Made by a program: the position numbers and the translations under genes. Of a stretch of DNA of 64,000 nt, positions 1 to 64,000 are shown one piece after another; position 1 is the stretch's first letter; each line of letters opens with the position of its first letter. Source of the DNA: Catenuloplanes indicus. Its GTDB lineage: Bacteria > Actinomycetota > Actinomycetes > Mycobacteriales > Micromonosporaceae. Below the pieces are notes generated by a model, which was not told the origin of the DNA, ran no database searches, and saw only the letters and a program-made list of their open reading frames with translations. The stretch spans positions 6,200,001-6,264,000 of the forward strand of contig NZ_JAUSUZ010000001.1 of the NCBI RefSeq assembly GCF_030813715.1. Direction: 5' to 3'.

Positions 1-1508
1 TTCAGGAACGACGTCGGGTAGAGCATCTCCTGCATGCCCGGCCCGCCGCGCGGCCCCTCGTAGCGGATGACCACGACGTCCCCGGCGACGACCTGCTTGC
101 CGAGGATGCCGTTGACCGCGTCGTCCTGCGACTCGAAGACCTTCGCCGGCCCGGAGAACGTCCAGACCTCCTCCGGCACGCCCGCGGTCTTCACCACGCA
201 GCCGTCCGGCGCGATGTTGCCGAACAGGATGGCCAGGCCACCGTCCGCGGTGTAGGCGTGCGCGAGGTCGCGGATGCAGCCCTCGGCCGCGTCCGTGTCC
301 AGCGTGGACCAGCGGTTCTCGGTGGAGAACGGCTGGGTGGTACGGACGCCGCCCGGCGCCGCGTGGAACAGCTCGATCGCCTCGGGGCGGGCGGAACCGG
401 ACCGCACGTCCCAGTCGGCGAGCCACGAGTCCAGGTCGGCGGAGTGCACCGAGTGCACGTCCTTGTGCAGCAGGCCGGCCCGGTTCAGCTCGCCCAGGAT
501 CGCCGGGATGCCACCGGCCCGGTGCACGTCCTCCATGTGGTACTTCTGGCTGTTCGGCGCGACCTTGGACAGGCACGGCACCCGGCGCGACACAGCGTCG
601 ATGTCCGCCACCGTGAAGTCCAGCTCGGCCTCGCGCGCCGCGGCCAGCAGGTGCAGGATCGTGTTCGTCGAGCCGCCCATCGCGACGTCCAGCGCGACCG
701 CGTTCTCGAACGCGGGCCGGCTGGCGATCGCGCGCGGCAGCAGCGACGCGTCGTCGCCGTCGTAGTAGCGCTTCGCGATGTCCACGATCAGCCGGCCGGC
801 CTCGACGAACAGGTCCTTGCGGGCCGCGTGCGTGGCCAGCGTGGAACCGTTGCCGGGCAGCGCCAGGCCGATCGCCTCGGTCAGGCAGTTCATCGAGTTC
901 GCGGTGAACATGCCGGAGCAGGAGCCGCAGGTCGGGCACGCGGAGCGCTCGATCGTGTCCAGCTGCTCGTCGGTGACCGCGTCGTTGACGGACGCCACCA
1001 TGGCATCGATCAGGTCGAGCTTGGAGTGCACGACACCCTCGACCGCGACGGTCTTGCCGGCCTCCATCGGGCCCCCGGAGACGAACACGGTCGGGATGTT
1101 CAGCCGCAGCGCGGCCAGCAGCATGCCCGGCGTGATCTTGTCGCAGTTGGAGATGCAGACGAGCGCGTCCGCGCAGTGCGCGTTCACCATGTACTCCACC
1201 GCGTCGGCGATCAGCTCGCGGCTGGGCAGCGAGTAGAGCATGCCGGCGTGGCCCATGGCGATGCCGTCGTCGACGGCGATGGTGTTGAACTCGCGCCCCA
1301 CGCCGCCGGCCTCGGCCACCGCGTCGGCGACCAGGCCGCCGAGGTCCTTCAGGTGGACATGACCCGGTACGAACTGCGTGAAGCTGTTCGCGATGGCGAC
1401 GATCGGCTTGCCGAAGTCGTCGTCGGTCATTCCGGTGGCCCGCCAGAGAGCGCGGGCGCCGGCCATCGTCCGGCCGTGCGTAGAGGTCCTTGACCGCAGC
1501 TGGGGCAT
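1..1508 (-). CDS. ilvD: Dihydroxy-acid dehydratase IlvD, 3' end cut by the window
   Basis: Dehydrates 2,3-dihydroxy-isovalerate and 2,3-dihydroxy-3-methylvalerate to the keto acids, the step before transamination in Val and Ile synthesis; a cytoplasmic Fe-S enzyme. From the ATG at 1508 ([20 protein letters not shown]) 502 codons are visible; the family is usually about 610-620, so roughly the last 110 residues lie outside. Seen: the N-terminal [18 protein letters not shown] block, the cluster cysteine in [11 protein letters not shown] (about residue 120), [18 protein letters not shown] (about residue 190), and PGNGST. It runs divergently from the diguanylate cyclase gene and opposite to ilvBNC, which uses the same pathway. 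The family assignment is secure; only the far C-terminus cannot be judged. Confidence 0.97.
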
Positions 1509-1671
1509 GAACCCCAGTGTTGCACCGGAGTAAACGCCACGGCAGCGTTAGGCGCCCCTTACGTCCACCACGCGGGACGACGTGTTAAACGACACCTGAT
1601 TGCGTGACCGGAATACCACGCTTCGCACACGCTGTCCCCACGGTCCGGCATTTATCCGGCAGAGTGAATAC

Positions 1672-3873
1672 GTGCACCTACCCCCTGGTGTCTGGATCGC
1701 CGCACTCGCCGCCGCTCTGTCGGCCGTGCCGGCCTCGGTCATGCTCGTCTCGTCCGCGCGCCGCCGGGCCGGTCGCCGCCGGCACGCGCACCACCTGCTG
1801 GCCGCCGGCAGCGCGCTCATCGCGCTGACCGCGGTGGCCGGGCTCGGCGTGGCGCTGACCGCGCACAGCCAGACCGCGGCCCGGCTGATCGCGCTCGGCA
1901 TGGTGGCCGGGGCGGTGACGCTGCTGGCCGGGATGCTGATGTTGCCCGGCGCCGCGGACACCGGGGCCACGGCGCTGCAACACCTCCTGGACGGGCTGGC
2001 GATCGCCGGCTCGATCTGGTTTCTGGGCTGGGTGCTGGTCACCGCGCCGACCCGGCTGCTGGGCCCGCTCACGCCGGAGGAGTGCTGGCTGCTGCTCCTG
2101 CCGCTGGGCGTCGCCGGGCTGGCGTTCGGCCTGACCACGATGGTGTCGGTGCGCATGCCCCGGCCGCGCGGCGGCTCGGCCGGCGTCGGCGCCGGCATCA
2201 CCGCGGCCGCGCTCGCCGGGGCCGGCATCTCCGGCGGCGTCTGCCAGCAGTGGTCCGGCGTGGTGCTGGCCAGCGCGCTGCTGCTACCCGCGGGGCTGAC
2301 CGTGATCGCGGTCGCGGCCCGGGCCACCGACCGCGAGCCGGAGCCGGCCGAGGTGGACACCACCCGGCGCGGTGCCGCGGTGGTGTTCCTGCCGATGGTC
2401 GTGCTGACCGGCGCCACCGCCTATCAGACCCTGCGGACCGGAGCCATCGGTACGGCCGGCGCGCTGGCCGGCTGCCTGGTGCTCGTAGCGCTGGTCGGCC
2501 GGCAATATCTGGCGCTGCGCGACGTGCGGCGCGGCGCGCGGCGGCTGCGCGAGCGCGAGGCGCACTTCCGCGGCCTGGCGCACACCGATCCGCTCACCGG
2601 CTTGGCCAACCGGCGCGGCATGCTGCGCGTGCTGACCCAGGAGGCGTTCAACGGCGAGCCGTGCGTGCTGCTCGGCATCGACATGGACGGCTTCAAGAGC
2701 GTCAACGATCTCCGCGGTCACGATGTCGGCGACCGGGTGCTGATGGAGGTCGGCGGCCGGCTGCGCATGCACCTGCGGCCCGGCGACGCGGTGGCGCGGC
2801 TCGGCGGCGACGAGTTCGCGGTGCTGATGTGGGCCACCGAGGACGAGGCGGAGGCGGCCGCGCTCCGGCTGCTCGACGCGCTCGGCGCGCCGTACGAGCA
2901 GGGTGGCGGGGTGGTCTTCCTGTCCGCCAGCATCGGGATGGCCACGGCGGAGACCGCCGCCGGTGACGTGGAGACGCTGATGCGCAACGCCGACCTCGCG
3001 CTGCGCTACGCGAAGCTGCGCGGCAAGAGCCGGGTCGAGCGGTACCGGCCGGCCTATGACCGCACGCTGCGCCGCCGCACCACGCTCGAGCACGAGCTGC
3101 GCGGCGCGATCGAGCGGGACGAGCTCCGCGTGGTGTTCCAGCCGGTGGTGGCGCTGCCCTCGGCCCGCCCGGTCGGCGCCGAGACGCTGCTCCGCTGGAC
3201 CCATCCGGAGCTGGGCCCGGTCGGGCCGGACGAGTTCATCCCGGCCGCGGAGGAGTCCGAGCTGATCGCGAAGCTCGGCCGGTGGGTGCTGGACCAGGCC
3301 TGCCGCCGGCTCGCCGAGTGGCTGCGCGACGGCCACGACGTGTGGATCTCGGTGAACGTGTCGCCGCGCGAACTGCACGCGCCGGACTACGTCGGCCAGG
3401 TGGCCGAGGCGTTGCGCACGCACCGGGTGCCGCCGCAGCGGCTGGTGCTGGAGGTCACCGAGCACGCGGTCGCGACGGACCGGGACGAGCTGTGCCGCCG
3501 GCTGCGCGCGCTGCGGGACACCGGCGTGCGGATCGCGCTGGACGACTTCGGTGCCGGCTACTCGTCGCTGGCCCGGCTGCGCGACCTGCCGGTGGACATC
3601 CTGAAGATCGACCGGAAGCTGGTGGTCGCGTCCGAGCCGCTGGTCGACGTGGTGGTCCGGCTCGGTCACCGGCTCGGCCTGGAGGTGCTGGCCGAGGGGA
3701 TCAGCGCGCCCGCGCACCTGGCCGTGGTGACCGCGTCCGGCTGCCGCTTCGGCCAGGGCTTCCTGTTCGGCGGCGGCGTCCCGGCCGAGCACCTGGCGGC
3801 CCAGCTGCGGTCGCCTCGCGTACCGGCCGCCATATCCGCAGGTCAGTTCGACGCGGATGGCGCGGCCGGGTGA
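1672..3873 (+). CDS. Membrane-anchored GGDEF-EAL cyclic-di-GMP protein
   Basis: Putative bifunctional c-di-GMP enzyme, 733 aa from the GTG at 1672; an upstream TTG at 1600 is in frame but adds an unconvincing extension. The first ~300 residues are hydrophobic with about eight likely membrane spans. The GGDEF domain begins at TDPLTGLANRRG and carries an intact RLGGDEF (about residues 376-382). RPGD lies exactly five residues before GGDEF, the expected RxxD inhibitory site, so product feedback is likely. In the EAL domain the signature reads ETLLRW (about residue 504) rather than EALLRW. The catalytic Glu, the Asn of VNVSPREL, EVTEHAV, DDFGAGYSSL, DILKIDRKL, AEGI and the final Q are all present, so phosphodiesterase activity is plausible. 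It stands alone between ilvD and the ilvB leader. Its sensory input is unknown. Confidence 0.92.
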   Translation: MHLPPGVWIAALAAALSAVPASVMLVSSARRRAGRRRHAHHLLAAGSALIALTAVAGLGVALTAHSQTAARLIALGMVAGAVTLLAGMLMLPGAADTGATALQHLLDGLAIAGSIWFLGWVLVTAPTRLLGPLTPEECWLLLLPLGVAGLAFGLTTMVSVRMPRPRGGSAGVGAGITAAALAGAGISGGVCQQWSGVVLASALLLPAGLTVIAVAARATDREPEPAEVDTTRRGAAVVFLPMVVLTGATAYQTLRTGAIGTAGALAGCLVLVALVGRQYLALRDVRRGARRLREREAHFRGLAHTDPLTGLANRRGMLRVLTQEAFNGEPCVLLGIDMDGFKSVNDLRGHDVGDRVLMEVGGRLRMHLRPGDAVARLGGDEFAVLMWATEDEAEAAALRLLDALGAPYEQGGGVVFLSASIGMATAETAAGDVETLMRNADLALRYAKLRGKSRVERYRPAYDRTLRRRTTLEHELRGAIERDELRVVFQPVVALPSARPVGAETLLRWTHPELGPVGPDEFIPAAEESELIAKLGRWVLDQACRRLAEWLRDGHDVWISVNVSPRELHAPDYVGQVAEALRTHRVPPQRLVLEVTEHAVATDRDELCRRLRALRDTGVRIALDDFGAGYSSLARLRDLPVDILKIDRKLVVASEPLVDVVVRLGHRLGLEVLAEGISAPAHLAVVTASGCRFGQGFLFGGGVPAEHLAAQLRSPRVPAAISAGQFDADGAAG

Positions 3874-3925
3874 AAAGCGGAAGTCCGTGAACCAATATGT
3901 GGGATAGGTTGACTCAGCGCGTGAG

Positions 3926-4012
3926 ATGAGTAAGGCTGTCATCATGTCCCTGTGCCTGACCGCCACGTTCGCGATCGCCCGCGACCTCCGGTCCTCTCGA
4001 GTACTTACCTGA
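3926..4012 (+). CDS. Putative ilvBNC leader peptide (28 aa)
   Basis: A short ORF, MSKAVIMSLCLTATFAIARD and eight further residues ending RVLT, between the GGDEF-EAL gene and ilvB. It contains Val-Ile, three Leu, a further Ile, then Leu and a terminal Val-Leu, which is a high share of branched-chain residues. Its TGA at 4010-4012 abuts and slightly overlaps a stable hairpin (4012-4041), which is followed by a U-tract terminator. This is the layout of transcription attenuation by ribosome stalling, known for ilvBNC in Corynebacterium. An inner ATG at 3944 would give a 22-residue version. Upstream, TAGGTT (3905-3910) could be a -10 box; TTGACT at 3909 is an alternative element. The peptide is inferred from composition and position only. 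Confidence 0.6.
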   Translation: MSKAVIMSLCLTATFAIARDLRSSRVLT

Positions 4013-4041
4013 GCGCACTCCCCTCGATTTGGGAGTGCGCT
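4012..4041 (+). promoter_or_regulatory. Hairpin 1 of the ilvBNC leader
   Basis: Perfect 11-bp inverted repeat AGCGCACTCCC / GGGAGTGCGCT with an 8-nt loop, beginning at the last base of the leader-peptide stop codon and with no U-tract of its own. Its position fits a pause or protector hairpin whose formation depends on where the ribosome stops in the leader peptide. Confidence 0.7.
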
Positions 4042-4076
4042 GGCCCCGTGTGATTTCCGCACGAGGGCCGTTTTTA
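4042..4076 (+). terminator. Attenuator terminator upstream of ilvB
   Basis: A stem of GGCCC-CGTG with CACG-A-GGGCC (one bulged base), followed at once by GTTTTTATT. It lies 85 nt before the ilvB start, so it would end transcription before the structural genes. Together with the leader peptide and hairpin 1 it forms a likely BCAA attenuator. Confidence 0.75.
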
Positions 4077-4161
4077 TTGGCCGGGTATGAAGCCCAGTAG
4101 CGGGCAGTTTCACAATATTCGAGATGTAGAAGCACCGAAGGTCCGAAAGGTCCGAACAGCC

Positions 4162-7600
<3,439 letters not shown>

Positions 7601-7610
7601 CCGTCCGTGT

Positions 7611-7641
7611 GAAAGCGCGCCGGGCATCCCGGCGCGCTTTT
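7611..7641 (+). terminator. Terminator of ilvBNC
   Basis: GAAAGCGCGCCGGG-CAT-CCCGGCGCGCTTTTC: a perfect GC-rich stem with a 3-nt loop and a T-run, 11 nt after the ilvC stop. Confidence 0.9.
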
Positions 7642-7673
7642 CAATGCCCGGCGCTCCGGGTAAGGACCCGGCC

Positions 7674-8921
7674 ATGCGGCTGGAGCAGCACCTTCGACAT
7701 GAGCGCTTCGGCGCGGTCCGCATCCACGAACTGCAGCGCGTGGTGGAGCTGGACTCGGGCCGGCACGCGCCCGGCCCGTCCGGCGGCACCGAGGTGGTGG
7801 CGGACGAGGAGATCCGCGCGGTCATGCGCGAGCTGGTCGTCGTCGTGCCGTGCATGGACGAGCCGCGCCGGGTGATCGAGGGCGTGCTCGCCGGCATTCC
7901 GCACGACTGCCTGATCGTGCTGGTCTCGCACAGCGCGCGCCACCGGTACGCGGCCGAGGCCGGCAGCGTCGACGAGTTCTGCCGGCTCACCGGGCGTGCC
8001 GCCGTCGTGGTCCACCAGCGCGACCCCGGCCTGGCCGCCGCGATCAAGGCCGCCCGCCTGCCCGAGCTGCTCGACGACGACGGGCTGGTCCGCACCGGCA
8101 AGGGCGAGGCGCTGCTGATCGGCACCGCGATCGCCGCGATGAGCGGGCGTGCCTACGTGGGCTATGTGGACGCGGACAACCACGTGCCCGGCGCGGTCCA
8201 CGAGTACGTGACCGCGTACGCGGCCGGGCTGCGCCTGGCCGGTGGCCCGTACGCGATGGTCCGGATCCCACGGCACCCGCGCCCGGTGGTCCGCGACGGC
8301 CGGCTCTTCCTCGACGTCCGTGGCGGCGGCGCCGAGGTCACCAACTACTTCCTGAACCGGGTGCTGGCCGCGCACACCGGGCTGGCCACCGAGGCGATCG
8401 CGACCGGCGACGCGGGCGAGCGTGCGCTCAGCCTGCCGCTCGCGCTGCGCCTGCGCGCGGCCGGTGGGCTGGCCGGTGAGGCGCACGAGTTCGCCGACCT
8501 GTTCGCGCAGTTCGGCCGGCCCGGTGCCGAGGCGGTTTCGGTGCTGCAGATCGAGATGCGCGACTCGCAGTCGCACGACGACGCGGGCGAGGAACGCGGG
8601 CCCGGCCGCTGGTCGGAGGCGCTCGGCGTGCTCTACCACGCCCCGGTGACGCCCCCGGCCGTACGCGCGGAGATCTTTGATTTCCTGGCCGGACGGGACG
8701 CGGAGCCCTCGCCGGGCTGGATCTACCCGCCGCTCGGGCAACTCGCGTTCGACCTGTTCAAGGACGTGCTGGTGCGCGAGGCCGGTACGTTCCGGGAGAT
8801 CGACGGGCGGCCGGAGAAGGACGGCCCGATCCTGCCGAACCCGCTCGGCCTCGCGGTCGGGCGCGCGCCGGTGCCGGAGCTCGACGACGACCCTGTCCCG
8901 ATTGACGCGGTCCTCGACTAA
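7674..8921 (+). CDS. mpgS: Mannosyl-3-phosphoglycerate synthase (GT55 family)
   Basis: Transfers mannose from GDP-mannose to 3-phosphoglycerate; a phosphatase then gives the compatible solute mannosylglycerate. 415 aa from the ATG at 7674, with TAAGGA 7 nt upstream; an in-frame ATG at 7644 lies in the ilvC terminator. Seen: the family start MRLEQHLRHERFGAVRIHEL, the nucleotide-binding PCMDEP and IVLVSHS, RTGKGEAL, the metal-binding DADNHVPGA (about residue 165) and the long C-terminal block with WIYPPLGQL. No phosphatase gene lies beside it and it has no domain fusion, so dephosphorylation must be done elsewhere. The family is best known from thermophiles and Rubrobacter. Expected cytoplasmic and linked to osmotic or heat stress. 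Confidence 0.85.
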   Translation: MRLEQHLRHERFGAVRIHELQRVVELDSGRHAPGPSGGTEVVADEEIRAVMRELVVVVPCMDEPRRVIEGVLAGIPHDCLIVLVSHSARHRYAAEAGSVDEFCRLTGRAAVVVHQRDPGLAAAIKAARLPELLDDDGLVRTGKGEALLIGTAIAAMSGRAYVGYVDADNHVPGAVHEYVTAYAAGLRLAGGPYAMVRIPRHPRPVVRDGRLFLDVRGGGAEVTNYFLNRVLAAHTGLATEAIATGDAGERALSLPLALRLRAAGGLAGEAHEFADLFAQFGRPGAEAVSVLQIEMRDSQSHDDAGEERGPGRWSEALGVLYHAPVTPPAVRAEIFDFLAGRDAEPSPGWIYPPLGQLAFDLFKDVLVREAGTFREIDGRPEKDGPILPNPLGLAVGRAPVPELDDDPVPIDAVLD

Positions 8922-8997
8922 CGATTTTTCGGCTCCCGCTATCGCGAAACGCGGGCGTAACCTCGCAGATCGGTATAGGTCGATCTTGTGAGGTGCC

Positions 8998-10644
8998 ATG
9001 AGGCCCGTCGTGGTCGTCGCGGAGGAACTCGCCCCCGCGGCCCTGACCCAGCTCCGCCAGGACTTCGACGTGCGGCGGGTGGACGGCACCGACCGTGCCG
9101 CGCTGCTCGCCGCGCTCGCCGGTGCGGAGGCGGTGGTGATCCGCAGCGCCACCCGGATCGACGCGGAGGCGATCGCGGCCGGCCCGGCGCTGCGCGTGGT
9201 CGCCCGGGCCGGCGTCGGACTGGACAACGTCGACATCCCGGCCGCCACCGCGCACGGCGTCCTGGTGGTGAACGCGCCCACGTCCAACATCGTCTCCGCC
9301 GCGGAGCAGGCCGTGGCGCTGTTGCTGGCCGTGGCGCGGCACACCGCCAGCGCCAGCGCCGCGCTGAAGGCGGGGGAGTGGCGCCGGTCCCGGTACACCG
9401 GCGTCGAGGTGGCCGGCAAGACCGTCGGCGTGGTCGGGCTGGGCCGGATCGGCGTGCTGTTCGCGCAGCGGATGGCCGCGTTCGGCACCCGGCTGATCGC
9501 GTACGACCCGTACGTGCAGCCGGCCCGCGCGGCCCAGCTCGGCGTGCGGCTCGTCTCGCTCGAGGAGCTGCTCGGCGAGGCCGACTTCATCTCGGTGCAC
9601 CTGCCGCGTACGCCGGAGACCGTCGGCCTGATCGGCGCGCGCGAGCTGACGCTGGTCAAACCGGGCGTACGGATCATCAACGCGGCCCGCGGCGGCCTGA
9701 TCGACGAGCAGGCGCTGGCGGACGCGCTCGCCGAGGGCCGGGTCGCCGGTGCCGGCGTGGACGTCTACGCGAAGGAACCGTGCACGTCCTCGCCGCTCTT
9801 CGCGCACGAGAACGTGGTTGCCACGCCGCACCTCGGCGCGTCCACCGTGGAGGCACAGGACAAGGCCGGACTGGACGCGGCGCGCAGCGTACGGCTCGCG
9901 CTGCACGGTGAGTTCGTGCCGGACGCGGTGAACGTGCAGGCCGGTGGCGTGGTCGACGAGGAGGTGCGCCCGCTGCTGCCGTTGGCCGAGAAACTCGGCA
10001 CGGTCTTCACCGCGATCGCCGGGACGCTGGCCGCGAGCGTGACCGTGGAGGTGCGCGGCCCGGTCGCCGCGCCGGAGGTGCTGCGGCTGGCCGTGATCAA
10101 GGGACTGTTCGCGACGATCACGGCGGAACGCGTCACGTACGTCAACGCGCCGATGCTGGCCGGGGCGCGCGGCCTGTTCATCGCGCTCGCCTCCGCGCGG
10201 CGCGAGCCGGCGGCGTCCGTCGAGGTGACGGTGCGCGGTGTGCTGCCGGACGGCCGGGCGCTGAGCGTGACCGGCACCGCGCGGGACGCCCTCAAAATCA
10301 CCGAAGTGGACGGTTACGGCACCGAGCTGACCGCCGACGGCATTTTGCTCTTCTTCACGTACGTGGACCGCCCCGGCGTGGTCGGCACGGTCGGTTCGAT
10401 CCTCGGCCGCGCCGGTGTGAACATCGCGGGCATGCAGGTGGCGCGGCGGGCGGCCGGTGGCGAGGCACTGATGACGCTGATGGTCGACTCGGCCGTCGGC
10501 GCGGACCTGCTCACCGCGGCCGCGGCGGCGATCGGCGCTGCCGCCGCGAGTGCGGCGGACCTGCGCGACGACGCCGTTACTGCGGGGGACGAGCCGTGGC
10601 CTGCGGCGGATAGACGGATCCGCCCTGAACGTCCAGAAGCATGA
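8998..10644 (+). CDS. serA: D-3-phosphoglycerate dehydrogenase
   Basis: NAD-dependent oxidation of 3-phosphoglycerate to 3-phosphohydroxypyruvate, first step of serine synthesis. 548 aa, long actinobacterial form. Domains in order: N-terminal substrate-binding half, NAD domain with GLGRIG (about residue 150), catalytic region with NAARGGLIDE and THE-like PHLGAST, then the intervening ASB domain, and a C-terminal ACT domain (FTYVDRPGVVGTVGSILGRA...) for serine feedback. The last ~25 residues (from RDDAVTAGDEP) extend beyond the usual family end and overlap by 68 bp the 3' end of the convergent gene at 10577-10942. Confidence 0.97.
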   Translation: MRPVVVVAEELAPAALTQLRQDFDVRRVDGTDRAALLAALAGAEAVVIRSATRIDAEAIAAGPALRVVARAGVGLDNVDIPAATAHGVLVVNAPTSNIVSAAEQAVALLLAVARHTASASAALKAGEWRRSRYTGVEVAGKTVGVVGLGRIGVLFAQRMAAFGTRLIAYDPYVQPARAAQLGVRLVSLEELLGEADFISVHLPRTPETVGLIGARELTLVKPGVRIINAARGGLIDEQALADALAEGRVAGAGVDVYAKEPCTSSPLFAHENVVATPHLGASTVEAQDKAGLDAARSVRLALHGEFVPDAVNVQAGGVVDEEVRPLLPLAEKLGTVFTAIAGTLAASVTVEVRGPVAAPEVLRLAVIKGLFATITAERVTYVNAPMLAGARGLFIALASARREPAASVEVTVRGVLPDGRALSVTGTARDALKITEVDGYGTELTADGILLFFTYVDRPGVVGTVGSILGRAGVNIAGMQVARRAAGGEALMTLMVDSAVGADLLTAAAAAIGAAAASAADLRDDAVTAGDEPWPAADRRIRPERPEA

Positions 10645-10942
10645 GATTGTGCGCGCCGGCCAGCTGCTCGATCAGCAGCAGCACCTCGTCCGGGCAGGTC
10701 TCCACCAGCTTCATCTCCACATGGTCCCGCGCCACGTGCAGCGGCTTCGCCACGAACGGGGAGGCGCCGCTGGCCACGCCCCGATCGGGATATCGGGCCG
10801 TCAGATCGGCGTAGAAGGCATTGATGCGCCGGTCGGGTGCACCCGCGGCGTGGATGCCCGCGACACACCTCTTATGACCGGCCGTCACGTCGGCAGGCTC
10901 ACCGGTCCGGTCAAGCGCCCAGACCACCAGGTCGAAACTCAC
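10577..10942 (-). CDS. Conserved actinobacterial hypothetical protein
   Basis: 121 aa, MSFDLVVWALDR..., no signal peptide or membrane span. The composition (SFDLVVW start, INAFYADLTARYPDR, LLDVQGGSVYPP end) resembles small cytoplasmic proteins of unknown function that recur in actinomycetes. It is convergent with serA and shares 68 bp of 3' sequence with it; no function can be assigned. The regular third-position GC and lack of interruptions support a real gene. Confidence 0.65.
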   Translation of the reverse strand: MSFDLVVWALDRTGEPADVTAGHKRCVAGIHAAGAPDRRINAFYADLTARYPDRGVASGASPFVAKPLHVARDHVEMKLVETCPDEVLLLIEQLAGAHNLMLLDVQGGSVYPPQATARPPQ

Positions 10943-11320
10943 CGGGGAAGAATGCCATCCGTTCCCCCATCGGTCATCTCGGCCCCGACCGACACGCTGA
11001 GCCGCAATGCTTCCACCCGTTGACGGGCCTTGTCACGCGCACCGGCATCGCTATAGCGTATTTGATTGGTCACACAGGGCGATCGCCCGGCCGGGGCGGC
11101 CGTCCGTGGGGACCCGTCCTCGGGTGACGGTGTTCCCGGGTGCGGCCACCCGGGTGCGTTCTCCGCGACCTCGCCGGACCACCACCCGACACCGGCCGGC
11201 CCTCACATTCGTTGCCGAGCTTGTGAGGGCCCGCTGGAAGCCTCGCCGGCCTCCGCCCCGCTTTGCACCCCACCCGCCGTACCTCAGCTCCACCCGAATC
11301 CCCCGCCGCCCCGCGAACCC
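10943..11320. other. Intergenic region without a recognised gene
   Basis: 378 bp between the reverse-strand hypothetical gene and the apbE-like gene. Short ORFs occur on both strands but none has family-like sequence or a good ribosome site. A slightly AT-richer patch (CTATAGCGTATTTGATTGG, about 11049-11067) may hold a promoter, but no well-spaced -35/-10 pair is clear. Confidence 0.5.
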
Positions 11321-12085
11321 CTACGACCGCCCCGTGCGATCCAGTGCCCGATACCCGTCCGCCGTCGGGAACCACCCCAACCCCGTCGGACCCGCCGCAT
11401 ACAGCGCGATCGCATACCCGTTCGCCGCCGACAGTTCCGGCCCGATCACCGTGGTCAGCGCGAACCCGTCCGCCTGCTGCCCGGTATGCGGGTCGATCAC
11501 ATGGTCGTGACGGCCGGCCGCCCCCGTGGTGGCGACCGCGCCGGAGGTCAGCTCCAGCGTCTCGATCACGCGCCGCCCGTCGTACGGGTCACGCACCGCG
11601 ATCCTCCACGGCCGCCCGGCCGGCGAGTGCCCGCGCACGGTGACGTCCGCGCCCGCGTGGATCGCGTAGTTCTCGATGCCCGCCGCCCGCAGCCGGGCCG
11701 CGGCGCGCTCCACCGACCAGCCCTTGACCAGCCCGCTCGGGTCGAACCCGCCGGGCACCGCCCACGCGTCGAACCAGCCGTCGGTGGCGGCGCGCATCAG
11801 GATGCAGCGGTCGACCAGGTCGGTGAGTGGCGCGTACAGGTCCGCGGAGATCTCGCCGCGGCGGAACCGGGAGACCAGGCTGCGCTCGCGCAGCGGGCCG
11901 AACGTGGTGTCGAGCGCGCGCAGCTCCGCGACCGCGTCGGCGAGCGCCTCGCCGGCGCCGCGTCGGTCCATCGCCGGTGGTGCGGTGAAGCAGAACGTGA
12001 ACTGGTTCGCGCCGATCTGCACCTGGTGCCGGACGACGATGCCCGTGGCGGCCCGGACCCGCTCCGGCAGTACGACCGTGCTCAT
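11321..12085 (-). CDS. ApbE-family FAD:protein FMN transferase-like protein
   Basis: 254 aa from the ATG at 12085 (MSTVVLPERVRA), chosen because GGGGGAAG lies 5-6 nt upstream; an in-frame ATG at 12127 lacks this. ApbE proteins attach FMN to Thr or Ser of target flavoproteins. Seen: FDPSGLVKGWSVERAAARL (the DPSGLVKGW block), the GADVTVRG stretch, TSGAVATTG, and HVIDPHTGQ, all in family order. ApbE is normally exported as a lipoprotein, but here there is no signal peptide or lipobox, so a cytoplasmic role is more likely. No obvious flavoprotein target (Nqr, Rnf or fumarate reductase-like) is nearby. Confidence 0.82.
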   Translation of the reverse strand: MSTVVLPERVRAATGIVVRHQVQIGANQFTFCFTAPPAMDRRGAGEALADAVAELRALDTTFGPLRERSLVSRFRRGEISADLYAPLTDLVDRCILMRAATDGWFDAWAVPGGFDPSGLVKGWSVERAAARLRAAGIENYAIHAGADVTVRGHSPAGRPWRIAVRDPYDGRRVIETLELTSGAVATTGAAGRHDHVIDPHTGQQADGFALTTVIGPELSAANGYAIALYAAGPTGLGWFPTADGYRALDRTGRS

Positions 12086-12281
12086 CGCGCTTCCCCCGTC
12101 GGTGACCAGGTGAACAACTGTGTCCACGACTCACCGTAAGCTCGCCGCCTGAACCCCGGATGGCCACCGGCTATTAGTTTCCTGTGTGTTACCGAACCGG
12201 AATGTGGGACGGCCGTACCGAGCATCGGGACAGAGGCGTAGGGTCGGCACAGTTCACGACGGTGTGGTGAGGAGTGCAGGC

Positions 12282-13310
12282 GTGGCACGGATCGCGGTGG
12301 TTGGCGGCGACGGCATCGGCCCGGAGGTCACCGCTCAGGCCGTCAAGGTCATCCAGGCCGTGCTCCCCGGTGTCGAGACCGTCGACTACGACCTCGGCGC
12401 GGCGCGCTACCACCGTACCGGCGAGGTTTTCCCCGAGGCGGTGAAGAGCGAGCTGGCCGGGTTCGACGCCATCCTGCTCGGCGCCGTCGGCGACCCGAGC
12501 GTGCCGCCGGGTGTGCTGGAGCGCGGCCTGCTGCTGAAGATGCGCTTCGACTTCGATCAGTACGTGAATCTTCGCCCCTCCAAGCTCTGGCCCGGCACCT
12601 CCGGCCCGCTCGGCGCGGTCAAGCCCGGCGAGATCGACTTCGTGGTCGTCCGCGAGGGCACCGAGGGCCTCTACGCCGGTGCCGGTGGCGTGCTGCACCG
12701 CGACACACCGGCCGAGGTCGCCACGGAGGAGAGCCTGAACACGCGGCACGGCGTCGAGCGGGTCATCCGCGACGCGTTCGCCCGCGCACAGCGCCGCGAG
12801 CGCCGCAAGGTCACGCTCGTGCACAAGACCAACGTGCTCACCCACGCCGGTGGGCTCTGGGCGCGCACCTTCGAGGCCGTCAAGGCCGACTTCCCGGACG
12901 TCACCACGGAATACCAGCACGTCGACGCGGCCGCCATGTTCATGGTCACCGCGCCCTCGCGCTACGACGTGGTGGTCACCGACAACCTCTTCGGTGACAT
13001 CCTCACCGACATCGCGGCGGCCGTCACCGGCGGCATCGGGCTTGCGGCCAGCGGCTGCATCAACCCGGAGCGCCGCTTCCCGTCCATGTTCGAGCCGGTG
13101 CACGGCTCGGCGCCGGACATCGCGGGCAAGGGCGTCGCCGACCCGGTCGCCGCCGTGCTCTCCGCGTCCCTGCTGCTCGACCACCTCGGGCACCCGGACG
13201 AGGCCGCGCGAGTAACCGAGGCGGTCGCCGGTGAGCTGGCCGCCCGCACTCCGGGGGCCCCGCTGCGCACCGCCGACGTCGGTGACCGGCTGGCCGCCGC
13301 TGCCTCCTGA
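12282..13310 (+). CDS. leuB: 3-isopropylmalate dehydrogenase
   Basis: NAD- and Mg-dependent oxidative decarboxylation of 3-isopropylmalate to 2-ketoisocaproate in leucine synthesis. 342 aa from the GTG at 12282, with GGTGAGGAG upstream; an in-frame ATG-like start at 12186 gives an implausible Arg-rich extension. Seen: GGDGIGPEV, the substrate loop [47 protein letters not shown] and [14 protein letters not shown]. Followed 135 nt later by ilvE. Separated from leuCD, which lies 42 kb downstream in the window. Confidence 0.97.
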
Positions 13311-13445
13311 GCGCGCACAGTTCCAGTCCGGTCGCACCCGCATCGAGCAGGGTCGTCCGGATGCCATTCCACGGCCCTGCGTATCCCCGTGAACGACCGT
13401 CCGGGGTAAGTTTCAGCAAACCGTGGATATGGAGGTTCCAGCGCT

Positions 13446-14543
<1,098 letters not shown>

Positions 14544-14552
14544 GCCGTCCCG

Positions 14553-14594
14553 CGAGGGCGCTTCCCGTACCGTGGGAAGCGCCCTCGGGCTTTT
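14553..14594 (+). terminator. Terminator of ilvE
   Basis: Perfect 14-bp stem CGAGGGCGCTTCCC / GGGAAGCGCCCTCG with a 7-nt loop, followed by GGCTTTTGG. Confidence 0.9.
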
Positions 14595-14605
14595 GGTGAC
14601 TATTG

Positions 14606-14708
14606 ATCTTCCCGCTTCCGGCGGCCCGGGTTCCGCACGTTCCCGCGGGCACCGGTCCGGGGCGGGGGTCGGGGCGGCAGCTGGGCTCCCTGCACGATCC
14701 GTGGCCGC
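14606..14708 (+). repeat. Dispersed intergenic repeat, copy A
   Basis: Shares CCCGCTTCCGGCG and CCCGCGGGCACCGGTC, in the same order and near-identical spacing, with copies at about 20185 and 53739. It also shares a CTCCCTGC-CGATCCG-GGCC tail (about 14686-14706) with the last one. It lies just after the ilvE terminator. It may be a REP/BIME-like or MITE-derived sequence; no coding content is seen. Confidence 0.7.
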
Positions 14709-14796
14709 AAGGACAGCGCGGCTTCCGCGGGCCGCCGGTCTCCGCAGTGCCGCCCGGTCCCGGCAAGATCACCGCTGGTCGCGGGACCGCCGCCGG

Positions 14797-15555
14797 TCAG
14801 ATCAGCATGCCGCCGGAGGCCTCGATGCGCTGCGCGGTGACCCAGCCGGTGTCGCCGGTCAGCATCGCGACCACCACGCCCGCGATGTCGTCGGGGCGGC
14901 CGATGCGCCCGCGCGCGGTCTGCGCGCCGATGTGCGCGCCGACCTGCTCGTCGAGCAGCAAGCCGCCGCCGAACTCGGTGGCCGTGGCGCCGATCGCGAT
15001 CACGTTCGCCGAGATGCCGCGCGGCGCGACCTCCTTGGCCAGGTAGCGGGTGAAGACCTCGACCGCGCCCTTCATCGCGCCGTACGCGGAGTAGATGCCG
15101 TCACCGGTGAAGCGGGACAGGCCGGTGGAGAAGTTGATGATCCGGCCCTCGTCCGCGATCAGCGGCAGCAGCTTCTGGGTCAGGAAGAACGGGCCGCGGA
15201 AGTGCACCGCGAAGACCTCGTCCACCAGCTCCACCGTGGTGTCCGCGATCGTCGCGCCCGGTCCCGTACCGGCGTTGTTGAGCAGGAAGTCGAAGGAGTC
15301 GCGTCCCCAGGTCTCGCGCAGCGCGTCGCGGACCTCGCCGGCGAACGCGTCGAACGACGAGACCTCGCGGGTGTCCAGCGGGATCGCGGTCGCGGTCCGG
15401 CCGAGACCGCGCACCGACGCGAGGACGTCCTCGATCGCGTCCTTCGCGTGCGTGCGGTAGGTCAGGATCAGATCGACGCCGGCCTCGGCCAGCGCGAGCG
15501 CGTAGGCGCGGCCGAGACCGCGGTTGGCGCCGGTGATCAGCGCGATTTTCGACAT
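14797..15555 (-). CDS. Short-chain dehydrogenase/reductase
   Basis: 252 aa from the ATG at 15555, preceded by GGAAGGGA. Classical SDR: cofactor motif TGANRGLG near the N-terminus, NNAG (about residue 90), the catalytic Ser in FSTG and YGAMK as the YxxxK motif, then a C-terminal EASGGMLI end as in many FabG-like enzymes. The substrate cannot be told. The MmyB-type regulator gene lies 35 nt upstream on the same strand and may control it. Confidence 0.92.
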   Translation of the reverse strand: MSKIALITGANRGLGRAYALALAEAGVDLILTYRTHAKDAIEDVLASVRGLGRTATAIPLDTREVSSFDAFAGEVRDALRETWGRDSFDFLLNNAGTGPGATIADTTVELVDEVFAVHFRGPFFLTQKLLPLIADEGRIINFSTGLSRFTGDGIYSAYGAMKGAVEVFTRYLAKEVAPRGISANVIAIGATATEFGGGLLLDEQVGAHIGAQTARGRIGRPDDIAGVVVAMLTGDTGWVTAQRIEASGGMLI

Positions 15556-15590
15556 GGTGGTCCCTTCCTGGGGGTGGTGACAGGGAAGAT

Positions 15591-16427
15591 TCAGAAGCGC
15601 TGGTCGCCGATCACCGACAGCAGTTCGAGCTTCTCGTGGCTCGCGCTGCCCGGCACCGCGGTGAACACCAGCAGCGTCTGGGATTGGCCGGGGTCGACCA
15701 GGGTCTGGCAGTGCACCTCGATCACGCCGAGTTCCGGATGCACGATCCGCTTGGCGTTCAGATGCGTGGCCGTGACGTCGTGCGCGGCCCAGATGTCGCG
15801 GAACTCGTCGCTCACCGCCAGCAGCTCGTCGACGATCTCCGCGGCACGCGACGACCGGCCGTCCCGGACGTACGCGTGCCGCAGCTGCGCCGCGAACACT
15901 CGCCCGTGCAGCGGGTGGTCCTCGACCGGGTAGACGCGCCGGTACTCCGGGTCGGTGAACCAGCGGTAGACCGTGACCCGCGCCCGCCCGGTCCACCGTG
16001 AGTCGTCACCGAGCAGCGCGATCGCGGGCCGGGTCTGCAGCAGCGTCTCGCCCAGCTCGTTGAGGACGATCGCCGGTGTGTCCGCCAGCCGGTCCACGAT
16101 CCGCATCAGCCCGGGCGCGACGTGGTCGGAGTGCACGGTCCGGCGCGGCGTCGCGTGCCCGGCCAGCCGGAACAGGTGGTCCCGCTCGTCCAGCGAGAGC
16201 CGCATGCCCCGGGAGATCGCGGCCAGCATGTCCTCCGACGGCAACGGCCCGCGCTGCTGCTCGATCCGCGCGTAGTAGTCCGCCGACATCCCGCAGAGCG
16301 CCGCCACCTCCTCCCGCCGCAACCCACCGGTCCGCCGTCGCGGCCCGCGCTGCAACCCGACGTCCTCCGGTTGCAGCGCCTCCCGCCGGGTCCGCAGAAA
16401 GTCAGCCAGCTGCGCGCGATCCGTCAT
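15591..16427 (-). CDS. XRE-family regulator with MmyB-like ligand domain
   Basis: 278 aa. The N-terminal helix-turn-helix carries the signature RRTGGLRREEVAALCGMSADYYARIEQ (key residues GLRREEVA and YYxRLEQ-like). The C-terminal half (from about residue 100) matches the MmyB-like domain, thought to bind a fatty-acid-like ligand, with PAIVLNELGETL and ending FTAVPGS. It lies directly upstream of the SDR gene, in the usual regulator-plus-oxidoreductase pairing. Confidence 0.9.
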   Translation of the reverse strand: MTDRAQLADFLRTRREALQPEDVGLQRGPRRRTGGLRREEVAALCGMSADYYARIEQQRGPLPSEDMLAAISRGMRLSLDERDHLFRLAGHATPRRTVHSDHVAPGLMRIVDRLADTPAIVLNELGETLLQTRPAIALLGDDSRWTGRARVTVYRWFTDPEYRRVYPVEDHPLHGRVFAAQLRHAYVRDGRSSRAAEIVDELLAVSDEFRDIWAAHDVTATHLNAKRIVHPELGVIEVHCQTLVDPGQSQTLLVFTAVPGSASHEKLELLSVIGDQRF

Positions 16428-16531
16428 GCCTCCAGCTTGGCCCGTCCCCCACCCCGGATGAAGGACTCACGTATCCACGGACTACCTGTCTGTGGATATC
16501 CCCCTGCCGGCACTCACCCGGCGCCGCGCGG

Positions 16532-17263
16532 TCAGGCGCTGAGGAGGTGGGTGCGCATGGCGGTGACGGTGGCCGGGGTGACGCCGGCGTGCAGGGCGTA
16601 GGCCTCGACGGAGCCGTACTTCTCGCGCAGCTCGGACAGGAAGGTGGCGATCGTCTCCGGCTCGGAGCCGAAGAACGGCGTGGGGTACGCGCCGCTGCCG
16701 GCCCAGCTCGACTGCACGTGCGCGGAGAAGCGAGCCGTGGCCTCGGTGCTCAGCGCGTAGTCGGCGATGATGTCGTCGTCGGAGACACCGAGCAGGCCGA
16801 GCGTGAGCGCGATCGTGATGCCGGTGCGGTCCTTGCCGGCCACGCAGTGGACGACCACCGGCGCGGACGACTCGGCGCCGATCAGCGTGAGCGCGGCGGC
16901 CCAGCCGGCCGCGCCGGTCTCGGCCATGTCGCGGTAGCGGTCGGCCATCCAGCGCGCGTTCGTCAGCCCGCTGCCCTCGAACGGCGTGTCCTCCCACTCC
17001 GCGTGCTCCGGGTGGATGTGGTGGTAGTCGAGCCCGAAGTGCTCGGGCACTCGGCCGTCCCGGGCGATCTCGTGCGGGCGGCGGAGATCGATCACGGATC
17101 GCACGCCCAGCTCGCGGAACGCGGCCTCGTCCGCCGCGTCCAGCCGGTGCAGCGAGTCGGACCGGAAGAGCCGGCGCCAGCGGACCGTGCGGCCGTCCAG
17201 CCCGGGGTAGCCGCCGACGTCGCGGAAGTTGAAGGTGGCCGAGAACGGAAGGTTACGGGTCAT
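16532..17263 (-). CDS. Tyrosine-protein phosphatase (Y_phosphatase3 type)
   Basis: 243 aa from the ATG at 17263 (MTRNLPFSATFNFRDVGGY), with GGAG-like sequence upstream; a longer frame would run through the palindromic terminator at 17282-17315 and is rejected. Seen: the N-terminal FNFRDVGGY and LFRSDSL, VIDLRRPHE, and the P-loop HCVAGKDRTG, a CX5R site whose Cys and Arg are intact. Similar to MptpB-like phosphatases acting on phosphotyrosine or phosphoinositides; the substrate is unknown. No signal peptide. Confidence 0.9.
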   Translation of the reverse strand: MTRNLPFSATFNFRDVGGYPGLDGRTVRWRRLFRSDSLHRLDAADEAAFRELGVRSVIDLRRPHEIARDGRVPEHFGLDYHHIHPEHAEWEDTPFEGSGLTNARWMADRYRDMAETGAAGWAAALTLIGAESSAPVVVHCVAGKDRTGITIALTLGLLGVSDDDIIADYALSTEATARFSAHVQSSWAGSGAYPTPFFGSEPETIATFLSELREKYGSVEAYALHAGVTPATVTAMRTHLLSA

Positions 17264-17281
17264 CTCCACTCGGCGAAGAAT

Positions 17282-17315
17282 AACGGCCGGTGGAGCTGCA
17301 GCTCCACCGGCCGTT
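17282..17315 (-). terminator. Palindromic terminator after the PRC-barrel gene
   Basis: A perfect 34-bp palindrome with halves AACGGCCGGTGGAGCTG and CAGCTCCACCGGCCGTT. It sits 19 nt after the PRC-barrel stop and 18 nt before the phosphatase start, so it probably separates these two reverse-strand genes. Confidence 0.8.
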
Positions 17316-17334
17316 CGTTGATCACTGACCGCCG

Positions 17335-17796
17335 TCACGCGTGTGGCGGCGCGATCTGACTCGGCGTGGTGTACGAGTCGCCGTAGTAACTACCGATCTT
17401 GTCGCGGTAGACCGGGTCACCGTGCCGTTCCTCGTCGAACTCCGGAGCAGACTTGATCTGGTCCTTCGTGCGGTCCACGTAGACCTTGTGGTCGTCGTGG
17501 TCCACGTTGTTGACGACGCCGGCCGGCAGCAGGACCTTCTTACCGAAGATCCACGGCCCGGTGTCGACGACCAGGTAGCCGGCGCCGACCTCGGTGGAGG
17601 CGGAGTCGACCTTGCCGATGTGACCGTCGGTGGCCTCGACCTTGTACCCGGCCAGGGCTGCACCGCTCACGCCGGAGTCCGCGCGGTAGTCCCACGCGGA
17701 CCAGCCCGCGGGCCGGCTCTGCGCGAGGCCCGCCGGGTCCGGCGTCCGGAAGGTGTCCTGCGACTCGTACGGAGTCTGAGGTGTAGGGCCAGTCAT
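17335..17796 (-). CDS. PRC-barrel domain protein
   Basis: 153 aa from the ATG at 17796, preceded by GAGGAGGAAA; the in-frame ATG at 17847 has no such site. The PRC-barrel lies at about residues 45-115, with VSGAALAGYKVEATDGHIGKVDSAS and YLVVDTGPWIFGKKVLLPAGVV. The C-terminal tail is acidic, then Tyr/Ser-rich. Proteins of this type in actinomycetes are often stress-associated; the partner is not evident here. No membrane span. Confidence 0.88.
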   Translation of the reverse strand: MTGPTPQTPYESQDTFRTPDPAGLAQSRPAGWSAWDYRADSGVSGAALAGYKVEATDGHIGKVDSASTEVGAGYLVVDTGPWIFGKKVLLPAGVVNNVDHDDHKVYVDRTKDQIKSAPEFDEERHGDPVYRDKIGSYYGDSYTTPSQIAPPHA

Positions 17797-17865
17797 GATG
17801 GCTTTCCTCCTCTGGATAGACCCTCGTGCTCTGTCATCCATCGACATACCCGAGTCCGCCCGGAA

Positions 17866-18393
17866 CTAACCGGCCGCGTCCAGCGTGACCGCGGCCGCGT
17901 GCACCACCGCGGCGATCCGCAGCGCCTCGTGCACCGCGGCGGCGTCCAGTCCCGCCCGGCGTACCCCCTGGTCATGGTTCTGCAGACAGACGGCGCAGCC
18001 GGCGATCGCGGAGACCGCGAGGCACCACAGCTCGAAGTCGGCCCGGGTGACGCCGGCGGCCGCGAGCACCGGCGAGGTGATCGTCCGCATGCGCAGGCCG
18101 GCCGGGTGGCGCTCACCGCCGATCATGTGCTGCGCGCGGTAGAAGACGTTGTTCATCGCCATGATCGAGGCGGCCGCGCGCGCCTGCTCGACCGCGGGTG
18201 CGGGCAGCCGGACGGACGCCTCGGCCGCGAACGCCCGGATCACGTCCGGCTGCCGGGCCGCGATCGCGCACGCGAGCGCCGCACCCCACGCCTGCGCGTC
18301 GGTCAGCGGCGTCTCCAGCAGCGCCCGGCCGAGATTCACCCGAAGATCATCGGCGTACGGCGGAAGTGATTCCCGCAGCTCAGACAGATTCAC
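17866..18393 (-). CDS. ahpD: Alkyl hydroperoxide reductase AhpD
   Basis: 175 aa from the GTG at 18393 (VNLSELRESLPPYADDLRVN), which matches the start of mycobacterial AhpD. The CxxC site is CAVCLQNH, with the conserved Glu/His relay region around MAMNNVFYRAQH and LRMRTITSP. AhpD reduces the peroxiredoxin AhpC through lipoamide. No ahpC lies next to it in the window. It is divergent from the cimA leader, with about 42 nt between its start and the leader ORF start. Confidence 0.88.
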   Translation of the reverse strand: MNLSELRESLPPYADDLRVNLGRALLETPLTDAQAWGAALACAIAARQPDVIRAFAAEASVRLPAPAVEQARAAASIMAMNNVFYRAQHMIGGERHPAGLRMRTITSPVLAAAGVTRADFELWCLAVSAIAGCAVCLQNHDQGVRRAGLDAAAVHEALRIAAVVHAAAVTLDAAG

Positions 18394-18435
18394 CCTGAAC
18401 GTCCGTCCCGGATTGTGGGTTTCTGCCACCGAGGA

Positions 18436-18489
18436 GTGGACAACGGTGGCAAGCTTCAACTCGTGACTTCCCTGATTATTGGCACCTAG
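18436..18489 (+). CDS. Putative cimA leader peptide with tandem Ile codons
   Basis: A small ORF in the cimA leader. From the GTG at 18436 it reads 17 residues (MDNGGKLQLVTSLIIGT); from the inner GTG at 18463 it reads MTSLIIGT. Both include Leu followed by two ATT isoleucine codons, which are rare in this GC-rich genome. The stop is 29 nt before a U-tract hairpin. As cimA feeds isoleucine synthesis, this looks like an isoleucine-sensing attenuator. No strong ribosome site is seen, so leaderless or weak initiation must be assumed. Confidence 0.55.
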   Translation: MDNGGKLQLVTSLIIGT

Positions 18490-18517
18490 CGCACCGGCAT
18501 CCCCTCGCCGAGTGCGC

Positions 18518-18547
18518 AGACCTCCCGCGACCGCGGGGGGTCTTTTT
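18518..18547 (+). terminator. Attenuator terminator upstream of cimA
   Basis: Stem AGACCTCCCGCG with CGCGGGGGGTCT (one T-G wobble, very tight loop), followed by TTTTTG, 37 nt before the cimA start. It lies between the Ile-rich leader ORF and cimA, where it would act as an attenuator rather than as the end of a gene. Confidence 0.75.
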
Positions 18548-18584
18548 GTTGGTCCAATAGAAACCAGACGAAGAAGGTATCGCC

Positions 18585-20165
18585 ATGGATTACCAGGTGT
18601 TCGACACGACGCTCCGCGACGGCGCACAGCGCGAGGGGATCAGCTTCTCGGTCGCGGACAAGCTCGCGGTCGCCCGGCTGCTCGACGAGTTCGGCGTCGG
18701 CTTCATCGAGGGCGGCTGGCCGGGCGCGATGCCCAAGGACACCGAGTTCTTCCGCCGGGCCCGCACCGAGCTGGACCTCAAGCACGCGCAGCTGGTCGCG
18801 TTCGGCGCCACCCGCAAGGCCGGCACCGACGTCGCGGTGGACCCGCAGATCGCGGCGCTGCTCGACTCCGAGGCGCCGGTCGTCTGCCTGGTCGCGAAGT
18901 CCGACATCCGGCACGTCGAGCGCGCGCTGCGCACCACCGGCGACGAGAACCTGGCGATGGTCCGGGACAGCGTCGCGCACTTCCGCGCGCACGGCCGCCG
19001 CGTCTTCGTCGACTGCGAGCACTTCTTCGACGGCTTCCGCTTCGACCCGGACTACACCGCGTCCGTGGTCCGCGCCGCGCTGGACGCCGGTGCCGAGCGG
19101 GTGGTCATGTGCGACACGAACGGCGGCATGCTCCCGTCCCGGATCACCGCCGCCATCGAGGACCTCACGGCGCGGCTCGGCATCGAGGCCGACCGGCTCG
19201 GCATCCACTGCCAGAACGACACCTCCTGCGCGGTCGCGAACACGATCGCCGCGGTCGAGGCCGGTGTGCGGCACTTCCAGTGCACCGCCAACGGCTACGG
19301 CGAGCGCCCCGGCAACGCGGACCTGTTCGCCGTCGTCAGCAACCTGCAGCTCAAGCTCGGGCTCCCGGTCCTACCGGACGGGTGCCTGGAGAAGGCGGTG
19401 CGCGTCGCGCACGGCATCGCCGAGATCGCCAACATCGCCCCCGACACCCACCAGGCCTACGTCGGGGCCGCGGCCTTCGCCCACAAGGCGGGACTGCACG
19501 CGAGCGCGATCAAGGTCGACCCGGTGCTCTACAACCACGTGGATCCCGCGGTCGTCGGCAACGACATGCGCATTCTGGTGACCGAGATGGCCGGCCGGGC
19601 CAGCATCGAGCTCAAGGCCAAGGAGCTCGGTGTCGACCTGGCCGGTCAGCCGGAGGCGCTGTCCCGGGTCACCAAGCGGGTCAAGGAGCTGGAGGCGGAC
19701 GGCTGGAGCTTCGAGGCCGCGGACGCGTCGTTCGAGCTGCTGGTCCGCTCCGAGCTGCCGGGCGCCGAGCCGGTCCGGCCGTTCGCGCTCGAGTCGTACC
19801 GGGTGATCGTCGAACACCGGGAGGACGGTGCGGTCGTCTCCGAGGCCACGGTCAAGGTCCGGGTCGGTGAGCAGCGGGTGATCGCCACCGCCGAGGGCAA
19901 CGGCCCGGTCAACGCGCTGGACGAGGCGCTGCGGCAGTCGCTGTCCGCGCACTACCCGGCGCTGGCCACGTTCGAGCTGGCCGACTACAAGGTCCGCATC
20001 CTGGAGGGTTCGCACGGCACGTCCGCGGTCACCCGCGTGCTGGTCGGCACGAAGGCGGCGGTGGACGACGGCTGGACCACGGTCGGCGTGCACGAGAACG
20101 TCGTCGAGGCGTCCTGGCACGCGCTCGTCGACGCGCTCACCTACGGCGTCGACCACGCGGTCTGA
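18585..20165 (+). CDS. cimA: (R)-citramalate synthase
   Basis: Condenses pyruvate with acetyl-CoA to citramalate, a threonine-independent route to 2-oxobutyrate and so to isoleucine. 526 aa. Seen: FDTTLRDGAQREGISFS at the N-terminus (catalytic Arg-Asp and metal-binding Asp), GIHCQNDTSCAVANT with the metal-binding His, ANGYGERPGNADL, and a C-terminal LeuA-type regulatory dimer domain from about residue 400. The FIEGGWPGAMPKD stretch is typical of the CimA branch rather than of isopropylmalate synthase LeuA. GAAGAAGG precedes the ATG. Confidence 0.93.
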   Translation: MDYQVFDTTLRDGAQREGISFSVADKLAVARLLDEFGVGFIEGGWPGAMPKDTEFFRRARTELDLKHAQLVAFGATRKAGTDVAVDPQIAALLDSEAPVVCLVAKSDIRHVERALRTTGDENLAMVRDSVAHFRAHGRRVFVDCEHFFDGFRFDPDYTASVVRAALDAGAERVVMCDTNGGMLPSRITAAIEDLTARLGIEADRLGIHCQNDTSCAVANTIAAVEAGVRHFQCTANGYGERPGNADLFAVVSNLQLKLGLPVLPDGCLEKAVRVAHGIAEIANIAPDTHQAYVGAAAFAHKAGLHASAIKVDPVLYNHVDPAVVGNDMRILVTEMAGRASIELKAKELGVDLAGQPEALSRVTKRVKELEADGWSFEAADASFELLVRSELPGAEPVRPFALESYRVIVEHREDGAVVSEATVKVRVGEQRVIATAEGNGPVNALDEALRQSLSAHYPALATFELADYKVRILEGSHGTSAVTRVLVGTKAAVDDGWTTVGVHENVVEASWHALVDALTYGVDHAV

Positions 20166-20184
20166 AAAAACCCTTCACAAGCGG

Positions 20185-20237
20185 ATTTTCCCGCTTCCGG
20201 CGTGGCCGGCTTCCGAGTGCTCCCGCGGGCACCGGTC
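20185..20237 (+). repeat. Dispersed intergenic repeat, copy B
   Basis: TTTTCCCGCTTCCGGCGTGG followed by TTCCGAGTGCTCCCGCGGGCACCGGTC-like sequence. It matches copies A (14606) and C (53739) and lies 20 nt after the cimA stop. Confidence 0.7.
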
Positions 20238-20261
20238 AGGCGGGTGGCCGGCTTGGAACCC

Positions 20262-20296
20262 ACGCGGCTCCCGCCGAGGTCCGGCGGGAGCCGCGT
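20262..20296. terminator. Bidirectional terminator between cimA and the EEP-family gene
   Basis: 14-bp perfect stem ACGCGGCTCCCGCC / GGCGGGAGCCGCGT with a 7-nt loop, between two convergent genes. Confidence 0.8.
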
Positions 20297-20310
20297 CGCA
20301 CGTCCCGGCG

Positions 20311-21348
20311 CTATTGCGGGCGCGGGAGCCGGAGCGTGGCGAAGACCGGGCGGTGGTCGGAGCCGGGGAGGCGCAGCACCTCCAGCGACTCGACCCGGAT
20401 CCGCCGGTCGGCCAGCACGTGGTCGAGCTGGACCGGCGGGATCGGGCTGCCGTCGTACGGCCCCCAGGTGCCGAGCAGGCCCCGGCCGGTCGCGTCCGCC
20501 GCGTCCCGGTAGCCGGAGGCGACCAGCGCGCGCAGCGGCGAGTGGTCCAGCGTGGAGTTGAAGTCGCCGAGCAGCAGCCGCACCGGGCCGTCCGGCGTGG
20601 CGCGGGGCAGGTTGCCGAGGTCGGTGCGCCAGTCGTCCAGCACCGGCATGCCCCACGGCGCCATCGGGTGCACCGACTCCGCCAGCACCGGCGCCGCACC
20701 CGGCACGTTCACCGTCCCGTACGCCTGGGTGAACTGCGACGAGTGCACGCGCACGCCCACGTCGGTGAGCGGATAGCGGGAGTAGAGCGCGGACCCGGCC
20801 GCCGAGTCGATCGCGTGCAGCTGCCGGTACGGCAACTCCCCGGCCAGCCCGCGCGCGTCCAGCGCGGCACCGACCGCGCCGGTGAACTCCTGGATCGCCA
20901 GCACGTCCACGTCATGCTCGCGGACCAGCGCGATCAGCGCGTCCGGCTGCGCGCCGCCGCCCAGCACGTTCGCGGTCAGCACGCGCAGCACCGGTCCCTC
21001 GGCCGCGCCCCGGTCCGCGTCCGGCACCGCGCGGGGCAGCACCATCGCGGTCAGCGCGACCGCGGCCAGCACGGCGAGCACGGCCGGTGCCCACCGGCGC
21101 AGCACCAGCGTGACCAGCGCGACGACGAGCGCGGCCCCGGTGACGTACGGCGTGAACGCGATCAGCTGAATCGCCGGCCCGTAGTCCAGCCCCGCCCCGC
21201 GCACCAGCGCCCACACCGCGAACGGCCCCGCCGCCACCCAGCACACCACGCTCAACGGCCGCCGGCTGCGCCGCGAAAGATCCACACTCACGCCGGGGAC
21301 GCTATCGGCATCCCCGTTCGCCTCGCCAGAAAATGCCGTGTGCGTCAT
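20311..21348 (-). CDS. Membrane endonuclease/exonuclease/phosphatase-family protein (copy 1)
   Basis: 345 aa from the ATG at 21348; a GTG at 21291 is an alternative start. Three hydrophobic segments fill about residues 35-115. A periplasm-facing EEP domain follows: LTANVLGGGAQPDALI, ALQEFT-like AIQEFTG with the metal-binding Glu, VHPMAPWG, LLGDFNSTLDHSP with the catalytic Asp and Asn, and LDHVLADRRI...GSDHRPVFATL. These are the DNase I/sphingomyelinase-fold catalytic residues; the natural substrate is unknown. A close paralogue lies 42 nt upstream on the same strand. Confidence 0.88.
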   Translation of the reverse strand: MTHTAFSGEANGDADSVPGVSVDLSRRSRRPLSVVCWVAAGPFAVWALVRGAGLDYGPAIQLIAFTPYVTGAALVVALVTLVLRRWAPAVLAVLAAVALTAMVLPRAVPDADRGAAEGPVLRVLTANVLGGGAQPDALIALVREHDVDVLAIQEFTGAVGAALDARGLAGELPYRQLHAIDSAAGSALYSRYPLTDVGVRVHSSQFTQAYGTVNVPGAAPVLAESVHPMAPWGMPVLDDWRTDLGNLPRATPDGPVRLLLGDFNSTLDHSPLRALVASGYRDAADATGRGLLGTWGPYDGSPIPPVQLDHVLADRRIRVESLEVLRLPGSDHRPVFATLRLPRPQ

Positions 21349-21389
21349 CCGACGCAACACCCGCACCGCCCACTCACGTCGGCCCCCGC

Positions 21390-22358
21390 TCAGCCGGCCG
21401 GCAGCGTCAGCGTCGCGGAGACCGCGTGGTGGTCGGAGCCGGGCAGCTCGTGCACCGCGAAGCCGTCCACCGCGATCCGGCGGTCGGCCAGCACATGATC
21501 CAGCGCGACCGGCGGCACCAGCATTCCGTTGTACGGTCCCCACGTCCCCACCAGCCCGAGCCCGCGGGCCGCCGCCGCGTCCCGGTACCCGGTCGCCAGC
21601 AGCTCGCGTAGCGGCGCGTGGTCGAGCGTCGCGTTGAAATCGCCGAGCAGCAGCCGCGGCGGACCGTCCGGCGTGGCCGCCGGAACCATGGCCAGGTCCC
21701 GGCGCCAGGCGCCGGCCATCCGGACGCTCCACGGCGCCATCGGATGTACCGACTCCACCATCAGCGGCATCCCGCCCGGGACGGTGACGGTCGCGTACGA
21801 CGCGGAATGCCCCCGGTACGGCGGCACCGACGACGGCGACGGGTACCGGCGGGTGCCGCCGCCGGTCAGTGGTGACCGCGAGTAGAGACCGGATCCGCCG
21901 GTTCCCGCCTCCGGATTCGCCTCACGGTAGGGCAGCTCCGCGCCGATCCCGCCGGCCCGCAGCGCCGCGTCCAGCTCCGGCGTGTGCTCCTGCAACGCCA
22001 GCACGTCCACCCGCAGCTCGCGGACCAGGCCGAGGATCGCGGCCGGGTCGGCGTTGCCGCCGAGCACGTTCATGCTGAGCACCCGGATCCGTGGACCGGC
22101 GACCGCGGGCCGCGCGTCCGGGATCACCCGCGGCACGACCAGCGCGATCAGCACCGCACCGACGGCCAGCGCGGCCACGGCCGGGAGCCGGCGGCGGAGC
22201 AGCGCCGCGACCAGCGCGACCACCGGCGCGCCGGCCGCCACGTACGGCGTGAACGCCAGCAACTGCACGAACGGCCCGTGATCGAGCCCGAGCCCGCGCA
22301 CCACCGCCCAGGCGGCGAGCACGGCGGCGGCGAGCCAGGCGACGACGGTGATCCACAT
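21390..22358 (-). CDS. Membrane endonuclease/exonuclease/phosphatase-family protein (copy 2)
   Basis: 322 aa. Same layout as the downstream copy: N-terminal membrane segments (MWITVVAWLAAAVLAAWAVV and two more), then LSMNVLGGNADPAAIL, LALQEHTPELD, ESVHPMAPW, LLGDFNATLDHAPL, LDHVLADRRIAVDG and PGSDHHAVSATL. All EEP catalytic residues are present. The tandem arrangement and shared domain order indicate a local duplication; the loop around residue 175 (SPSSVPPYRGHSA) differs most and may set specificity. Confidence 0.88.
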   Translation of the reverse strand: MWITVVAWLAAAVLAAWAVVRGLGLDHGPFVQLLAFTPYVAAGAPVVALVAALLRRRLPAVAALAVGAVLIALVVPRVIPDARPAVAGPRIRVLSMNVLGGNADPAAILGLVRELRVDVLALQEHTPELDAALRAGGIGAELPYREANPEAGTGGSGLYSRSPLTGGGTRRYPSPSSVPPYRGHSASYATVTVPGGMPLMVESVHPMAPWSVRMAGAWRRDLAMVPAATPDGPPRLLLGDFNATLDHAPLRELLATGYRDAAAARGLGLVGTWGPYNGMLVPPVALDHVLADRRIAVDGFAVHELPGSDHHAVSATLTLPAG

Positions 22359-22382
22359 GTGCCCGGACGGTAGCGGAAACCG

Positions 22383-22739
22383 TCAGCCGGCCAGCGCGCG
22401 GACGCGGGCCACCAGGTCGGCCAGCGCGAACGGCTTGACCAGGAACGCGGCCTCGCCCAGCCGCTGGTCAGCGCCGGGGCGCGCGGTCAGGAACAGCACC
22501 GCGGGCGCCGGGTCGGAGGCGCGCATCTCGTCCGCCGCGTCGAAACCGCTCTTGCCGGGCATCGCCACGTCCAGCACCACCACGTCCGGGTGCGTGGTCG
22601 CGGCCGCCCGGACGGCGCGCACGCCGTCCGGCGCGGTGACGACCTCGAAACCGGCCGCCCGGAGCGTCATCGACAGCAACTGCCGTACCTTCGCGTCGTC
22701 ATCAGCCACAAGGACCCGCCCGGCCCTCTCCCCGCCCAT
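22383..22739 (-). CDS. Stand-alone response-regulator receiver domain
   Basis: 118 aa from the ATG at 22739 (MGGERAGRVLVADDDAKVRQ). Only a CheY-like domain is present: the acidic pair in ADDDAK, the phospho-acceptor Asp in VVVLDVAMPGKSG, the Thr in FLTARP and the Lys in FLVKPF. There is no output domain and no adjacent kinase, so it must act by protein contact or in a phosphorelay with a partner elsewhere. Confidence 0.9.
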   Translation of the reverse strand: MGGERAGRVLVADDDAKVRQLLSMTLRAAGFEVVTAPDGVRAVRAAATTHPDVVVLDVAMPGKSGFDAADEMRASDPAPAVLFLTARPGADQRLGEAAFLVKPFALADLVARVRALAG

Positions 22740-22852
22740 GCCCGGACCCTGCCAAACCAGGCTGCGCTTGTGGTGAAGCCATGCTGTGAGACGTCTGTGA
22801 GCCACCCGCCAATAGGGTGGGAACCGGACACGGCCCCCACCCTTCGGGTGAT

Positions 22853-24193
22853 TCAGGCGTCGACGACCTCACCCAGACCGGTGGCGACCAGGTCGTCGCG
22901 GATCAGCGCCGCGTCGCCCTCGACCACCATGGTCAGACCGTCCGGGTGCAGGTGCGTGGCCGCGGCCGCGGACACCTCGTCCACGGTCGCGGACAGCAGC
23001 GACTCGCGCAGCCGCGGGTAGTAGTCGTCCGGCAGCCCGTGCACGACCAGCGTGGTCAGCGCGCCCGCGATCGCGCCCGGCGTCTGCATCTCCACCGACA
23101 GCTGACCGGCCCGCCAGGCGCGCGCCACGGCCAGCTCGTCCTCGGTGACGCCGCCGGACCGCGTACGTGTCATCTCGCCGATCGTGTCGACCAGCGCCGG
23201 TGCGGTGAACTTCGTCTGCACGCCCGCGCTGATCAGCAGCCGGCCGAAGCGCCGGGCCAGCCCGAAGTCGCCGCGGATACCGTACGTGTAACCGCGCACC
23301 TCCCGGATCAGGTGGTTGAGCCGGGACGTGAACGCGCCACCGAGCACCGTGCCGGTCAGCGTCATCGGCACGTAGTCCGGGTGCGCCCGGTGCGGTGCCC
23401 GGTGGCCCAGCCGCAGCGTGGACTGCACCGACCCGGGCCGGTCCACCAGCAGGATCTTCCGCTCGCCGGGGATCGGCACGTCCAGCGGCCCGTCCGTGTC
23501 CAGAGTGGCCGGTTCGGTGCCGGCGAACGCGATCGTGGCCAGCGCGTCCAGGTCCAGCACGTCCAGGTCGCCGACCACGATCAGCACGCCGGGCCGGGTC
23601 AGCCAGCCGCGGTGGAACGCGAGCACGTCGTCCACGGAGACGGCCGCGACCGACTCCGGGTCGCCGTGCAGCGGCCGGCCGTACCGGGTGTGCGCACCGA
23701 ACAGCGCGGCCCGCAGCGCCGCGTCCGCGCGCGGGCCGGGCGAGGCCCAGTCCATCTTCAGGCCGGTGACCTCGTCGTCGCGCACCCGCAGCACGTCCTC
23801 CGGGCGCAGCGCGGGCGTACGGGCCGCCTCCGCGACCAGTTCGAGCGCGCGCGGCAGCAGGTGCGCGGGCGCGGACGTGCCGACCAGGAACGTGTCCCAG
23901 TCGGCCGAGGTGGACAGCTCCGCGCCGAGCCCCTCCAGCGCCAGCGCGTAGCCGGTCGCGTCCCGCGCCGCGGTGCCCTCCTCCAGCGCCTTCGCCACCA
24001 CGGACGCGAGACCCTCGCGGCCGGCCGGCTCGTGCCCGGCGCCGCCGTCCAGCAGCAGCGTCGCCACGGAGAGCGCCTGACCGGGCAGGTGCGCGGCGAT
24101 CACCCGGCCACCGGCGACGTCCCGCCGGACGATCCGCGGGAACGCGTACGGCCGGGGCGCGCCGGTGCCGGGACGTTCGGAAACCAGCGTCAC
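22853..24193 (-). CDS. M16 peptidase-family protein without zinc site
   Basis: 446 aa from the GTG at 24193, which overlaps the stop of the upstream M16 gene by 4 nt (GTGA). It has the two-half M16 fold, but where the HxxEH zinc motif should be it reads GLASVVAKALEEGT, so the metal ligands are missing. The C-terminal half keeps the substrate-binding LNHLIREVRGYTYGI (R-x-Y pair in RGYTYG). It is therefore the likely non-catalytic partner of the gene just upstream, as in heterodimeric M16B proteases. Confidence 0.9.
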   Translation of the reverse strand: MTLVSERPGTGAPRPYAFPRIVRRDVAGGRVIAAHLPGQALSVATLLLDGGAGHEPAGREGLASVVAKALEEGTAARDATGYALALEGLGAELSTSADWDTFLVGTSAPAHLLPRALELVAEAARTPALRPEDVLRVRDDEVTGLKMDWASPGPRADAALRAALFGAHTRYGRPLHGDPESVAAVSVDDVLAFHRGWLTRPGVLIVVGDLDVLDLDALATIAFAGTEPATLDTDGPLDVPIPGERKILLVDRPGSVQSTLRLGHRAPHRAHPDYVPMTLTGTVLGGAFTSRLNHLIREVRGYTYGIRGDFGLARRFGRLLISAGVQTKFTAPALVDTIGEMTRTRSGGVTEDELAVARAWRAGQLSVEMQTPGAIAGALTTLVVHGLPDDYYPRLRESLLSATVDEVSAAAATHLHPDGLTMVVEGDAALIRDDLVATGLGEVVDA

Positions 24194-25542
24194 TTGTCGT
24201 TCTCCTCTGCAGAATCCGATGCGGTCTCCGATGCGGTCTCCGGCGACGGCAGGTAGACCAGCGTGACCCGGCTCCGCGCGGTCAGCGTCGCCGCGGCCGC
24301 GGCGAGTTCGTCCCGCGTGACGGAGAGCCAGGACGGCAGCTGGTCTCCGGTCCGCGCCGGGTCGCCGAGCTGCGTGGCGTACCGCCCGAGCAGGTCGGAG
24401 CGACCGCCCGCGGTCGAGACCTGCCGCCACCACTGCGTGGTGAGCAGCGCCTTGGCCCGCTCGATCTCCTCGTCCGTGATGTCACCGGCGGCCAGCTCGT
24501 CCAGCACGCCGGTCAGGCCGGCCTCCAGCGCGTCCGGGTCCACGCCGTCCTTGGCCGTCGCCGAGATGATCAGCGGCGCGGGCGCGTAGGCGAGGTCCAC
24601 CCCGTACGCGCCGATGTTGTCCGGCTGGGCCAGCCGGGCCTCGTCCACCAGCTTCCGGTAGAGGCGGCTGCCCCGGCCGTTGCCGAGGATCCCGGCCAGC
24701 ACGGTCACCACGTCGTACTCCCGGGTGCCGAACGGCGCGGTCCGGTGCGACAGGTAGAAGCGCGGCGCCGGTACGTCCGCGTGCACGACCTCGCGGGCCG
24801 GCTCGGGCAGGCCGCCGGGAAGCGCGGAGTCCGGCGGCGGGGGGACCTCGCCGGACTCGATCGCGCCGAAGTATTTCTCCGCGTACGCGAAGACCTCGGC
24901 CGCGGTGGTGTCGCCGACCACGGTCAGCACCGCGTTGTTCGGCCGGTAGTAGGTGGTGTGGAACGCCTGGAACGTGGCCAGGTCCGCCGCGTTCAGGTCC
25001 GCCATCGACCCGATCGTGGAGTGGTGGTACGGGTGCCCGGCCGGGTACAGCAGCGGCAGCAGGCGCAGCCACGCGTCACCGTACGGCACGTTCTCGTACC
25101 GCTGGCGCCGTTCGTTCTTCACCACCTCGCGCTGGTTGTCCAGCGTCTCCTGGGTGAGCGCGGGCACCAGCCCGCCCATCCGGTCGGCCTCCAGCCAGAG
25201 CGCCAGCTCCAGGTGCTCGGCCGGCACGGTCTCGAAGTAGTTGGTCCGGTCCGGGTTCGTGGTCGCGTTGAGCGAGCCGCCGGAACCCTGGATCAGCTTC
25301 ATGTGCTCGGTCTTCGCCACGTGCGCGGACCCCTCGAACATCAGGTGCTCGAAGAGGTGCGCGAAGCCGGTCTGGCCGTCCGGTTCGTGGCGCGATCCGA
25401 CGTCGTACCAGAGGTTCACGGCCACGACGGGCGCGGACCGGTCCTCGCTGACCACCACTCGCAGACCGTTGTCCAGCGTGGTGGTCTCGATGGGCCACGG
25501 AAACCCGGTGGTGGTCCCACCGGGCGCGTTTGCAGACGGCAC
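24190..25542 (-). CDS. M16 zinc peptidase, catalytic subunit
   Basis: 450 aa from the GTG at 25542, with GGGAGG about 8 nt upstream. Inverted zinc motif HLFEH within GFAHLFEHLMFEGS (about residues 62-75), with the downstream Glu in the ERRQRYENVPYG region. The C-terminal half has LYRKLVDEARLA. There is no signal peptide, so it is probably cytoplasmic; it is translationally coupled to the zinc-less partner gene. Related to processing peptidases and PqqL-like proteins; the substrate is unknown. Confidence 0.92.
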   Translation of the reverse strand: MPSANAPGGTTTGFPWPIETTTLDNGLRVVVSEDRSAPVVAVNLWYDVGSRHEPDGQTGFAHLFEHLMFEGSAHVAKTEHMKLIQGSGGSLNATTNPDRTNYFETVPAEHLELALWLEADRMGGLVPALTQETLDNQREVVKNERRQRYENVPYGDAWLRLLPLLYPAGHPYHHSTIGSMADLNAADLATFQAFHTTYYRPNNAVLTVVGDTTAAEVFAYAEKYFGAIESGEVPPPPDSALPGGLPEPAREVVHADVPAPRFYLSHRTAPFGTREYDVVTVLAGILGNGRGSRLYRKLVDEARLAQPDNIGAYGVDLAYAPAPLIISATAKDGVDPDALEAGLTGVLDELAAGDITDEEIERAKALLTTQWWRQVSTAGGRSDLLGRYATQLGDPARTGDQLPSWLSVTRDELAAAAATLTARSRVTLVYLPSPETASETASDSAEENDK

Positions 25543-25663
25543 GCAGCCTCCCTCTCAAGTCGGGGCAGGCTTCCCAGTATTCACCGCCGCCGCGCGAACG
25601 AGGGGCCAACCGCCGGGGGTACGCGCAGGGCGTACCCCCTCGGCGGTTCGTCGGGCGTCTGGG

Positions 25664-26296
25664 TCAGCAGGGCTGCCACTTGATCTGGAAGACGGTGGTG
25701 AACTTCCCGTCCGTGGTGTCGTGCGAGATGCTGCTCTCCTGCTTCTTCGCCTCCTTCGTCGTCGCCTTGACGCCGAGGTCGAGCTTGGCGTTGAGGTTGG
25801 CCGCGGAGCCGCAGGGGTGCGGGTCGAGCTTGACGGTCTTCAGCACGTCGCTGAAACTCCACGCGCCGTTGAACGGACCCCAGATGTTGCTCTCCGCGTA
25901 CCCGGTCTGCGACTCGCCGGTCCAGTAGTAGGCCGCCCGCTGGTACGCGTACGCGCCCTTCACCACGTCCGCCGAGCCGCGGTGGGTGATGTCCACGATG
26001 GTGTAGGTGAAGCCGGGCGGGACGTCGACGTCGATGACCACCTGGCAGAACTTCTTCTGGTCGGGAGGCGTCGAGCCCGGGCCGGTCCAGGCGAAGAACT
26101 TGTCGTAGATGACCGAGAACCGGTTGTCGCCCGCGATGTCCACGGTCGTGGACCCGGCCGGGCAGCCCGATCCGCCGGCCTTCACGACCTGCACCTTGAA
26201 CTGGTCCGGTCCGGCCGGTGCCGCGCTCGCGGCCGGTGCCGGGAGTGCGCCGAGCATGGTGAGTGAGAGCCCGGTAGCGAGAATCGCCTTGCGCAT
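25664..26296 (-). CDS. Secreted DUF4360-family protein (copy 1)
   Basis: 210 aa from the ATG at 26296 (MRKAILATGLSLTMLGALPA), with GGAAAAG upstream. A Sec signal peptide ends near ASAAPA. The mature part has GSGCPAGST, a FCQVVIDVDVPPGFTYTI core, YYWTGE and a C-terminal KWQPC; four cysteines probably form two disulfides. This pattern is that of DUF4360, a family of secreted proteins without known function. A second, diverged copy lies 66 nt upstream on the same strand. Confidence 0.82.
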   Translation of the reverse strand: MRKAILATGLSLTMLGALPAPAASAAPAGPDQFKVQVVKAGGSGCPAGSTTVDIAGDNRFSVIYDKFFAWTGPGSTPPDQKKFCQVVIDVDVPPGFTYTIVDITHRGSADVVKGAYAYQRAAYYWTGESQTGYAESNIWGPFNGAWSFSDVLKTVKLDPHPCGSAANLNAKLDLGVKATTKEAKKQESSISHDTTDGKFTTVFQIKWQPC

Positions 26297-26362
26297 TGTG
26301 CTTTTCCAATCAGCTGTCCGCCGCGTCAAACGTGGCGGATAAGACGGTTTTCCAGACGAGTG

Positions 26363-27001
26363 TCAGCAGGGTTTCCAGGACACCCGGTAAGTGGACGGCG
26401 CATTTCCCGCGCCGCCGGCGGTCATGGTGCTGGTCCGGCGCCGATCGGCACCGGGCCGGGCCGACACCTCGGCCTTGATGTTGAGGTGTGCGCTCAAGCC
26501 GCAGGGCGCCCAGCCGAGCGGCTTGAGGCCGATCGTGTCGGCGGTCGTCCACGCGGTGTTACGCGGTCCGGTCAGGGTCTTGCTGTGCATCCCGGTCTTC
26601 GGCTCGCCGGTCCAGTAGTAGCTGAACCTGGCCGTGCCGACCGCGCCGCCGGCCAGCTGCGCGCGCCCGCTCTGCTCGACCCTGCTGAGCGTCCAGGTCC
26701 AGCCCCGGGCCGCGCGAACGGCCACCGTGACCTGGCAGAACTTGGTCCGGTCGAAGATCTGCGCCGGTCCGCCGGCCCGTGCGGTGATGCCCGGGTGCCG
26801 GATCGTGAACACGGTCGGATCCGCCGTTCCCTGTGCCGTGGCCATCGGGCGCCCCGGGCACCCGGAGCCGGCCACCGACACCACCTTCGCGGAGACTGCC
26901 CCTGGCGGTCGTGATGCGGCCCGCTCGGTGGCGAGGCCGGCCTCCGGCCCCCCGAGCAGCAGGGCTGACGCAGCCCCGACTGCCGCAATTGTGGAAATCA
27001 T
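26363..27001 (-). CDS. Secreted DUF4360-family protein (copy 2)
   Basis: 212 aa from the ATG at 27001, after GAGGGGGA. Signal peptide MISTIAAVGAASALLLGG, then GSGCPGRP, KFCQVTVAVRAARGWTWTL, YYWTGEPKTG and a final SWKPC. It shares the cysteine pattern and the YYWTGE block with copy 1, but the central region differs and is richer in Arg and Thr. Tandem paralogue; function unknown. Confidence 0.8.
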   Translation of the reverse strand: MISTIAAVGAASALLLGGPEAGLATERAASRPPGAVSAKVVSVAGSGCPGRPMATAQGTADPTVFTIRHPGITARAGGPAQIFDRTKFCQVTVAVRAARGWTWTLSRVEQSGRAQLAGGAVGTARFSYYWTGEPKTGMHSKTLTGPRNTAWTTADTIGLKPLGWAPCGLSAHLNIKAEVSARPGADRRRTSTMTAGGAGNAPSTYRVSWKPC

Positions 27002-27113
27002 TGGAATTCCCCCTCGGCCTTCATGACGGATACATTTCTATCTGCATCATGAAGACAATTGACGCACCGCACTGAATCGCGCCGGTGCCACTGGGGAAAA
27101 CCTAGAATCCGCC

Positions 27114-27745
27114 TTATCGGCGGACTGAGCGAATTCGCGGAAATTGGCCCTTCGGTTTTTTCTCGGTGAATCCCGCACACCCGCACCGCTGGTGTGCTAG
27201 GAGCATCCGGGGGTACGGCGCCGGCGTACCCCGGTCGTCAGATGCGGCCGTGGCCGGCGCCGGCGCGGGCAGCGAGGCGGGCGCGTCCGGTGTGTACGAG
27301 TCGTACGTGGACGGTTCGACCACGGTGTTGTAGACGTGCACCGGCTCGCCGAACCGGACCCGCGGGTGACGCTGGCGGCCGTGGTCGAACCAGTTGTGAT
27401 GAATGCTGACCCGCAGGTGGCCCACGTCGGTGCCGGCCGCGCCGTCCGAGTGGCTGATCAGCATGCTCTTGTCCGAGTGGTCGAAGTGGTTCCAGGAGAC
27501 CGTGACGAGGCCGGCGCCGTTCACCCGGACGATCAGCGGGCCGGCGGTGTCGATGTACGCCAGGAACTGGTCCGCGTTCGTCGCGGTGACGGTGGGCCCG
27601 CGCCGCCGGTGGTGCCGGTGCCGAGCGCGGCGAACCCGGTGGGTGCGGTGTCGGCGGCGTGTGCGGAGCCGGGGAACGCGGCGGCCGGGAGCACGGCGGC
27701 GAGCGGGGTGGCCGCGGCGGCGGTGAGAAGGGTGCGGCGTCGCAT
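27114..27745 (-). pseudogene. Decayed secreted pectate lyase (PL1-like)
   Basis: The start at 27745 gives a twin-arginine-like signal peptide (MRRRTLLTAAAATPLAAVLP) and the pectate-lyase opening GFAALGTGTTGGAG. The frame then shifts by one near 27600: the continuation GPTVTATNADQFLAYIDTAGP lies in another frame. After VRVNG the sequence jumps straight to VTVSWNHFDHSDKSML, so the middle of the enzyme (Ca-binding part of the beta-helix) is deleted. It continues through VSIHHNWFDH, RQRHPRVRFGEPVHVYN, which contains the catalytic-Arg region, and then leaves the family near PDAPASLP. Frameshift, internal deletion and lost C-terminus together make it non-functional. Confidence 0.85.
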
Positions 27746-28000
27746 GGTCTGCCTTTCGACGGGTGACGGCGGCCCGGCGGTACGGCCGGGCCGGTCCTCG
27801 GGTGGCAGACCCCTCGGTGTCCTGGAGCGCGTCGTTACGCGCGTCAATGCATAGACGTAAACTGATTCGTCCGCATTTACCGCGCGGTGTGTGCACATTA
27901 GACGCGTGTTCACGTGAATCGCGTTTCGCCGCGGCACCGCCGTACCCGAGCATCGTGGGCGCAATCGATCCCACGTCGTATCGGGAGTGCGGACCGGCTG

Positions 28001-28357
28001 GTGCGATTTCATGTCCATCGAACTCGGGACGGGGGAGTCGTGTGGCGCCTGGTGGGCCCGAACAACCGCGTCGTCGCCGTCTCGCCGGGCGATTTCGCCG
28101 ATGCCGATGCCGCCGTCGCGGCCGCTCGGCTCGTGCGTGACCGGGCCGCCGGCGGCCTGGTCGCCGTACAGTTGAACACCTCCCGTCAATGGTCCTGGTC
28201 GGTCACGGACGGTGAACTCGGGCTGCTCGCCGTCTCGGCGCACGGCTACGAGCGCCGGGCCACCTGCGAGACGGCGGTCCGGCGGTTCACCGACGGCGCC
28301 GCGACGGCCCGGATCGATCAGGTGATCGGCCGCCGCGGCAGATTCTGGCGCCCCTAG
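28001..28357 (+). CDS. Small YegP/DUF1508-like hypothetical protein
   Basis: 118 aa from the GTG at 28001 (VRFHVHRTRDGGVVWRLVGP); a longer ATG start at 27914 is possible. The segment WRLVGPNNRVVAVSPGDFADADAAVAAARLV resembles the repeat of DUF1508/YegP proteins (W-x-L-x-x-N-x-x-x-A-x-S). No signal peptide or membrane span. The family link is based on this one block, so it is tentative. Confidence 0.5.
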   Translation: MRFHVHRTRDGGVVWRLVGPNNRVVAVSPGDFADADAAVAAARLVRDRAAGGLVAVQLNTSRQWSWSVTDGELGLLAVSAHGYERRATCETAVRRFTDGAATARIDQVIGRRGRFWRP

Positions 28358-28465
28358 ATCCCCCCGGCGCCCGCGCCCGCGGCCGCTGAAGCCGACGCGG
28401 CCCGGGCCGTCAGCTCCGTGTCAATCGATGCGAAAACTGTCGTACCCCGGTGTTTGACTGCGGGC

Positions 28466-29254
28466 ATGATTGTTGTGCTGGGGCCCGGCGGCACGGTCGG
28501 GCGACGTGTGACGGCGCGGCTGCGCGCCACCGGAGCCGAGGTGCGGCCGGTCTCCCGGTCCACCCCGGTCCGCTTCGACTGGTCCGCGCCGGAGACCTGG
28601 GCGCCCGCGCTCACCGGCGGTTCCGCGCTGTTCCTGATGGCGCCGGACGGCGTGCCCGTCGACCCGGAGCTGATCGCGCTGGCCGCCCGCACCGGCCTGC
28701 GCCGGATCGTGCTGCTGTCCAGCCGTGCGATCGACGTGATGGGCGACGGCCGGCTGCTCGACGCGGAGCGCGCCGTGCGCGACGGCGGCCTCGAGTGGTC
28801 CATCGTGCGCGCCGACTGGTTCGACCAGAACTTCGACGAGGGCTTCCTGCGCCCCGCGGTCGAGGCCGGCACGGTCGCGATCCCGGTCGGCGGCGTGCGG
28901 CAGACGTTCGCCGACGCGGGCGACATCGCGGCCGTCGCGGTCGCGGCGCTCACCGGCGACGGTCACGCCGGCGCGACCCACGAGGTCACCGGCCCGGAGG
29001 CGCTGACCTTCGGCGAGGCCTGCGCGATCGTCGGCGCCGCCGCCGGCCGCCAGGTGCACTTCGACGGTACGACGGAGGCCTACCGGGCCGCGATGACGTC
29101 GTTCGGCGTCCCGGAGCCACAGATCGCGCGTGACGTCGCCGCGTTCGCCGCACTGGCCGCCGCCGGCGACTCGACCCCGCTGGACACGGTGGAGCGGCTC
29201 ACCGGCCGCCCACCCAGACGATTCGCCGACTACGCCGCGGCGGCCGCATGGTGA
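28466..29254 (+). CDS. NmrA-like NAD(P)-binding protein
   Basis: 262 aa from the ATG at 28466 (MIVVLGPGGTVGRRVTARLR); the in-frame ATG at 28418 adds an unlikely leader. Rossmann motif GPGGTVG near the N-terminus, then a LLSSRAIDV strand and the atypical-SDR layout ending in GPEALTFGEACAIVG, as in NmrA/YesF-type proteins. The usual YxxxK is not evident, so it may act as a redox sensor or an unusual reductase. Last intact host gene before the interrupted gene at the element's left end. Confidence 0.85.
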   Translation: MIVVLGPGGTVGRRVTARLRATGAEVRPVSRSTPVRFDWSAPETWAPALTGGSALFLMAPDGVPVDPELIALAARTGLRRIVLLSSRAIDVMGDGRLLDAERAVRDGGLEWSIVRADWFDQNFDEGFLRPAVEAGTVAIPVGGVRQTFADAGDIAAVAVAALTGDGHAGATHEVTGPEALTFGEACAIVGAAAGRQVHFDGTTEAYRAAMTSFGVPEPQIARDVAAFAALAAAGDSTPLDTVERLTGRPPRRFADYAAAAAW

Positions 29255-29465
29255 CTTGAGCCCCGGCGCGGCCGGAGCGGTGGCCGGCCCGGCGGCAGGA
29301 TCCCTCCGCATGACCGACCGGCTTCGGCAGACTTCTCGGCGCGGCCGTGCGGGCTCGGTGCGGCCGGCGGCGCCGGTGTCCGGATCGGGTGGCTGCCCGG
29401 CCGAGCCGCCTCCACCCGACATCTCGTCATGTAGCAGCCGGTTCGGCCTGGTCGGCGGTTCGCGG
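29255..29465. other. Intergenic stretch left of the interrupted gene
   Basis: About 210 bp, GC-rich, between the NmrA-like gene and the stop of the interrupted reverse-strand gene. No convincing ORF, hairpin with T-run or promoter was seen. Confidence 0.4.
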
Positions 29466-30191
29466 TCAGGCCGGCGTGGTTCCGGACATGGTCATGCGGT
29501 CGGCGGCCGCCGGCCGGGGGAGTGCGTCGATCGCCGCGATCAGCCGGGCCCGCAGCGGCCGGGCGCGCTCGGCGAACGCGCGCTGCTCCGCCACGTACTC
29601 CGCGCGGCCCTCCGGCGTCTCGATCAGCACCGGCGGGTAGCCCAGGCCGGCCAGGTCGTACGGGCTGGCCCGCATGTCCAGGCCGCGGATGTCGCAGGCC
29701 AGCGCGAACGCGTCCGCCACCAGCTCCGACTCCACCAGCGGCCCCAGCTTGTACGCCCACTTGTAGAGGTCCATGTTCGCGTGCAGGCACCCCGGCTGCT
29801 CCAGCTCGGTCTGCCGTTCCCGGCTCGGCTGCAGCACGTTCAGCGGCCGGGCCGGCCCGGTGAAGAACCGGAACGCGTCGAAGTGACTGCACCGCACGCC
29901 GCGCTCCTCCACCAGCGCCGCGGTCGCGTCCGGCGAGAGGCGCAGCGGCCACGCGTTGTGCCGCACCTCCTCCTGCGTCTGCCGGTAGACCATCGCCCAC
30001 TCGTGCATCCCGAAGCAGCCGAACTGCCCGGCCCGACCCGCGGTCGCGGCCAGCAGCCCGCGGATCCACGCCACCGACCCGGCGCGCTTCGCCAGCACCG
30101 CGTCGTCATCCGTGACCGGCCCGTTCTCCAGCGTCACGCCGTACCCCGGATGCCACCGCCGCAGCTGCGCGGGCCGGTGCGAGTAGTACGA
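29466..30191 (-). pseudogene. 3' part (241 codons) of the host gene split by the element
   Basis: From the crossover the frame reads SYYSHRPAQLRRWHPGYGVTL, then GCFGMHEWAMVYRQ, RCSHFDAFRFF, CLHANMDLYKWAYKL and DMRASPYDL. These blocks are shared with the intact copy at 50660-51559. The family is commonly annotated as 3-methyladenine DNA glycosylase in actinomycetes, though I see no helix-hairpin-helix motif to prove that activity. Going upstream across the junction a TAA stop occurs two codons inside the element, so the original N-terminus is cut off. The missing 44 codons are at 51666-51797. Joined, the gene would encode 285 aa. Confidence 0.9.
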
Positions 30192-30226
30192 GAACGGGAT
30201 TTACAAGATCACCAACGTTCTCGTAC
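30186..30226. other. Left attachment site (attL) of the serine-integrase element
   Basis: The crossover core GAAC (30192-30195) joins host codons to the element. The element arm CAAGATCACCAAC (30204-30216) is the exact reverse complement of the 13-bp arm at the right end (51645-51657). In addition GTACGAGAAC (30186-30195, host side) is repeated inverted as GTTCTCGTAC (30217-30226) in the element, giving a second potential stem across the junction. Confidence 0.9.
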
Positions 30227-30254
30227 GTTTGTGACCTGGGGAGATGGAGGCGTC

Positions 30255-31757
30255 ATGGCTGAGCTTATCGGCGTGATACGTCAGTCGAGCACCGGTGAGG
30301 ACTCGATCAGCGAGGTGATCCAGAAGACCGGAATCCTCGCGTGGGCAGAGCGAAACGGCCACACGATCGCGGACTGGGCGATCGACCTGAACACCTCCGG
30401 CTCGGTGAGCCCGTGGGACCGGCGCGGCTTCAAGCCGTTCCTGACGCATCGCGCGCAGGAGCACCAGGGCTTCGTGGCCTGGCGAGTCGACCGGTTCGCC
30501 CGCAAGGCGCTGAGCATCCACCGGTTGATCGAGTGGTGCGCCGAGCACCGGAAGTCGATGCACTCGACGAACGAGAACATCGACCCGTCGACGCCGGACG
30601 GCAAGCGGTTCCTCCAGATGATCGCGATGGTGGCGGAGTGGGAACTCGACGCCATCATCGAGCGCAACCAGGGCACCAAGGCCACGCTCCGGAAGTCGCC
30701 ACGGTGGCCCGGCGGTCGGGTGCCCTACGGCTACGTAGCCGTTCCGAATCCGGATGAGCCGGGCCTGACGCTGGCGATCGACGAGGAGCCGGCCGCCGTC
30801 GTGCGCGACATCTTCAAGCGCGTCATAGCCGGGGAGACGGTCAGCGCGATACGGGACGACCTCAACGCCCAGGGCGTCCTCTCGCCCGCCAACTTTTACC
30901 GCAAGCGCCAGGGCAAGCCGCTCCGCGACGAGGTGTGGGGCTCGAAGACCATCTTCAACCTCATCCGCGAGCGCACGGTGCTCGGCCAGAAGGTCCACGA
31001 CCCGAACTGGCGCAACGACGGCTCCAACGCCCTCACGCGGCGGGGCGGCGCGAGCAAAGCCGTCCGTGGAGGCGACGGCAACCCGATCCAGCAGGGTCCG
31101 CCGCTGGTCTCATACTCGGACTGGACCAAGGCCCGCAAGGCTGTCGACGACGCTGCCCGCCCGCCGGCCAAGCGGCACCCGCTCTACCTGCTCGCCGGTG
31201 TGCTCCGTTGTATGACCTGCAACTACTCCATGAGCGCCCAGACCAACGACACCGACAAGAAGCCGAGGCGCTACTACCGCTGCTCGGCATACTCACGCGG
31301 CCGAGTGTGCGACGCGAAGCTCGTCCGCGCCGAGGGCGTCGAAGCGGCTTTCGAGGAGTCCTTCCTCAGCCGCTACGGCGACCAGGAGGTCGAGGACTAC
31401 GTCTGGCAGGAGGGCCAGGACCACTCCGACCGCATCGCCGAGATCGACGAGACCTTGGAAGAGCTGGCGGAGGACCGCCGCTGCGGCCTGTATCGAGGGG
31501 CCGAAGGCTCGGCGAAGTATCGCGCCATGTATGCCTCGCTGGAGGAGGAGAGAGCGCAGCTCGTGACGCTACCGGTGGAGATTTCCGGCTACGTGAGGCG
31601 CGGCACCGGCACGACCTACCGCGAACGCTGGACAAGCAGCAACATCGAGGAGCGCAATGCCCTGCTCGTCGAGCATCAGATCCGGGGAGAAGTGCGACGT
31701 GTAGGCGGAGGCCCCGGTTTCGAGCTTGAGATCTACGTCGGTGGTCCGGAAGCTTGA
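30255..31757 (+). CDS. int: Large serine integrase
   Basis: 500 aa from the ATG at 30255, with GATGGAGG upstream. Catalytic domain: IGVIRQSSTGEDS with the nucleophile most likely Ser11 (R-x-S), the FVAWRVDRFARK block (VxRxxR) and the E-helix MVAEWELDAIIERNQG. Then the recombinase domain (PYGYVAV... RTVLGQ), and a zinc ribbon LRCMTCNYSM...YYRCSAYSRGRVCDAK with four cysteines. A coiled-coil-like segment (about residues 390-430, IAEIDETLEELAEDR) fits the motif that controls excision in this family. Located 60 bp from attL and reading into the element, as expected. It recombines attP and attB with the core GTTC. Confidence 0.95.
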   Translation: MAELIGVIRQSSTGEDSISEVIQKTGILAWAERNGHTIADWAIDLNTSGSVSPWDRRGFKPFLTHRAQEHQGFVAWRVDRFARKALSIHRLIEWCAEHRKSMHSTNENIDPSTPDGKRFLQMIAMVAEWELDAIIERNQGTKATLRKSPRWPGGRVPYGYVAVPNPDEPGLTLAIDEEPAAVVRDIFKRVIAGETVSAIRDDLNAQGVLSPANFYRKRQGKPLRDEVWGSKTIFNLIRERTVLGQKVHDPNWRNDGSNALTRRGGASKAVRGGDGNPIQQGPPLVSYSDWTKARKAVDDAARPPAKRHPLYLLAGVLRCMTCNYSMSAQTNDTDKKPRRYYRCSAYSRGRVCDAKLVRAEGVEAAFEESFLSRYGDQEVEDYVWQEGQDHSDRIAEIDETLEELAEDRRCGLYRGAEGSAKYRAMYASLEEERAQLVTLPVEISGYVRRGTGTTYRERWTSSNIEERNALLVEHQIRGEVRRVGGGPGFELEIYVGGPEA

Positions 31758-31872
31758 CCGCGCTCGTTCCGCATCAAGGTTCGCCTGCATAACGCTGCCG
31801 GATGCAGTCTTGCTGGAACGAAAAGTGCACAACGATGATGTGTCCGCTGAATCGTCGAGGCGTCGTGAACTG

Positions 31873-32649
31873 TTAACCCTGTTCGCCATGCTCGAAGCGG
31901 GCGGAGCGGGCGCGCGTCAGGGCAGCTCCAACAGAGGGATGTGGTTGGAGGCGGGCTTCGTCACCCGACATCGTAGCCGTCTTGCACAGTTCCTCCATGA
32001 GGAAGGCAGGTTTGAATGAATCCATCTGGTCGGGCTGGAAGAACACTCCGCGACCGAAGGTCATCAACACCCAATCTGGGTCGAACGACTCCACGCCCGG
32101 CGTAAAGAAGGCCGAGCCGATGATCGCTAGGTTCGCAACCCTTGTGAAGGCCGTGAAGGTGGTCGCTCCGGTGCTTACGGGTATGTCCCCGAGAAGGAGG
32201 AGCCCGGGAGTCACAGTGATGTCCGGAGCCCGCGGCAACTCGACAGCGGCGCGGACCAGCACCTTGAGTTCCGTTGGACGCAGCGAGCCCTTCACTTCTA
32301 CCCAGGTGTCAAGCTCCGGCAGGTAGAAGTCGGGCAGGTACTTCACCCCATTCGACAGTCGGTAGCCCTCAGGTTCGTAGCGCCACTCGATGCCGAGGTG
32401 GTCGAAGAACACCGCCCAACGTGCTTCAAGGCGAGAGCGGAACCGGCATCCAGCGTAGTTCGTCTGGATTGCTCTGATCTGAGTCAATATAGGCTCCAGC
32501 GCAGCCCTCGGCGCCAGAAAGTTGTGACCCCATCCATGTCCACCATTGTAGACGGCATTCCAGTCAGATTCCTCAACCGTTAGCCGGCCTCGACGACGCA
32601 AGTCACGCGCGTGGGTCGGTCGCGAGTTAGCCCACTCCGACCGCCTCAA
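31873..32649 (-). CDS. Hypothetical protein with PD-(D/E)XK-like nuclease motif
   Basis: 258 aa from a TTG at 32649; no better in-frame start is evident, so the N-terminus is uncertain. About residues 75-115 read SRLEARWAVFFDHLGIEWRYEPEGY, then KYLPDFYLPELDTWVEVKG. The conserved Glu, the Asp of PDFYLP and the EVK triplet fit the PD-(D/E)XK fold seen in phage-type and restriction-like nucleases. The C-terminus is of unknown type. Last gene of the element's reverse-strand operon; it may process DNA during replication or transfer, or act in defence. Confidence 0.65.
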   Translation of the reverse strand: MRRSEWANSRPTHARDLRRRGRLTVEESDWNAVYNGGHGWGHNFLAPRAALEPILTQIRAIQTNYAGCRFRSRLEARWAVFFDHLGIEWRYEPEGYRLSNGVKYLPDFYLPELDTWVEVKGSLRPTELKVLVRAAVELPRAPDITVTPGLLLLGDIPVSTGATTFTAFTRVANLAIIGSAFFTPGVESFDPDWVLMTFGRGVFFQPDQMDSFKPAFLMEELCKTATMSGDEARLQPHPSVGAALTRARSARFEHGEQG

Positions 32650-32658
32650 GTGAGTTCG

Positions 32659-33210
32659 TCAGAGGACGACTAAGGTGGCTCGGGTCCCATCCGGGCATGG
32701 CTCGATGAGGACTGCGCCGAGAGGTGTTCTGCGCTTGGTGTTCCGGGAGCCACCAATCTCGATCGCCGTCAGCGTCCCTTCTCGCTCGTCGTTGAGCAGG
32801 TGTTCGGTGATCCGCGCGACCTGCGAAGTGCCCGCGCATATCACGGATCGCCGGAGGTGCCGCGCGTGCGAGATCGCGATTCCTCCCGGGAATGACTCCG
32901 GCTCGTTCTCCCGTGCGACGACCAGGGTCCAACCGTCAGCGAGACTCATGCCCTCAACCACCGCGAGGATGCGAACCCCGTCGGTGTCACTAGTGTTCGA
33001 GAACGTCGCATGGCCTGCTGACTCCCCATCGACACGGGGCTCCAGGGTCAAGATTGATTCGGCTCCTCGGTCCTTGGCGAGGCTGATGATCTTTCCCTGC
33101 TGCTCGGCGTCGAGCCGTCCGGTGAGGAAGCCCGTGGTGACAACGACACTTCCGTGCGCGGAGCCGGGGCTACCGACGAGCACGGGAATTCTCGACAGCG
33201 CCGATGTCAT
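32659..33210 (-). CDS. Hypothetical protein after repSA
   Basis: 183 aa from the ATG at 33210 (MTSALSRIPVLVGSPGSAHG); an earlier start at 33261 is possible. Either choice overlaps the 3' end of the rep gene (41 or 92 bp), pointing to co-transcription. There are no membrane spans. Segments such as VVVTTGFLTGRLDAEQQGKI, ILTLEPRVDG and VVARENEPESFPGGIAISHA give no family I recognise. It ends 9 nt before the PD-(D/E)XK-like gene start. Confidence 0.6.
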   Translation of the reverse strand: MTSALSRIPVLVGSPGSAHGSVVVTTGFLTGRLDAEQQGKIISLAKDRGAESILTLEPRVDGESAGHATFSNTSDTDGVRILAVVEGMSLADGWTLVVARENEPESFPGGIAISHARHLRRSVICAGTSQVARITEHLLNDEREGTLTAIEIGGSRNTKRRTPLGAVLIEPCPDGTRATLVVL

Positions 33211-34567
33211 GAGCAGTGCGAGCTGCCTCTCGCGACACCCGGAGGTCTTCGGCGACACCATCGGCGAATATGGCTTGGCCCTCGGTGTGGCCGGTGTGGC
33301 TGTAGATCCAGTTTTTGTATCGGAGGACGTCTTTGTCGGCAGTGCGCCGGGCGTTCTCGCCTTGCTGGTGGTCGGCTCGGGCGTCGCGTAGTGCGGTGTA
33401 GGTGGTGGAGTAGGCGCGGCTCTTGGTGGCGGTGTGACCTCGGTAGCCGAGCTGGTGCGACCAGCGTCGGAGCTTGAGATCTTGGTGTTGTGGGCGTGAG
33501 GCGAGGAGCCAACAGGTCCACAGCAGCTTCCGGCTGTGTTCGGTGAGTCGGAGGGCCGGGATCATGGAGGCGTGCTCGACGGGCCGGTCGACCGTGATGC
33601 CGCTGAGGTCGGGCTTGGTGACGTACTTGGCGATGTAGGACGCCACGGCGCGTTCGGTGAGTTCGTCGCCGGTGGGGCTCGGGTGTATCGGGCGTACATC
33701 GAGCTGCTTTCCGAACTTCAGCGTGACGGCGGTGCCGGGCACGTGGAAGGCGACCCGGCGTGTTGCGGTCCGGATGGTGTCGGTGAGCAGAATGGTCGTG
33801 GCCCAGGCCGGTGGTGCGTCGGTGGGGCCGGTGGGTCCGTCGAAACGCATGATGGCGTGGAAATGGACCGCGCCGCGTCGTTGATATTCCGCGACTTTGG
33901 CGTAGGAGATACGGATGGTCTTGCGCATCTTGGTGCGGGAGATGCCGCGCACGCTGGCGAGGTGTTCATAGAGGTTGCGGTGTAGCCGTTGCCAGAGGTC
34001 GCGGGTATGGGCGTTGAACAGCACCGCGGATTCGTAGTCGTAGCAGTCCGGGCACAGTGGTGTGCCGTTCTCGGCCGCGTCGGTTGCGTGATGGAGCGTG
34101 CAGGACAGCGGCCGGCCGTGCGGGCAGATGGGCGCGTCGCGGCGCGGGCGGCAAGGCCTGTCGGTGGTGTGCCGGTGGACGGAGCCGAAACTCGGTGCGG
34201 TGAAGGTGACGAAGACGCGCGGGTGCTCGCGGACGCTGGTGGGGACGCTCTTGCCACCGGCGAGGCCGGAGACGACGAGTTGGTAGGTGTCGCCCTGGTG
34301 GAGTCGGGCGCAGGGTTCGCAGCGTGAGGCGCGGCTGTTACCGCAGGAGATGGTGAGCCGTCCGTGCGGGTGGTGGTCGGAGTCGAGCACGTCGAGGAGG
34401 CGGCCGGTGCGTGGTTCGACGGTGATGGTCCGGCCGATGAGGTGAACCGGATTGGCGCAGCCGCCGATGTGCCGCATCCGGGCCAGCCAGGCGCGGAAGT
34501 CCGGATGGGTCGCCGCGTCAACGATGTCTCGATCGATGAAGGGTTGGTCGGGGTGGTCGTGGTGCAT
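33170..34567 (-). CDS. repSA: RepSA-like rolling-circle replication initiator
   Basis: 465 aa. Seen: a Cys-rich N-terminal part (CGNSRASRCEPCARLHQGD and LCPDC), the metal-binding HUH motif in RRGAVHFHAIMRFDG (HFH), and the nicking-Tyr region VASYIAKYVTK (Y-x-x-K). This combination is the replication initiator of pSAM2-type actinomycete elements, which nicks one strand at a double-strand origin and starts rolling-circle replication of the excised circle. It lies 58 nt after the FtsK-like gene in the same operon. Confidence 0.9.
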   Translation of the reverse strand: MHHDHPDQPFIDRDIVDAATHPDFRAWLARMRHIGGCANPVHLIGRTITVEPRTGRLLDVLDSDHHPHGRLTISCGNSRASRCEPCARLHQGDTYQLVVSGLAGGKSVPTSVREHPRVFVTFTAPSFGSVHRHTTDRPCRPRRDAPICPHGRPLSCTLHHATDAAENGTPLCPDCYDYESAVLFNAHTRDLWQRLHRNLYEHLASVRGISRTKMRKTIRISYAKVAEYQRRGAVHFHAIMRFDGPTGPTDAPPAWATTILLTDTIRTATRRVAFHVPGTAVTLKFGKQLDVRPIHPSPTGDELTERAVASYIAKYVTKPDLSGITVDRPVEHASMIPALRLTEHSRKLLWTCWLLASRPQHQDLKLRRWSHQLGYRGHTATKSRAYSTTYTALRDARADHQQGENARRTADKDVLRYKNWIYSHTGHTEGQAIFADGVAEDLRVSREAARTAHDIGAVENSRARR

Positions 34568-34625
34568 GGCGGTCCTCTGTTCGTGGCTGGCATGGGTCCT
34601 CGGATGCGAGAGAGAGGAGTTCGCC

Positions 34626-36056
34626 TCAGTGGTCGAGGCGTGGCAGGCGCGGTGTGAGGGGTGCGGTCTCGGCCACAGCGGCGTCGAGGTCTGCCGGGTC
34701 CTGGTAGGTGGAGCGCGCGCGGATCCAGCCGCCGACGTCGGCGGTGGTGATGGCGACGCCCTGATCGTGGGGAGAGATGGCTTGCACGGCGTCGACAGCG
34801 TCGGGGTGGAGATCTCCGAAGGTCATGAGGGCGGTTTCGTCGTCGTTGACGCGCAGGCAGATGCGGCCGGCCAGTTGTGCTCGGAGCGCGGTGACGCCGG
34901 AGCCGAGGTCTGAGCCGACGCGCTGACCGGCGACGATGAGGTGGATGCCGAGGGCCGCGCCGAGCTGGCCGAGCCGCAGCAGGTTCGCGGTGGCACGCTG
35001 GGTGACTTCCTTCTCGCTGCGGTCGGCGATGAGGTACAGCTCCGCCAGCTCGTCGACGATCACGACTATCGGGACCGGCCGGACGGCGTCGGGGAGTTGC
35101 CAGATGTTGCGCACCCGGTGTTCGCGGCACAGCCGCATCCGGTCTTGGGCTTCGTCGAGGAGTCCGGTGAGTACGTCGGCGGCTTCGGTGCGGTCGCAGG
35201 CGAGGGCGGAGAGGCGGGAGGCGTGTGGGGCGAGTTCCATGCCGCCTTTGCAGTCGATGCCGACCAGGGCGATCGGCCGGGTTGCCCACTGGGCGACGGC
35301 CGCGTTGATCAGGGTGGACTTGCCGGATTGGGTGGCGCCCGTGATCAGCCAGTGCGGGAAGGTGCTCAAGTCGATCACCCAGGTCTGGCCGTCTTCACGT
35401 CGCCCGATTTCCGCGAGTAGGTCCGCTGCGACGGGTGCCCGCCCGGCCTCTGCCAGCGCGTCCCGATCTTCGTGGGCGCCGGTGCCGGTAAGGGGGTCAT
35501 TACGGAGGACGGTGAGGTCTACAGAGCCGCGCCGGCCGGGGGTGATACGGACCGCGTGGACGCCCCAGGCGTGGGCCATGGCTTCGGCCGCCTTGATGAA
35601 CGCCTCCGGGGTCTGACCGGAATGCATCCCGATGCTCGCCGTGACTCCGAACGCGCGTGGGCGGATCTGCCACAGGACCGGTATGAGTGGGACCGCTGCC
35701 CGGCTTCGTGCCGCGCGCGGGTCGTCGAACAGCCCGGCTACCGGCCGGTCGATGGCAGAGATGTCCGCGTTCAGGGCCAGCCGACGCCAGGTCAGCCGCA
35801 TTCGCGCTGCCAGCAGCAGCCAGCCCAACGTGAACCAGTACACCCGGGGAGCGCTCAGCCGTAGCGTCACGGCGACCACGAGCAGGACCAGGGCTGCGCC
35901 AGCGGCCCAGGCAGCGATCAGCGGCAGGTTCTGCACCAGGTCGTAGAGCTGTTCGGGGGTGACCCCCGCCCCGCCAGGCAGGACGCCAGACGGAGCAGGG
36001 GACGAAGCCGAGACGATGGACGACAGATGGGCGGAAAGCCCGTTTCGGACCTGCAT
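34626..36056 (-). CDS. FtsK/SpoIIIE-like DNA translocase (TraB-type transfer protein)
   Basis: 476 aa from the ATG at 36056, with GGAGG upstream; a much longer in-frame ORF upstream overlaps the preceding gene and is rejected. Two N-terminal membrane segments (NLPLIAAWAAGAALVLLVVA and VYWFTLGWLLLAA), then Walker A GATQSGKST (about residue 240) and Walker B VVIVDELAEL. The AGQRVGSDLGSG region is typical of conjugative FtsK-like pumps. In actinomycete elements such proteins move double-stranded DNA between mycelial cells at a clt site. The stop codon of the preceding gene overlaps its ATG (TGATG). Confidence 0.9.
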   Translation of the reverse strand: MQVRNGLSAHLSSIVSASSPAPSGVLPGGAGVTPEQLYDLVQNLPLIAAWAAGAALVLLVVAVTLRLSAPRVYWFTLGWLLLAARMRLTWRRLALNADISAIDRPVAGLFDDPRAARSRAAVPLIPVLWQIRPRAFGVTASIGMHSGQTPEAFIKAAEAMAHAWGVHAVRITPGRRGSVDLTVLRNDPLTGTGAHEDRDALAEAGRAPVAADLLAEIGRREDGQTWVIDLSTFPHWLITGATQSGKSTLINAAVAQWATRPIALVGIDCKGGMELAPHASRLSALACDRTEAADVLTGLLDEAQDRMRLCREHRVRNIWQLPDAVRPVPIVVIVDELAELYLIADRSEKEVTQRATANLLRLGQLGAALGIHLIVAGQRVGSDLGSGVTALRAQLAGRICLRVNDDETALMTFGDLHPDAVDAVQAISPHDQGVAITTADVGGWIRARSTYQDPADLDAAVAETAPLTPRLPRLDH

Positions 36057-36442
36057 CAGGCCTCCGCCTTCCCGGAGGTCCGACCCGACACGGCCGCGCC
36101 CGAGGTCGACACCGGACGGGGCGGCTCCGCGTGAGGCTTCGCGAACACCGACGCCGCTCGGTAGGACAACCCGTGCCGACCGTCGATCTCCCACATCGAG
36201 GCGTCCAGCTCCGTCAACCCGACCGCCGCGCCCTCCACGACCCCGACCGGCTCCGCCGCTGTCTGCACATCGATCACCGACGCCCGACGCGAATCGGCCC
36301 GCCGCACCGCGATACCGGTCACCCACAACGTGTTTCCGTCACGGTCCTTCCGCACCGCACCATCCAGCGTCGTCCGCTGCTCCGGAGCCGCGATACAAAT
36401 CAGGCCGGCCAGCCGCGACAGGTCCACAGGAATGGAATTCAT
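36056..36442 (-). CDS. Small hypothetical protein, first gene of the rep-transfer operon
   Basis: 128 aa, MNSIPVDLSRLAGLICIAAP..., with GAGGAG before the ATG. Stretches GNTLWVTGIAVRRADSRRAS and WEIDGRHGLSYRAASV suggest a small beta-rich protein. Proteins of this size sit in the same place, directly before the FtsK-like gene, in many AICEs; the function is unknown. Its TGA overlaps the next ATG by one base. Confidence 0.7.
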   Translation of the reverse strand: MNSIPVDLSRLAGLICIAAPEQRTTLDGAVRKDRDGNTLWVTGIAVRRADSRRASVIDVQTAAEPVGVVEGAAVGLTELDASMWEIDGRHGLSYRAASVFAKPHAEPPRPVSTSGAAVSGRTSGKAEA

Positions 36443-36584
36443 GACATCTCCTCGTCAGAAAAAGGGCAGCAAGCATCATTCGAGCCAGTCGCCCGAATGC
36501 GTAGCTGATATTGGTTAACGCGGTTGCAAGAGCCGATTCCGGATGGGATGCAAAGCTTCCGCGATGTGATCAGTTAAGTCGCTC

Positions 36585-36612
36585 TTGACCTCAGCGGCAA
36601 GCTCGATATGAT
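36585..36612 (+). promoter_or_regulatory. Sigma-70-type promoter
   Basis: TTGACC, 16-nt spacer, TATGAT. It reads away from the rep operon into the structured non-coding region, with a start expected near 36619. Confidence 0.6.
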
Positions 36613-37358
36613 GTCCGCTTTTCAAGACAAACAAAGGCAACGCAATGGGCCTGAAAGTAGCCGCATTTAACCGCTGAAACGATTGTGGCTTAGATCACTA
36701 GAAGGGCCAGCCGGACGGTTCCAATCCTGTCCCGGCACTTGGCGCCCTCTTGTTGCTGCCAGCCTTCAAGGTGCTGTGCAGTGCTGGTGGGATGTCGCCG
36801 CCCCCGATGCTGTGGTGGAGTTTTGGCAGCTTGGGGTCGGGGTCGGCCTGATGGTGCGTACGAGTTTCCTTACTTGTTCAAGGCGACCCTGCGGGTCGCG
36901 GCAGCCAGAGATAGAAGGAAAGGGGGGAGGGTCGGGAGGGGGCGTGCGGCCTTCGGCCGGTCCCCCTCCCGCCCAAAAAGAGGAAACGCAAGACTGGCCG
37001 GCTATCCCGGCTGGCCATAGCCGCAAAATACGTGTCGCGGGATTGTCCACCGCTGTTGACCCACCTAGTCGCGTCAGACAGGGCCGCCATTCGCTGTTCA
37101 GTACGAACGCTGCGGCGGCCCGCCTCCCGACTCTGAGCACGTTCTGAGGTGCTGCCGCACCGGGCAAGCCCGGCTTGCCCCTGGATGACTCGGCTTGCTT
37201 CTTGGTTGTCCCCGGCGGGACTCTGCCGAGTGATATCTCGCTCTCAACCATCCCCATGCGGCAACGGTAGAAGTGAGTGCCTCGATATGCCAAGAGATTC
37301 GACTCGTATGGAACTATTTTGCCGAGTTCGGTGAGCCCCTGAGACTTTGCAAAGCAGA

Positions 37359-37391
37359 AGGCCCTCGCCTCCAGCGGGGAGACGAGGGCCT
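37359..37391. terminator. Terminator-like stem in the element
   Basis: AGGCCCTCGCCTCC and GGGGAGACGAGGGCCT form a long stem with one mismatch and a 3-nt loop, about 100 bp from the DUF397 stop. It may stop transcription from either side. Confidence 0.6.
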
Positions 37392-37489
37392 GGATGAGCT
37401 GGGCTTCTGCGATGCTGCCGCCGATCAAAGCACCGTGGTCGTCGACATCGCGCTCGGACTATCCATCGCGTGATTTGACTCGGTCGCGG

Positions 37490-37675
37490 TCAGCGACGCT
37501 TCAAGCTCGCCGTGAACGCGCCGAACGCGACCGAGCTGACGACCAGCGCCGGACCGGCCGGGTCCTTGCTGTCGCGGACCGCGACGATCCCGGAGATGTT
37601 GTCGGCGATCTCCACGCACTGCCCGTTGGCGTTGCTGCGGGTGCTCTTGCGCCATGCTGCGCGGTTCAGGTCCAC
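37490..37675 (-). CDS. DUF397 protein paired with an XRE regulator
   Basis: 61 aa: WRKSTRSNANGQCVEIADN, VAVRDSKDPAGPALVV and an AF-x-A-F-like C-terminus are the DUF397 signature. Such proteins are nearly always encoded next to an XRE/DUF5753 regulator, as here (17 nt after it, same strand), and are thought to be its small partner or antagonist. Some such pairs behave like toxin-antitoxin modules. Confidence 0.9.
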   Translation of the reverse strand: MDLNRAAWRKSTRSNANGQCVEIADNISGIVAVRDSKDPAGPALVVSSVAFGAFTASLKRR

Positions 37676-37692
37676 GGGTCTCTCCTTGCTCC

Positions 37693-38553
37693 TTACGCCA
37701 GATCCTTGGCGATTGCCTCGATCAACGCCCGGCTCTTGCTGACGCTGAGCGCGGCGCTTTGCAGGTGGCTGAAGGAAAACATAACCCGCCGGACCTCCTG
37801 CTCTCGCTCCAGATACTGCTCACCGGCCGGAGTCTCGATGTAGACGATCGGCGAGTGGATCTCGGGGTCGAACTCCAGCACCACGAACGAGCCGAACGTG
37901 CCCGGATGCCAGCCCTCGGCGAACGGCACCACGAGGATGTTGACGTTCGGCAGTTTCGTCATGTCGAGCAGGTGGCGGAGCTGCGCCCGCATCACCGCCG
38001 GTCCACCGGTCGCTCGGCGGAGGACCGCCTCATCCATGATGGCCCACAGCTCCAACGGATCATCGTTCGTGGTCAGCGCCTCTTGGCGACGGACGCGCAG
38101 CGCTGTCCGGCGGTGCGCCTCGGCGGGATCGTCCGGTCGGTTCGCGCTGACGATGACCTGTGCGTAGTCCTCGGTCTGGAGCAGGCCAGGCACTACGGCC
38201 AACTCGAAGTTCTTGACGGTCTTCGCGCCGGACTCCAGCCCGACGTAAGCCGCGTGCGCATCGGGAAGTGCTCCGAACGATGCCCACCAGCCGCGTTCCT
38301 TGCTGCGGCGCTGGAGGTCGAGCATGGTCACCCAGAGGGCCGAGCCCTCGTCCACGCCGTAGTGCCGGAGCATGACCATCAAGTCGGACTTGCCGACGGC
38401 GATGTCTCCGCTCTCGATCTTGTAGACCTTCGAGACCGAGCCGCCGATCAGGTCTGCCGTGCTGGCCGGCTTCACTTCCTTGCCTTCACGGAGAGTGCGC
38501 AACTGTCCACCCAGTTGTAGCCGCGCGATCGTCGGGCCTGTTTCCCTGGGCAC
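37693..38553 (-). CDS. XRE-family regulator with DUF5753 domain
   Basis: 286 aa from the GTG at 38553, chosen because GGAGG lies 8 nt upstream; an in-frame ATG at 38586 is possible. N-terminal HTH: LGGQLRTLREGKEVKPASTADLIGGSVSKVYKIESGD. DUF5753 follows: LESGAKTVKNFELAVVPGLLQTEDYAQ, RRATGGPAVMRAQLRHLLD, VPFAEGWHPGTFGSFVVLEF. Paired with the DUF397 gene downstream. It probably controls genes of the element; it is divergent from the DivIVA-like gene. Confidence 0.92.
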   Translation of the reverse strand: MPRETGPTIARLQLGGQLRTLREGKEVKPASTADLIGGSVSKVYKIESGDIAVGKSDLMVMLRHYGVDEGSALWVTMLDLQRRSKERGWWASFGALPDAHAAYVGLESGAKTVKNFELAVVPGLLQTEDYAQVIVSANRPDDPAEAHRRTALRVRRQEALTTNDDPLELWAIMDEAVLRRATGGPAVMRAQLRHLLDMTKLPNVNILVVPFAEGWHPGTFGSFVVLEFDPEIHSPIVYIETPAGEQYLEREQEVRRVMFSFSHLQSAALSVSKSRALIEAIAKDLA

Positions 38554-38879
38554 GTTGTCTACCTCCGAGTTCCGCTCCTGAAGCACGGCAATCCTCTCGC
38601 TCAGTCGCGCTCGTGCGCAACTCTCAGTGACAACCGTACCGGTGAGACTCTAAAAAGTTCCATGGAACTTTTTGGAGTGAAGGGATTGAATACTCAGAAG
38701 GTGGCGTGCAAGTCTGACTGGGCGACGGCTCGTTGGAATGCCTGAGCGTCGTACCAGCGGAGAGTGGTTGCAGGTGGTCTGCTCCGCCGCTCTCCGCTGG
38801 GCTGGATCGTCGGAGTGGTTACGAGCTGAGCAGCCGGCACACGGCTTGCGCCCTCCGATTCGTACCGACGGGAGACGAG

Positions 38880-39305
38880 TTGAAGACCCCACTGCACAGC
38901 GATCCCGCCGTATCTGGCGCGAGGCCGGAAGTCGTCCTCCCGCAGCGCGCCCGAAGGCTCACGGCGATGACCCCGGAGGAGGTCCGGCGCAAGAGGTTCG
39001 GCATCAGACGCTTCCGCCGTGGCATCGACGCCGACGAGGTGTACGAGTACCTCGACGTTGTCGCAGCCGCGATCGACGCAGCTCTCGCCGAGGCACGCGC
39101 TGCCCGAGTGGAGAAGGACCGGGTGACAGATGGCCTCCGTCGGTGGCAGTCCCAGTTCACGCCGGACCCGACGGCCCACCAGCCCGTACCGATGGCGGTC
39201 CCGCGTTACGCCGTATCTGAGGACGCGCTCAGATCGCCCGCATGGTCCGTGGCAACCGCGAGCTACCCGGCATCCGGCCGATACCGGGTGCAAAGCCACG
39301 AATAG
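38880..39305 (+). CDS. DivIVA-like domain protein of the element
   Basis: 141 aa from a TTG at 38880 (GGGAGA just upstream); the ATG at 38967 would start directly at the domain. MTPEEVRRKRFGIRRFRRGIDADEVYEYLDVVAAAIDAAL resembles the DivIVA N-terminal motif (F-x-x-x-R-x-G-Y-x-x-x-E-V-D-x-F-L), although the G-Y pair is changed to G-I. A Lys/Arg-rich helix follows. Similar short proteins are common in AICEs and may bring the transfer machinery to growing tips or septa. Confidence 0.65.
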   Translation: MKTPLHSDPAVSGARPEVVLPQRARRLTAMTPEEVRRKRFGIRRFRRGIDADEVYEYLDVVAAAIDAALAEARAARVEKDRVTDGLRRWQSQFTPDPTAHQPVPMAVPRYAVSEDALRSPAWSVATASYPASGRYRVQSHE

Positions 39306-39321
39306 GAGAAGGTGAAGGCTC

Positions 39322-39606
39322 ATGCCGACCGTGCGGCAGCCACAGGCGCCAGCTCTGCCCGTCATCGAGCGAGGGGTACGACTCGCTCTGAAGCGCGATG
39401 ACTACCTTTACGGCCCGTCCTACAAGCACGTGCTCAACGTCGAGGTGGTTACGGTCGGCGCGGATCTTGCTCAGTATCCGGTCATGGAGTGGCTGTGGCT
39501 GACCGTCACCGTCAACGGCTCGGCTTCCGACGCCGACCCGATCCCGCTCTGCGTCCGGGTCGCGGCTCTTCCTGACGCCGTCCGAAACGGCAAGCAGGAG
39601 CAGTAA
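39322..39606 (+). CDS. Small hypothetical protein after the DivIVA-like gene
   Basis: 94 aa, MPTVRQPQAPALPVIERGVR..., with AGGAGAAGG upstream and 16 nt after the DivIVA-like stop, so co-transcribed. RDDYLYGPSYKHVLNVEVVT and YPVMEWLWLTVTVNG suggest a short beta-strand-rich protein without membrane segments. No family recognised. Confidence 0.6.
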   Translation: MPTVRQPQAPALPVIERGVRLALKRDDYLYGPSYKHVLNVEVVTVGADLAQYPVMEWLWLTVTVNGSASDADPIPLCVRVAALPDAVRNGKQEQ

Positions 39607-39740
39607 GCGGTACGCCCGGCACGCTGGTCTCGGTAGCGCTTGTCCTCAGACGAGCGACCATCGCGGCGCCATGAAGACCCCCGCGCGCAGGGATTCCGCC
39701 GTGCATCCCCCCTGCACGACCCTGCGCAAGGGCGCAAAGA

Positions 39741-39774
39741 GGAAGGCCCCAGCATCTCCCCGCTGGGGCCTTCC
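39741..39774. terminator. Bidirectional terminator between convergent element genes
   Basis: Perfect 13-bp stem GGAAGGCCCCAGC / GCTGGGGCCTTCC, 8-nt loop, between the 94-aa gene (+) and the CYTH gene (-). The remaining bases from 39607 to 39808 hold no gene. Confidence 0.8.
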
Positions 39775-39808
39775 GCGTCTCTGTTCGCTGCTCCCGCCGA
39801 CCAGGACA

Positions 39809-40345
39809 TCAGCTAAAGCCCACGACCTTGTGCTCGCTCAGCTCGATGCCGTACCGCCGGTAGACCTTCGTGGTGTTTTCGCTGGTGAGCTGTGATTCCT
39901 CGAACCCGAGCAGCGCCGCGATCCGCCGCACTTCCTCCGGAGACGACGCTTCGATCTCTAGATACGGCGGGATCATCGGCCACTCGTCGATCTCCAGCTC
40001 GGCACCGTCGAGCACGAAGCTCGTCCGGCGGTTCTCCTGGTACGACTTCGGATGGAAACCGAGGAACCCCAGGAGTTCGTTGGTCGCGTCGAGGCTGTCG
40101 ACGGTCACCTCCACCTCGTACGTGCCGTCGATGCCGTCGTGCGAGATCTCCTTGACCGCGAGCGTGGTCTTCGTGCCGGTGTCGCGCAGGCGAATCCATT
40201 TGCTTTGGTCGCCCGGCGTGATGTCGTAGACGTAGCGGCGCTGAAGCGTCGGGCCGTTGACCTTGCGCCCGCCCTTGGAGATGATCAGCTCAGCCGTCGA
40301 AGCGGGATCGACATCAAGCTTCTTCGCCTCGTACTCAGCGGGCAT
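39809..40345 (-). CDS. CYTH-domain protein (class IV adenylate cyclase / triphosphatase-like)
   Basis: 178 aa. The ExExK motif reads EYEAKK at residues 4-9, followed in CYTH order by RRYVYDI, WIRLRDTG, LAVKEISHD, YEVEVTVD, RRTSFVLDGAELEIDEWP and PYLEIEASS. All charged tunnel residues expected for a metal-dependent triphosphate enzyme are present, so it should bind an NTP, thiamine triphosphate or similar and either cyclise or hydrolyse it. It starts 10 nt after the radical SAM stop, so the two are one operon. Confidence 0.85.
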   Translation of the reverse strand: MPAEYEAKKLDVDPASTAELIISKGGRKVNGPTLQRRYVYDITPGDQSKWIRLRDTGTKTTLAVKEISHDGIDGTYEVEVTVDSLDATNELLGFLGFHPKSYQENRRTSFVLDGAELEIDEWPMIPPYLEIEASSPEEVRRIAALLGFEESQLTSENTTKVYRRYGIELSEHKVVGFS

Positions 40346-40355
40346 GGTTTTCCTC

Positions 40356-41468
40356 TCACAGTGATCGACCTTCGGTTAGCTGGCGGTACTCGGCGTCTCG
40401 AAGCGCCAAGACCTCCCGGCACAGATCGTGCCGGACGAATTCCTCCACGGGCATGCAGAGGTCCATGCGCTGTATGCACACGCCGACCTGATAGCCGCCC
40501 GCGGCGTCCCGGTAGAGCCGGACGCCATAGAAACCCTCCTGGCAATCGGTGCCGTTGTTGAACCTGCACCCCGCGCAGGTCTCAGGCAACCGGACGCTCC
40601 GGATCTGCTTGAACCAGACCGTACGACCACCCGGAAGCTTGTACGCCGTCCGGCTTCCGGAGACGCCGGCCGTTACGTGGTGAGCCGTCGCCACCGCGCC
40701 CAGATCGTCGAGGACCTGGAGGATGGCATCCACCGACTCCGGGCCGTCGTCCAGCGAGTTCAAGAGCCGGACGGTGAGCCAGGGGGAGTAGCCCTCAAGG
40801 AGCCGCCGCACTCGCGGCGCGTGGCCTGCATCGGGCACAACGATGTTTGCGCTCGCCCGCAGCCCGGTCCGCTCTGCTGCCGCGATCGACTCCTTCAACG
40901 CGGCGATCTTCCGCTCGGCCCGCCGAACGTTTGAGAACCGCGAATTTTGGACTTGAGCGAGTTCCTGCGGCGTCGTACCGAACACGCTGAAGTTGACCCG
41001 ATCCAACCCCGCCCGAGCGCAGTCCTCCAGTACGGCAGCGCCGCGCTCGCCGTTCGACGTGATGCCGACCCGGAGGCCGGCCGAAGCGGCGACGCGGACA
41101 ATATCGGCGAGGTGCGGATGCAGCGTAGGCTCGCCACCAGTCAGATGCACCTCTTCAAGCTCCAGTGCGTGGCACAGACTCGCCAGCGCCGTCACGAACT
41201 CCAGATCCGGAACGACGGCCGCCGGAACGAAACGTGCGCCGTTGGTGGCGACGTAGATCGAGACTCGACCCGAGGCACCCTGCGGCACGAACCGGCCGGA
41301 CGAGCGCGAGTTGTCCGCCGCGACCGGTGTTCCCTCGTTGTGGCAGAACGTGCACGTCATCCCGCAACTGTCGATGATCTTCACCCGCAGTGTTCGATCT
41401 CGATCCACTGACACAGGTACGGATGCGGCGCCCGCATCGAAGGCACGTTGAACAGGCACGACAGACAT
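40356..41468 (-). CDS. Radical SAM enzyme, MoaA-like
   Basis: 370 aa from the ATG at 41468 with GGGAG upstream. Binds the SAM-cleaving 4Fe-4S cluster through CGMTCTFC (CxxxCxxC, about residues 35-42), followed by the LTGGEPTLHPHL glycine-rich SAM motif. The C-terminal part has further cysteines: CAGCRFNNGTDC, then CIQRMDLC. These could hold an auxiliary cluster, as in MoaA (GTP 3',8-cyclase) or SPASM/twitch enzymes. The PNTVNFSVFGTT-like region (DRVNFSVFG) is also MoaA-like. No moaC or other Mo-cofactor gene is near. Operon with the CYTH gene; divergent XRE regulator 201 nt away. Confidence 0.88.
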   Translation of the reverse strand: MSVVPVQRAFDAGAASVPVSVDRDRTLRVKIIDSCGMTCTFCHNEGTPVAADNSRSSGRFVPQGASGRVSIYVATNGARFVPAAVVPDLEFVTALASLCHALELEEVHLTGGEPTLHPHLADIVRVAASAGLRVGITSNGERGAAVLEDCARAGLDRVNFSVFGTTPQELAQVQNSRFSNVRRAERKIAALKESIAAAERTGLRASANIVVPDAGHAPRVRRLLEGYSPWLTVRLLNSLDDGPESVDAILQVLDDLGAVATAHHVTAGVSGSRTAYKLPGGRTVWFKQIRSVRLPETCAGCRFNNGTDCQEGFYGVRLYRDAAGGYQVGVCIQRMDLCMPVEEFVRHDLCREVLALRDAEYRQLTEGRSL

Positions 41469-41669
41469 CACTGCACTCCCGTGGGCTCGGCTAGCGTCCG
41501 GGTACGGCAGCGCCACCCAACGGATGCGCCGCCGACCACGGCGGTTGACTCGCTCGGCCCATCCGGATGTGATGCATGACCGGTAGCGAATGACTGCTAG
41601 ACAGAGCGTCAGCCATCGGCAAGGCTGACTGAAGATGCGAGCCGTTTCCCACCGTTGCCTCTTGGCGTG

Positions 41670-42668
41670 ATGACTGAAGAAGCCCCGACCCTCGGCGAGA
41701 TCCTGAGGACTGCCCGCGAGGCGGTCGGATGGAGCCTGTCCCGCATGGGCCAGGCCACCGGCTTCAGCAAGCCGTACCTCTCGAAGCTGGAGACCGGCGA
41801 GAAGGAAGTAAAGTCCTGGCACATCGATGCCTACGACAAGGCGTTGGGAGGTGACTCTGTGCGTCGCCGTGCGCTGCTGAAGATGGGCGCAGGACTCGTC
41901 TCGCAAGCAGTCTGGTCTGAGCTGGAAATCCCGGCCGCTACGCCGACGCGATTTGATCCACCCGACCTGGGTGCCCTGGATGCTTCAGTCGACATGCTGA
42001 CCAGCCTTGGTTTGAAGCACGGCGGCAAGGCCGCTGCTGCGGCAGCCCGAGGTCAACTGCGATATGCCGCCGCTTTGCTCGACATGGATATGCCCGACAA
42101 GATCCGCGAGTCGCTGCTGACAACGGTTGGCAGACTTGCTGATAGAACCGCCTGGTCGATGGCAGACACCGGTCAGCTCGGTAGGGCCAGCCGGATCTAC
42201 GACTTTGCGCTTCTCCTTACGCCTGACTCGGCTCAGCGCTGGCTGACGCTGGTGAACCTTGCGAGCTTGCGGCTCGACGAAGCCAGTCCGCAACAGGCCC
42301 TCAATCTGCTCGACCGGGCCGAGCCGGATGTGCCCGTTCTCCGTTTCCTATTGATGTCAACGCGAGCGAACGCGTACGCGCAGCTTGGCGACTTTTCGCG
42401 AACTATCCGGTGTATCGGTGAGGCCGATGAGGCTCACGACGCCGTCAACCTATCGGACCTGCCAGCCGCGGTTCGGCCTTATGCGTCCGGGCATGATGCG
42501 CATGCTCACGCGGCTGGAGGTAAGGCGCTATATGTGCTGGCTCGTGGAGGCCATCGTAAGGCTGCGCCGCTCGCCGGTCGACGGTTGGAGGCGGCGATAG
42601 ACGCTTTCGGGGCGGAGCGTGCGCGCGCTATCACGAGTTGCCGCGATCGACTAAGTAGGTTGGCCTGA
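41670..42668 (+). CDS. XRE regulator with C-terminal TPR-like helices
   Basis: 332 aa from the ATG at 41670; a TTG at 41655 is the alternative. HTH at about residues 8-55: LGEILRTAREAVGWSLSRMGQATGFSKPYLSKLETGEK. The rest is helical with repeats such as GQLGRASRIYDFALLL and PQQALNLLDRAEPD, and a late LGDFSRTIRCIGEADEA, a TPR-like ligand-sensing part as in RRNPP/AfsR-like regulators. Divergent from the radical SAM-CYTH operon, so it probably controls it. Confidence 0.85.
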   Translation: MTEEAPTLGEILRTAREAVGWSLSRMGQATGFSKPYLSKLETGEKEVKSWHIDAYDKALGGDSVRRRALLKMGAGLVSQAVWSELEIPAATPTRFDPPDLGALDASVDMLTSLGLKHGGKAAAAAARGQLRYAAALLDMDMPDKIRESLLTTVGRLADRTAWSMADTGQLGRASRIYDFALLLTPDSAQRWLTLVNLASLRLDEASPQQALNLLDRAEPDVPVLRFLLMSTRANAYAQLGDFSRTIRCIGEADEAHDAVNLSDLPAAVRPYASGHDAHAHAAGGKALYVLARGGHRKAAPLAGRRLEAAIDAFGAERARAITSCRDRLSRLA

Positions 42669-43268
42669 CGATGTTACTCAATTCCGTGGTTGCGCTATGC
42701 CAGCTAAATGATGCCAAGGCACCGACCTGGCGGGGACACGGTGTGAACATCACGAATCTCTGGATCTGATCGTCGCACGCGAGGCCACTGCGACTGCCGT
42801 CCGCGAAAACTAATCGAGTAGCAGATCGAACCCGCCGCCGAGGTGGCCGTCATCGAGGTCGAGCTAGCCTTGCTGGCGCCCACCCGCCAGACGCCGACCA
42901 AGATCCTCAAAGATCGAGTGAGCGCAGCCGAGCCGGCCGGCATCAACGAGCCAGCTAACAGATCCTCACCGTGTCTCCAGCCACGGCTCTGCCCCGCGTG
43001 TGAAGGGCGTCTGCTTCGCGTAGGCATCGGCACCGAACCTAAGGACGCCGAAGGCATCCGGGCCAAGTCGTAAGGCCAGGCCAACGTCAATCCTGATTCG
43101 AGACTCAACCTGACTGCTGTCATCTCGACCTTAAAGGGCAAAAGCGCACGTATCACCCAAGCCTGGCGCATCCTGCCTCCCGATAAGACACACGGCCGAA
43201 CCTCGTTGGAATTACCTTGATCGCTCCGTAGAATTTCCGGGTTCAGTCTGTGGATCTCGGGGGGACTC
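42669..43268. other. Intergenic region before hsdR
   Basis: 600 bp with no secure gene. A plus-strand frame from 42843 to 43073 (MAVIEVELALLAPTRQTPTK... CLQPRLCPACEGRLLRVG) has a CxxC-like piece, and an 894-bp reverse ORF (42704-43597) overlaps hsdR; neither has a ribosome site or a family match. It may contain a decayed gene and the hsd promoter (AT-richer stretch GATCGCTCCGTAGAAT near 43220). Confidence 0.4.
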
Positions 43269-46200
43269 GTGGACAAGCGGCTCAGTGATCTCGCCAAGGG
43301 ATCGCCGAACTTTGGACTTCTGTTCGCCCTCCAACCGCTGCTTGCGATGTACGGCGCCATGGCCGAGGCCACCGTCTTCACGAATCCAAACTCGTCGATG
43401 GTGCAGGCTGGACAGTTCGGTGAAGTCCTAGCCGAGGAACTGGTCACTCGAACCGGGATGCGTGTGGAGGGCGACCGGCAGATCGACCGCTTGACGGCCC
43501 TGACCCGAGCTGGCGTGCTCACACCGGCTATCCGTGACGCCTTCGACCAGGTGCGCCGCGACCGTAATAGGGCCGCACATCGGCACTTGTTCGACACCGC
43601 GGGTGCGCTCTCCGCAGTCCAGGTTTGCTACCAGCTAGGTCTCTGGTTTCACGACGCTATTGAGGGTCGCCGGACGGTCGCCCAGTTCGTCCCGCCGATC
43701 GATCCTGGTGAGAGCGCGCAGGTCACGGACCCGGCAGAACTAACCGAGCTGCGTGAGGCGCTGAACGGTCACCGGCAAGCGCTGACTCAGGCGCGAACGC
43801 GTCTGGCGGAGTCCACGAGCGCGTTGGAGGCTGAGCGCAAGGCACGCGTTGAGGCCGAGAGCCTCATCGCCAGCGCCGACGCCAACAAGCGTCAGCTACT
43901 TGAAATGATCGAGCAGCTGACGGCGCAAATTGGGGAGCTCCGTAGCGTACAGCAAGTCAAGTATGAGATCGCCCGCCACCAGCCACGCAAGGTCGACGCT
44001 CAGCGACGCGACGCCATCGTCCACCGGGCGCAGCGAGCCGCACCGCTCAATGAGGTGCAAGCCCGCGACGTTATCGACGAGATGCTCCGCGCGGCCGGCT
44101 GGGTTATCCAAGACCGTGATCAAATCAATCCCATGGCTGCGTTGGGCGTAGCGGTCAGGGAGTTCACCTTGGCTACCGGCCGAGCCGACTACGTGCTGTA
44201 TGTCGACGGCAAGATCGTCGGCGTGGTCGAAGCCAAGCGTGAGGGCGACCATCTGTCCAGCGCCGTTCAGCAGAACGACCGCTACGCCGCTGGTGTGCTG
44301 AAGGAACACAGTCTCGCAGTTTGGCGACGGGACGAACCGTTCGCGTTCCGCTACGCCACGACCGGCACAGAGACGTACTTCCTTAACCGCCTCGATCCGG
44401 ATGCCAGATCCCGCGAGGTGTTCTCTTTCCACCGGCCAGAAACGGTGGATGCTTGGATGCAGCGCGCCGACGGCGCAGCCGAGGTTCCGACCTTCCGGGC
44501 AGCCCTGCGGCGGCTCCCTGTGCTGGAGCCGAACGGGTTGCGCCTAGCCCAGATCGATGCGATTGCCGGCCTTGAAGAATCTCTCGGAGAGGACCGGCCG
44601 CGTGCGTTGATTGAGATGGCGACAGGAGCTGGCAAAACCTTCACAGCGGTGGCCCAGACTTATCGGCTTCTCAAGTACGCCAGAGCGCGTCGCGTCCTCT
44701 TCCTGGTGGATCGCACCAACCTGGGCAAGCAGGCACTCGACGAGTTTCGCAAATTCACGACACCCGACGACGGTCGCAAGCTGTCCGACATCTACAACAT
44801 CGACCGGCTCGGTGCGGCCGGACTCCAAGACACCTCGTCGGTGGTCATCTGCACCATCCAGAGGATGTACTCGCTGCTGCGAGGCGAGACCGTCAGCGAT
44901 GAGGACCAGGCCGATGAGGGCCAGGGCGAGCTGGCGTACGAGGATGCCTACGCTACAGATCTACCGATCGAGGTGTCCTACAACCCAGATGTCCCGATCG
45001 AGTCGTTCGACTTGATCATCATCGATGAGTGTCATCGATCCATCTACGGCCTTTGGCGGGGCGTTCTGGAGTACTTCGACGCCCACCTGGTCGGCTTGAC
45101 TGCCACACCGACCGCCCAGACCATCGGATTCTTCAACCGCAATGTCGTTTCCGAGTACACCTACCCACAAGCGGTTGCCGACGGCGTCAACGTGGATTTC
45201 GACGTCGTCCGCATGCATACAGACCTGCGCGAGAGGGGGGCCGCCACTATCGAGCAGGGCACGACCGTGCGGGTTCGCGACCGTAAGACCCGCCGGCAGC
45301 GCTACCAGGAGTTGAACGATGACTTCACGTACACCACCCGGCAGATTGGCCGATCGGTGGTCGCGGTAGATGAGATCAGGGCGGTGCTGCTCGCGTACCG
45401 CGACAACTGGCGACGCTGGTTCCCTGGACGTGCCGAGTTGCCGAAGACGCTAATCTTCGCGGTGGGCGAGGACCACGCCGAAGACGTGCTCGCTCTGGTC
45501 AAGGAGGTGTTCGGCCGCGGCGACGACTTCGCAAAGAAGATCACCTACAAGAGTCGACAGGCCGGCGACGACCCAGAACAGCTCATCCGTGACCTGCGGA
45601 CCTCACCTCGGCTGCGCGTAGCGGTCACTGTCGACATGATCGCAACCGGCACGGACGTCAAGGCGCTGGAATGCGTGATCTTCCTGCGCGAAGTGCGCAG
45701 CGCCGTGCTGTTCGAGCAGATGAAGGGACGAGGCGCTCGCACCATCGACCCAACCGAACTGCAAGAAGTCACCCCGGACGCTGACGATGCCGTGCGCAAG
45801 GAGCGCTTCGTCCTGATCGACGCGGTCGGCGTAACGGATTCCCCGCTCGTGGATGCGAAACCGCTCGTTCCTGCTGGTGAGCGACAGGTTTCCCTCGCGA
45901 AGCTGCTGGATAAGGCCGGAACCAAGTCGATCACCGCTTCAGAAGCAGAGATCCTCGCGGGGCGGCTCGCACGCCTCAACCAGCAGCTGACTAGCGAGGA
46001 ACGCGACCAACTGACCAGGGCTGCCGGTGGGCGTACCCTGTCGGACATCGCTGGCGCCATCGTCAAGGCTGTCGACCCAGACCGGCAAGAGAAGGCCGAA
46101 GCCGATGGGGGTAGGAAAGCTGCCCGCCAGCTCATCGAGGACGCGATCGCGCCGCTGACTCAGTCTCCCGAGCTGCGTCGACACATCATCGAAATCCGAC

Positions 46201-46829
46201 GGGACAAGGACTACGTGATCGATGAAGTCACCGCCGTGAATGTGACCGACGTCTACGAGGTCCCACGCGAGCAGCGCGCCCGGGAACAGGTTGGCCGCTG
46301 GCGACGCTTGCTGGAGGAAGAACGTGACCGAATCGCGGCAGTTCAGATTGCGTTAACCAGCCCTCGGGCAGTCTCCCCCGGCGAAGCGTACGGCGCGCTT
46401 AAGGAACTCGCGTCGGACATCCGGCGGCCGGACTTCTGGTGGACACCACAGACGCTGTGGGTGTACTACGAGGATCTCGGAGTCGCAACCCATCGCGGGG
46501 ATCGTGAAGCTGGCATCCCCGACCTTATTTCCCTGATCCGGTACGAGCTTGGTGCCGATCAGGAACTGCGGCCGTATTGGGCGACGGTGGAGGAACGTTT
46601 CGAGGGATGGCTGCTGCGTCAGGAGCAGGCCGGGGCCGGCTTTACGGAGGAGCAGATGTGGTGGTTGCGCTCCATCCGTGACGTGGTCGCCAGCGACGTC
46701 GGAATCAGCCCTGCCGAGTTCAACGCCGAGCCCTTTAAAGGACACGGCGGCGGCCGCGGATTCGCCCACGCCTTCCCCGACCGAAACGTTCGATCATTGC
46801 TGAGTGAACTGAATCGAGAACTGGCTTGA
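43269..46829 (+). CDS. hsdR: Type I restriction enzyme, R (HsdR) subunit
   Basis: 1186 aa from the GTG at 43269. Cuts DNA far from the recognition site after ATP-driven translocation, in complex with HsdM and HsdS. Order of parts: an N-terminal DUF4145-like helical domain (about residues 1-130), a coiled coil (about 150-230), the nuclease core GRADYVLYVDGKIVGVVEAKREG (D...ExK), Walker A MATGAGKTFTAV (about residue 457), IIIDECHRSIYG as the DEAH-type box, LVGLTATPTAQT and the motif VI QMKGRGARTI. The C-terminal part, from about 950, binds the methylase. The intact motifs suggest an active system. Its stop overlaps the hsdS start by 4 nt (TTGA). Confidence 0.96.
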   Translation: MDKRLSDLAKGSPNFGLLFALQPLLAMYGAMAEATVFTNPNSSMVQAGQFGEVLAEELVTRTGMRVEGDRQIDRLTALTRAGVLTPAIRDAFDQVRRDRNRAAHRHLFDTAGALSAVQVCYQLGLWFHDAIEGRRTVAQFVPPIDPGESAQVTDPAELTELREALNGHRQALTQARTRLAESTSALEAERKARVEAESLIASADANKRQLLEMIEQLTAQIGELRSVQQVKYEIARHQPRKVDAQRRDAIVHRAQRAAPLNEVQARDVIDEMLRAAGWVIQDRDQINPMAALGVAVREFTLATGRADYVLYVDGKIVGVVEAKREGDHLSSAVQQNDRYAAGVLKEHSLAVWRRDEPFAFRYATTGTETYFLNRLDPDARSREVFSFHRPETVDAWMQRADGAAEVPTFRAALRRLPVLEPNGLRLAQIDAIAGLEESLGEDRPRALIEMATGAGKTFTAVAQTYRLLKYARARRVLFLVDRTNLGKQALDEFRKFTTPDDGRKLSDIYNIDRLGAAGLQDTSSVVICTIQRMYSLLRGETVSDEDQADEGQGELAYEDAYATDLPIEVSYNPDVPIESFDLIIIDECHRSIYGLWRGVLEYFDAHLVGLTATPTAQTIGFFNRNVVSEYTYPQAVADGVNVDFDVVRMHTDLRERGAATIEQGTTVRVRDRKTRRQRYQELNDDFTYTTRQIGRSVVAVDEIRAVLLAYRDNWRRWFPGRAELPKTLIFAVGEDHAEDVLALVKEVFGRGDDFAKKITYKSRQAGDDPEQLIRDLRTSPRLRVAVTVDMIATGTDVKALECVIFLREVRSAVLFEQMKGRGARTIDPTELQEVTPDADDAVRKERFVLIDAVGVTDSPLVDAKPLVPAGERQVSLAKLLDKAGTKSITASEAEILAGRLARLNQQLTSEERDQLTRAAGGRTLSDIAGAIVKAVDPDRQEKAEADGGRKAARQLIEDAIAPLTQSPELRRHIIEIRRDKDYVIDEVTAVNVTDVYEVPREQRAREQVGRWRRLLEEERDRIAAVQIALTSPRAVSPGEAYGALKELASDIRRPDFWWTPQTLWVYYEDLGVATHRGDREAGIPDLISLIRYELGADQELRPYWATVEERFEGWLLRQEQAGAGFTEEQMWWLRSIRDVVASDVGISPAEFNAEPFKGHGGGRGFAHAFPDRNVRSLLSELNRELA

Positions 46830-48325
46830 GCGGCATGCATCAACCGGCACTTCCAATCGGATGGACCTGGGCTCCTTTAGGGGAAGTTGGTAGATGGTTT
46901 GGCGGTGCCACACCATCCAAGAGCCGTGACGAATATTGGTCTAATGGCTCTATTCCATGGCTTTCGCCTAAAGATATGGGACGTGATACGCTGCGCCATA
47001 CCCGAGATCGCATCACGGACGTGGCAGTTGAAAAATCCCCAGTTACGGTTGTCCCCGCAGGATCTGTAGCTATCGTTGTGCGGTCGGGAATTCTGGAACG
47101 TACAATTCCCGTCGCTCTGGTTCCATTCAATACCACGCTCAATCAAGACATGAAAGCGATCCAAACTCATCCAGGGATCTCTCCGCGGTGGGTTGCGTGG
47201 GCGTTGCGCGCTTTTGCTCCGGAGATAATGCGGCAGTGTCGGAAGTCGGGCACGACCGTTGCGTCATTATCCACCGATGCGTTAATGGACTTCCGGATCC
47301 CGCTTGCTCCATCGCCGGAGCAGGGTCGAATTATCGAATTGATCGAAGATCATGTTTCCCGACTCGACGTTGCCGTGGATTATGTGCGCCGCTCGAAGGG
47401 GCAAGTAGCTAAGCTTAGGCAGGCCGCATTGACGCGTGCGTTGAAGGGTGAAGGAATTCCGCTATTACTGGAGGAGGGTACAGCAAGAGATTTGCTTCCT
47501 AGCTCGCCGGTTGTTCAGAGTGGCTACCCTTGGAAATTGCCCGAAGGTTGGCTTTGGGCTAAATTGGGCGACCTTTTCAAGGTCTATGTCGGGACCACGC
47601 CGAGCCGCAAGGAGCCCTCTCTGTGGTCTGGTTCCGTCCCTTGGGTATCCAGTGGTGAAGTGAATTTCAGTCGAATTTCTGAAACTCGTGAGAAAATTTC
47701 ACCGAGCGCGGTGGGAAACTGGGAGACGAGGGTTCACCCGCCAGGAACGGTCATGATTGCCATGATCGGTGAAGGGAAAACGCGAGGGCAGGTCGGAATC
47801 CTTGATATTGAAGCGGCGCACAACCAAAATTGTGCATCGATCCGCGTTTCGGAAACCCGTGTCCTTCCCGAGTACGTTTTTCTGGCGCTGGAGCAGCGTT
47901 ATCTTGAGTCGCGTAGAGCAAGTTCGGGAGGGAATCAACCCGCCCTGAACAAAGCAAAGGTGGAGGCCATTCAGATTCCTCTGCCACCCCTCGCTACCCA
48001 GCGCCATATCGTTGCTGCTATCGAAGAATTCAGCGTGATGGCCACCCACTTCCATTCGGTGATTGAAGGCTCTTTGAGTAAGGCATCCTCCTTGCGTCGC
48101 TCTATTTTGACTCACGCCTTCGGCGGCAAAATTGCACCCCAAGATTCCGCCGATGAGCCTGCGGTCAGTCTTTTGGGGCGTAGCGGTCAGCAGCATGGGA
48201 TCCGGTTCAATAGACCCAAGCGTGCAGGTCGATCAACAGGGCCTGGGGGGCGAGAAGAGGTTCCACCTCCACCGCATTCAAGCCAAACGTCCGTTTTGGC
48301 CACTCAGCAGGAGTTGCCGCTGTGA
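46826..48325 (+). CDS. hsdS: Type I RM specificity subunit
   Basis: 499 aa from the TTG at 46826 that overlaps the hsdR stop; the ATG at 46835 is the alternative. Two target-recognition domains, each opened by a similar block: LPIGWTWAPLGEVGRWFGGA with IPWLSPKDMG, and LPEGWLWAKLGDLFKVYVGT with VPWVSSGEVN. Each is followed by a conserved helical spacer: PEQGRIIELIEDHVSRLDVAV and TQRHIVAAIEEFSVMATHFH. This two-part layout means a bipartite DNA target. Base composition is clearly lower in GC than the neighbours, especially in the recognition domains, which points to exchange by horizontal transfer. Confidence 0.95.
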   Translation: MSGMHQPALPIGWTWAPLGEVGRWFGGATPSKSRDEYWSNGSIPWLSPKDMGRDTLRHTRDRITDVAVEKSPVTVVPAGSVAIVVRSGILERTIPVALVPFNTTLNQDMKAIQTHPGISPRWVAWALRAFAPEIMRQCRKSGTTVASLSTDALMDFRIPLAPSPEQGRIIELIEDHVSRLDVAVDYVRRSKGQVAKLRQAALTRALKGEGIPLLLEEGTARDLLPSSPVVQSGYPWKLPEGWLWAKLGDLFKVYVGTTPSRKEPSLWSGSVPWVSSGEVNFSRISETREKISPSAVGNWETRVHPPGTVMIAMIGEGKTRGQVGILDIEAAHNQNCASIRVSETRVLPEYVFLALEQRYLESRRASSGGNQPALNKAKVEAIQIPLPPLATQRHIVAAIEEFSVMATHFHSVIEGSLSKASSLRRSILTHAFGGKIAPQDSADEPAVSLLGRSGQQHGIRFNRPKRAGRSTGPGGREEVPPPPHSSQTSVLATQQELPL

Positions 48326-49881
48326 CGCTTCCCGCTTCGGCTGTCGCTCGTGCCAGAACAAATAACCTTGTTGCAAAATTGTGGAACTATTGCAACGTCC
48401 TCCGAGATAATGGTCTATCCACGATTGATTATGTGGAGCAGCTCTCATATCTGCTCTTCCTGAAGATGGTTGACGAGATTTCAACCGACCCGTTCACGGA
48501 GGATGAGGCAAAAGCGGTCGTGCCTTCGGGCTATAACTGGAGGTCACTGGCGAGCCTTAAGGGCTACGAGCTTGAAATGCATTATCGTAATATTCTAAAC
48601 GAGCTGGCGAGGAATCCCGGAACCACGCTCGGCACTATTTTCGCGAAGGCCCAGAATCGGATCACCGAGCCGTCGCTACTTGAGAAACTCGTGATCGATT
48701 TAATCGGCCGGGAAGAATGGACCGTTCAGGGCGCTGACCTAAAGGGTGACGCTTATGAAGGTCTACTCGCCAAAGGTGCTGAGGATACCAAGACCGGCGC
48801 TGGCCAGTACTTCACCCCACGAGCACTGATCGACGCCATGGTCGATGTGATGCAACCGGGGCCGGACGACACAATCACCGATCCTGCATGCGGAACCGGC
48901 GGCTTTCTCATTGCTGCTCATCATTACATTCGCGAGCACCACATGCAGTACCTTTCGCGCGAGCGGCGTCTAGCGCTTGGAGCTGGGAGGATCTGGGGTA
49001 ACGAGCTAGTCACCGGGACTGCACGACTGGCGGCGATGAACATGCTGCTGCACGGTATCGGCGACGCTGATGGGCCTTCATTGATCACTGTCGGAGACGC
49101 ACTCGCCGAACCGCCCAAGAAGCACGCCTCCCTGGTTCTTGCCAATCCGCCGTTTGGCAAGAAGTCGGCCATCACGGTTATCGGCACGGACGGCAAGGCC
49201 GACAGGGAGGACATCTCCTACGACCGGCAGGACTTCCGCGCTACCACCACGAATAAGCAGCTCAACTTCCTTCAGCACATCATGTCGTTGTTGGAGATGA
49301 ATGGGCGAGCCGCGGTCGTTCTTCCAGACAACGTGCTGTTTGAAGGCGGTGCCGGGGAGAAGGTGCGCCGACGGCTGCTCGACGAGTTCGACTTGCACAC
49401 AATTTTGCGCTTGCCCACCGGGATTTTCTACGCCGGTGGCGTTAAAGCCAACGTCCTCTTCTTCGAGAAAAAGCCGCCGCGCAGCGGCGGAGTGCCCAAC
49501 ACAACGAAGCTCTGGGTGTACGACTTTCGAACGGCTAAGCACTTCACCCTTAAGCAGCACCCGCTCCGCCGAGCCGACCTGGAGGAGTTCGTTCAGGCAT
49601 ATTTACCAGGGAGGCCACGCGCCGGGCGTGAGGAGTCGGAGCGGTTCAAGTGCTTCGACTATGCCGAACTCATTGCCCGCGACAAGGTCAACCTCGACAT
49701 CACCTGGATGCGCGATCCTGCGCTCGACGATGCCGACAGCCTGCTACCGCCCGATGTGATCGCTCAGGAGATCATCGAAGACCTCCAGGCCGCACTGAAC
49801 GAGTTCGCCGCGATCGCGGAAGCGCTCGGTGCGGAGGTGCCGGCTGACGCCGAGATGATCGAGGAGCCAATGGCCTACTGA
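48322..49881 (+). CDS. hsdM: Type I RM DNA methyltransferase (HsdM)
   Basis: 519 aa from the GTG at 48322, which overlaps the hsdS stop (GTGA). N6-adenine methylase: N-terminal HsdM_N helices (LWNYCNVLRDNGLSTIDYVEQL), SAM motif I DPACGTGGFLIAA, catalytic motif IV NPPFGKK, plus GQYFTPRALIDAMV and LPTGIFYAGGVKANVLFF. With HsdS it protects the element's host; the R-S-M gene order and coupled starts make one operon. Confidence 0.97.
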   Translation: MTLPASAVARARTNNLVAKLWNYCNVLRDNGLSTIDYVEQLSYLLFLKMVDEISTDPFTEDEAKAVVPSGYNWRSLASLKGYELEMHYRNILNELARNPGTTLGTIFAKAQNRITEPSLLEKLVIDLIGREEWTVQGADLKGDAYEGLLAKGAEDTKTGAGQYFTPRALIDAMVDVMQPGPDDTITDPACGTGGFLIAAHHYIREHHMQYLSRERRLALGAGRIWGNELVTGTARLAAMNMLLHGIGDADGPSLITVGDALAEPPKKHASLVLANPPFGKKSAITVIGTDGKADREDISYDRQDFRATTTNKQLNFLQHIMSLLEMNGRAAVVLPDNVLFEGGAGEKVRRRLLDEFDLHTILRLPTGIFYAGGVKANVLFFEKKPPRSGGVPNTTKLWVYDFRTAKHFTLKQHPLRRADLEEFVQAYLPGRPRAGREESERFKCFDYAELIARDKVNLDITWMRDPALDDADSLLPPDVIAQEIIEDLQAALNEFAAIAEALGAEVPADAEMIEEPMAY

Positions 49882-49955
49882 TCCACAATGGACTTGCGCC
49901 CACCCCGCCCCAGCCGGAAGGCTGATTGCAGTCAATCGAAGGGCGGGGTGGGTCA

Positions 49956-50606
49956 GTGGTTCGTGAGTATCCGCAGACGCGTGAGTTCCAGGCGTTCAAG
50001 ACCAACATCGAGTACGCCAGGAAGATGGTCGTAGCCGGGCAGAGCCTGGCAGCCTTCCAGTCCCCGATCCTTGACATCGGCGACTTCTACCGCGCCGCTT
50101 GGGTGCAGGCTGTCGGCGCTATCGACCATTGGTTTCACGAGGAGTTGTACCGGCGCGTGGCGGAACTTGCCGCTCAAGACGGTCCCGGAATGCCCTACCA
50201 GCTCACCGCCTTCGAGCTTCCGCTCAGGAGGGTGGAAGAGGTTCGGCGAGGAACCACAACCCTTGCCGATGCGGTGTCCGAGCAAGTGCGTTTGAAGTGG
50301 GGCAACGTCGCCCTGCAAAACCCTCGGAAGATCGGCGAGGCGCTCAAGCTAGTAACCGAGGAGAACGTCTGGGTCAAGGCAGCCGGCCAGATCAACGAGT
50401 GGACCCATGGCCGGACCGCGATGAACGAGCAGGCGCTGAAGAGGCGGTACATCGCCATCACCGAGCGTCGGAACAAGATCGCTCATGAGGCCGATCTGGT
50501 CGATGGAAGCCTTCATGAGCGGCGAGCCATCACCGACGCAGAGGTCACCGACGCGATCAATTGGATCGAGCGTATCGCTCTGGCCATCGCCACTGTTCTT
50601 GGGTAA
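49956..50606 (+). CDS. HEPN-like protein downstream of the RM operon
   Basis: 216 aa from the GTG at 49956; a longer ATG-like start at 49926 is possible. Entirely helical. Near the C-terminus it reads RYIAITERRNKIAHEADLVDG, where RNKIAH is the R-x4-H motif of HEPN ribonucleases. The AVGAIDHWFHEELYRRV stretch early in the protein resembles the RiboL-PSP-HEPN group (D near FYRAAWVQAVGAIDHW). Only 74 nt separate it from hsdM on the same strand. HEPN proteins beside type I systems are often second-line defence (abortive infection) RNases. No MNT partner is visible. Confidence 0.75.
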   Translation: MVREYPQTREFQAFKTNIEYARKMVVAGQSLAAFQSPILDIGDFYRAAWVQAVGAIDHWFHEELYRRVAELAAQDGPGMPYQLTAFELPLRRVEEVRRGTTTLADAVSEQVRLKWGNVALQNPRKIGEALKLVTEENVWVKAAGQINEWTHGRTAMNEQALKRRYIAITERRNKIAHEADLVDGSLHERRAITDAEVTDAINWIERIALAIATVLG

Positions 50607-50659
50607 GGGGAGGGGGGCGGCCGTGCCTACGCCGATCGTTACGGATGAATCGGAGCGCT

Positions 50660-51559
50660 TCACAAACCAAGCTGACCTAGAGCCTGTTCGCAACGGCCAA
50701 CTAGCTGTTGCCGCAGCTCGCCTGCTCGCTCGAAGAAGTTGCGCTGGAACCGTACGTACTCCGCGCGGCCGTCGGGTGTCTCCACCATCAATGGTTCGAG
50801 ATTGATTGTCGTGAGGTCATACGGGCTGGCGCGCATGTCCAGCGTGCGGATCTCCTTGGCCAGCTCGAAGCAGTCGGCGATCAGCTCGCTCGGGACAAGC
50901 GGGGAGAGCTTGTAGGCCCAGCGGTAGACGTCCATGTTCGCGTGGAGGCAGGCGGGCTGGTCGTGCTCGTGCTGTGTGTCGCGGGTCGGCTGGAGGAGGT
51001 TGAGCGGCTTCGCGGCGGGGGTGAAGAAGCGGAAGGCGTCGAAGTGACTGCACCGCACCGTGAGTTGGTCGACGACCGCGGCTGTTCCCTCCGCGCCAAG
51101 CCGGAGCGGCAGGATGTTGTGCCGGGTCTCCGCGGGCTGCTGCCGATAGACCATCGCCCACTCGTGCATCCCGAAGCAGCCGAAGTGTGGCGCCCGTGCA
51201 GCAGTTGAGGCGAGCAGGCGGTGAATCCACTCCAAGGACTCGCGCCGACGTTCCAGGACGGCGCCGACGTCGAGCCGGACCAGGCCGTCATCGTCTGCGA
51301 CGTAGTACGGACCGAACTCCTCGGGAGTCGCGTCTTCGAGCAGGAAACCCGGACCGGGCTGCCAACGGCGAAGCTGCGCCGGCCGGAAGTTGTAGTACGT
51401 GAGGAGAAATTCCTCGATCGACTGGCGGCCGTGCTTCGCGCGCTTGGCGAGGTGGTCGCCGAGGAGGCTGTCGATCCGCGCGGCGTGAGCCGTCTGTCGA
51501 GCGCGCCACTCATGGTGGGGGAGCAGCGTGAGCGCGGAGCGATCGACGGCCGAGGTCAT
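50660..51559 (-). CDS. Element-borne complete copy of the interrupted host gene
   Basis: 299 aa from the ATG at 51559, with GTGGAGAA upstream. Same family as the split gene: WRARQTAHAARIDSLLGDHL, FLLTYYNFRPAQLRRWQPGP, GCFGMHEWAMVYRQ, RCSHFDAFRFF, CLHANMDVYRWAYKL and TLDMRASPYDL. It is clearly diverged from the host sequence, so it is not a duplication made on insertion. It lies in the host gene's orientation just inside attR, and its ATG is 4 nt after the stop (51564-51566) of the frame that continues from the host N-terminal stub. At the crossover position it has CCTC instead of GTTC. Usually annotated as 3-methyladenine DNA glycosylase; the actual activity is not proven by motifs. Confidence 0.93.
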   Translation of the reverse strand: MTSAVDRSALTLLPHHEWRARQTAHAARIDSLLGDHLAKRAKHGRQSIEEFLLTYYNFRPAQLRRWQPGPGFLLEDATPEEFGPYYVADDDGLVRLDVGAVLERRRESLEWIHRLLASTAARAPHFGCFGMHEWAMVYRQQPAETRHNILPLRLGAEGTAAVVDQLTVRCSHFDAFRFFTPAAKPLNLLQPTRDTQHEHDQPACLHANMDVYRWAYKLSPLVPSELIADCFELAKEIRTLDMRASPYDLTTINLEPLMVETPDGRAEYVRFQRNFFERAGELRQQLVGRCEQALGQLGL

Positions 51560-51644
51560 GGGTTCATTCTCCACGGGTACCGGGGAGCAGCGCGAGACCC
51601 GGTGTCCGCATAGGTTGACCTGCATGGATGTCAAACGCTAGAGT

Positions 51645-51669
51645 GTTGGTGATCTTGACTTTCCTGAAC
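51645..51669. other. Right attachment site (attR)
   Basis: Element arm GTTGGTGATCTTG (51645-51657), then ACTTTCCT and the core GAAC (51666-51669), which joins host codon 44. Combined with the left end, the reconstituted attP has perfect 13-bp inverted arms around a 20-bp centre with GTTC exactly in the middle. That symmetry is what large serine integrases need. Confidence 0.9.
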
Positions 51670-51797
51670 AGGAAGTCCAGCACCGGGTGCTTGATGCCAC
51701 GGCGGCGGCGCTCCAGGTGCGGCACGATCCAGGTGTCGACGCGCGCCTGGTGGGCCGCCTCGCGGGCACGCCAGACGGACTCGTCGAGGAGGGGCAT
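51666..51797 (-). pseudogene. 5' part (44 codons) of the host gene split by the element
   Basis: ATG at 51797 (MPLLDESVWRAREAAHQARV) through HPVLDFLF at the crossover. Joined to the 3' part at 30191, it restores HPVLDFLF-SYYSHRPAQLRRW in frame, matching EEFLLTYYNFRPAQLRRW of the intact copy. After the crossover the frame runs 33 more codons into the element and stops at 51564, giving a 77-aa hybrid ORF. The host promoter must lie upstream of 51797, in the short gap shared with the divergent GNAT gene. Confidence 0.92.
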
Positions 51798-51814
51798 ACG
51801 TCAAGCGTAGGACG

Positions 51815-52267
51815 ATGGGCCGCATGAGAATGAGACGGGCCGTGGCCGAGGACGTTCCGGCGATTGTCGCGCTGCTGGCCGACGACGGGCTCGGCCGCCG
51901 CCGGGAGTCGGTGACGGACCTCACGCCGTACCGCCGTGCCTTCGAGGTGTTGAACGACGACCCCGCTCAGCTGCTCGCGGTGGCCGAGCTGGACGGTGTG
52001 ATCGTCGGCACGCTCCAGTTGACCGTGATCCCCGGGCTGGCACAGCGCGGGCGGACGCGGGGCCTGGTCGAAGCGGTCCGGATCGCGTCCGACCGCCGTG
52101 GTCAGGGCCTCGGCGCGGAACTGATGCGCTGGGCGATCGCGGAGGCCCGGTCCCGTGGGTGCTCACTGGTGCAGCTGACCTCGAACGCCGCGCGGCACGA
52201 CGCACATCGCTTCTACGAACGCCTCGGGTTCACGCCCAGCCACGTCGGCTTCAAGCTGGAGATTTAG
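51815..52267 (+). CDS. GNAT-family N-acetyltransferase
   Basis: 150 aa from the ATG at 51815; the ATG at 51824 is also possible. MRRAVAEDVPAIVALLADDG at the start, the acetyl-CoA loop in RIASDRRGQGLGAELMRWAI (R-x-x-G-x-G/A) and the terminal NAARHDAHRFYERLGF are typical. Substrate unknown. Divergent from the interrupted gene, only 17 bp away. Confidence 0.9.
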   Translation: MGRMRMRRAVAEDVPAIVALLADDGLGRRRESVTDLTPYRRAFEVLNDDPAQLLAVAELDGVIVGTLQLTVIPGLAQRGRTRGLVEAVRIASDRRGQGLGAELMRWAIAEARSRGCSLVQLTSNAARHDAHRFYERLGFTPSHVGFKLEI

Positions 52268-52276
52268 GCTCGACCC

Positions 52277-53083
52277 ATGCGCTTTGCTCGTTTCGTTCAC
52301 GCCGGTGGGGTGTCGTTCGGAGTGGTCGAGGGCGAGGCCGGTGCCGGCGTCGCCGGACTGACCGTCGCCGAGATCGACCGGACCCCCTTCGAGCCGGTGA
52401 CGTTCACCAACAAGCGGTGGGCTCTCGCCGACGTCCACCTGCTCGCCCCGATCTTCTCCAGCAAGGTGATCGGGATCGGCCGCAACTACGCCGATCACGC
52501 CGCTGAGCTGGGCAATGCGGTGCCCAAGGAGCCGCTGATGTTCCTCAAGCCGTCGTCCTCGGTGATCGGCCCGAACGACACGATCCGGCTGCCGGTCCAG
52601 TCCCAGCAGGTCGAGCACGAGGCCGAGCTGGCCATCGTGATCGGCGGCACCGGCCCGGTCAGCCGGATCGACCGCAAGGACGCCGAGAAGGTCATCTTCG
52701 GCTACACCTGCGCCAATGACGTCACCGCGCGTGACCTGCAGAAGAACGACGTCCAGTTCACCCGCGCCAAGGGCTTCGACTCGTTCTGCCCGGTCGGCCC
52801 GTGGATCGAGACCCGGCTCGACGTCTCCGACCTCGAGGTCCGCTGCGAGGTGGGCCGCCCCGGCGACGAGGTCCGCGAGGTCCGCCAGCTCGGCCGTACC
52901 AAGGACATGATCTTCGACGTCCCGTCGCTGGTGTCCTACGTCTCGCACGTCATGTCGCTGCTCCCCGGCGATCTGATCCTCACCGGCACCCCCGCCGGCG
53001 TCTCCACCATCACCGACGGTGACCTCGTCTCCGTCCGAATCGAGGGCATCGGCGAGCTCACCAACCCGGTCGCAGCCCGCTGA
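52277..53083 (+). CDS. Fumarylacetoacetate hydrolase-family protein
   Basis: 268 aa. Metal-dependent C-C bond hydrolase, isomerase or decarboxylase fold: KVIGIGRNYADHAAE, metal-binding E-x-E in EHEAELAIVIG, GYTCANDVTARDLQ, KGFDSFCPVGPW and GDLILTGTPAGVS. Typical size for the YcgM/FahD-like branch (acylpyruvate hydrolase or oxaloacetate decarboxylase activities are known in the family). 9 nt after the GNAT gene, so possibly co-transcribed. Confidence 0.92.
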   Translation: MRFARFVHAGGVSFGVVEGEAGAGVAGLTVAEIDRTPFEPVTFTNKRWALADVHLLAPIFSSKVIGIGRNYADHAAELGNAVPKEPLMFLKPSSSVIGPNDTIRLPVQSQQVEHEAELAIVIGGTGPVSRIDRKDAEKVIFGYTCANDVTARDLQKNDVQFTRAKGFDSFCPVGPWIETRLDVSDLEVRCEVGRPGDEVREVRQLGRTKDMIFDVPSLVSYVSHVMSLLPGDLILTGTPAGVSTITDGDLVSVRIEGIGELTNPVAAR

Positions 53084-53196
53084 CCTGCACCGTTGCCGCC
53101 GCCCGGGTATCTGCGGAAATGCCGGGCGGCGGCCCGATTTGGCGGGCAACATGGGGTCAGGTAAAGTTCTTTCCGGCGCCGCAAGCGGGGCGCCGA

Positions 53197-53268
53197 TGGG
53201 GTATGGGGTAATTGGCAGCCCAACTGATTCTGGTTCAGTTAGTCTAGGTTCGAGTCCTGGTACCCCAG
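53197..53268 (+). tRNA. tRNA-Gln (CTG anticodon)
   Basis: Acceptor TGGGGTA pairs with TACCCCA (53261-53267). The anticodon stem-loop ACTGATTCTGGTTCAGT shows CTG, and the T-arm has GGTTCGAGTCC. 72 nt with discriminator G; no encoded CCA. Confidence 0.95.
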
Positions 53269-53429
53269 CAACGTAACCCGAAAGGGTCACGAAGCTGGAT
53301 CTGGTAAGGTTCCAGCGGTCGCCCGCGAGGGAGACCGAGCAAGACCGCAAGGCAGGTAGGGCCCAGCAAGCCAGCTTGGCGGACCTGGTAAGCTAGAAAG
53401 CGCAAGATCAAGTAAGAAAGCAAGTCCGA

Positions 53430-53502
53430 GGTCCCGTCGTCTAGCGGCCTAGGACGCCGCCCTCTCAAGGCGGTAGCGAGGGTTCGAATCCCTTCGGGAC
53501 TA
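53430..53502 (+). tRNA. tRNA-Glu (CTC anticodon)
   Basis: Acceptor GGTCCCG with CGGGACT (first pair G-T wobble), D-arm CTAGCGGCCTAGG, anticodon arm CGCCCTCTCAAGGCG with CTC, T-arm GAGGGTTCGAATCCCTT, discriminator A. 73 nt; no encoded CCA. Confidence 0.95.
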
Positions 53503-53507
53503 CAGCG

Positions 53508-53542
53508 AGGCCCGTCTCACGACAGTGAGGCGGGCCTTTCCC
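53508..53542 (+). terminator. Terminator after the tRNA genes
   Basis: AGGCCCGTCTCAC and GTGAGGCGGGCCT form a long stem (one mismatch) with a GACA loop, followed by TTCCCTTTC. Confidence 0.85.
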
Positions 53543-53738
53543 TTTCTCCCATACTTCCCGATCGGCCACGCCCGGGTGACCATTTCCCACAGAAATCCGT
53601 GCCGCTTCCAGGATGCGCCGCGCGCTCGGCCCTCCTGTGGCCCGCCGCACAGCCGCTGCCCGCCGCCCGCTGCCCGCCGCCGGCCACCGGCCGCCTGGTC
53701 CCGCCCGTGTCGCAGGCGACAGCGCTTCAAAGCTTCAT

Positions 53739-53828
53739 GACTTTCCCGCTTCCGGCGTGGCAGAGTCCCGCACGCTCCCGCGGGCACCGGTCGGCCGCAG
53801 GCGGCCTCCCTGCGCGATCCGAGGCCGG
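53739..53828 (+). repeat. Dispersed intergenic repeat, copy C
   Basis: CTTTCCCGCTTCCGGCGTGG, then CTCCCGCGGGCACCGGTC, and a CTCCCTGCGCGATCCGAGGCC tail. It matches copies A and B; the tail is shared with A only. Confidence 0.7.
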
Positions 53829-53935
53829 CCCGGCAAACCCGACCCCGACGCCCTGACCTTAGACGGCCTCGTCGGCCCGGACCGCCCCACGGTCCTCCCA
53901 GCCGCATCCTGGCCACCCTGGAGCATGGCTTCTAG

Positions 53936-54402
53936 TGGGCGGTCCCACGCCGACGTGCGGTCCCGCGCTGCCGTGCGGAGTGGGATCCGCGGTGGCTCGC
54001 GGTTCCGCGGTGGCTCCCGGTTCCGCGGTGGCCCGTAGTTTTGCGCTGCCATGCGGTTTCGCGCTGCCATGCGGTTTCGCGCTCCCCTGTGGTTCCGCGG
54101 TTCCGCGCTTGCCACGCGGTTTCGCGGGCCGATGGTTTCGCGCTGCCACGCGGTTCCGCGGGTCGACGGTTCCGCGGTGCCTTGCGGTCTTGCGGGTGGC
54201 TCCGGTTCTTCGGTGGTGCGCAATTTCGCGGGGCCTGTGGTTCCGTGGTGGCCTGCGGTGTGGCGCTGGCGAATGGTTCCGCGACGCTTGCGATTCGCGG
54301 GTGGCCTGCGGTTCCGCGGTGGCACGCGGTTTCGGCCTGCCGCGCGGTTCCGCGGTGGCTCCCGATTCCGGTGGTTTGCGGTTCAGGGCTGGCGCTCGAT
54401 TC
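53936..54402. repeat. 18-bp minisatellite, about 26 degenerate units
   Basis: Tandem units with the consensus GTGGCNCGCGGTTYCGCG. Examples of unit starts: GTGGCTCGCGG..., CTGCCATGCGG... (twice identical in a row), CTCCCCTGTGG..., GTGGCCTGCGG.... Most are 18 bp; a few are 16 or 17, or extended. The TTCCGCG half is best kept. It lies between tRNA-Glu and ndgR. Confidence 0.85.
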
Positions 54403-54720
54403 TGACCAGGGCCGATCATCGTTCGGCATCTCCTGCGGATCCGAGCGGGCTGCCCGGAAGCCGGCGCATGTGCCGGTAGAGCGGTCGGCCGCAAAGTTGT
54501 CGGCCGCGGAGACTCGACGGGAACGGCCTGACCACCGGCCGGAAGAAGCATCCAGCCGGCTGGAAGCTCGTAGTCGGCAAGGAAGCCGGGACCTGCAAGC
54601 AGACGCGGATGCCAGGGGAGCCGTGGCCGGCCGGGAAAGTGGCTGGCTGGCTGGGAAGCCGTGAGCCGGCCGGGAAGCTGTAACCAGAGCCGGCCGGAGA
54701 AGCGGCCGCCTGGGAGCCGT

Positions 54721-54771
54721 GGCCGGCCGGGGAAAGCGGCCGGCCGGGGAAAGCGGCCGGCCGGGGAAAGC
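54721..54771. repeat. 17-bp direct triplication
   Basis: GGCCGGCCGGGGAAAGC occurs three times without a mismatch. Related GCCGGCCGGAGAAGCGGCC sequences flank it on both sides (about 54687 and 54808). Confidence 0.85.
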
Positions 54772-54957
54772 GGCCGGCTGTGAGACCGGCAAGAAAGCTG
54801 CGGCCAGAGCCGGCCGGAGAAGCGGCCGGCAAGAACCGCAGCCGGCAGGCAGCCCGCGGCCCGCCAGGTGACGCCGCCGGCAGGGAGCCGGCGGAAAGGA
54901 TGGCCGCGAGTGAAACGCGTCCGCCGGCTTCCGGTCAGCCGGCGGACGCCGGCGTCC

Positions 54958-55644
54958 CTACAACCCGGACAACCGCTGCCCCGCCCGCACCACCGCCATC
55001 GCATGCCGGTCACCCGGCCGCCGTCCGAGGCGTTCGATCGGTCCCGAGATGCTCACCGCCGCGATCACCCGACCGGTCCGGTCCCGGATCGGGGCGGACA
55101 CGCTGGCCACGCCCGCCTCGCGTTCCGCGACGCTCTGTGCCCAGCCGCGACGGCGGACCTCGGCGAGCGTACGGCCGGTGAACTTGCATCGCGGCAGCAG
55201 CGGCATCACCGCCTCGGGTGGCTCCCAGGCCAGCAGGATCTGTGCGGCCGAGCCGGCGGTCATCGGCAGCACCGAGCCGACCGGCACCGTGTCGCGCAGC
55301 CCGCTGGCCCGCTCGGCCGAGGCCACGCACAGCCGTTCGTCCGCGCGGCGCAGGTAGAGCTGTGCGCTTTCGCCGGTCGCGTCGCGGAGTGCGGCCATCA
55401 GCGGCTCGGCCGCGGTCAGCAGCACGTCCGGTGCGGCGTTGGCGAGTTCGCCCAGCCGCGGGCCCGGGCGCCACCGGCCCTGTGTGTCACGGACCAGCAT
55501 CCGGTGGATCTCCAAGGCCTGCGCGAGCCGGTGTGCCGTAGCGCGCGGCAGCTTGGTGCGCTCGACGAGTTCGGCCAGGCTGGCGCCGTCGACACAGGCG
55601 GCCAGGATGACCACCGCCTTGTCGAGAACGCCGACACCGCTCAT
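54958..55644 (-). CDS. ndgR: IclR-family regulator NdgR/LtbR
   Basis: 228 aa from the ATG at 55644 (MSGVGVLDKAVVILAACVDG). Winged HTH: LAELVERTKLPRATAHRLAQAL; IclR effector domain with TVPVGSVLPMTAGSAAQILLAW and the late SVSAPIRDRTGRVIAAVSISGP. In Streptomyces and Corynebacterium the orthologue lies divergent from leuCD and controls leucine (and other amino-acid) genes; the same arrangement here, with 49 bp between starts, supports the name. An operator must lie in that 49-bp gap. Confidence 0.9.
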   Translation of the reverse strand: MSGVGVLDKAVVILAACVDGASLAELVERTKLPRATAHRLAQALEIHRMLVRDTQGRWRPGPRLGELANAAPDVLLTAAEPLMAALRDATGESAQLYLRRADERLCVASAERASGLRDTVPVGSVLPMTAGSAAQILLAWEPPEAVMPLLPRCKFTGRTLAEVRRRGWAQSVAEREAGVASVSAPIRDRTGRVIAAVSISGPIERLGRRPGDRHAMAVVRAGQRLSGL

Positions 55645-55693
55645 ACTGTGTCCCACAAGCCGAAACATACCTCCCAGAATTTAGGATGTCCAG

Positions 55694-57148
55694 ATGGTGG
55701 GAGCCAATCCACAACCCGCTGCTCCGCGGACCCTGGCCGAAAAGGTCTGGGACGCCCACGTGGTGCGATCCGCCGAGGGTGAGCCCGATCTGCTATTCAT
55801 CGATCTCCATCTCCTGCACGAGGTGACCAGCCCGCAGGCGTTCGATGGACTGCGTCTCGCGGGGCGCGCGGTGCGGCGGCCGGACCTCACGCTGGCGACC
55901 GAGGACCACAACACCCCGACCGGGTACGCGGACCCGTCGTTCAACGCCCGCCGGGGCGACCTGATGACGATCCTCGACCCGACGTCGCGCACGCAGATCG
56001 AGACGCTGCGCAAGAACTGCGCGGAGTTCGGGGTGCGCCTGCACCCGCTAGGCCACGAGCAGCAGGGCATCGTGCACGTGATCGGGCCGCAGCTCGGCCT
56101 GACCCAGCCCGGCCTGACCATGGTCTGCGGTGACTCGCACACGGCCACGCACGGCGCGTTCGGCGCGCTGGCGTTCGGCATCGGCACCAGCGAGGTCGAG
56201 CACGTGCTGGCCACCCAGACGCTGCCGCAGGCTCGGCCGAAGACCATGGCGGTGACCGTGACCGGCGAGCTGAAGCCGGGCGTCACCGCGAAGGACCTGG
56301 TGCTGGCGCTGATCACCCAGGTCGGCACCGGTGGCGGCCGTGGCCACATCGTGGAGTACCGGGGCGAGGCCATCCGCAAGCTCTCCATGGAGGGCCGGAT
56401 GACCATCTGCAACATGTCCATCGAGTGGGGCGCCAAGGCCGGCATGATCGCGCCGGACGAGACCACGTTCGAGTACCTGAAGGGCCGGCAGTACGCGCCG
56501 ACCGGCACCGAGTGGGTCGAGGCCGTCGACTACTGGCGGAGCCTGGCCACCGACGAGGACGCGGTCTTCGACACCGAGGTGATCCTGGACGCGGACGCGA
56601 TCAGCCCGTTCGTCACCTGGGGCACGAACCCGGGCCAGGGCGTCGCGCTGGACGGCGTGGTGCCGAGCCCGGCCGACTTCGCCGGGGAGAACGAGCGGAC
56701 CGCGGCCGAGCGGGCGCTGGAGTACATGGACCTCACTCCCGGCACCCCGTTACGCGAGATCCCGGTGGACGTTGTCTTCGTGGGCTCGTGCACGAACGGG
56801 CGCCTGGAGGACCTTCGCGCCGCCGCGGACGTGCTGCGCGGCCACAAGGTGCACGACGACGTACGCATGATGATCGTCCCCGGCTCCGCCAAGGTGCGCG
56901 AGGCGGCCGAGGCGGAGGGGCTGGACAAGGTCTTCACGGAGGCGGGCGCGGAGTGGCGGTTCGCCGGCTGTTCCATGTGTCTGGGCATGAACCCGGACAC
57001 GCTCAAGCCCGGTGAGCGCTCGGCGTCGACCTCGAACCGCAACTTCGAGGGCCGGCAGGGCAAGGGTGGCCGTACCCACCTGGTGTCCCCGCCGGTCGCC
57101 GCCGCCACCGCCGTCAAGGGCCGGCTCGCGGCCCCCGCAGACCTGTAA
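55694..57148 (+). CDS. leuC: 3-isopropylmalate dehydratase large subunit
   Basis: 484 aa. Fe-S aconitase-type enzyme that isomerises 2- to 3-isopropylmalate with LeuD. Seen: [34 protein letters not shown], the cluster ligands FVGSCTNGR (one Cys) and [12 protein letters not shown] (two Cys), and the end [15 protein letters not shown]. Only 49 bp from ndgR, from which it diverges; leuD follows after 18 nt. Confidence 0.97.
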
Positions 57149-57166
57149 CGAAGGGCCGACAACGCC

Positions 57167-57754
57167 ATGGAGAAGTTCACCGTGCACACCGGCTCCGCGG
57201 TACCGCTGCGGCGCTCCAATGTGGATACGGATCAGATCATTCCCGCTGTGTACCTGAAGAGGGTGACGCGGACGGGCTTCGAGGACGGTCTCTTCAGCGC
57301 CTGGCGCGAGGACCCGGCATTCGTGATGAACAATCCCGCCTATTCGTCCGCGTCGATCCTGGTCGCCGGCCCGGATTTCGGCACCGGGTCGTCCCGTGAG
57401 CACGCGGTGTGGGCCTTGCACAACTGGGGATTCCGCGCCGTGATCTCGCCGCGCTTCGGCGACATCTTCCGCGGCAACGCGCTCAAGGAAGGGCTGCTGC
57501 CGGTCGAACTGGACCAGGCCGCGGTCGAGTCGTTGTGGGACCTGGCGGAGCGGGACCCGGCCGCCCGGATCGTGGTGGACCTGACCGAGCGGCAGGTGCG
57601 GGCCGGTGACAGTGTCTGGTCGTTCCCGATGGACGACTTCAGCCGCTGGCGCCTGATGGAGGGCCTGGACGACATCGGCCTGACGCTCCGGCACCAGGAC
57701 GCGATCGCGGCGTACGAGGCGAAACGCCCGTCGTTCAAGCCGGCGCTCGCCTGA
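57167..57754 (+). CDS. leuD: 3-isopropylmalate dehydratase small subunit
   Basis: 195 aa. [44 protein letters not shown] and [17 protein letters not shown] are the LeuD hallmarks (substrate loop GTGSSREHA). Partner of leuC in the same operon. Confidence 0.97.
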
Positions 57755-57812
57755 GCAAACCCGGCGGTACGCCGGGGAACCGGCGCCCGGAACCCCGATA
57801 ACTGCGGGACTT

Positions 57813-57875
57813 TCACCCCCGCGTGACCCCTGTTTGCCGCGCCGAGGCGCCGATTCGGGGGTCACGCGGGGGTGA
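57813..57875. repeat. 18-bp perfect inverted repeat upstream of hupB
   Basis: TCACCCCCGCGTGACCCC (57813-57830) and GGGGTCACGCGGGGGTGA (57858-57875), with a 27-nt spacer that itself holds a short GCGCCGAGGCGC palindrome. No T-run follows. It may terminate leuCD or serve as a large operator or cruciform for hupB. Confidence 0.85.
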
Positions 57876-57994
57876 TTCCGTTGCGACACAAGGACTTTTT
57901 TCCCACGGATGTTTGTATCTGCTGCTCCCAGGGCATACCGTGCGCGCAGAATCATTGTGTAACAGTCCATTCGCTTCATCGGGAGGGAAATCTC

Positions 57995-58687
57995 GTGAAC
58001 AAGGCCGAGCTCATCGAGGCGCTCGCCGCTCGCCTGGGAGACAAGAAGACGGCGACGGCGGCGCTGGACGCGGTTCTCGCGGAGGTTCAGAACGCGGTCA
58101 CCAAGGGCGACCGCGTCGCCATCACCGGCTTCGGAGTCTTCGAGAAGCGCGTGCGCGGTGCTCGAACAGCCCGCAATCCACGTACCGGCGAAGCGGTGAA
58201 GGTGAAGAAGACGTCCGTACCGGCCTTCCGGCCCGGCGCGGGCTTCAAGGAACTGGTCGCGAGCGGCAAGGTGCCGAAGGCGACCGCCGCCAAGAAGACC
58301 ACCGCCACGGCGGCGAAGACCACGGCGGCGAAGGCGACCACCGCCAAGGCCGCGCCGGCCAAGGCCGCCACCGCGACGAAGGCGACCGCGACCAAGGCGA
58401 CCGCCGCCAAGTCGACGGCGACCGCGGCGAAGAAGACGGCCGCCACCAAGGCCACCGCGGCCAAGGCCACCGCCACGAAGGCGACCGCCACGAAGGCGAC
58501 CGCGACCAAGACGGCCGCGGCTCCGGCGAAGACGACCGCGGCCAAGAAGACCGCCGCCACCAAGGCGACCGCGGCGACCCCGGCCACCCCGGCCAAGAAG
58601 ACCACCGCTACCAAGAGCGCGACCGCGACGAAGTCGGCTGCCAAGAAGGCGCCGGCCGCGAAGAAGACGGCCGCCAAGAAGCGCTGA
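57995..58687 (+). CDS. hupB: HU-type nucleoid protein with long Lys/Ala tail
   Basis: 230 aa from the GTG at 57995 with GGGAGGG 8 nt upstream; the ATG-like start at 57872 lies in the inverted repeat and is rejected. Residues 1-92 form a normal HU domain: [47 protein letters not shown] and [14 protein letters not shown]. The remaining ~135 residues are repeats built from KAT, KKT, AAK and TAAK, like histone H1 tails of mycobacterial HupB and streptomycete HupS. The tail condenses DNA. Closed by a 22-bp perfect hairpin. Confidence 0.95.
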
Positions 58688-58711
58688 TCCCTGCCGAGAA
58701 GCACAAGGGAA

Positions 58712-58758
58712 ACGCCGAGGGCGCCTCACCCCGCACCGGGGTGAGGCGCCCTCGGCGT
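58712..58758. terminator. Bidirectional terminator between hupB and the MmpL gene
   Basis: Perfect 22-bp stem, arms 58712-58733 and 58737-58758, with a 3-nt loop; convergent genes on both sides. The right arm abuts the MmpL stop codon. Confidence 0.9.
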
Positions 58759-60728
58759 CAGGCCTCGCGCAGGCCGTACCGCAGGTGCAGCGCGCGCATC
58801 GGCCGCGGCGCCCACCAGTTCCAGCGGCCCAGCAACGTCATGGTCGCCGGCACGAGCAGCAGCCGGACCACCGTCGCGTCCAGCGCGACCGCCAGCACCA
58901 GCCCCAGCCCGATCTGTTTGATCGGCGCGAACCCGCCGGTCAGGAAGCCGGCGAACACCACCACCAGGAGCAGCCCGGCCGACGTGATGATGCGTCCGGT
59001 CTGCTGCAGCCCGGCCGCCACCGCGCGATCCGGCGCGTCCCCGGCCAGGTGCCGTTCCCGGATGCGGGAGAGCAGGAACATCTCGTAGTCCACGGACAGC
59101 CCGAACGCGATCGCGGCCACCAGCACCGGCACGGTCAGATTGGTGTCGTACAGCCGCTCGCTGCCGAGCAGCCCGGCGAAGTGGCCCTCCTGGAAGACCC
59201 AGACCACCACGCCGAGCGAGGCCGCGATGCTGAGCAGGTTGGTGAGCACCGCCTTGACCGGCAGCAGGATCGAGCCGGTGAACGCGAACAGCAACGCCAG
59301 CGTGCCCAGCGCGACCAGCCCGGCCGCGATCGGCGCGCGCTCGCCCAGCATCGTGCGGTAGTCGGCCAGCCGCGCACCCTGGCCCGCCACCTGGAAACCC
59401 TGCGCGCGCAGCGTGGCCACCGCGTCCTGGGTGCTCTCCGACGACGCCCGTTCCGCCGGGAACGCCCGCACGACGCCGTCCGCCGCATCGGTGCGCGCGA
59501 CGCCCGGAACGGCTGCGATCCGCGCCTCGTCCGCCGCGGACGCGGGCACCAGCAACGGCTCCGGGCCGTGCAGCGACGGGAAGTCCCGGGCCAGCGCCTC
59601 GTCCAGCGCGCGGGTCGCGGACGCGGCCGGCAGCGAGCGCGAGTCCCCGGTCCCGATGGTCAGGCCCGCGACCGGCAGCGCCAGCACCACCAGCACGGCC
59701 GCGGCACCGGCCAGCGTGAGCAACGGCCGCCGCTGCACCCGGGCCGCGAGCCGCGCGAGCACCCGTCCACCGGACGCGGCCGCCGGTGGGATCCGGTGAC
59801 CCCACAGGGCGAGCATCGCGGGCAGCAGCGTCACCGCGGCCAGCATGTTGACCAGCACCACACCGGACGCGGCCAGGCCCAGTGAGCGCAGGAACGGGTC
59901 CGGGAACACCATCAGCCCGGCCAGCGCGACCGCCACGGTCAGGCCGGTGAACAGCACGGTCCGGCCCGCGGTCGCGGACGCGCGCCGCACCGCGCCGGGC
60001 ACGGCCTGATCCACCGCGCGCTCCTCCCGGAACCGGCTCACCAGCAGTAGTGCGTAATCCACGGCCAGCCCCATGCTGAGCATCGTGGTCACCTGCACCG
60101 CGTAGACGGAGACGTCCGTGACCAGGCTGAACAGGTAGAGCAGACCGAAGTTGGCGGCGATCCCGACGATCGCCACGATCAGCGGCAGCCCGGCCGCGAG
60201 CAGGCTGCCGAACACCACCAGCAGCAGCACCAGCACCACCGGCAGACTGACCAGTTCCGCGCGCTGCACGTCCGCCCGTGCCTGGTCGTTGTACTCGGCG
60301 GTGGTCAACGGCCCGCCGGAGACCACGACGTCGGTGGCCGGCACGGCCCGCAGGATCGCGGCCGCGCGTTCCGCGGCGTCGCCGTCCGACACCACAGAGA
60401 TCAACACCACCGAGGGGGTACGGGCCGCGGGCACCGGGCCGTCCACCGAGGCCACGCCGTCGAGCGCGCGGACCGCCGTCACCGCGTCCGCCACCGCCGG
60501 CGCGGACGCGCCGGCGATGACCGCGGTGATGGACTCCGGCACCGGGTGTACGGCGTCGAGCCGCTCCTGCACGACGGCGGACTCGCTGCCCGGCACGGTG
60601 CCGACCTCCGGGCTCAGCCGGCTGAACAGCCCGGTCGCGGCCACGACGCCGGCGACGAGCACCGCGGCCCAGAAGACGATGGTGAGCACGGGGCGGCGCA
60701 CGGCGGCCCCGGACAGGAGAGCAAGCAT
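58758..60728 (-). CDS. MmpL/RND-family transporter
   Basis: 656 aa with about 12 membrane spans in the 1+5+1+5 pattern of the family and two extracytoplasmic loops. Conserved GLAVDYALLLVSRFREER and GLSVDYEMFLLSRIRERH (proton-relay Asp-Tyr pairs), plus SGAAVRRPVLTIVFWAAV at the N-terminus. Short compared with lipid-exporting mycobacterial MmpLs, like Streptomyces members of 650-750 aa. Expected to export a lipid or drug-like molecule. Located after a two-component system on the same strand, 60 nt from the regulator stop, so it is its likely target. Confidence 0.9.
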   Translation of the reverse strand: MLALLSGAAVRRPVLTIVFWAAVLVAGVVAATGLFSRLSPEVGTVPGSESAVVQERLDAVHPVPESITAVIAGASAPAVADAVTAVRALDGVASVDGPVPAARTPSVVLISVVSDGDAAERAAAILRAVPATDVVVSGGPLTTAEYNDQARADVQRAELVSLPVVLVLLLVVFGSLLAAGLPLIVAIVGIAANFGLLYLFSLVTDVSVYAVQVTTMLSMGLAVDYALLLVSRFREERAVDQAVPGAVRRASATAGRTVLFTGLTVAVALAGLMVFPDPFLRSLGLAASGVVLVNMLAAVTLLPAMLALWGHRIPPAAASGGRVLARLAARVQRRPLLTLAGAAAVLVVLALPVAGLTIGTGDSRSLPAASATRALDEALARDFPSLHGPEPLLVPASAADEARIAAVPGVARTDAADGVVRAFPAERASSESTQDAVATLRAQGFQVAGQGARLADYRTMLGERAPIAAGLVALGTLALLFAFTGSILLPVKAVLTNLLSIAASLGVVVWVFQEGHFAGLLGSERLYDTNLTVPVLVAAIAFGLSVDYEMFLLSRIRERHLAGDAPDRAVAAGLQQTGRIITSAGLLLVVVFAGFLTGGFAPIKQIGLGLVLAVALDATVVRLLLVPATMTLLGRWNWWAPRPMRALHLRYGLREA

Positions 60729-60788
60729 GCACCGCAGATTTCCGGTCGGGGGCCTGGTCCCGGATCGCCGCCGGGAGTGGTCCCGCGC

Positions 60789-61475
60789 TCAGCCGGGAGA
60801 GTGACGTCCCGGCACGACCAGCCCGGACTCGTAGGCCAGGACCACCGCCTGCACTCGGTCGCGCAGGCCCAGCTTGGTCAGCAGGTTGCTCATGTGCGTC
60901 TTGACCGTGTGCTCGGTGACGTGCAGCCGCGCCGCGATCTCCGCGTTGGACAGGCCCTGCGCGACCAGCCGCAGCGAGTCCGTCTCGCGCGCGGTCAGCG
61001 ACGCCAGCGCGGTCGCCCAGCGCCCGGCCGGGCCGGCCGGTGCGCCGCCGCGCCCGGCCATGTCCGCGATCAGCCGGCGGGTGACGCTCGGTGCCAGCAG
61101 CGAGTCACCGCCCGCGATCGTGCGCACCGCGCTGACCAGTTCGGCCCGGCGCATGTCCTTGAGCAGGAAGCCGCTGGCCCCGGCGTGCAGCGCGTCGTAG
61201 ACGTACTCGTCCAGGTCGAACGTGGTCAGCATCAGCACCCGCGCGTCGGTGGCCGCGCAGATCTCCGCGGTTGCCTCGATGCCGTTCTTCCGCGGCATGC
61301 GCACGTCCATCAGCACCACGTCCGGGCGCAGCGCCAGCGCGGCCCGGACCGCCTCGTTGCCGTCACCGGCCTCGCCGACCACCGCGATGTCCGGCTGCGC
61401 GTCCAGGATCACGCAGAAGCCGTCCCGCACCAGCGCCTGATCGTCCGCGACCAGCACCCGCAGCTCCGCGCTCAC
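60789..61475 (-). CDS. NarL/LuxR-type response regulator
   Basis: 228 aa from the GTG at 61475. Receiver: VADDQALVRDGF, phospho-Asp in VVLMDVRMPRKNG, Lys in FLLKDM. LuxR HTH: LTARETDSLRLVAQGLSNAEIAARL and EHTVKTHMSNLLTKLGLRDR. Paired with the histidine kinase upstream (147 nt gap) and followed by the MmpL transporter. Confidence 0.95.
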   Translation of the reverse strand: MSAELRVLVADDQALVRDGFCVILDAQPDIAVVGEAGDGNEAVRAALALRPDVVLMDVRMPRKNGIEATAEICAATDARVLMLTTFDLDEYVYDALHAGASGFLLKDMRRAELVSAVRTIAGGDSLLAPSVTRRLIADMAGRGGAPAGPAGRWATALASLTARETDSLRLVAQGLSNAEIAARLHVTEHTVKTHMSNLLTKLGLRDRVQAVVLAYESGLVVPGRHSPG

Positions 61476-61622
61476 CGGGACCGCCCGCCATCCGCCGCGG
61501 ACGGCCGCCCGGCCCGGCCCGCGCCGCGCCCGCCGGGCACGCCCGGAGCCGGGCACGCCGAGCCGCGTGCAGCCGGGCCGCCCCGCCGGAGTGTGCACCG
61601 GGGCCAGGCTCGGCGTCGTTCG

Positions 61623-62948
61623 TCAGCCACGGGCGGCCTCAGCCCGGCCGCCGGCCCGCCCCACGGCCGAGTCACCGTCGGTGGAACCGGCCCGGCCGAC
61701 GGCCTCCCGCTCAGCCGGCTCGGCGGTATCAGCGCTCCCCCGCCCGGTAGGGCCGATGACAGCGGCGGGCGCCGGGTCCTGCGGCGGACCGGCGGCCGGT
61801 CCGGGGACGGAAGCGGGGGAGTGCCGCCGCTCCGGAGCGGCCAGCGGCATCGTGGCGGTCACCGTGAAGCCGCCGCTCCCGGCCGTACCCGCGCTGAACG
61901 TCCCGCCGCACGCCGAGACGCGCTCGCGCATGCCGATCAACCCGTGTCCCGCCGGGTCCCCGGCACTCGCGGCACCGCGGCCGTCGTCGGTGATCTCGAC
62001 CCGCAGCGACGCCGCCGACCAGGTCAGATCGATCCTGGCCGCGGCCGCCCCGGCGTGCCGGATGACGTTGGTCAGCGACTCCTGCACCACGCGGTAGACC
62101 GCGACTGCGACCTCGGCCGGCACCGCCGCACGCTCGCCGTGCTCGGTGACCCTGACCGCCAGCCCGGCCTCCCGCGCCCGCGCGGCCAGCGCGGGAACGG
62201 CGTCCAGCCCGGGTTGCGGCGCACGGTCGTCCGGGCCGCCGCGGAGCACGCCGAGCGCGCGGCGCAGCTGGGTGAGCGCGTCGCGGGCGGTGCCGGAGAT
62301 CGCGTCGAACGCGCGCGCGGCCCGGTCCGGATCGCGGTGTACCAGCAGCGGCCCGGCCTCGGCCTGCACCGCGATCATGCTGATCGAGTGGGCCAGGATG
62401 TCGTGCATGTCGCGGGCGATCCGCTCGCGCTCGCGGGCGGCCACCGCGGCCCGCTCCTCCGCGTGCCGCAGCGCGCGCTCCTCCAGCAACGCGATCCGGT
62501 CCCGGCGGGCCCGGGCGCCGGTGCCGAGCGCGAACGCGGCCACGAAGACGCTGCTGGACGTGAGCACCGAGCCGACCGGCTTGTCCAGTGTCTGCTGGGT
62601 GAAGACCAGCCCGGCCACCGTGCCGGCGACCAGCACGGCGCGCGCCGCGAACGGGCTCGCTGCGGCGACCGTGTAGGTGGCGACCAGCTGCCCGTACGGC
62701 CAGTCGATGAAGCCGTGCACCGCGATCAGCCCGATCGAGCCGGCCCCGCAGACCGCGGCGACCGGGAACGGCGCCCGCTGCCGCCAGACCAGCGGCAGCG
62801 CGGAGACCGCGGCGAAGACGAGCACGATCGGCCGCGGGTCCTCGACCGCGCCGTGCCCGCCGATGGTCAGCAGGAAGCAGGCGATCGCGACCGCCGCGTC
62901 CACCGCCGCCGGATTGCGCCTCGCCCGCGCCTTGGCCCGCTCCCACAC
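61623..62948 (-). CDS. Sensor histidine kinase (HisKA_3 type)
   Basis: 441 aa from the GTG at 62948 (VWERAKARARRNPAAVDAAV). Four to six membrane segments in the first ~160 residues, then the dimerisation helix with the phospho-acceptor His in RERERIARDMHDILAHSISM, and a HATPase domain with VVQESLTNVIRHAG (N box), DDGRGAA and GLIGMRERV (G boxes). The last ~50 residues are Pro/Ala-rich and probably disordered. Kinase of the pair that precedes the MmpL gene. Confidence 0.93.
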   Translation of the reverse strand: MWERAKARARRNPAAVDAAVAIACFLLTIGGHGAVEDPRPIVLVFAAVSALPLVWRQRAPFPVAAVCGAGSIGLIAVHGFIDWPYGQLVATYTVAAASPFAARAVLVAGTVAGLVFTQQTLDKPVGSVLTSSSVFVAAFALGTGARARRDRIALLEERALRHAEERAAVAARERERIARDMHDILAHSISMIAVQAEAGPLLVHRDPDRAARAFDAISGTARDALTQLRRALGVLRGGPDDRAPQPGLDAVPALAARAREAGLAVRVTEHGERAAVPAEVAVAVYRVVQESLTNVIRHAGAAAARIDLTWSAASLRVEITDDGRGAASAGDPAGHGLIGMRERVSACGGTFSAGTAGSGGFTVTATMPLAAPERRHSPASVPGPAAGPPQDPAPAAVIGPTGRGSADTAEPAEREAVGRAGSTDGDSAVGRAGGRAEAARG

Positions 62949-62989
62949 GCACGCAGTATCCGCCGTACGGCCGGGTGCGCGCCTCCCTC

Positions 62990-63955
62990 TCAGGAGCGAG
63001 ACGACGCCTGGACCACGCGGGAGTCGGACGGCAGGAGACGGTCCCAGCCGATCAGCCGGTCGCCGGCGAAGGCGAGCAGCCAGCCGGTCCCCTTCGGGCT
63101 GTGGAAGTCGCGCGGTGTGCCCTGCCCGGCCACCCGGCACAGCGCATCCGGGATGATCTTGCCCTGGCTGCAGACCACGACCGGCTCACCGGCCGCGGCC
63201 AGCGCGCGGATCCGCTCGGCCGCGACCTCGTGCCGCTGCTCGGGCCGGTCGCCGGAGCGCGGCTCGTCGAACGACGCGTCCACCTCGACCGGCAGGTCCA
63301 CGGCAGCGGCCAGCGGCGCCAGCGTCTGCTGGCAGCGCCGCGGCGACGCGGAGATCAGCCGTTGCGGGCCGAGGTGCGCGCACAGCTCGGCCAGCTCGCG
63401 GGACTCCAGCGCACCCGCCTCGTCCAGCGGCCGGGCCGAGTCCGCGCCGGGCCAGGCCTCGCGGCGACCGGCGTGCCCGTGCCGGACCACGGCCAGCACG
63501 GCGGTGATCGGCGGCAGTGCGGCGAACGCGTCGACCACCCGGCCGTCGTGCGGATAGCTGAGCAGCTTCCGGGCCTCCGGGACCGGCAGCCAGCGCAGGT
63601 CGTCGACCTCCGCGTTCGGCGTGAACGGGCCGGCCTCGACGTCCGGGCGGGGCCGCATCGACCAGTACTCGACCAGTTTCGCGGCGTCCCGGGTCTCGTA
63701 CCGGATGGCGGGCAGGCGGACCTGGGGGACCGCCGGTACCGCGGTCTCCTCGCCGACCTCGCGCACGGCCGCGGTCAGCGGGTGCTCGCCCGGGTCCAGC
63801 TTGCCCTTGGGCAGCGACCAGTCGTCGTACTTCGGACGGTGGATCAGGCAGATCTCCGGTCCGCCGGCGGCCGGGCGCCACAGGACGCCGCCGGCCGCCC
63901 GCACGGTTCTCAGCGCAGCCAAGCGGTCTTCTTCGGTCGTACCGCGTTCTCCCAC
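62990..63955 (-). CDS. Nudix hydrolase fused to a histidine phosphatase (MutT1-like)
   Basis: 321 aa. N-terminal Nudix domain with GKLDPGEHPLTAAVREVGEE (G-x5-E-x7-REV-x-EE) after the SLPKGKLD lead. C-terminal histidine phosphatase with the RHG site VVRHGHAGRR and later SPRRCQQTL. This fusion is that of mycobacterial MutT1, which hydrolyses 8-oxo-(d)GTP to the diphosphate and can act on diadenosine polyphosphates. All catalytic residues are present. It could sanitise oxidised nucleotides. Confidence 0.9.
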   Translation of the reverse strand: MGERGTTEEDRLAALRTVRAAGGVLWRPAAGGPEICLIHRPKYDDWSLPKGKLDPGEHPLTAAVREVGEETAVPAVPQVRLPAIRYETRDAAKLVEYWSMRPRPDVEAGPFTPNAEVDDLRWLPVPEARKLLSYPHDGRVVDAFAALPPITAVLAVVRHGHAGRREAWPGADSARPLDEAGALESRELAELCAHLGPQRLISASPRRCQQTLAPLAAAVDLPVEVDASFDEPRSGDRPEQRHEVAAERIRALAAAGEPVVVCSQGKIIPDALCRVAGQGTPRDFHSPKGTGWLLAFAGDRLIGWDRLLPSDSRVVQASSRS

Positions 63956-64000
63956 GCCGCGGGGAATGCCCCGCGAACGGCGTGGATAACCGCGCGTTCC

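Follow-up and report, generated by a model that had tools for sequence, protein, structure and literature searches.

How can a mobile element live inside a conserved gene of its host while the function of that gene is kept? The question is raised by an element in the genome of Catenuloplanes indicus, which we have analysed in a window (the whole stretch of DNA under study) of 64,000 nt, positions 6,200,001 to 6,264,000 of contig NZ_JAUSUZ010000001.1. A host gene is split by the element, and a complete, diverged version of the same gene lies inside the element, directly behind the new junction. We consider it very probable that this is an insert-and-rescue integrative element, bearing a recoded replacement behind the split host gene. 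The anatomy of the locus, its recurrence elsewhere, the recoding and the selection on the copies can be read from the DNA itself, and we take them in turn. The features to which we refer are as follows.

29466–30191, minus strand: 3′ tail of the host gene, 241 codons and stop, frame still open (joined-frame alignment)
30192–30216, minus strand: attL, with arm GTTGGTGATCTTG (30216–30204) and core GTTC (30195–30192) (half-site comparison)
30255–31757, plus strand: large serine recombinase, 500 aa, adjoining attL (PF00239, PF07508, PF13408)
33170–34567, minus strand: RepSA-type replication initiator, pSAM2 type (PF20199, E 3e-140)
34626–36326, minus strand: FtsK/SpoIIIE translocase, TraB-like (PF01580, E 6e-24)
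39809–40345, minus strand: CYTH-domain protein (PF01928), kept beside the replacement in genome G324
40356–41906, minus strand: radical SAM protein (PF04055), kept in G324
41655–42668, plus strand: HTH/TPR regulator of the NsdA family (NF053720, above cut-off), kept in G324
43269–49881, plus strand: type I restriction-modification operon, hsdR (43269–46829), hsdS (46826–48325) and hsdM (48322–49881)
49926–50606, plus strand: HEPN-like protein (PF18735, 22.8 bits, below the Pfam cut-off of 28.4)
50660–51559, minus strand: element-borne replacement, 299 aa, from ATG at 51559 to the stop at 50660 (57% identity to the host protein)
51560–51665, minus strand: lead of 106 nt between attR and the replacement, with the open stub frame, GTGGAGAA and TTGACA
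51645–51669, minus strand: attR, with core GTTC (51669–51666) and element arm CAAGATCACCAAC (51657–51645) (half-site comparison)
51666–51797, minus strand: 5′ stub of the host gene, 44 codons (unbroken orthologue in the four congeners compared)

The initial annotation proposed that the element divides a host gene into 44 and 241 codons, and this proved right to the base: the stub runs from the ATG at 51797 to codon 44, TTC (51668–51666), and the gene is intact in all four congeners compared. Joined, the two halves form an intact frame of 285 aa that aligns across the junction with the unbroken gene of each of these genomes, at 93.9, 91.5, 88.7 and 83.3% identity over 245–247 aa, and on both sides the gene has the same neighbours in the window and the four congeners. 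The joined gene has a dN/dS of 0.30 and 0.20 against two congeners. The window genome was found to hold two members of the gene family, the host gene and the copy. Divergent from the host gene is a 150-aa ORF (51815–52267, plus strand), which has matches of 83–88% in three of the four congeners and whose ATG is 18 bp from the host ATG; if this ORF is a real gene, the host promoter must overlap it.

The element measures 21.5 kb and runs from the serine recombinase at attL to the replacement at attR. Its initiator scores 463.8 bits against the NCBIfam RepSA model, under that model's cut-off of 700, and its translocase 34.8 bits against the TraB model NF041214, far under the cut-off of 800. The radical SAM protein, whose true start is probably downstream of the start of the longest ORF, has partial viperin-like matches. 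The gene set of AICEs is a recombinase with RepSA and an FtsK/TraB-like protein, and serine-recombinase AICEs in protein-coding genes have been reported (PMC3218068). With a recombinase beside its att site, RepSA and an FtsK-type translocase, the window element has all three and, as judged by its gene set, is an AICE. It differs from the AICEs in the part of PMC3218068 cited here, where no replacement of the disrupted gene is described, by its complete recoded homologue docked at the junction.

The replacement aligns with the joined host protein at 57% identity over 279 columns (E 2e-110), which is not a chance likeness, and it is indeed the complete homologue, adjoining attR and in the orientation of the host gene, that had been predicted. 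Equally, the reading of the junction holds: the stub frame continues for 33 codons into the element, with GTGGAGAA at its end, and stops with the TGA at 51566–51564, 4 nt before the ATG of the copy. One of the three frames of the lead is open, and taken alone the open lead of the window is weak evidence for coupling. A perfect TTGACA in the lead is oriented toward the copy and lacks a good −10; our promoter scan for sigma-70-like sites on the copy strand found none. We infer that the host promoter drives the replacement and that the ribosomes of the stub are handed on to it, in which case integration may be neutral for the host. Against the copies in genomes G324 and G223, described below, the replacement has a dN/dS of 0.135 and 0.150, and over the replacement copies compared the value is 0.12–0.34, indicating purifying selection.

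The target gene goes by the name "3-methyladenine DNA glycosylase" on one RefSeq plasmid record, a name for which our family, sequence and fold comparisons gave no support. There was no usable match in Pfam, NCBIfam, PADLOC or the PDB sequences, and a Foldseek search with an AlphaFold2 model (pLDDT 89.6) returned nothing significant (best E 0.67). With no PADLOC match, we set aside the idea that the replacement is a known defence gene. Residues invariant in 28 aligned rows include C128, H132, H147, C170, H172, D174, C204, H206 and D210 (copy numbering), and this pattern of Cys, His and Asp suggests a metal site.

Among 354 genomes of the family, two have relatives of the replacement at 80–81% identity, G324 and G223; with the copy in the window, we call these the E copies. 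In G324 the copy lies behind a host stub of about 27 codons, and the TGA of the stub frame overlaps the ATG of the copy. Over 80 nt this locus matches the end of the host gene, and nothing in it matches the window recombinase. Window positions 39816–41412 (CYTH and radical SAM genes) and 41565–42642 (regulator) match it at 77.6% and 71.5% DNA identity, and the CYTH, radical SAM and NsdA-like regulator genes accompany the replacement in both the window (39809–42668) and G324 (L044 3732–6563). The restriction-modification operon and the HEPN-like gene (43269–50606), located between regulator and replacement in the window, are absent from the shorter G324 locus and were therefore either inserted later in the window or lost in G324. 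G223 has a single gene with an A-type host start followed by a body like that of the element copies, apparently a fusion of the two. The three E copies form one clade (SH-aLRT 100), sister to the gene of G340, which sits at the ordinary locus (97), and stand apart from the Catenuloplanes host genes.

The same gene is interrupted at a second site, near codon 185 (host numbering) in the stretch HANMDLYKWA, by smaller elements that we call B elements. They were found in a genus that, judged by its neighbours in the tree, would be Micromonospora, in genomes G274 (about 3.5 kb), G250 (about 3.3 kb) and G284 (about 2.8 kb), in the order host stub, B-type replacement, 123-aa ORF, serine recombinase and host tail. 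G254 has this order within about 2.6 kb, with a broken recombinase. The 123-aa ORF (L079 6498–6869) is without a Pfam match, has about 96% DNA identity among G274, G250 and G254 and was not found in the G284 element; it is a candidate directionality factor. At 80% identity or more, the B recombinase occurs in four of the 354 family genomes (query genome included, one copy broken), and all four sit in the split gene beside a replacement. Between the B-element genomes, DNA identity is 94–96% for the recombinase, 88–97% for the copy and 78–89% for the host halves, the stubs of G250 and G284, which have deletions, matching at 48%; in the pairs that involve G284 the copy (88–90%) is hardly closer than the host halves (80–89%). 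We count the gap between recombinase and host halves as evidence that would fit mobility of the element. The B copies group with genes of Geodermatophilaceae (99) and away from the A genes of their own genus, and we therefore regard them as foreign.

Other insertions at this gene span a range from no rescue through restoration of an end to a full docked replacement. G204 has an 8.9-kb element at codon ~185 with another recombinase, and no replacement was found inside it. In the IMG/VR contig L013 the stub ends at codon ~185 and is followed by what may be the beginning of a further, different recombinase; the 10.9 kb of this incomplete contig contain no replacement. From G204 and L013 it follows that rescue is not obligatory. 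In G431 a 47.8-kb element supplies a diverged 3′ end of the gene (73% DNA identity); host part and new end meet in frame at GACCTCTACAAG, which they share. G431 excepted, genomes outside the family with two matches to the gene were not taken to have split genes, since a variable stretch of the protein can split local alignments. The target gene of G279 (L084 5880–5960) has lost 2 nt exactly at the codon-185 crossover (AACATG--TCTCTACAAG), with a frameshift, perhaps a scar left when end joining repaired a cut by a serine recombinase.

The initial annotation had suggested a search for its integrase beside homologues of the target, and had held that related elements in the same site without the homologue would speak against a docked replacement. 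The search brought up other recombinases beside homologues, while the window integrase has no close relative in the genome and viral contigs scanned, the best match in the 354 family genomes being 38% identical. Around related recombinases in nine genomes, 14 stretches were scanned and no homologue pair flanking the recombinase was found, duplicates in G183, G147 and G169 being ruled out by their position; the same scan recovered the host/copy pair of the window as a control. The objection applies in part: in G204 and L013, at the other site of the gene and with other recombinases, no homologue was seen. Camvirus phages have integrases of the same kind, large serine recombinases, those of phiScoe3 and phiCAM being 46.7% and 45.8% identical to the B recombinase. 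These phages differ in that no phage record in the collection searched matches the replacement protein (E 1e-5).

A second target gene shows the same design. In G332, G261 and G230, recombinases with 39–40% identity to the B recombinase split a methylpurine-DNA glycosylase gene, and the elements carry a second glycosylase (PF02245, E 2e-58 to 8e-62) that is 46–57% identical to the pieces of the host glycosylase. Copies and host pieces of these three are assigned to PF02245 by Pfam, and those of a fourth genome, G464, by similarity only. The G464 recombinase is 52% identical to that of G332, and in G464 the copy follows the host stub immediately, the two overlapping at ATGA. A diverged, element-borne glycosylase homologue is consequently present in 4/4 genomes with the closest recombinases. 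G332 and G230 have the arrangement stub-recombinase-copy, whereas the element of G261 (L194 9012–12000, about 2.4 kb) has its recombinase by the host tail, and its copy runs against the host gene and must use another promoter. Three of the four genomes also yielded the host tail: G332, at a distance of 12.8 kb, G261, and G464, where it is shortened; the contig of G230 ends too early. The core shared by the glycosylase elements is CATG, whose palindromic centre would allow either orientation. A class-level search returned 13 of 394 genomes with a recombinase at E ≤ 1e-60 to that of a glycosylase element; G464 and G431 are among them, and in the remaining 11 (33–44% identity) the stretches examined, two of them short, contain neither a match to the target gene nor flanking duplicates.

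The core of the initial proposal, a full-length, diverged replacement that docks behind the stub, is borne out by its recurrence, which involves other recombinases, another site and another gene. In seven of the nine cases with a stub and an adjacent copy, stop and start overlap by 4 nt, the stub frame ending in GTGA (G254, G250, G284), TTGA (G274) or ATGA (G177, G324, G464). As five of the seven overlaps belong to the B lineage, we count three independent origins. The exceptions are the window, with its 4-nt gap, and Streptosporangium pseudovulgare (L168), in which the stub frame overruns the start of the copy. The stubs of G250, G284 and G177 have been shortened by internal deletions and in all three the frame to the overlap is kept, which is supportive, not decisive, as chance would give this about once in 27. 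It is this recurrence elsewhere, and not the window alone, that makes the docking geometry more than chance.

Neither recoding of the attachment sites nor gene replacement in relatives figured in the initial annotation. Rebuilt from the half-sites of the element, attP has perfect 13-bp arms, GTTGGTGATCTTG ... CAAGATCACCAAC, around a central TT in the shared core GTTC, and this TT forms the first two bases of the residue-44 codon TTC. Residue 44 is Phe in 117 of the 118 rows that are neither E nor B copies, and all three E copies have CTC as crossover codon instead. Changed at bases that the recombinase uses, the copy should not be a target itself, and we infer that it escapes its own integrase. 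Of 114 positions conserved at 90%, 12 differ in all E copies; within 8 codons of the crossover of the window integrase, five of ten conserved residues are changed in all three (p 0.001, or p 0.0004 when two changes shared with the G340 gene are left out), the width of ±8 codons having been set once, after the site was seen, and used as the single width. Among control clades and single rows, 21/23 have no change near this crossover, and the other two, L138 and L156, belong to Geodermatophilaceae and lie close to the B clade. The B copies have MDCH instead of MDLY at their own core in 29/29; recoding at this second site is weakly enriched (3/16, p 0.035), and for both sites together five of six conserved changes are counted (p 0.002). 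The change at the B core is common to the copy of a Blastococcus MAG, L156, in which no element was seen, and two E changes at site 2 recur in the G340 gene. In a comparison limited to copies and targets, all four glycosylase copies have CTG or CTC for the target ATG at the core.

In relatives the outcome of such events may be seen. Of 36 genomes picked by score in the putative Micromonospora genus, 34 have a B-like gene by identity, and 26 of these were checked by tree. Read with 1.5 kb on each side, 22 of the 26 B loci are without A-type stub, recombinase piece or 123-aa ORF, and the remaining four are the elements of G254, G274, G250 and G284. At three loci that were read more widely (L085–L087) the B gene has the upstream neighbour that the A gene has elsewhere, and five or more B bodies are fused to VTAALAP, the A-type start, or to one of its variants. 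In many Micromonospora the replacement appears to be the only copy left. In a tree of 51 loci (26 B, 25 A), built from the 650 nt upstream of each, ten label changes are required, compared with a mean of 17.3 and a minimum of 11 in shuffled labels; we take this to mean several replacements rather than ten, as this short tree is noisy, the B loci include the four elements, and ten B loci form a group suggestive of vertical inheritance. S. pseudovulgare (L168) has a recombinase fragment 90 nt behind its B gene.

From these observations we propose the following course of events, in which expression, coupling, escape from the integrase, the effect on fitness and the order of steps are what the arrangement predicts. 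The serine recombinase would join attP with attB in the conserved host gene, splitting it after codon 44, as sites and split attest, and a complete foreign version of the gene is thereby placed directly behind the new host-element junction in the same orientation, as is seen. The host promoter, and ribosomes that reach the end of the stub frame, 4 nt short of the ATG, would then express the replacement, a geometry with counterparts elsewhere. Altered at the crossover codon from TTC to CTC, the replacement would be spared by the integrase. Excision would restore the host gene, whose joined frame is intact. Alternatively, the host halves may decay and the element be lost, leaving the replacement as the sole copy; these states are seen side by side, and their order is our conjecture.

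Other explanations deserve consideration. The homologue could be accidental cargo, acquired fortuitously, as through an imprecise excision from the gene of a relative, and with no role in rescue, which would suit both the existence of G204 and L013 and the other, unrelated cargo of the window element. We find this very improbable, as the gene that is carried corresponds to the one that is broken in two target families and with three recombinase groups, the copies lie beside the junction, with the coupling geometry in most cases that have an adjacent stub, and are under purifying selection and changed at the crossover. It is unlikely, if less strikingly so, that there is rescue without docking, the copy having its own promoter in the 106-nt lead or inside the element and the stub geometry being a by-product of compactness. 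The perfect, correctly oriented TTGACA and the opposed copy of G261 would agree with this, but the scan found no sigma-70-like site on the copy strand, and the 4-nt overlaps in seven of nine cases and the frame-keeping deletions in three stubs argue for docking.

Another proposal is site exclusion, in which the copy mainly leaves a version of the gene without attB that blocks competing elements, rescue being secondary. Up to five recombinases are found at two sites of this gene (those of the window, the B type, G204, L013 and G431), and the B copies are changed near both sites. However, the orphan host tail keeps the other site while the window element is in place, and the G340 gene, at its ordinary locus, shares the two E changes at site 2; we rate this proposal as quite improbable. 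A more serious contender, although doubtful, is that the replaced alleles of Micromonospora spread by descent or exchange like any ordinary gene, elements capturing one of them later, so that fixation by elements is an illusion of direction. Vertical descent predicts the clustering of ten B loci in the upstream-flank tree, and a B-like gene occurs in Blastococcus L156, where no element was seen. On the other hand, the B alleles need ten changes on that tree (shuffled labels giving a mean of 17.3 and no value below 11), at least five B genes are fused to an A-type host start, and L168 keeps a recombinase fragment just downstream of its copy. We therefore keep to the insert-and-rescue reading.

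How does this compare with known systems? Elements that restore the end of the gene they interrupt include those at tRNA 3′ ends, phage 21 and e14 in icd, and SXT in prfC. There, too, the function of the target is kept after integration, and G431 restores the 3′ end in frame at the very gene studied here. In the window, by contrast, the element brings an entire second gene, gives up the fragment of the host gene and keeps the host frame as no more than a leader: the in-frame host-element fusion found in G431 is absent, the stub frame stopping before a separate complete copy. Cleave-and-rescue and homing-and-rescue gene drives are synthetic systems in which a gene is disrupted and a recoded copy, immune to the enzyme, is provided; the window element is natural, integrase-based and bacterial and without biased inheritance, so the likeness is in logic only. 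The skin element is a regulated gene integrity element. The same holds for SpyCI in mutL (PMC4701971) and HE-PICI (PMC10111431), as presented in the parts of these papers cited here. In such elements the gene is split by integration and restored by excision, as we would expect for the window; in contrast to them, function need not be lost while the window element is integrated, because a replacement is carried. In the titles and abstract openings of the open literature searched we found no description of the insert-and-rescue phenomenon, which is not proof of absence.

We lean towards the view that there is a natural class of insert-and-rescue elements, using several serine recombinases and at least two conserved genes, whose foreign copies are recoded at the att site against their own integrase, are mostly wired to the promoter and ribosomes of the broken gene by stop/start overlap, and have repeatedly ended in permanent replacement of a core gene, with the element vanishing. 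The recoded attachment site makes self-immunity of the rescue copy directly testable, and the pairing of a recombinase with a diverged homologue of its target offers a simple genome-wide finder for such elements, as well as a guide in choosing integrase sites that leave the host gene covered. In this way a conserved gene can house a mobile element with little cost to be expected, and there would be a concrete, non-homologous route by which conserved bacterial genes may be replaced by foreign versions. If this is true, conserved genes with odd phylogenies may be scars of such elements.
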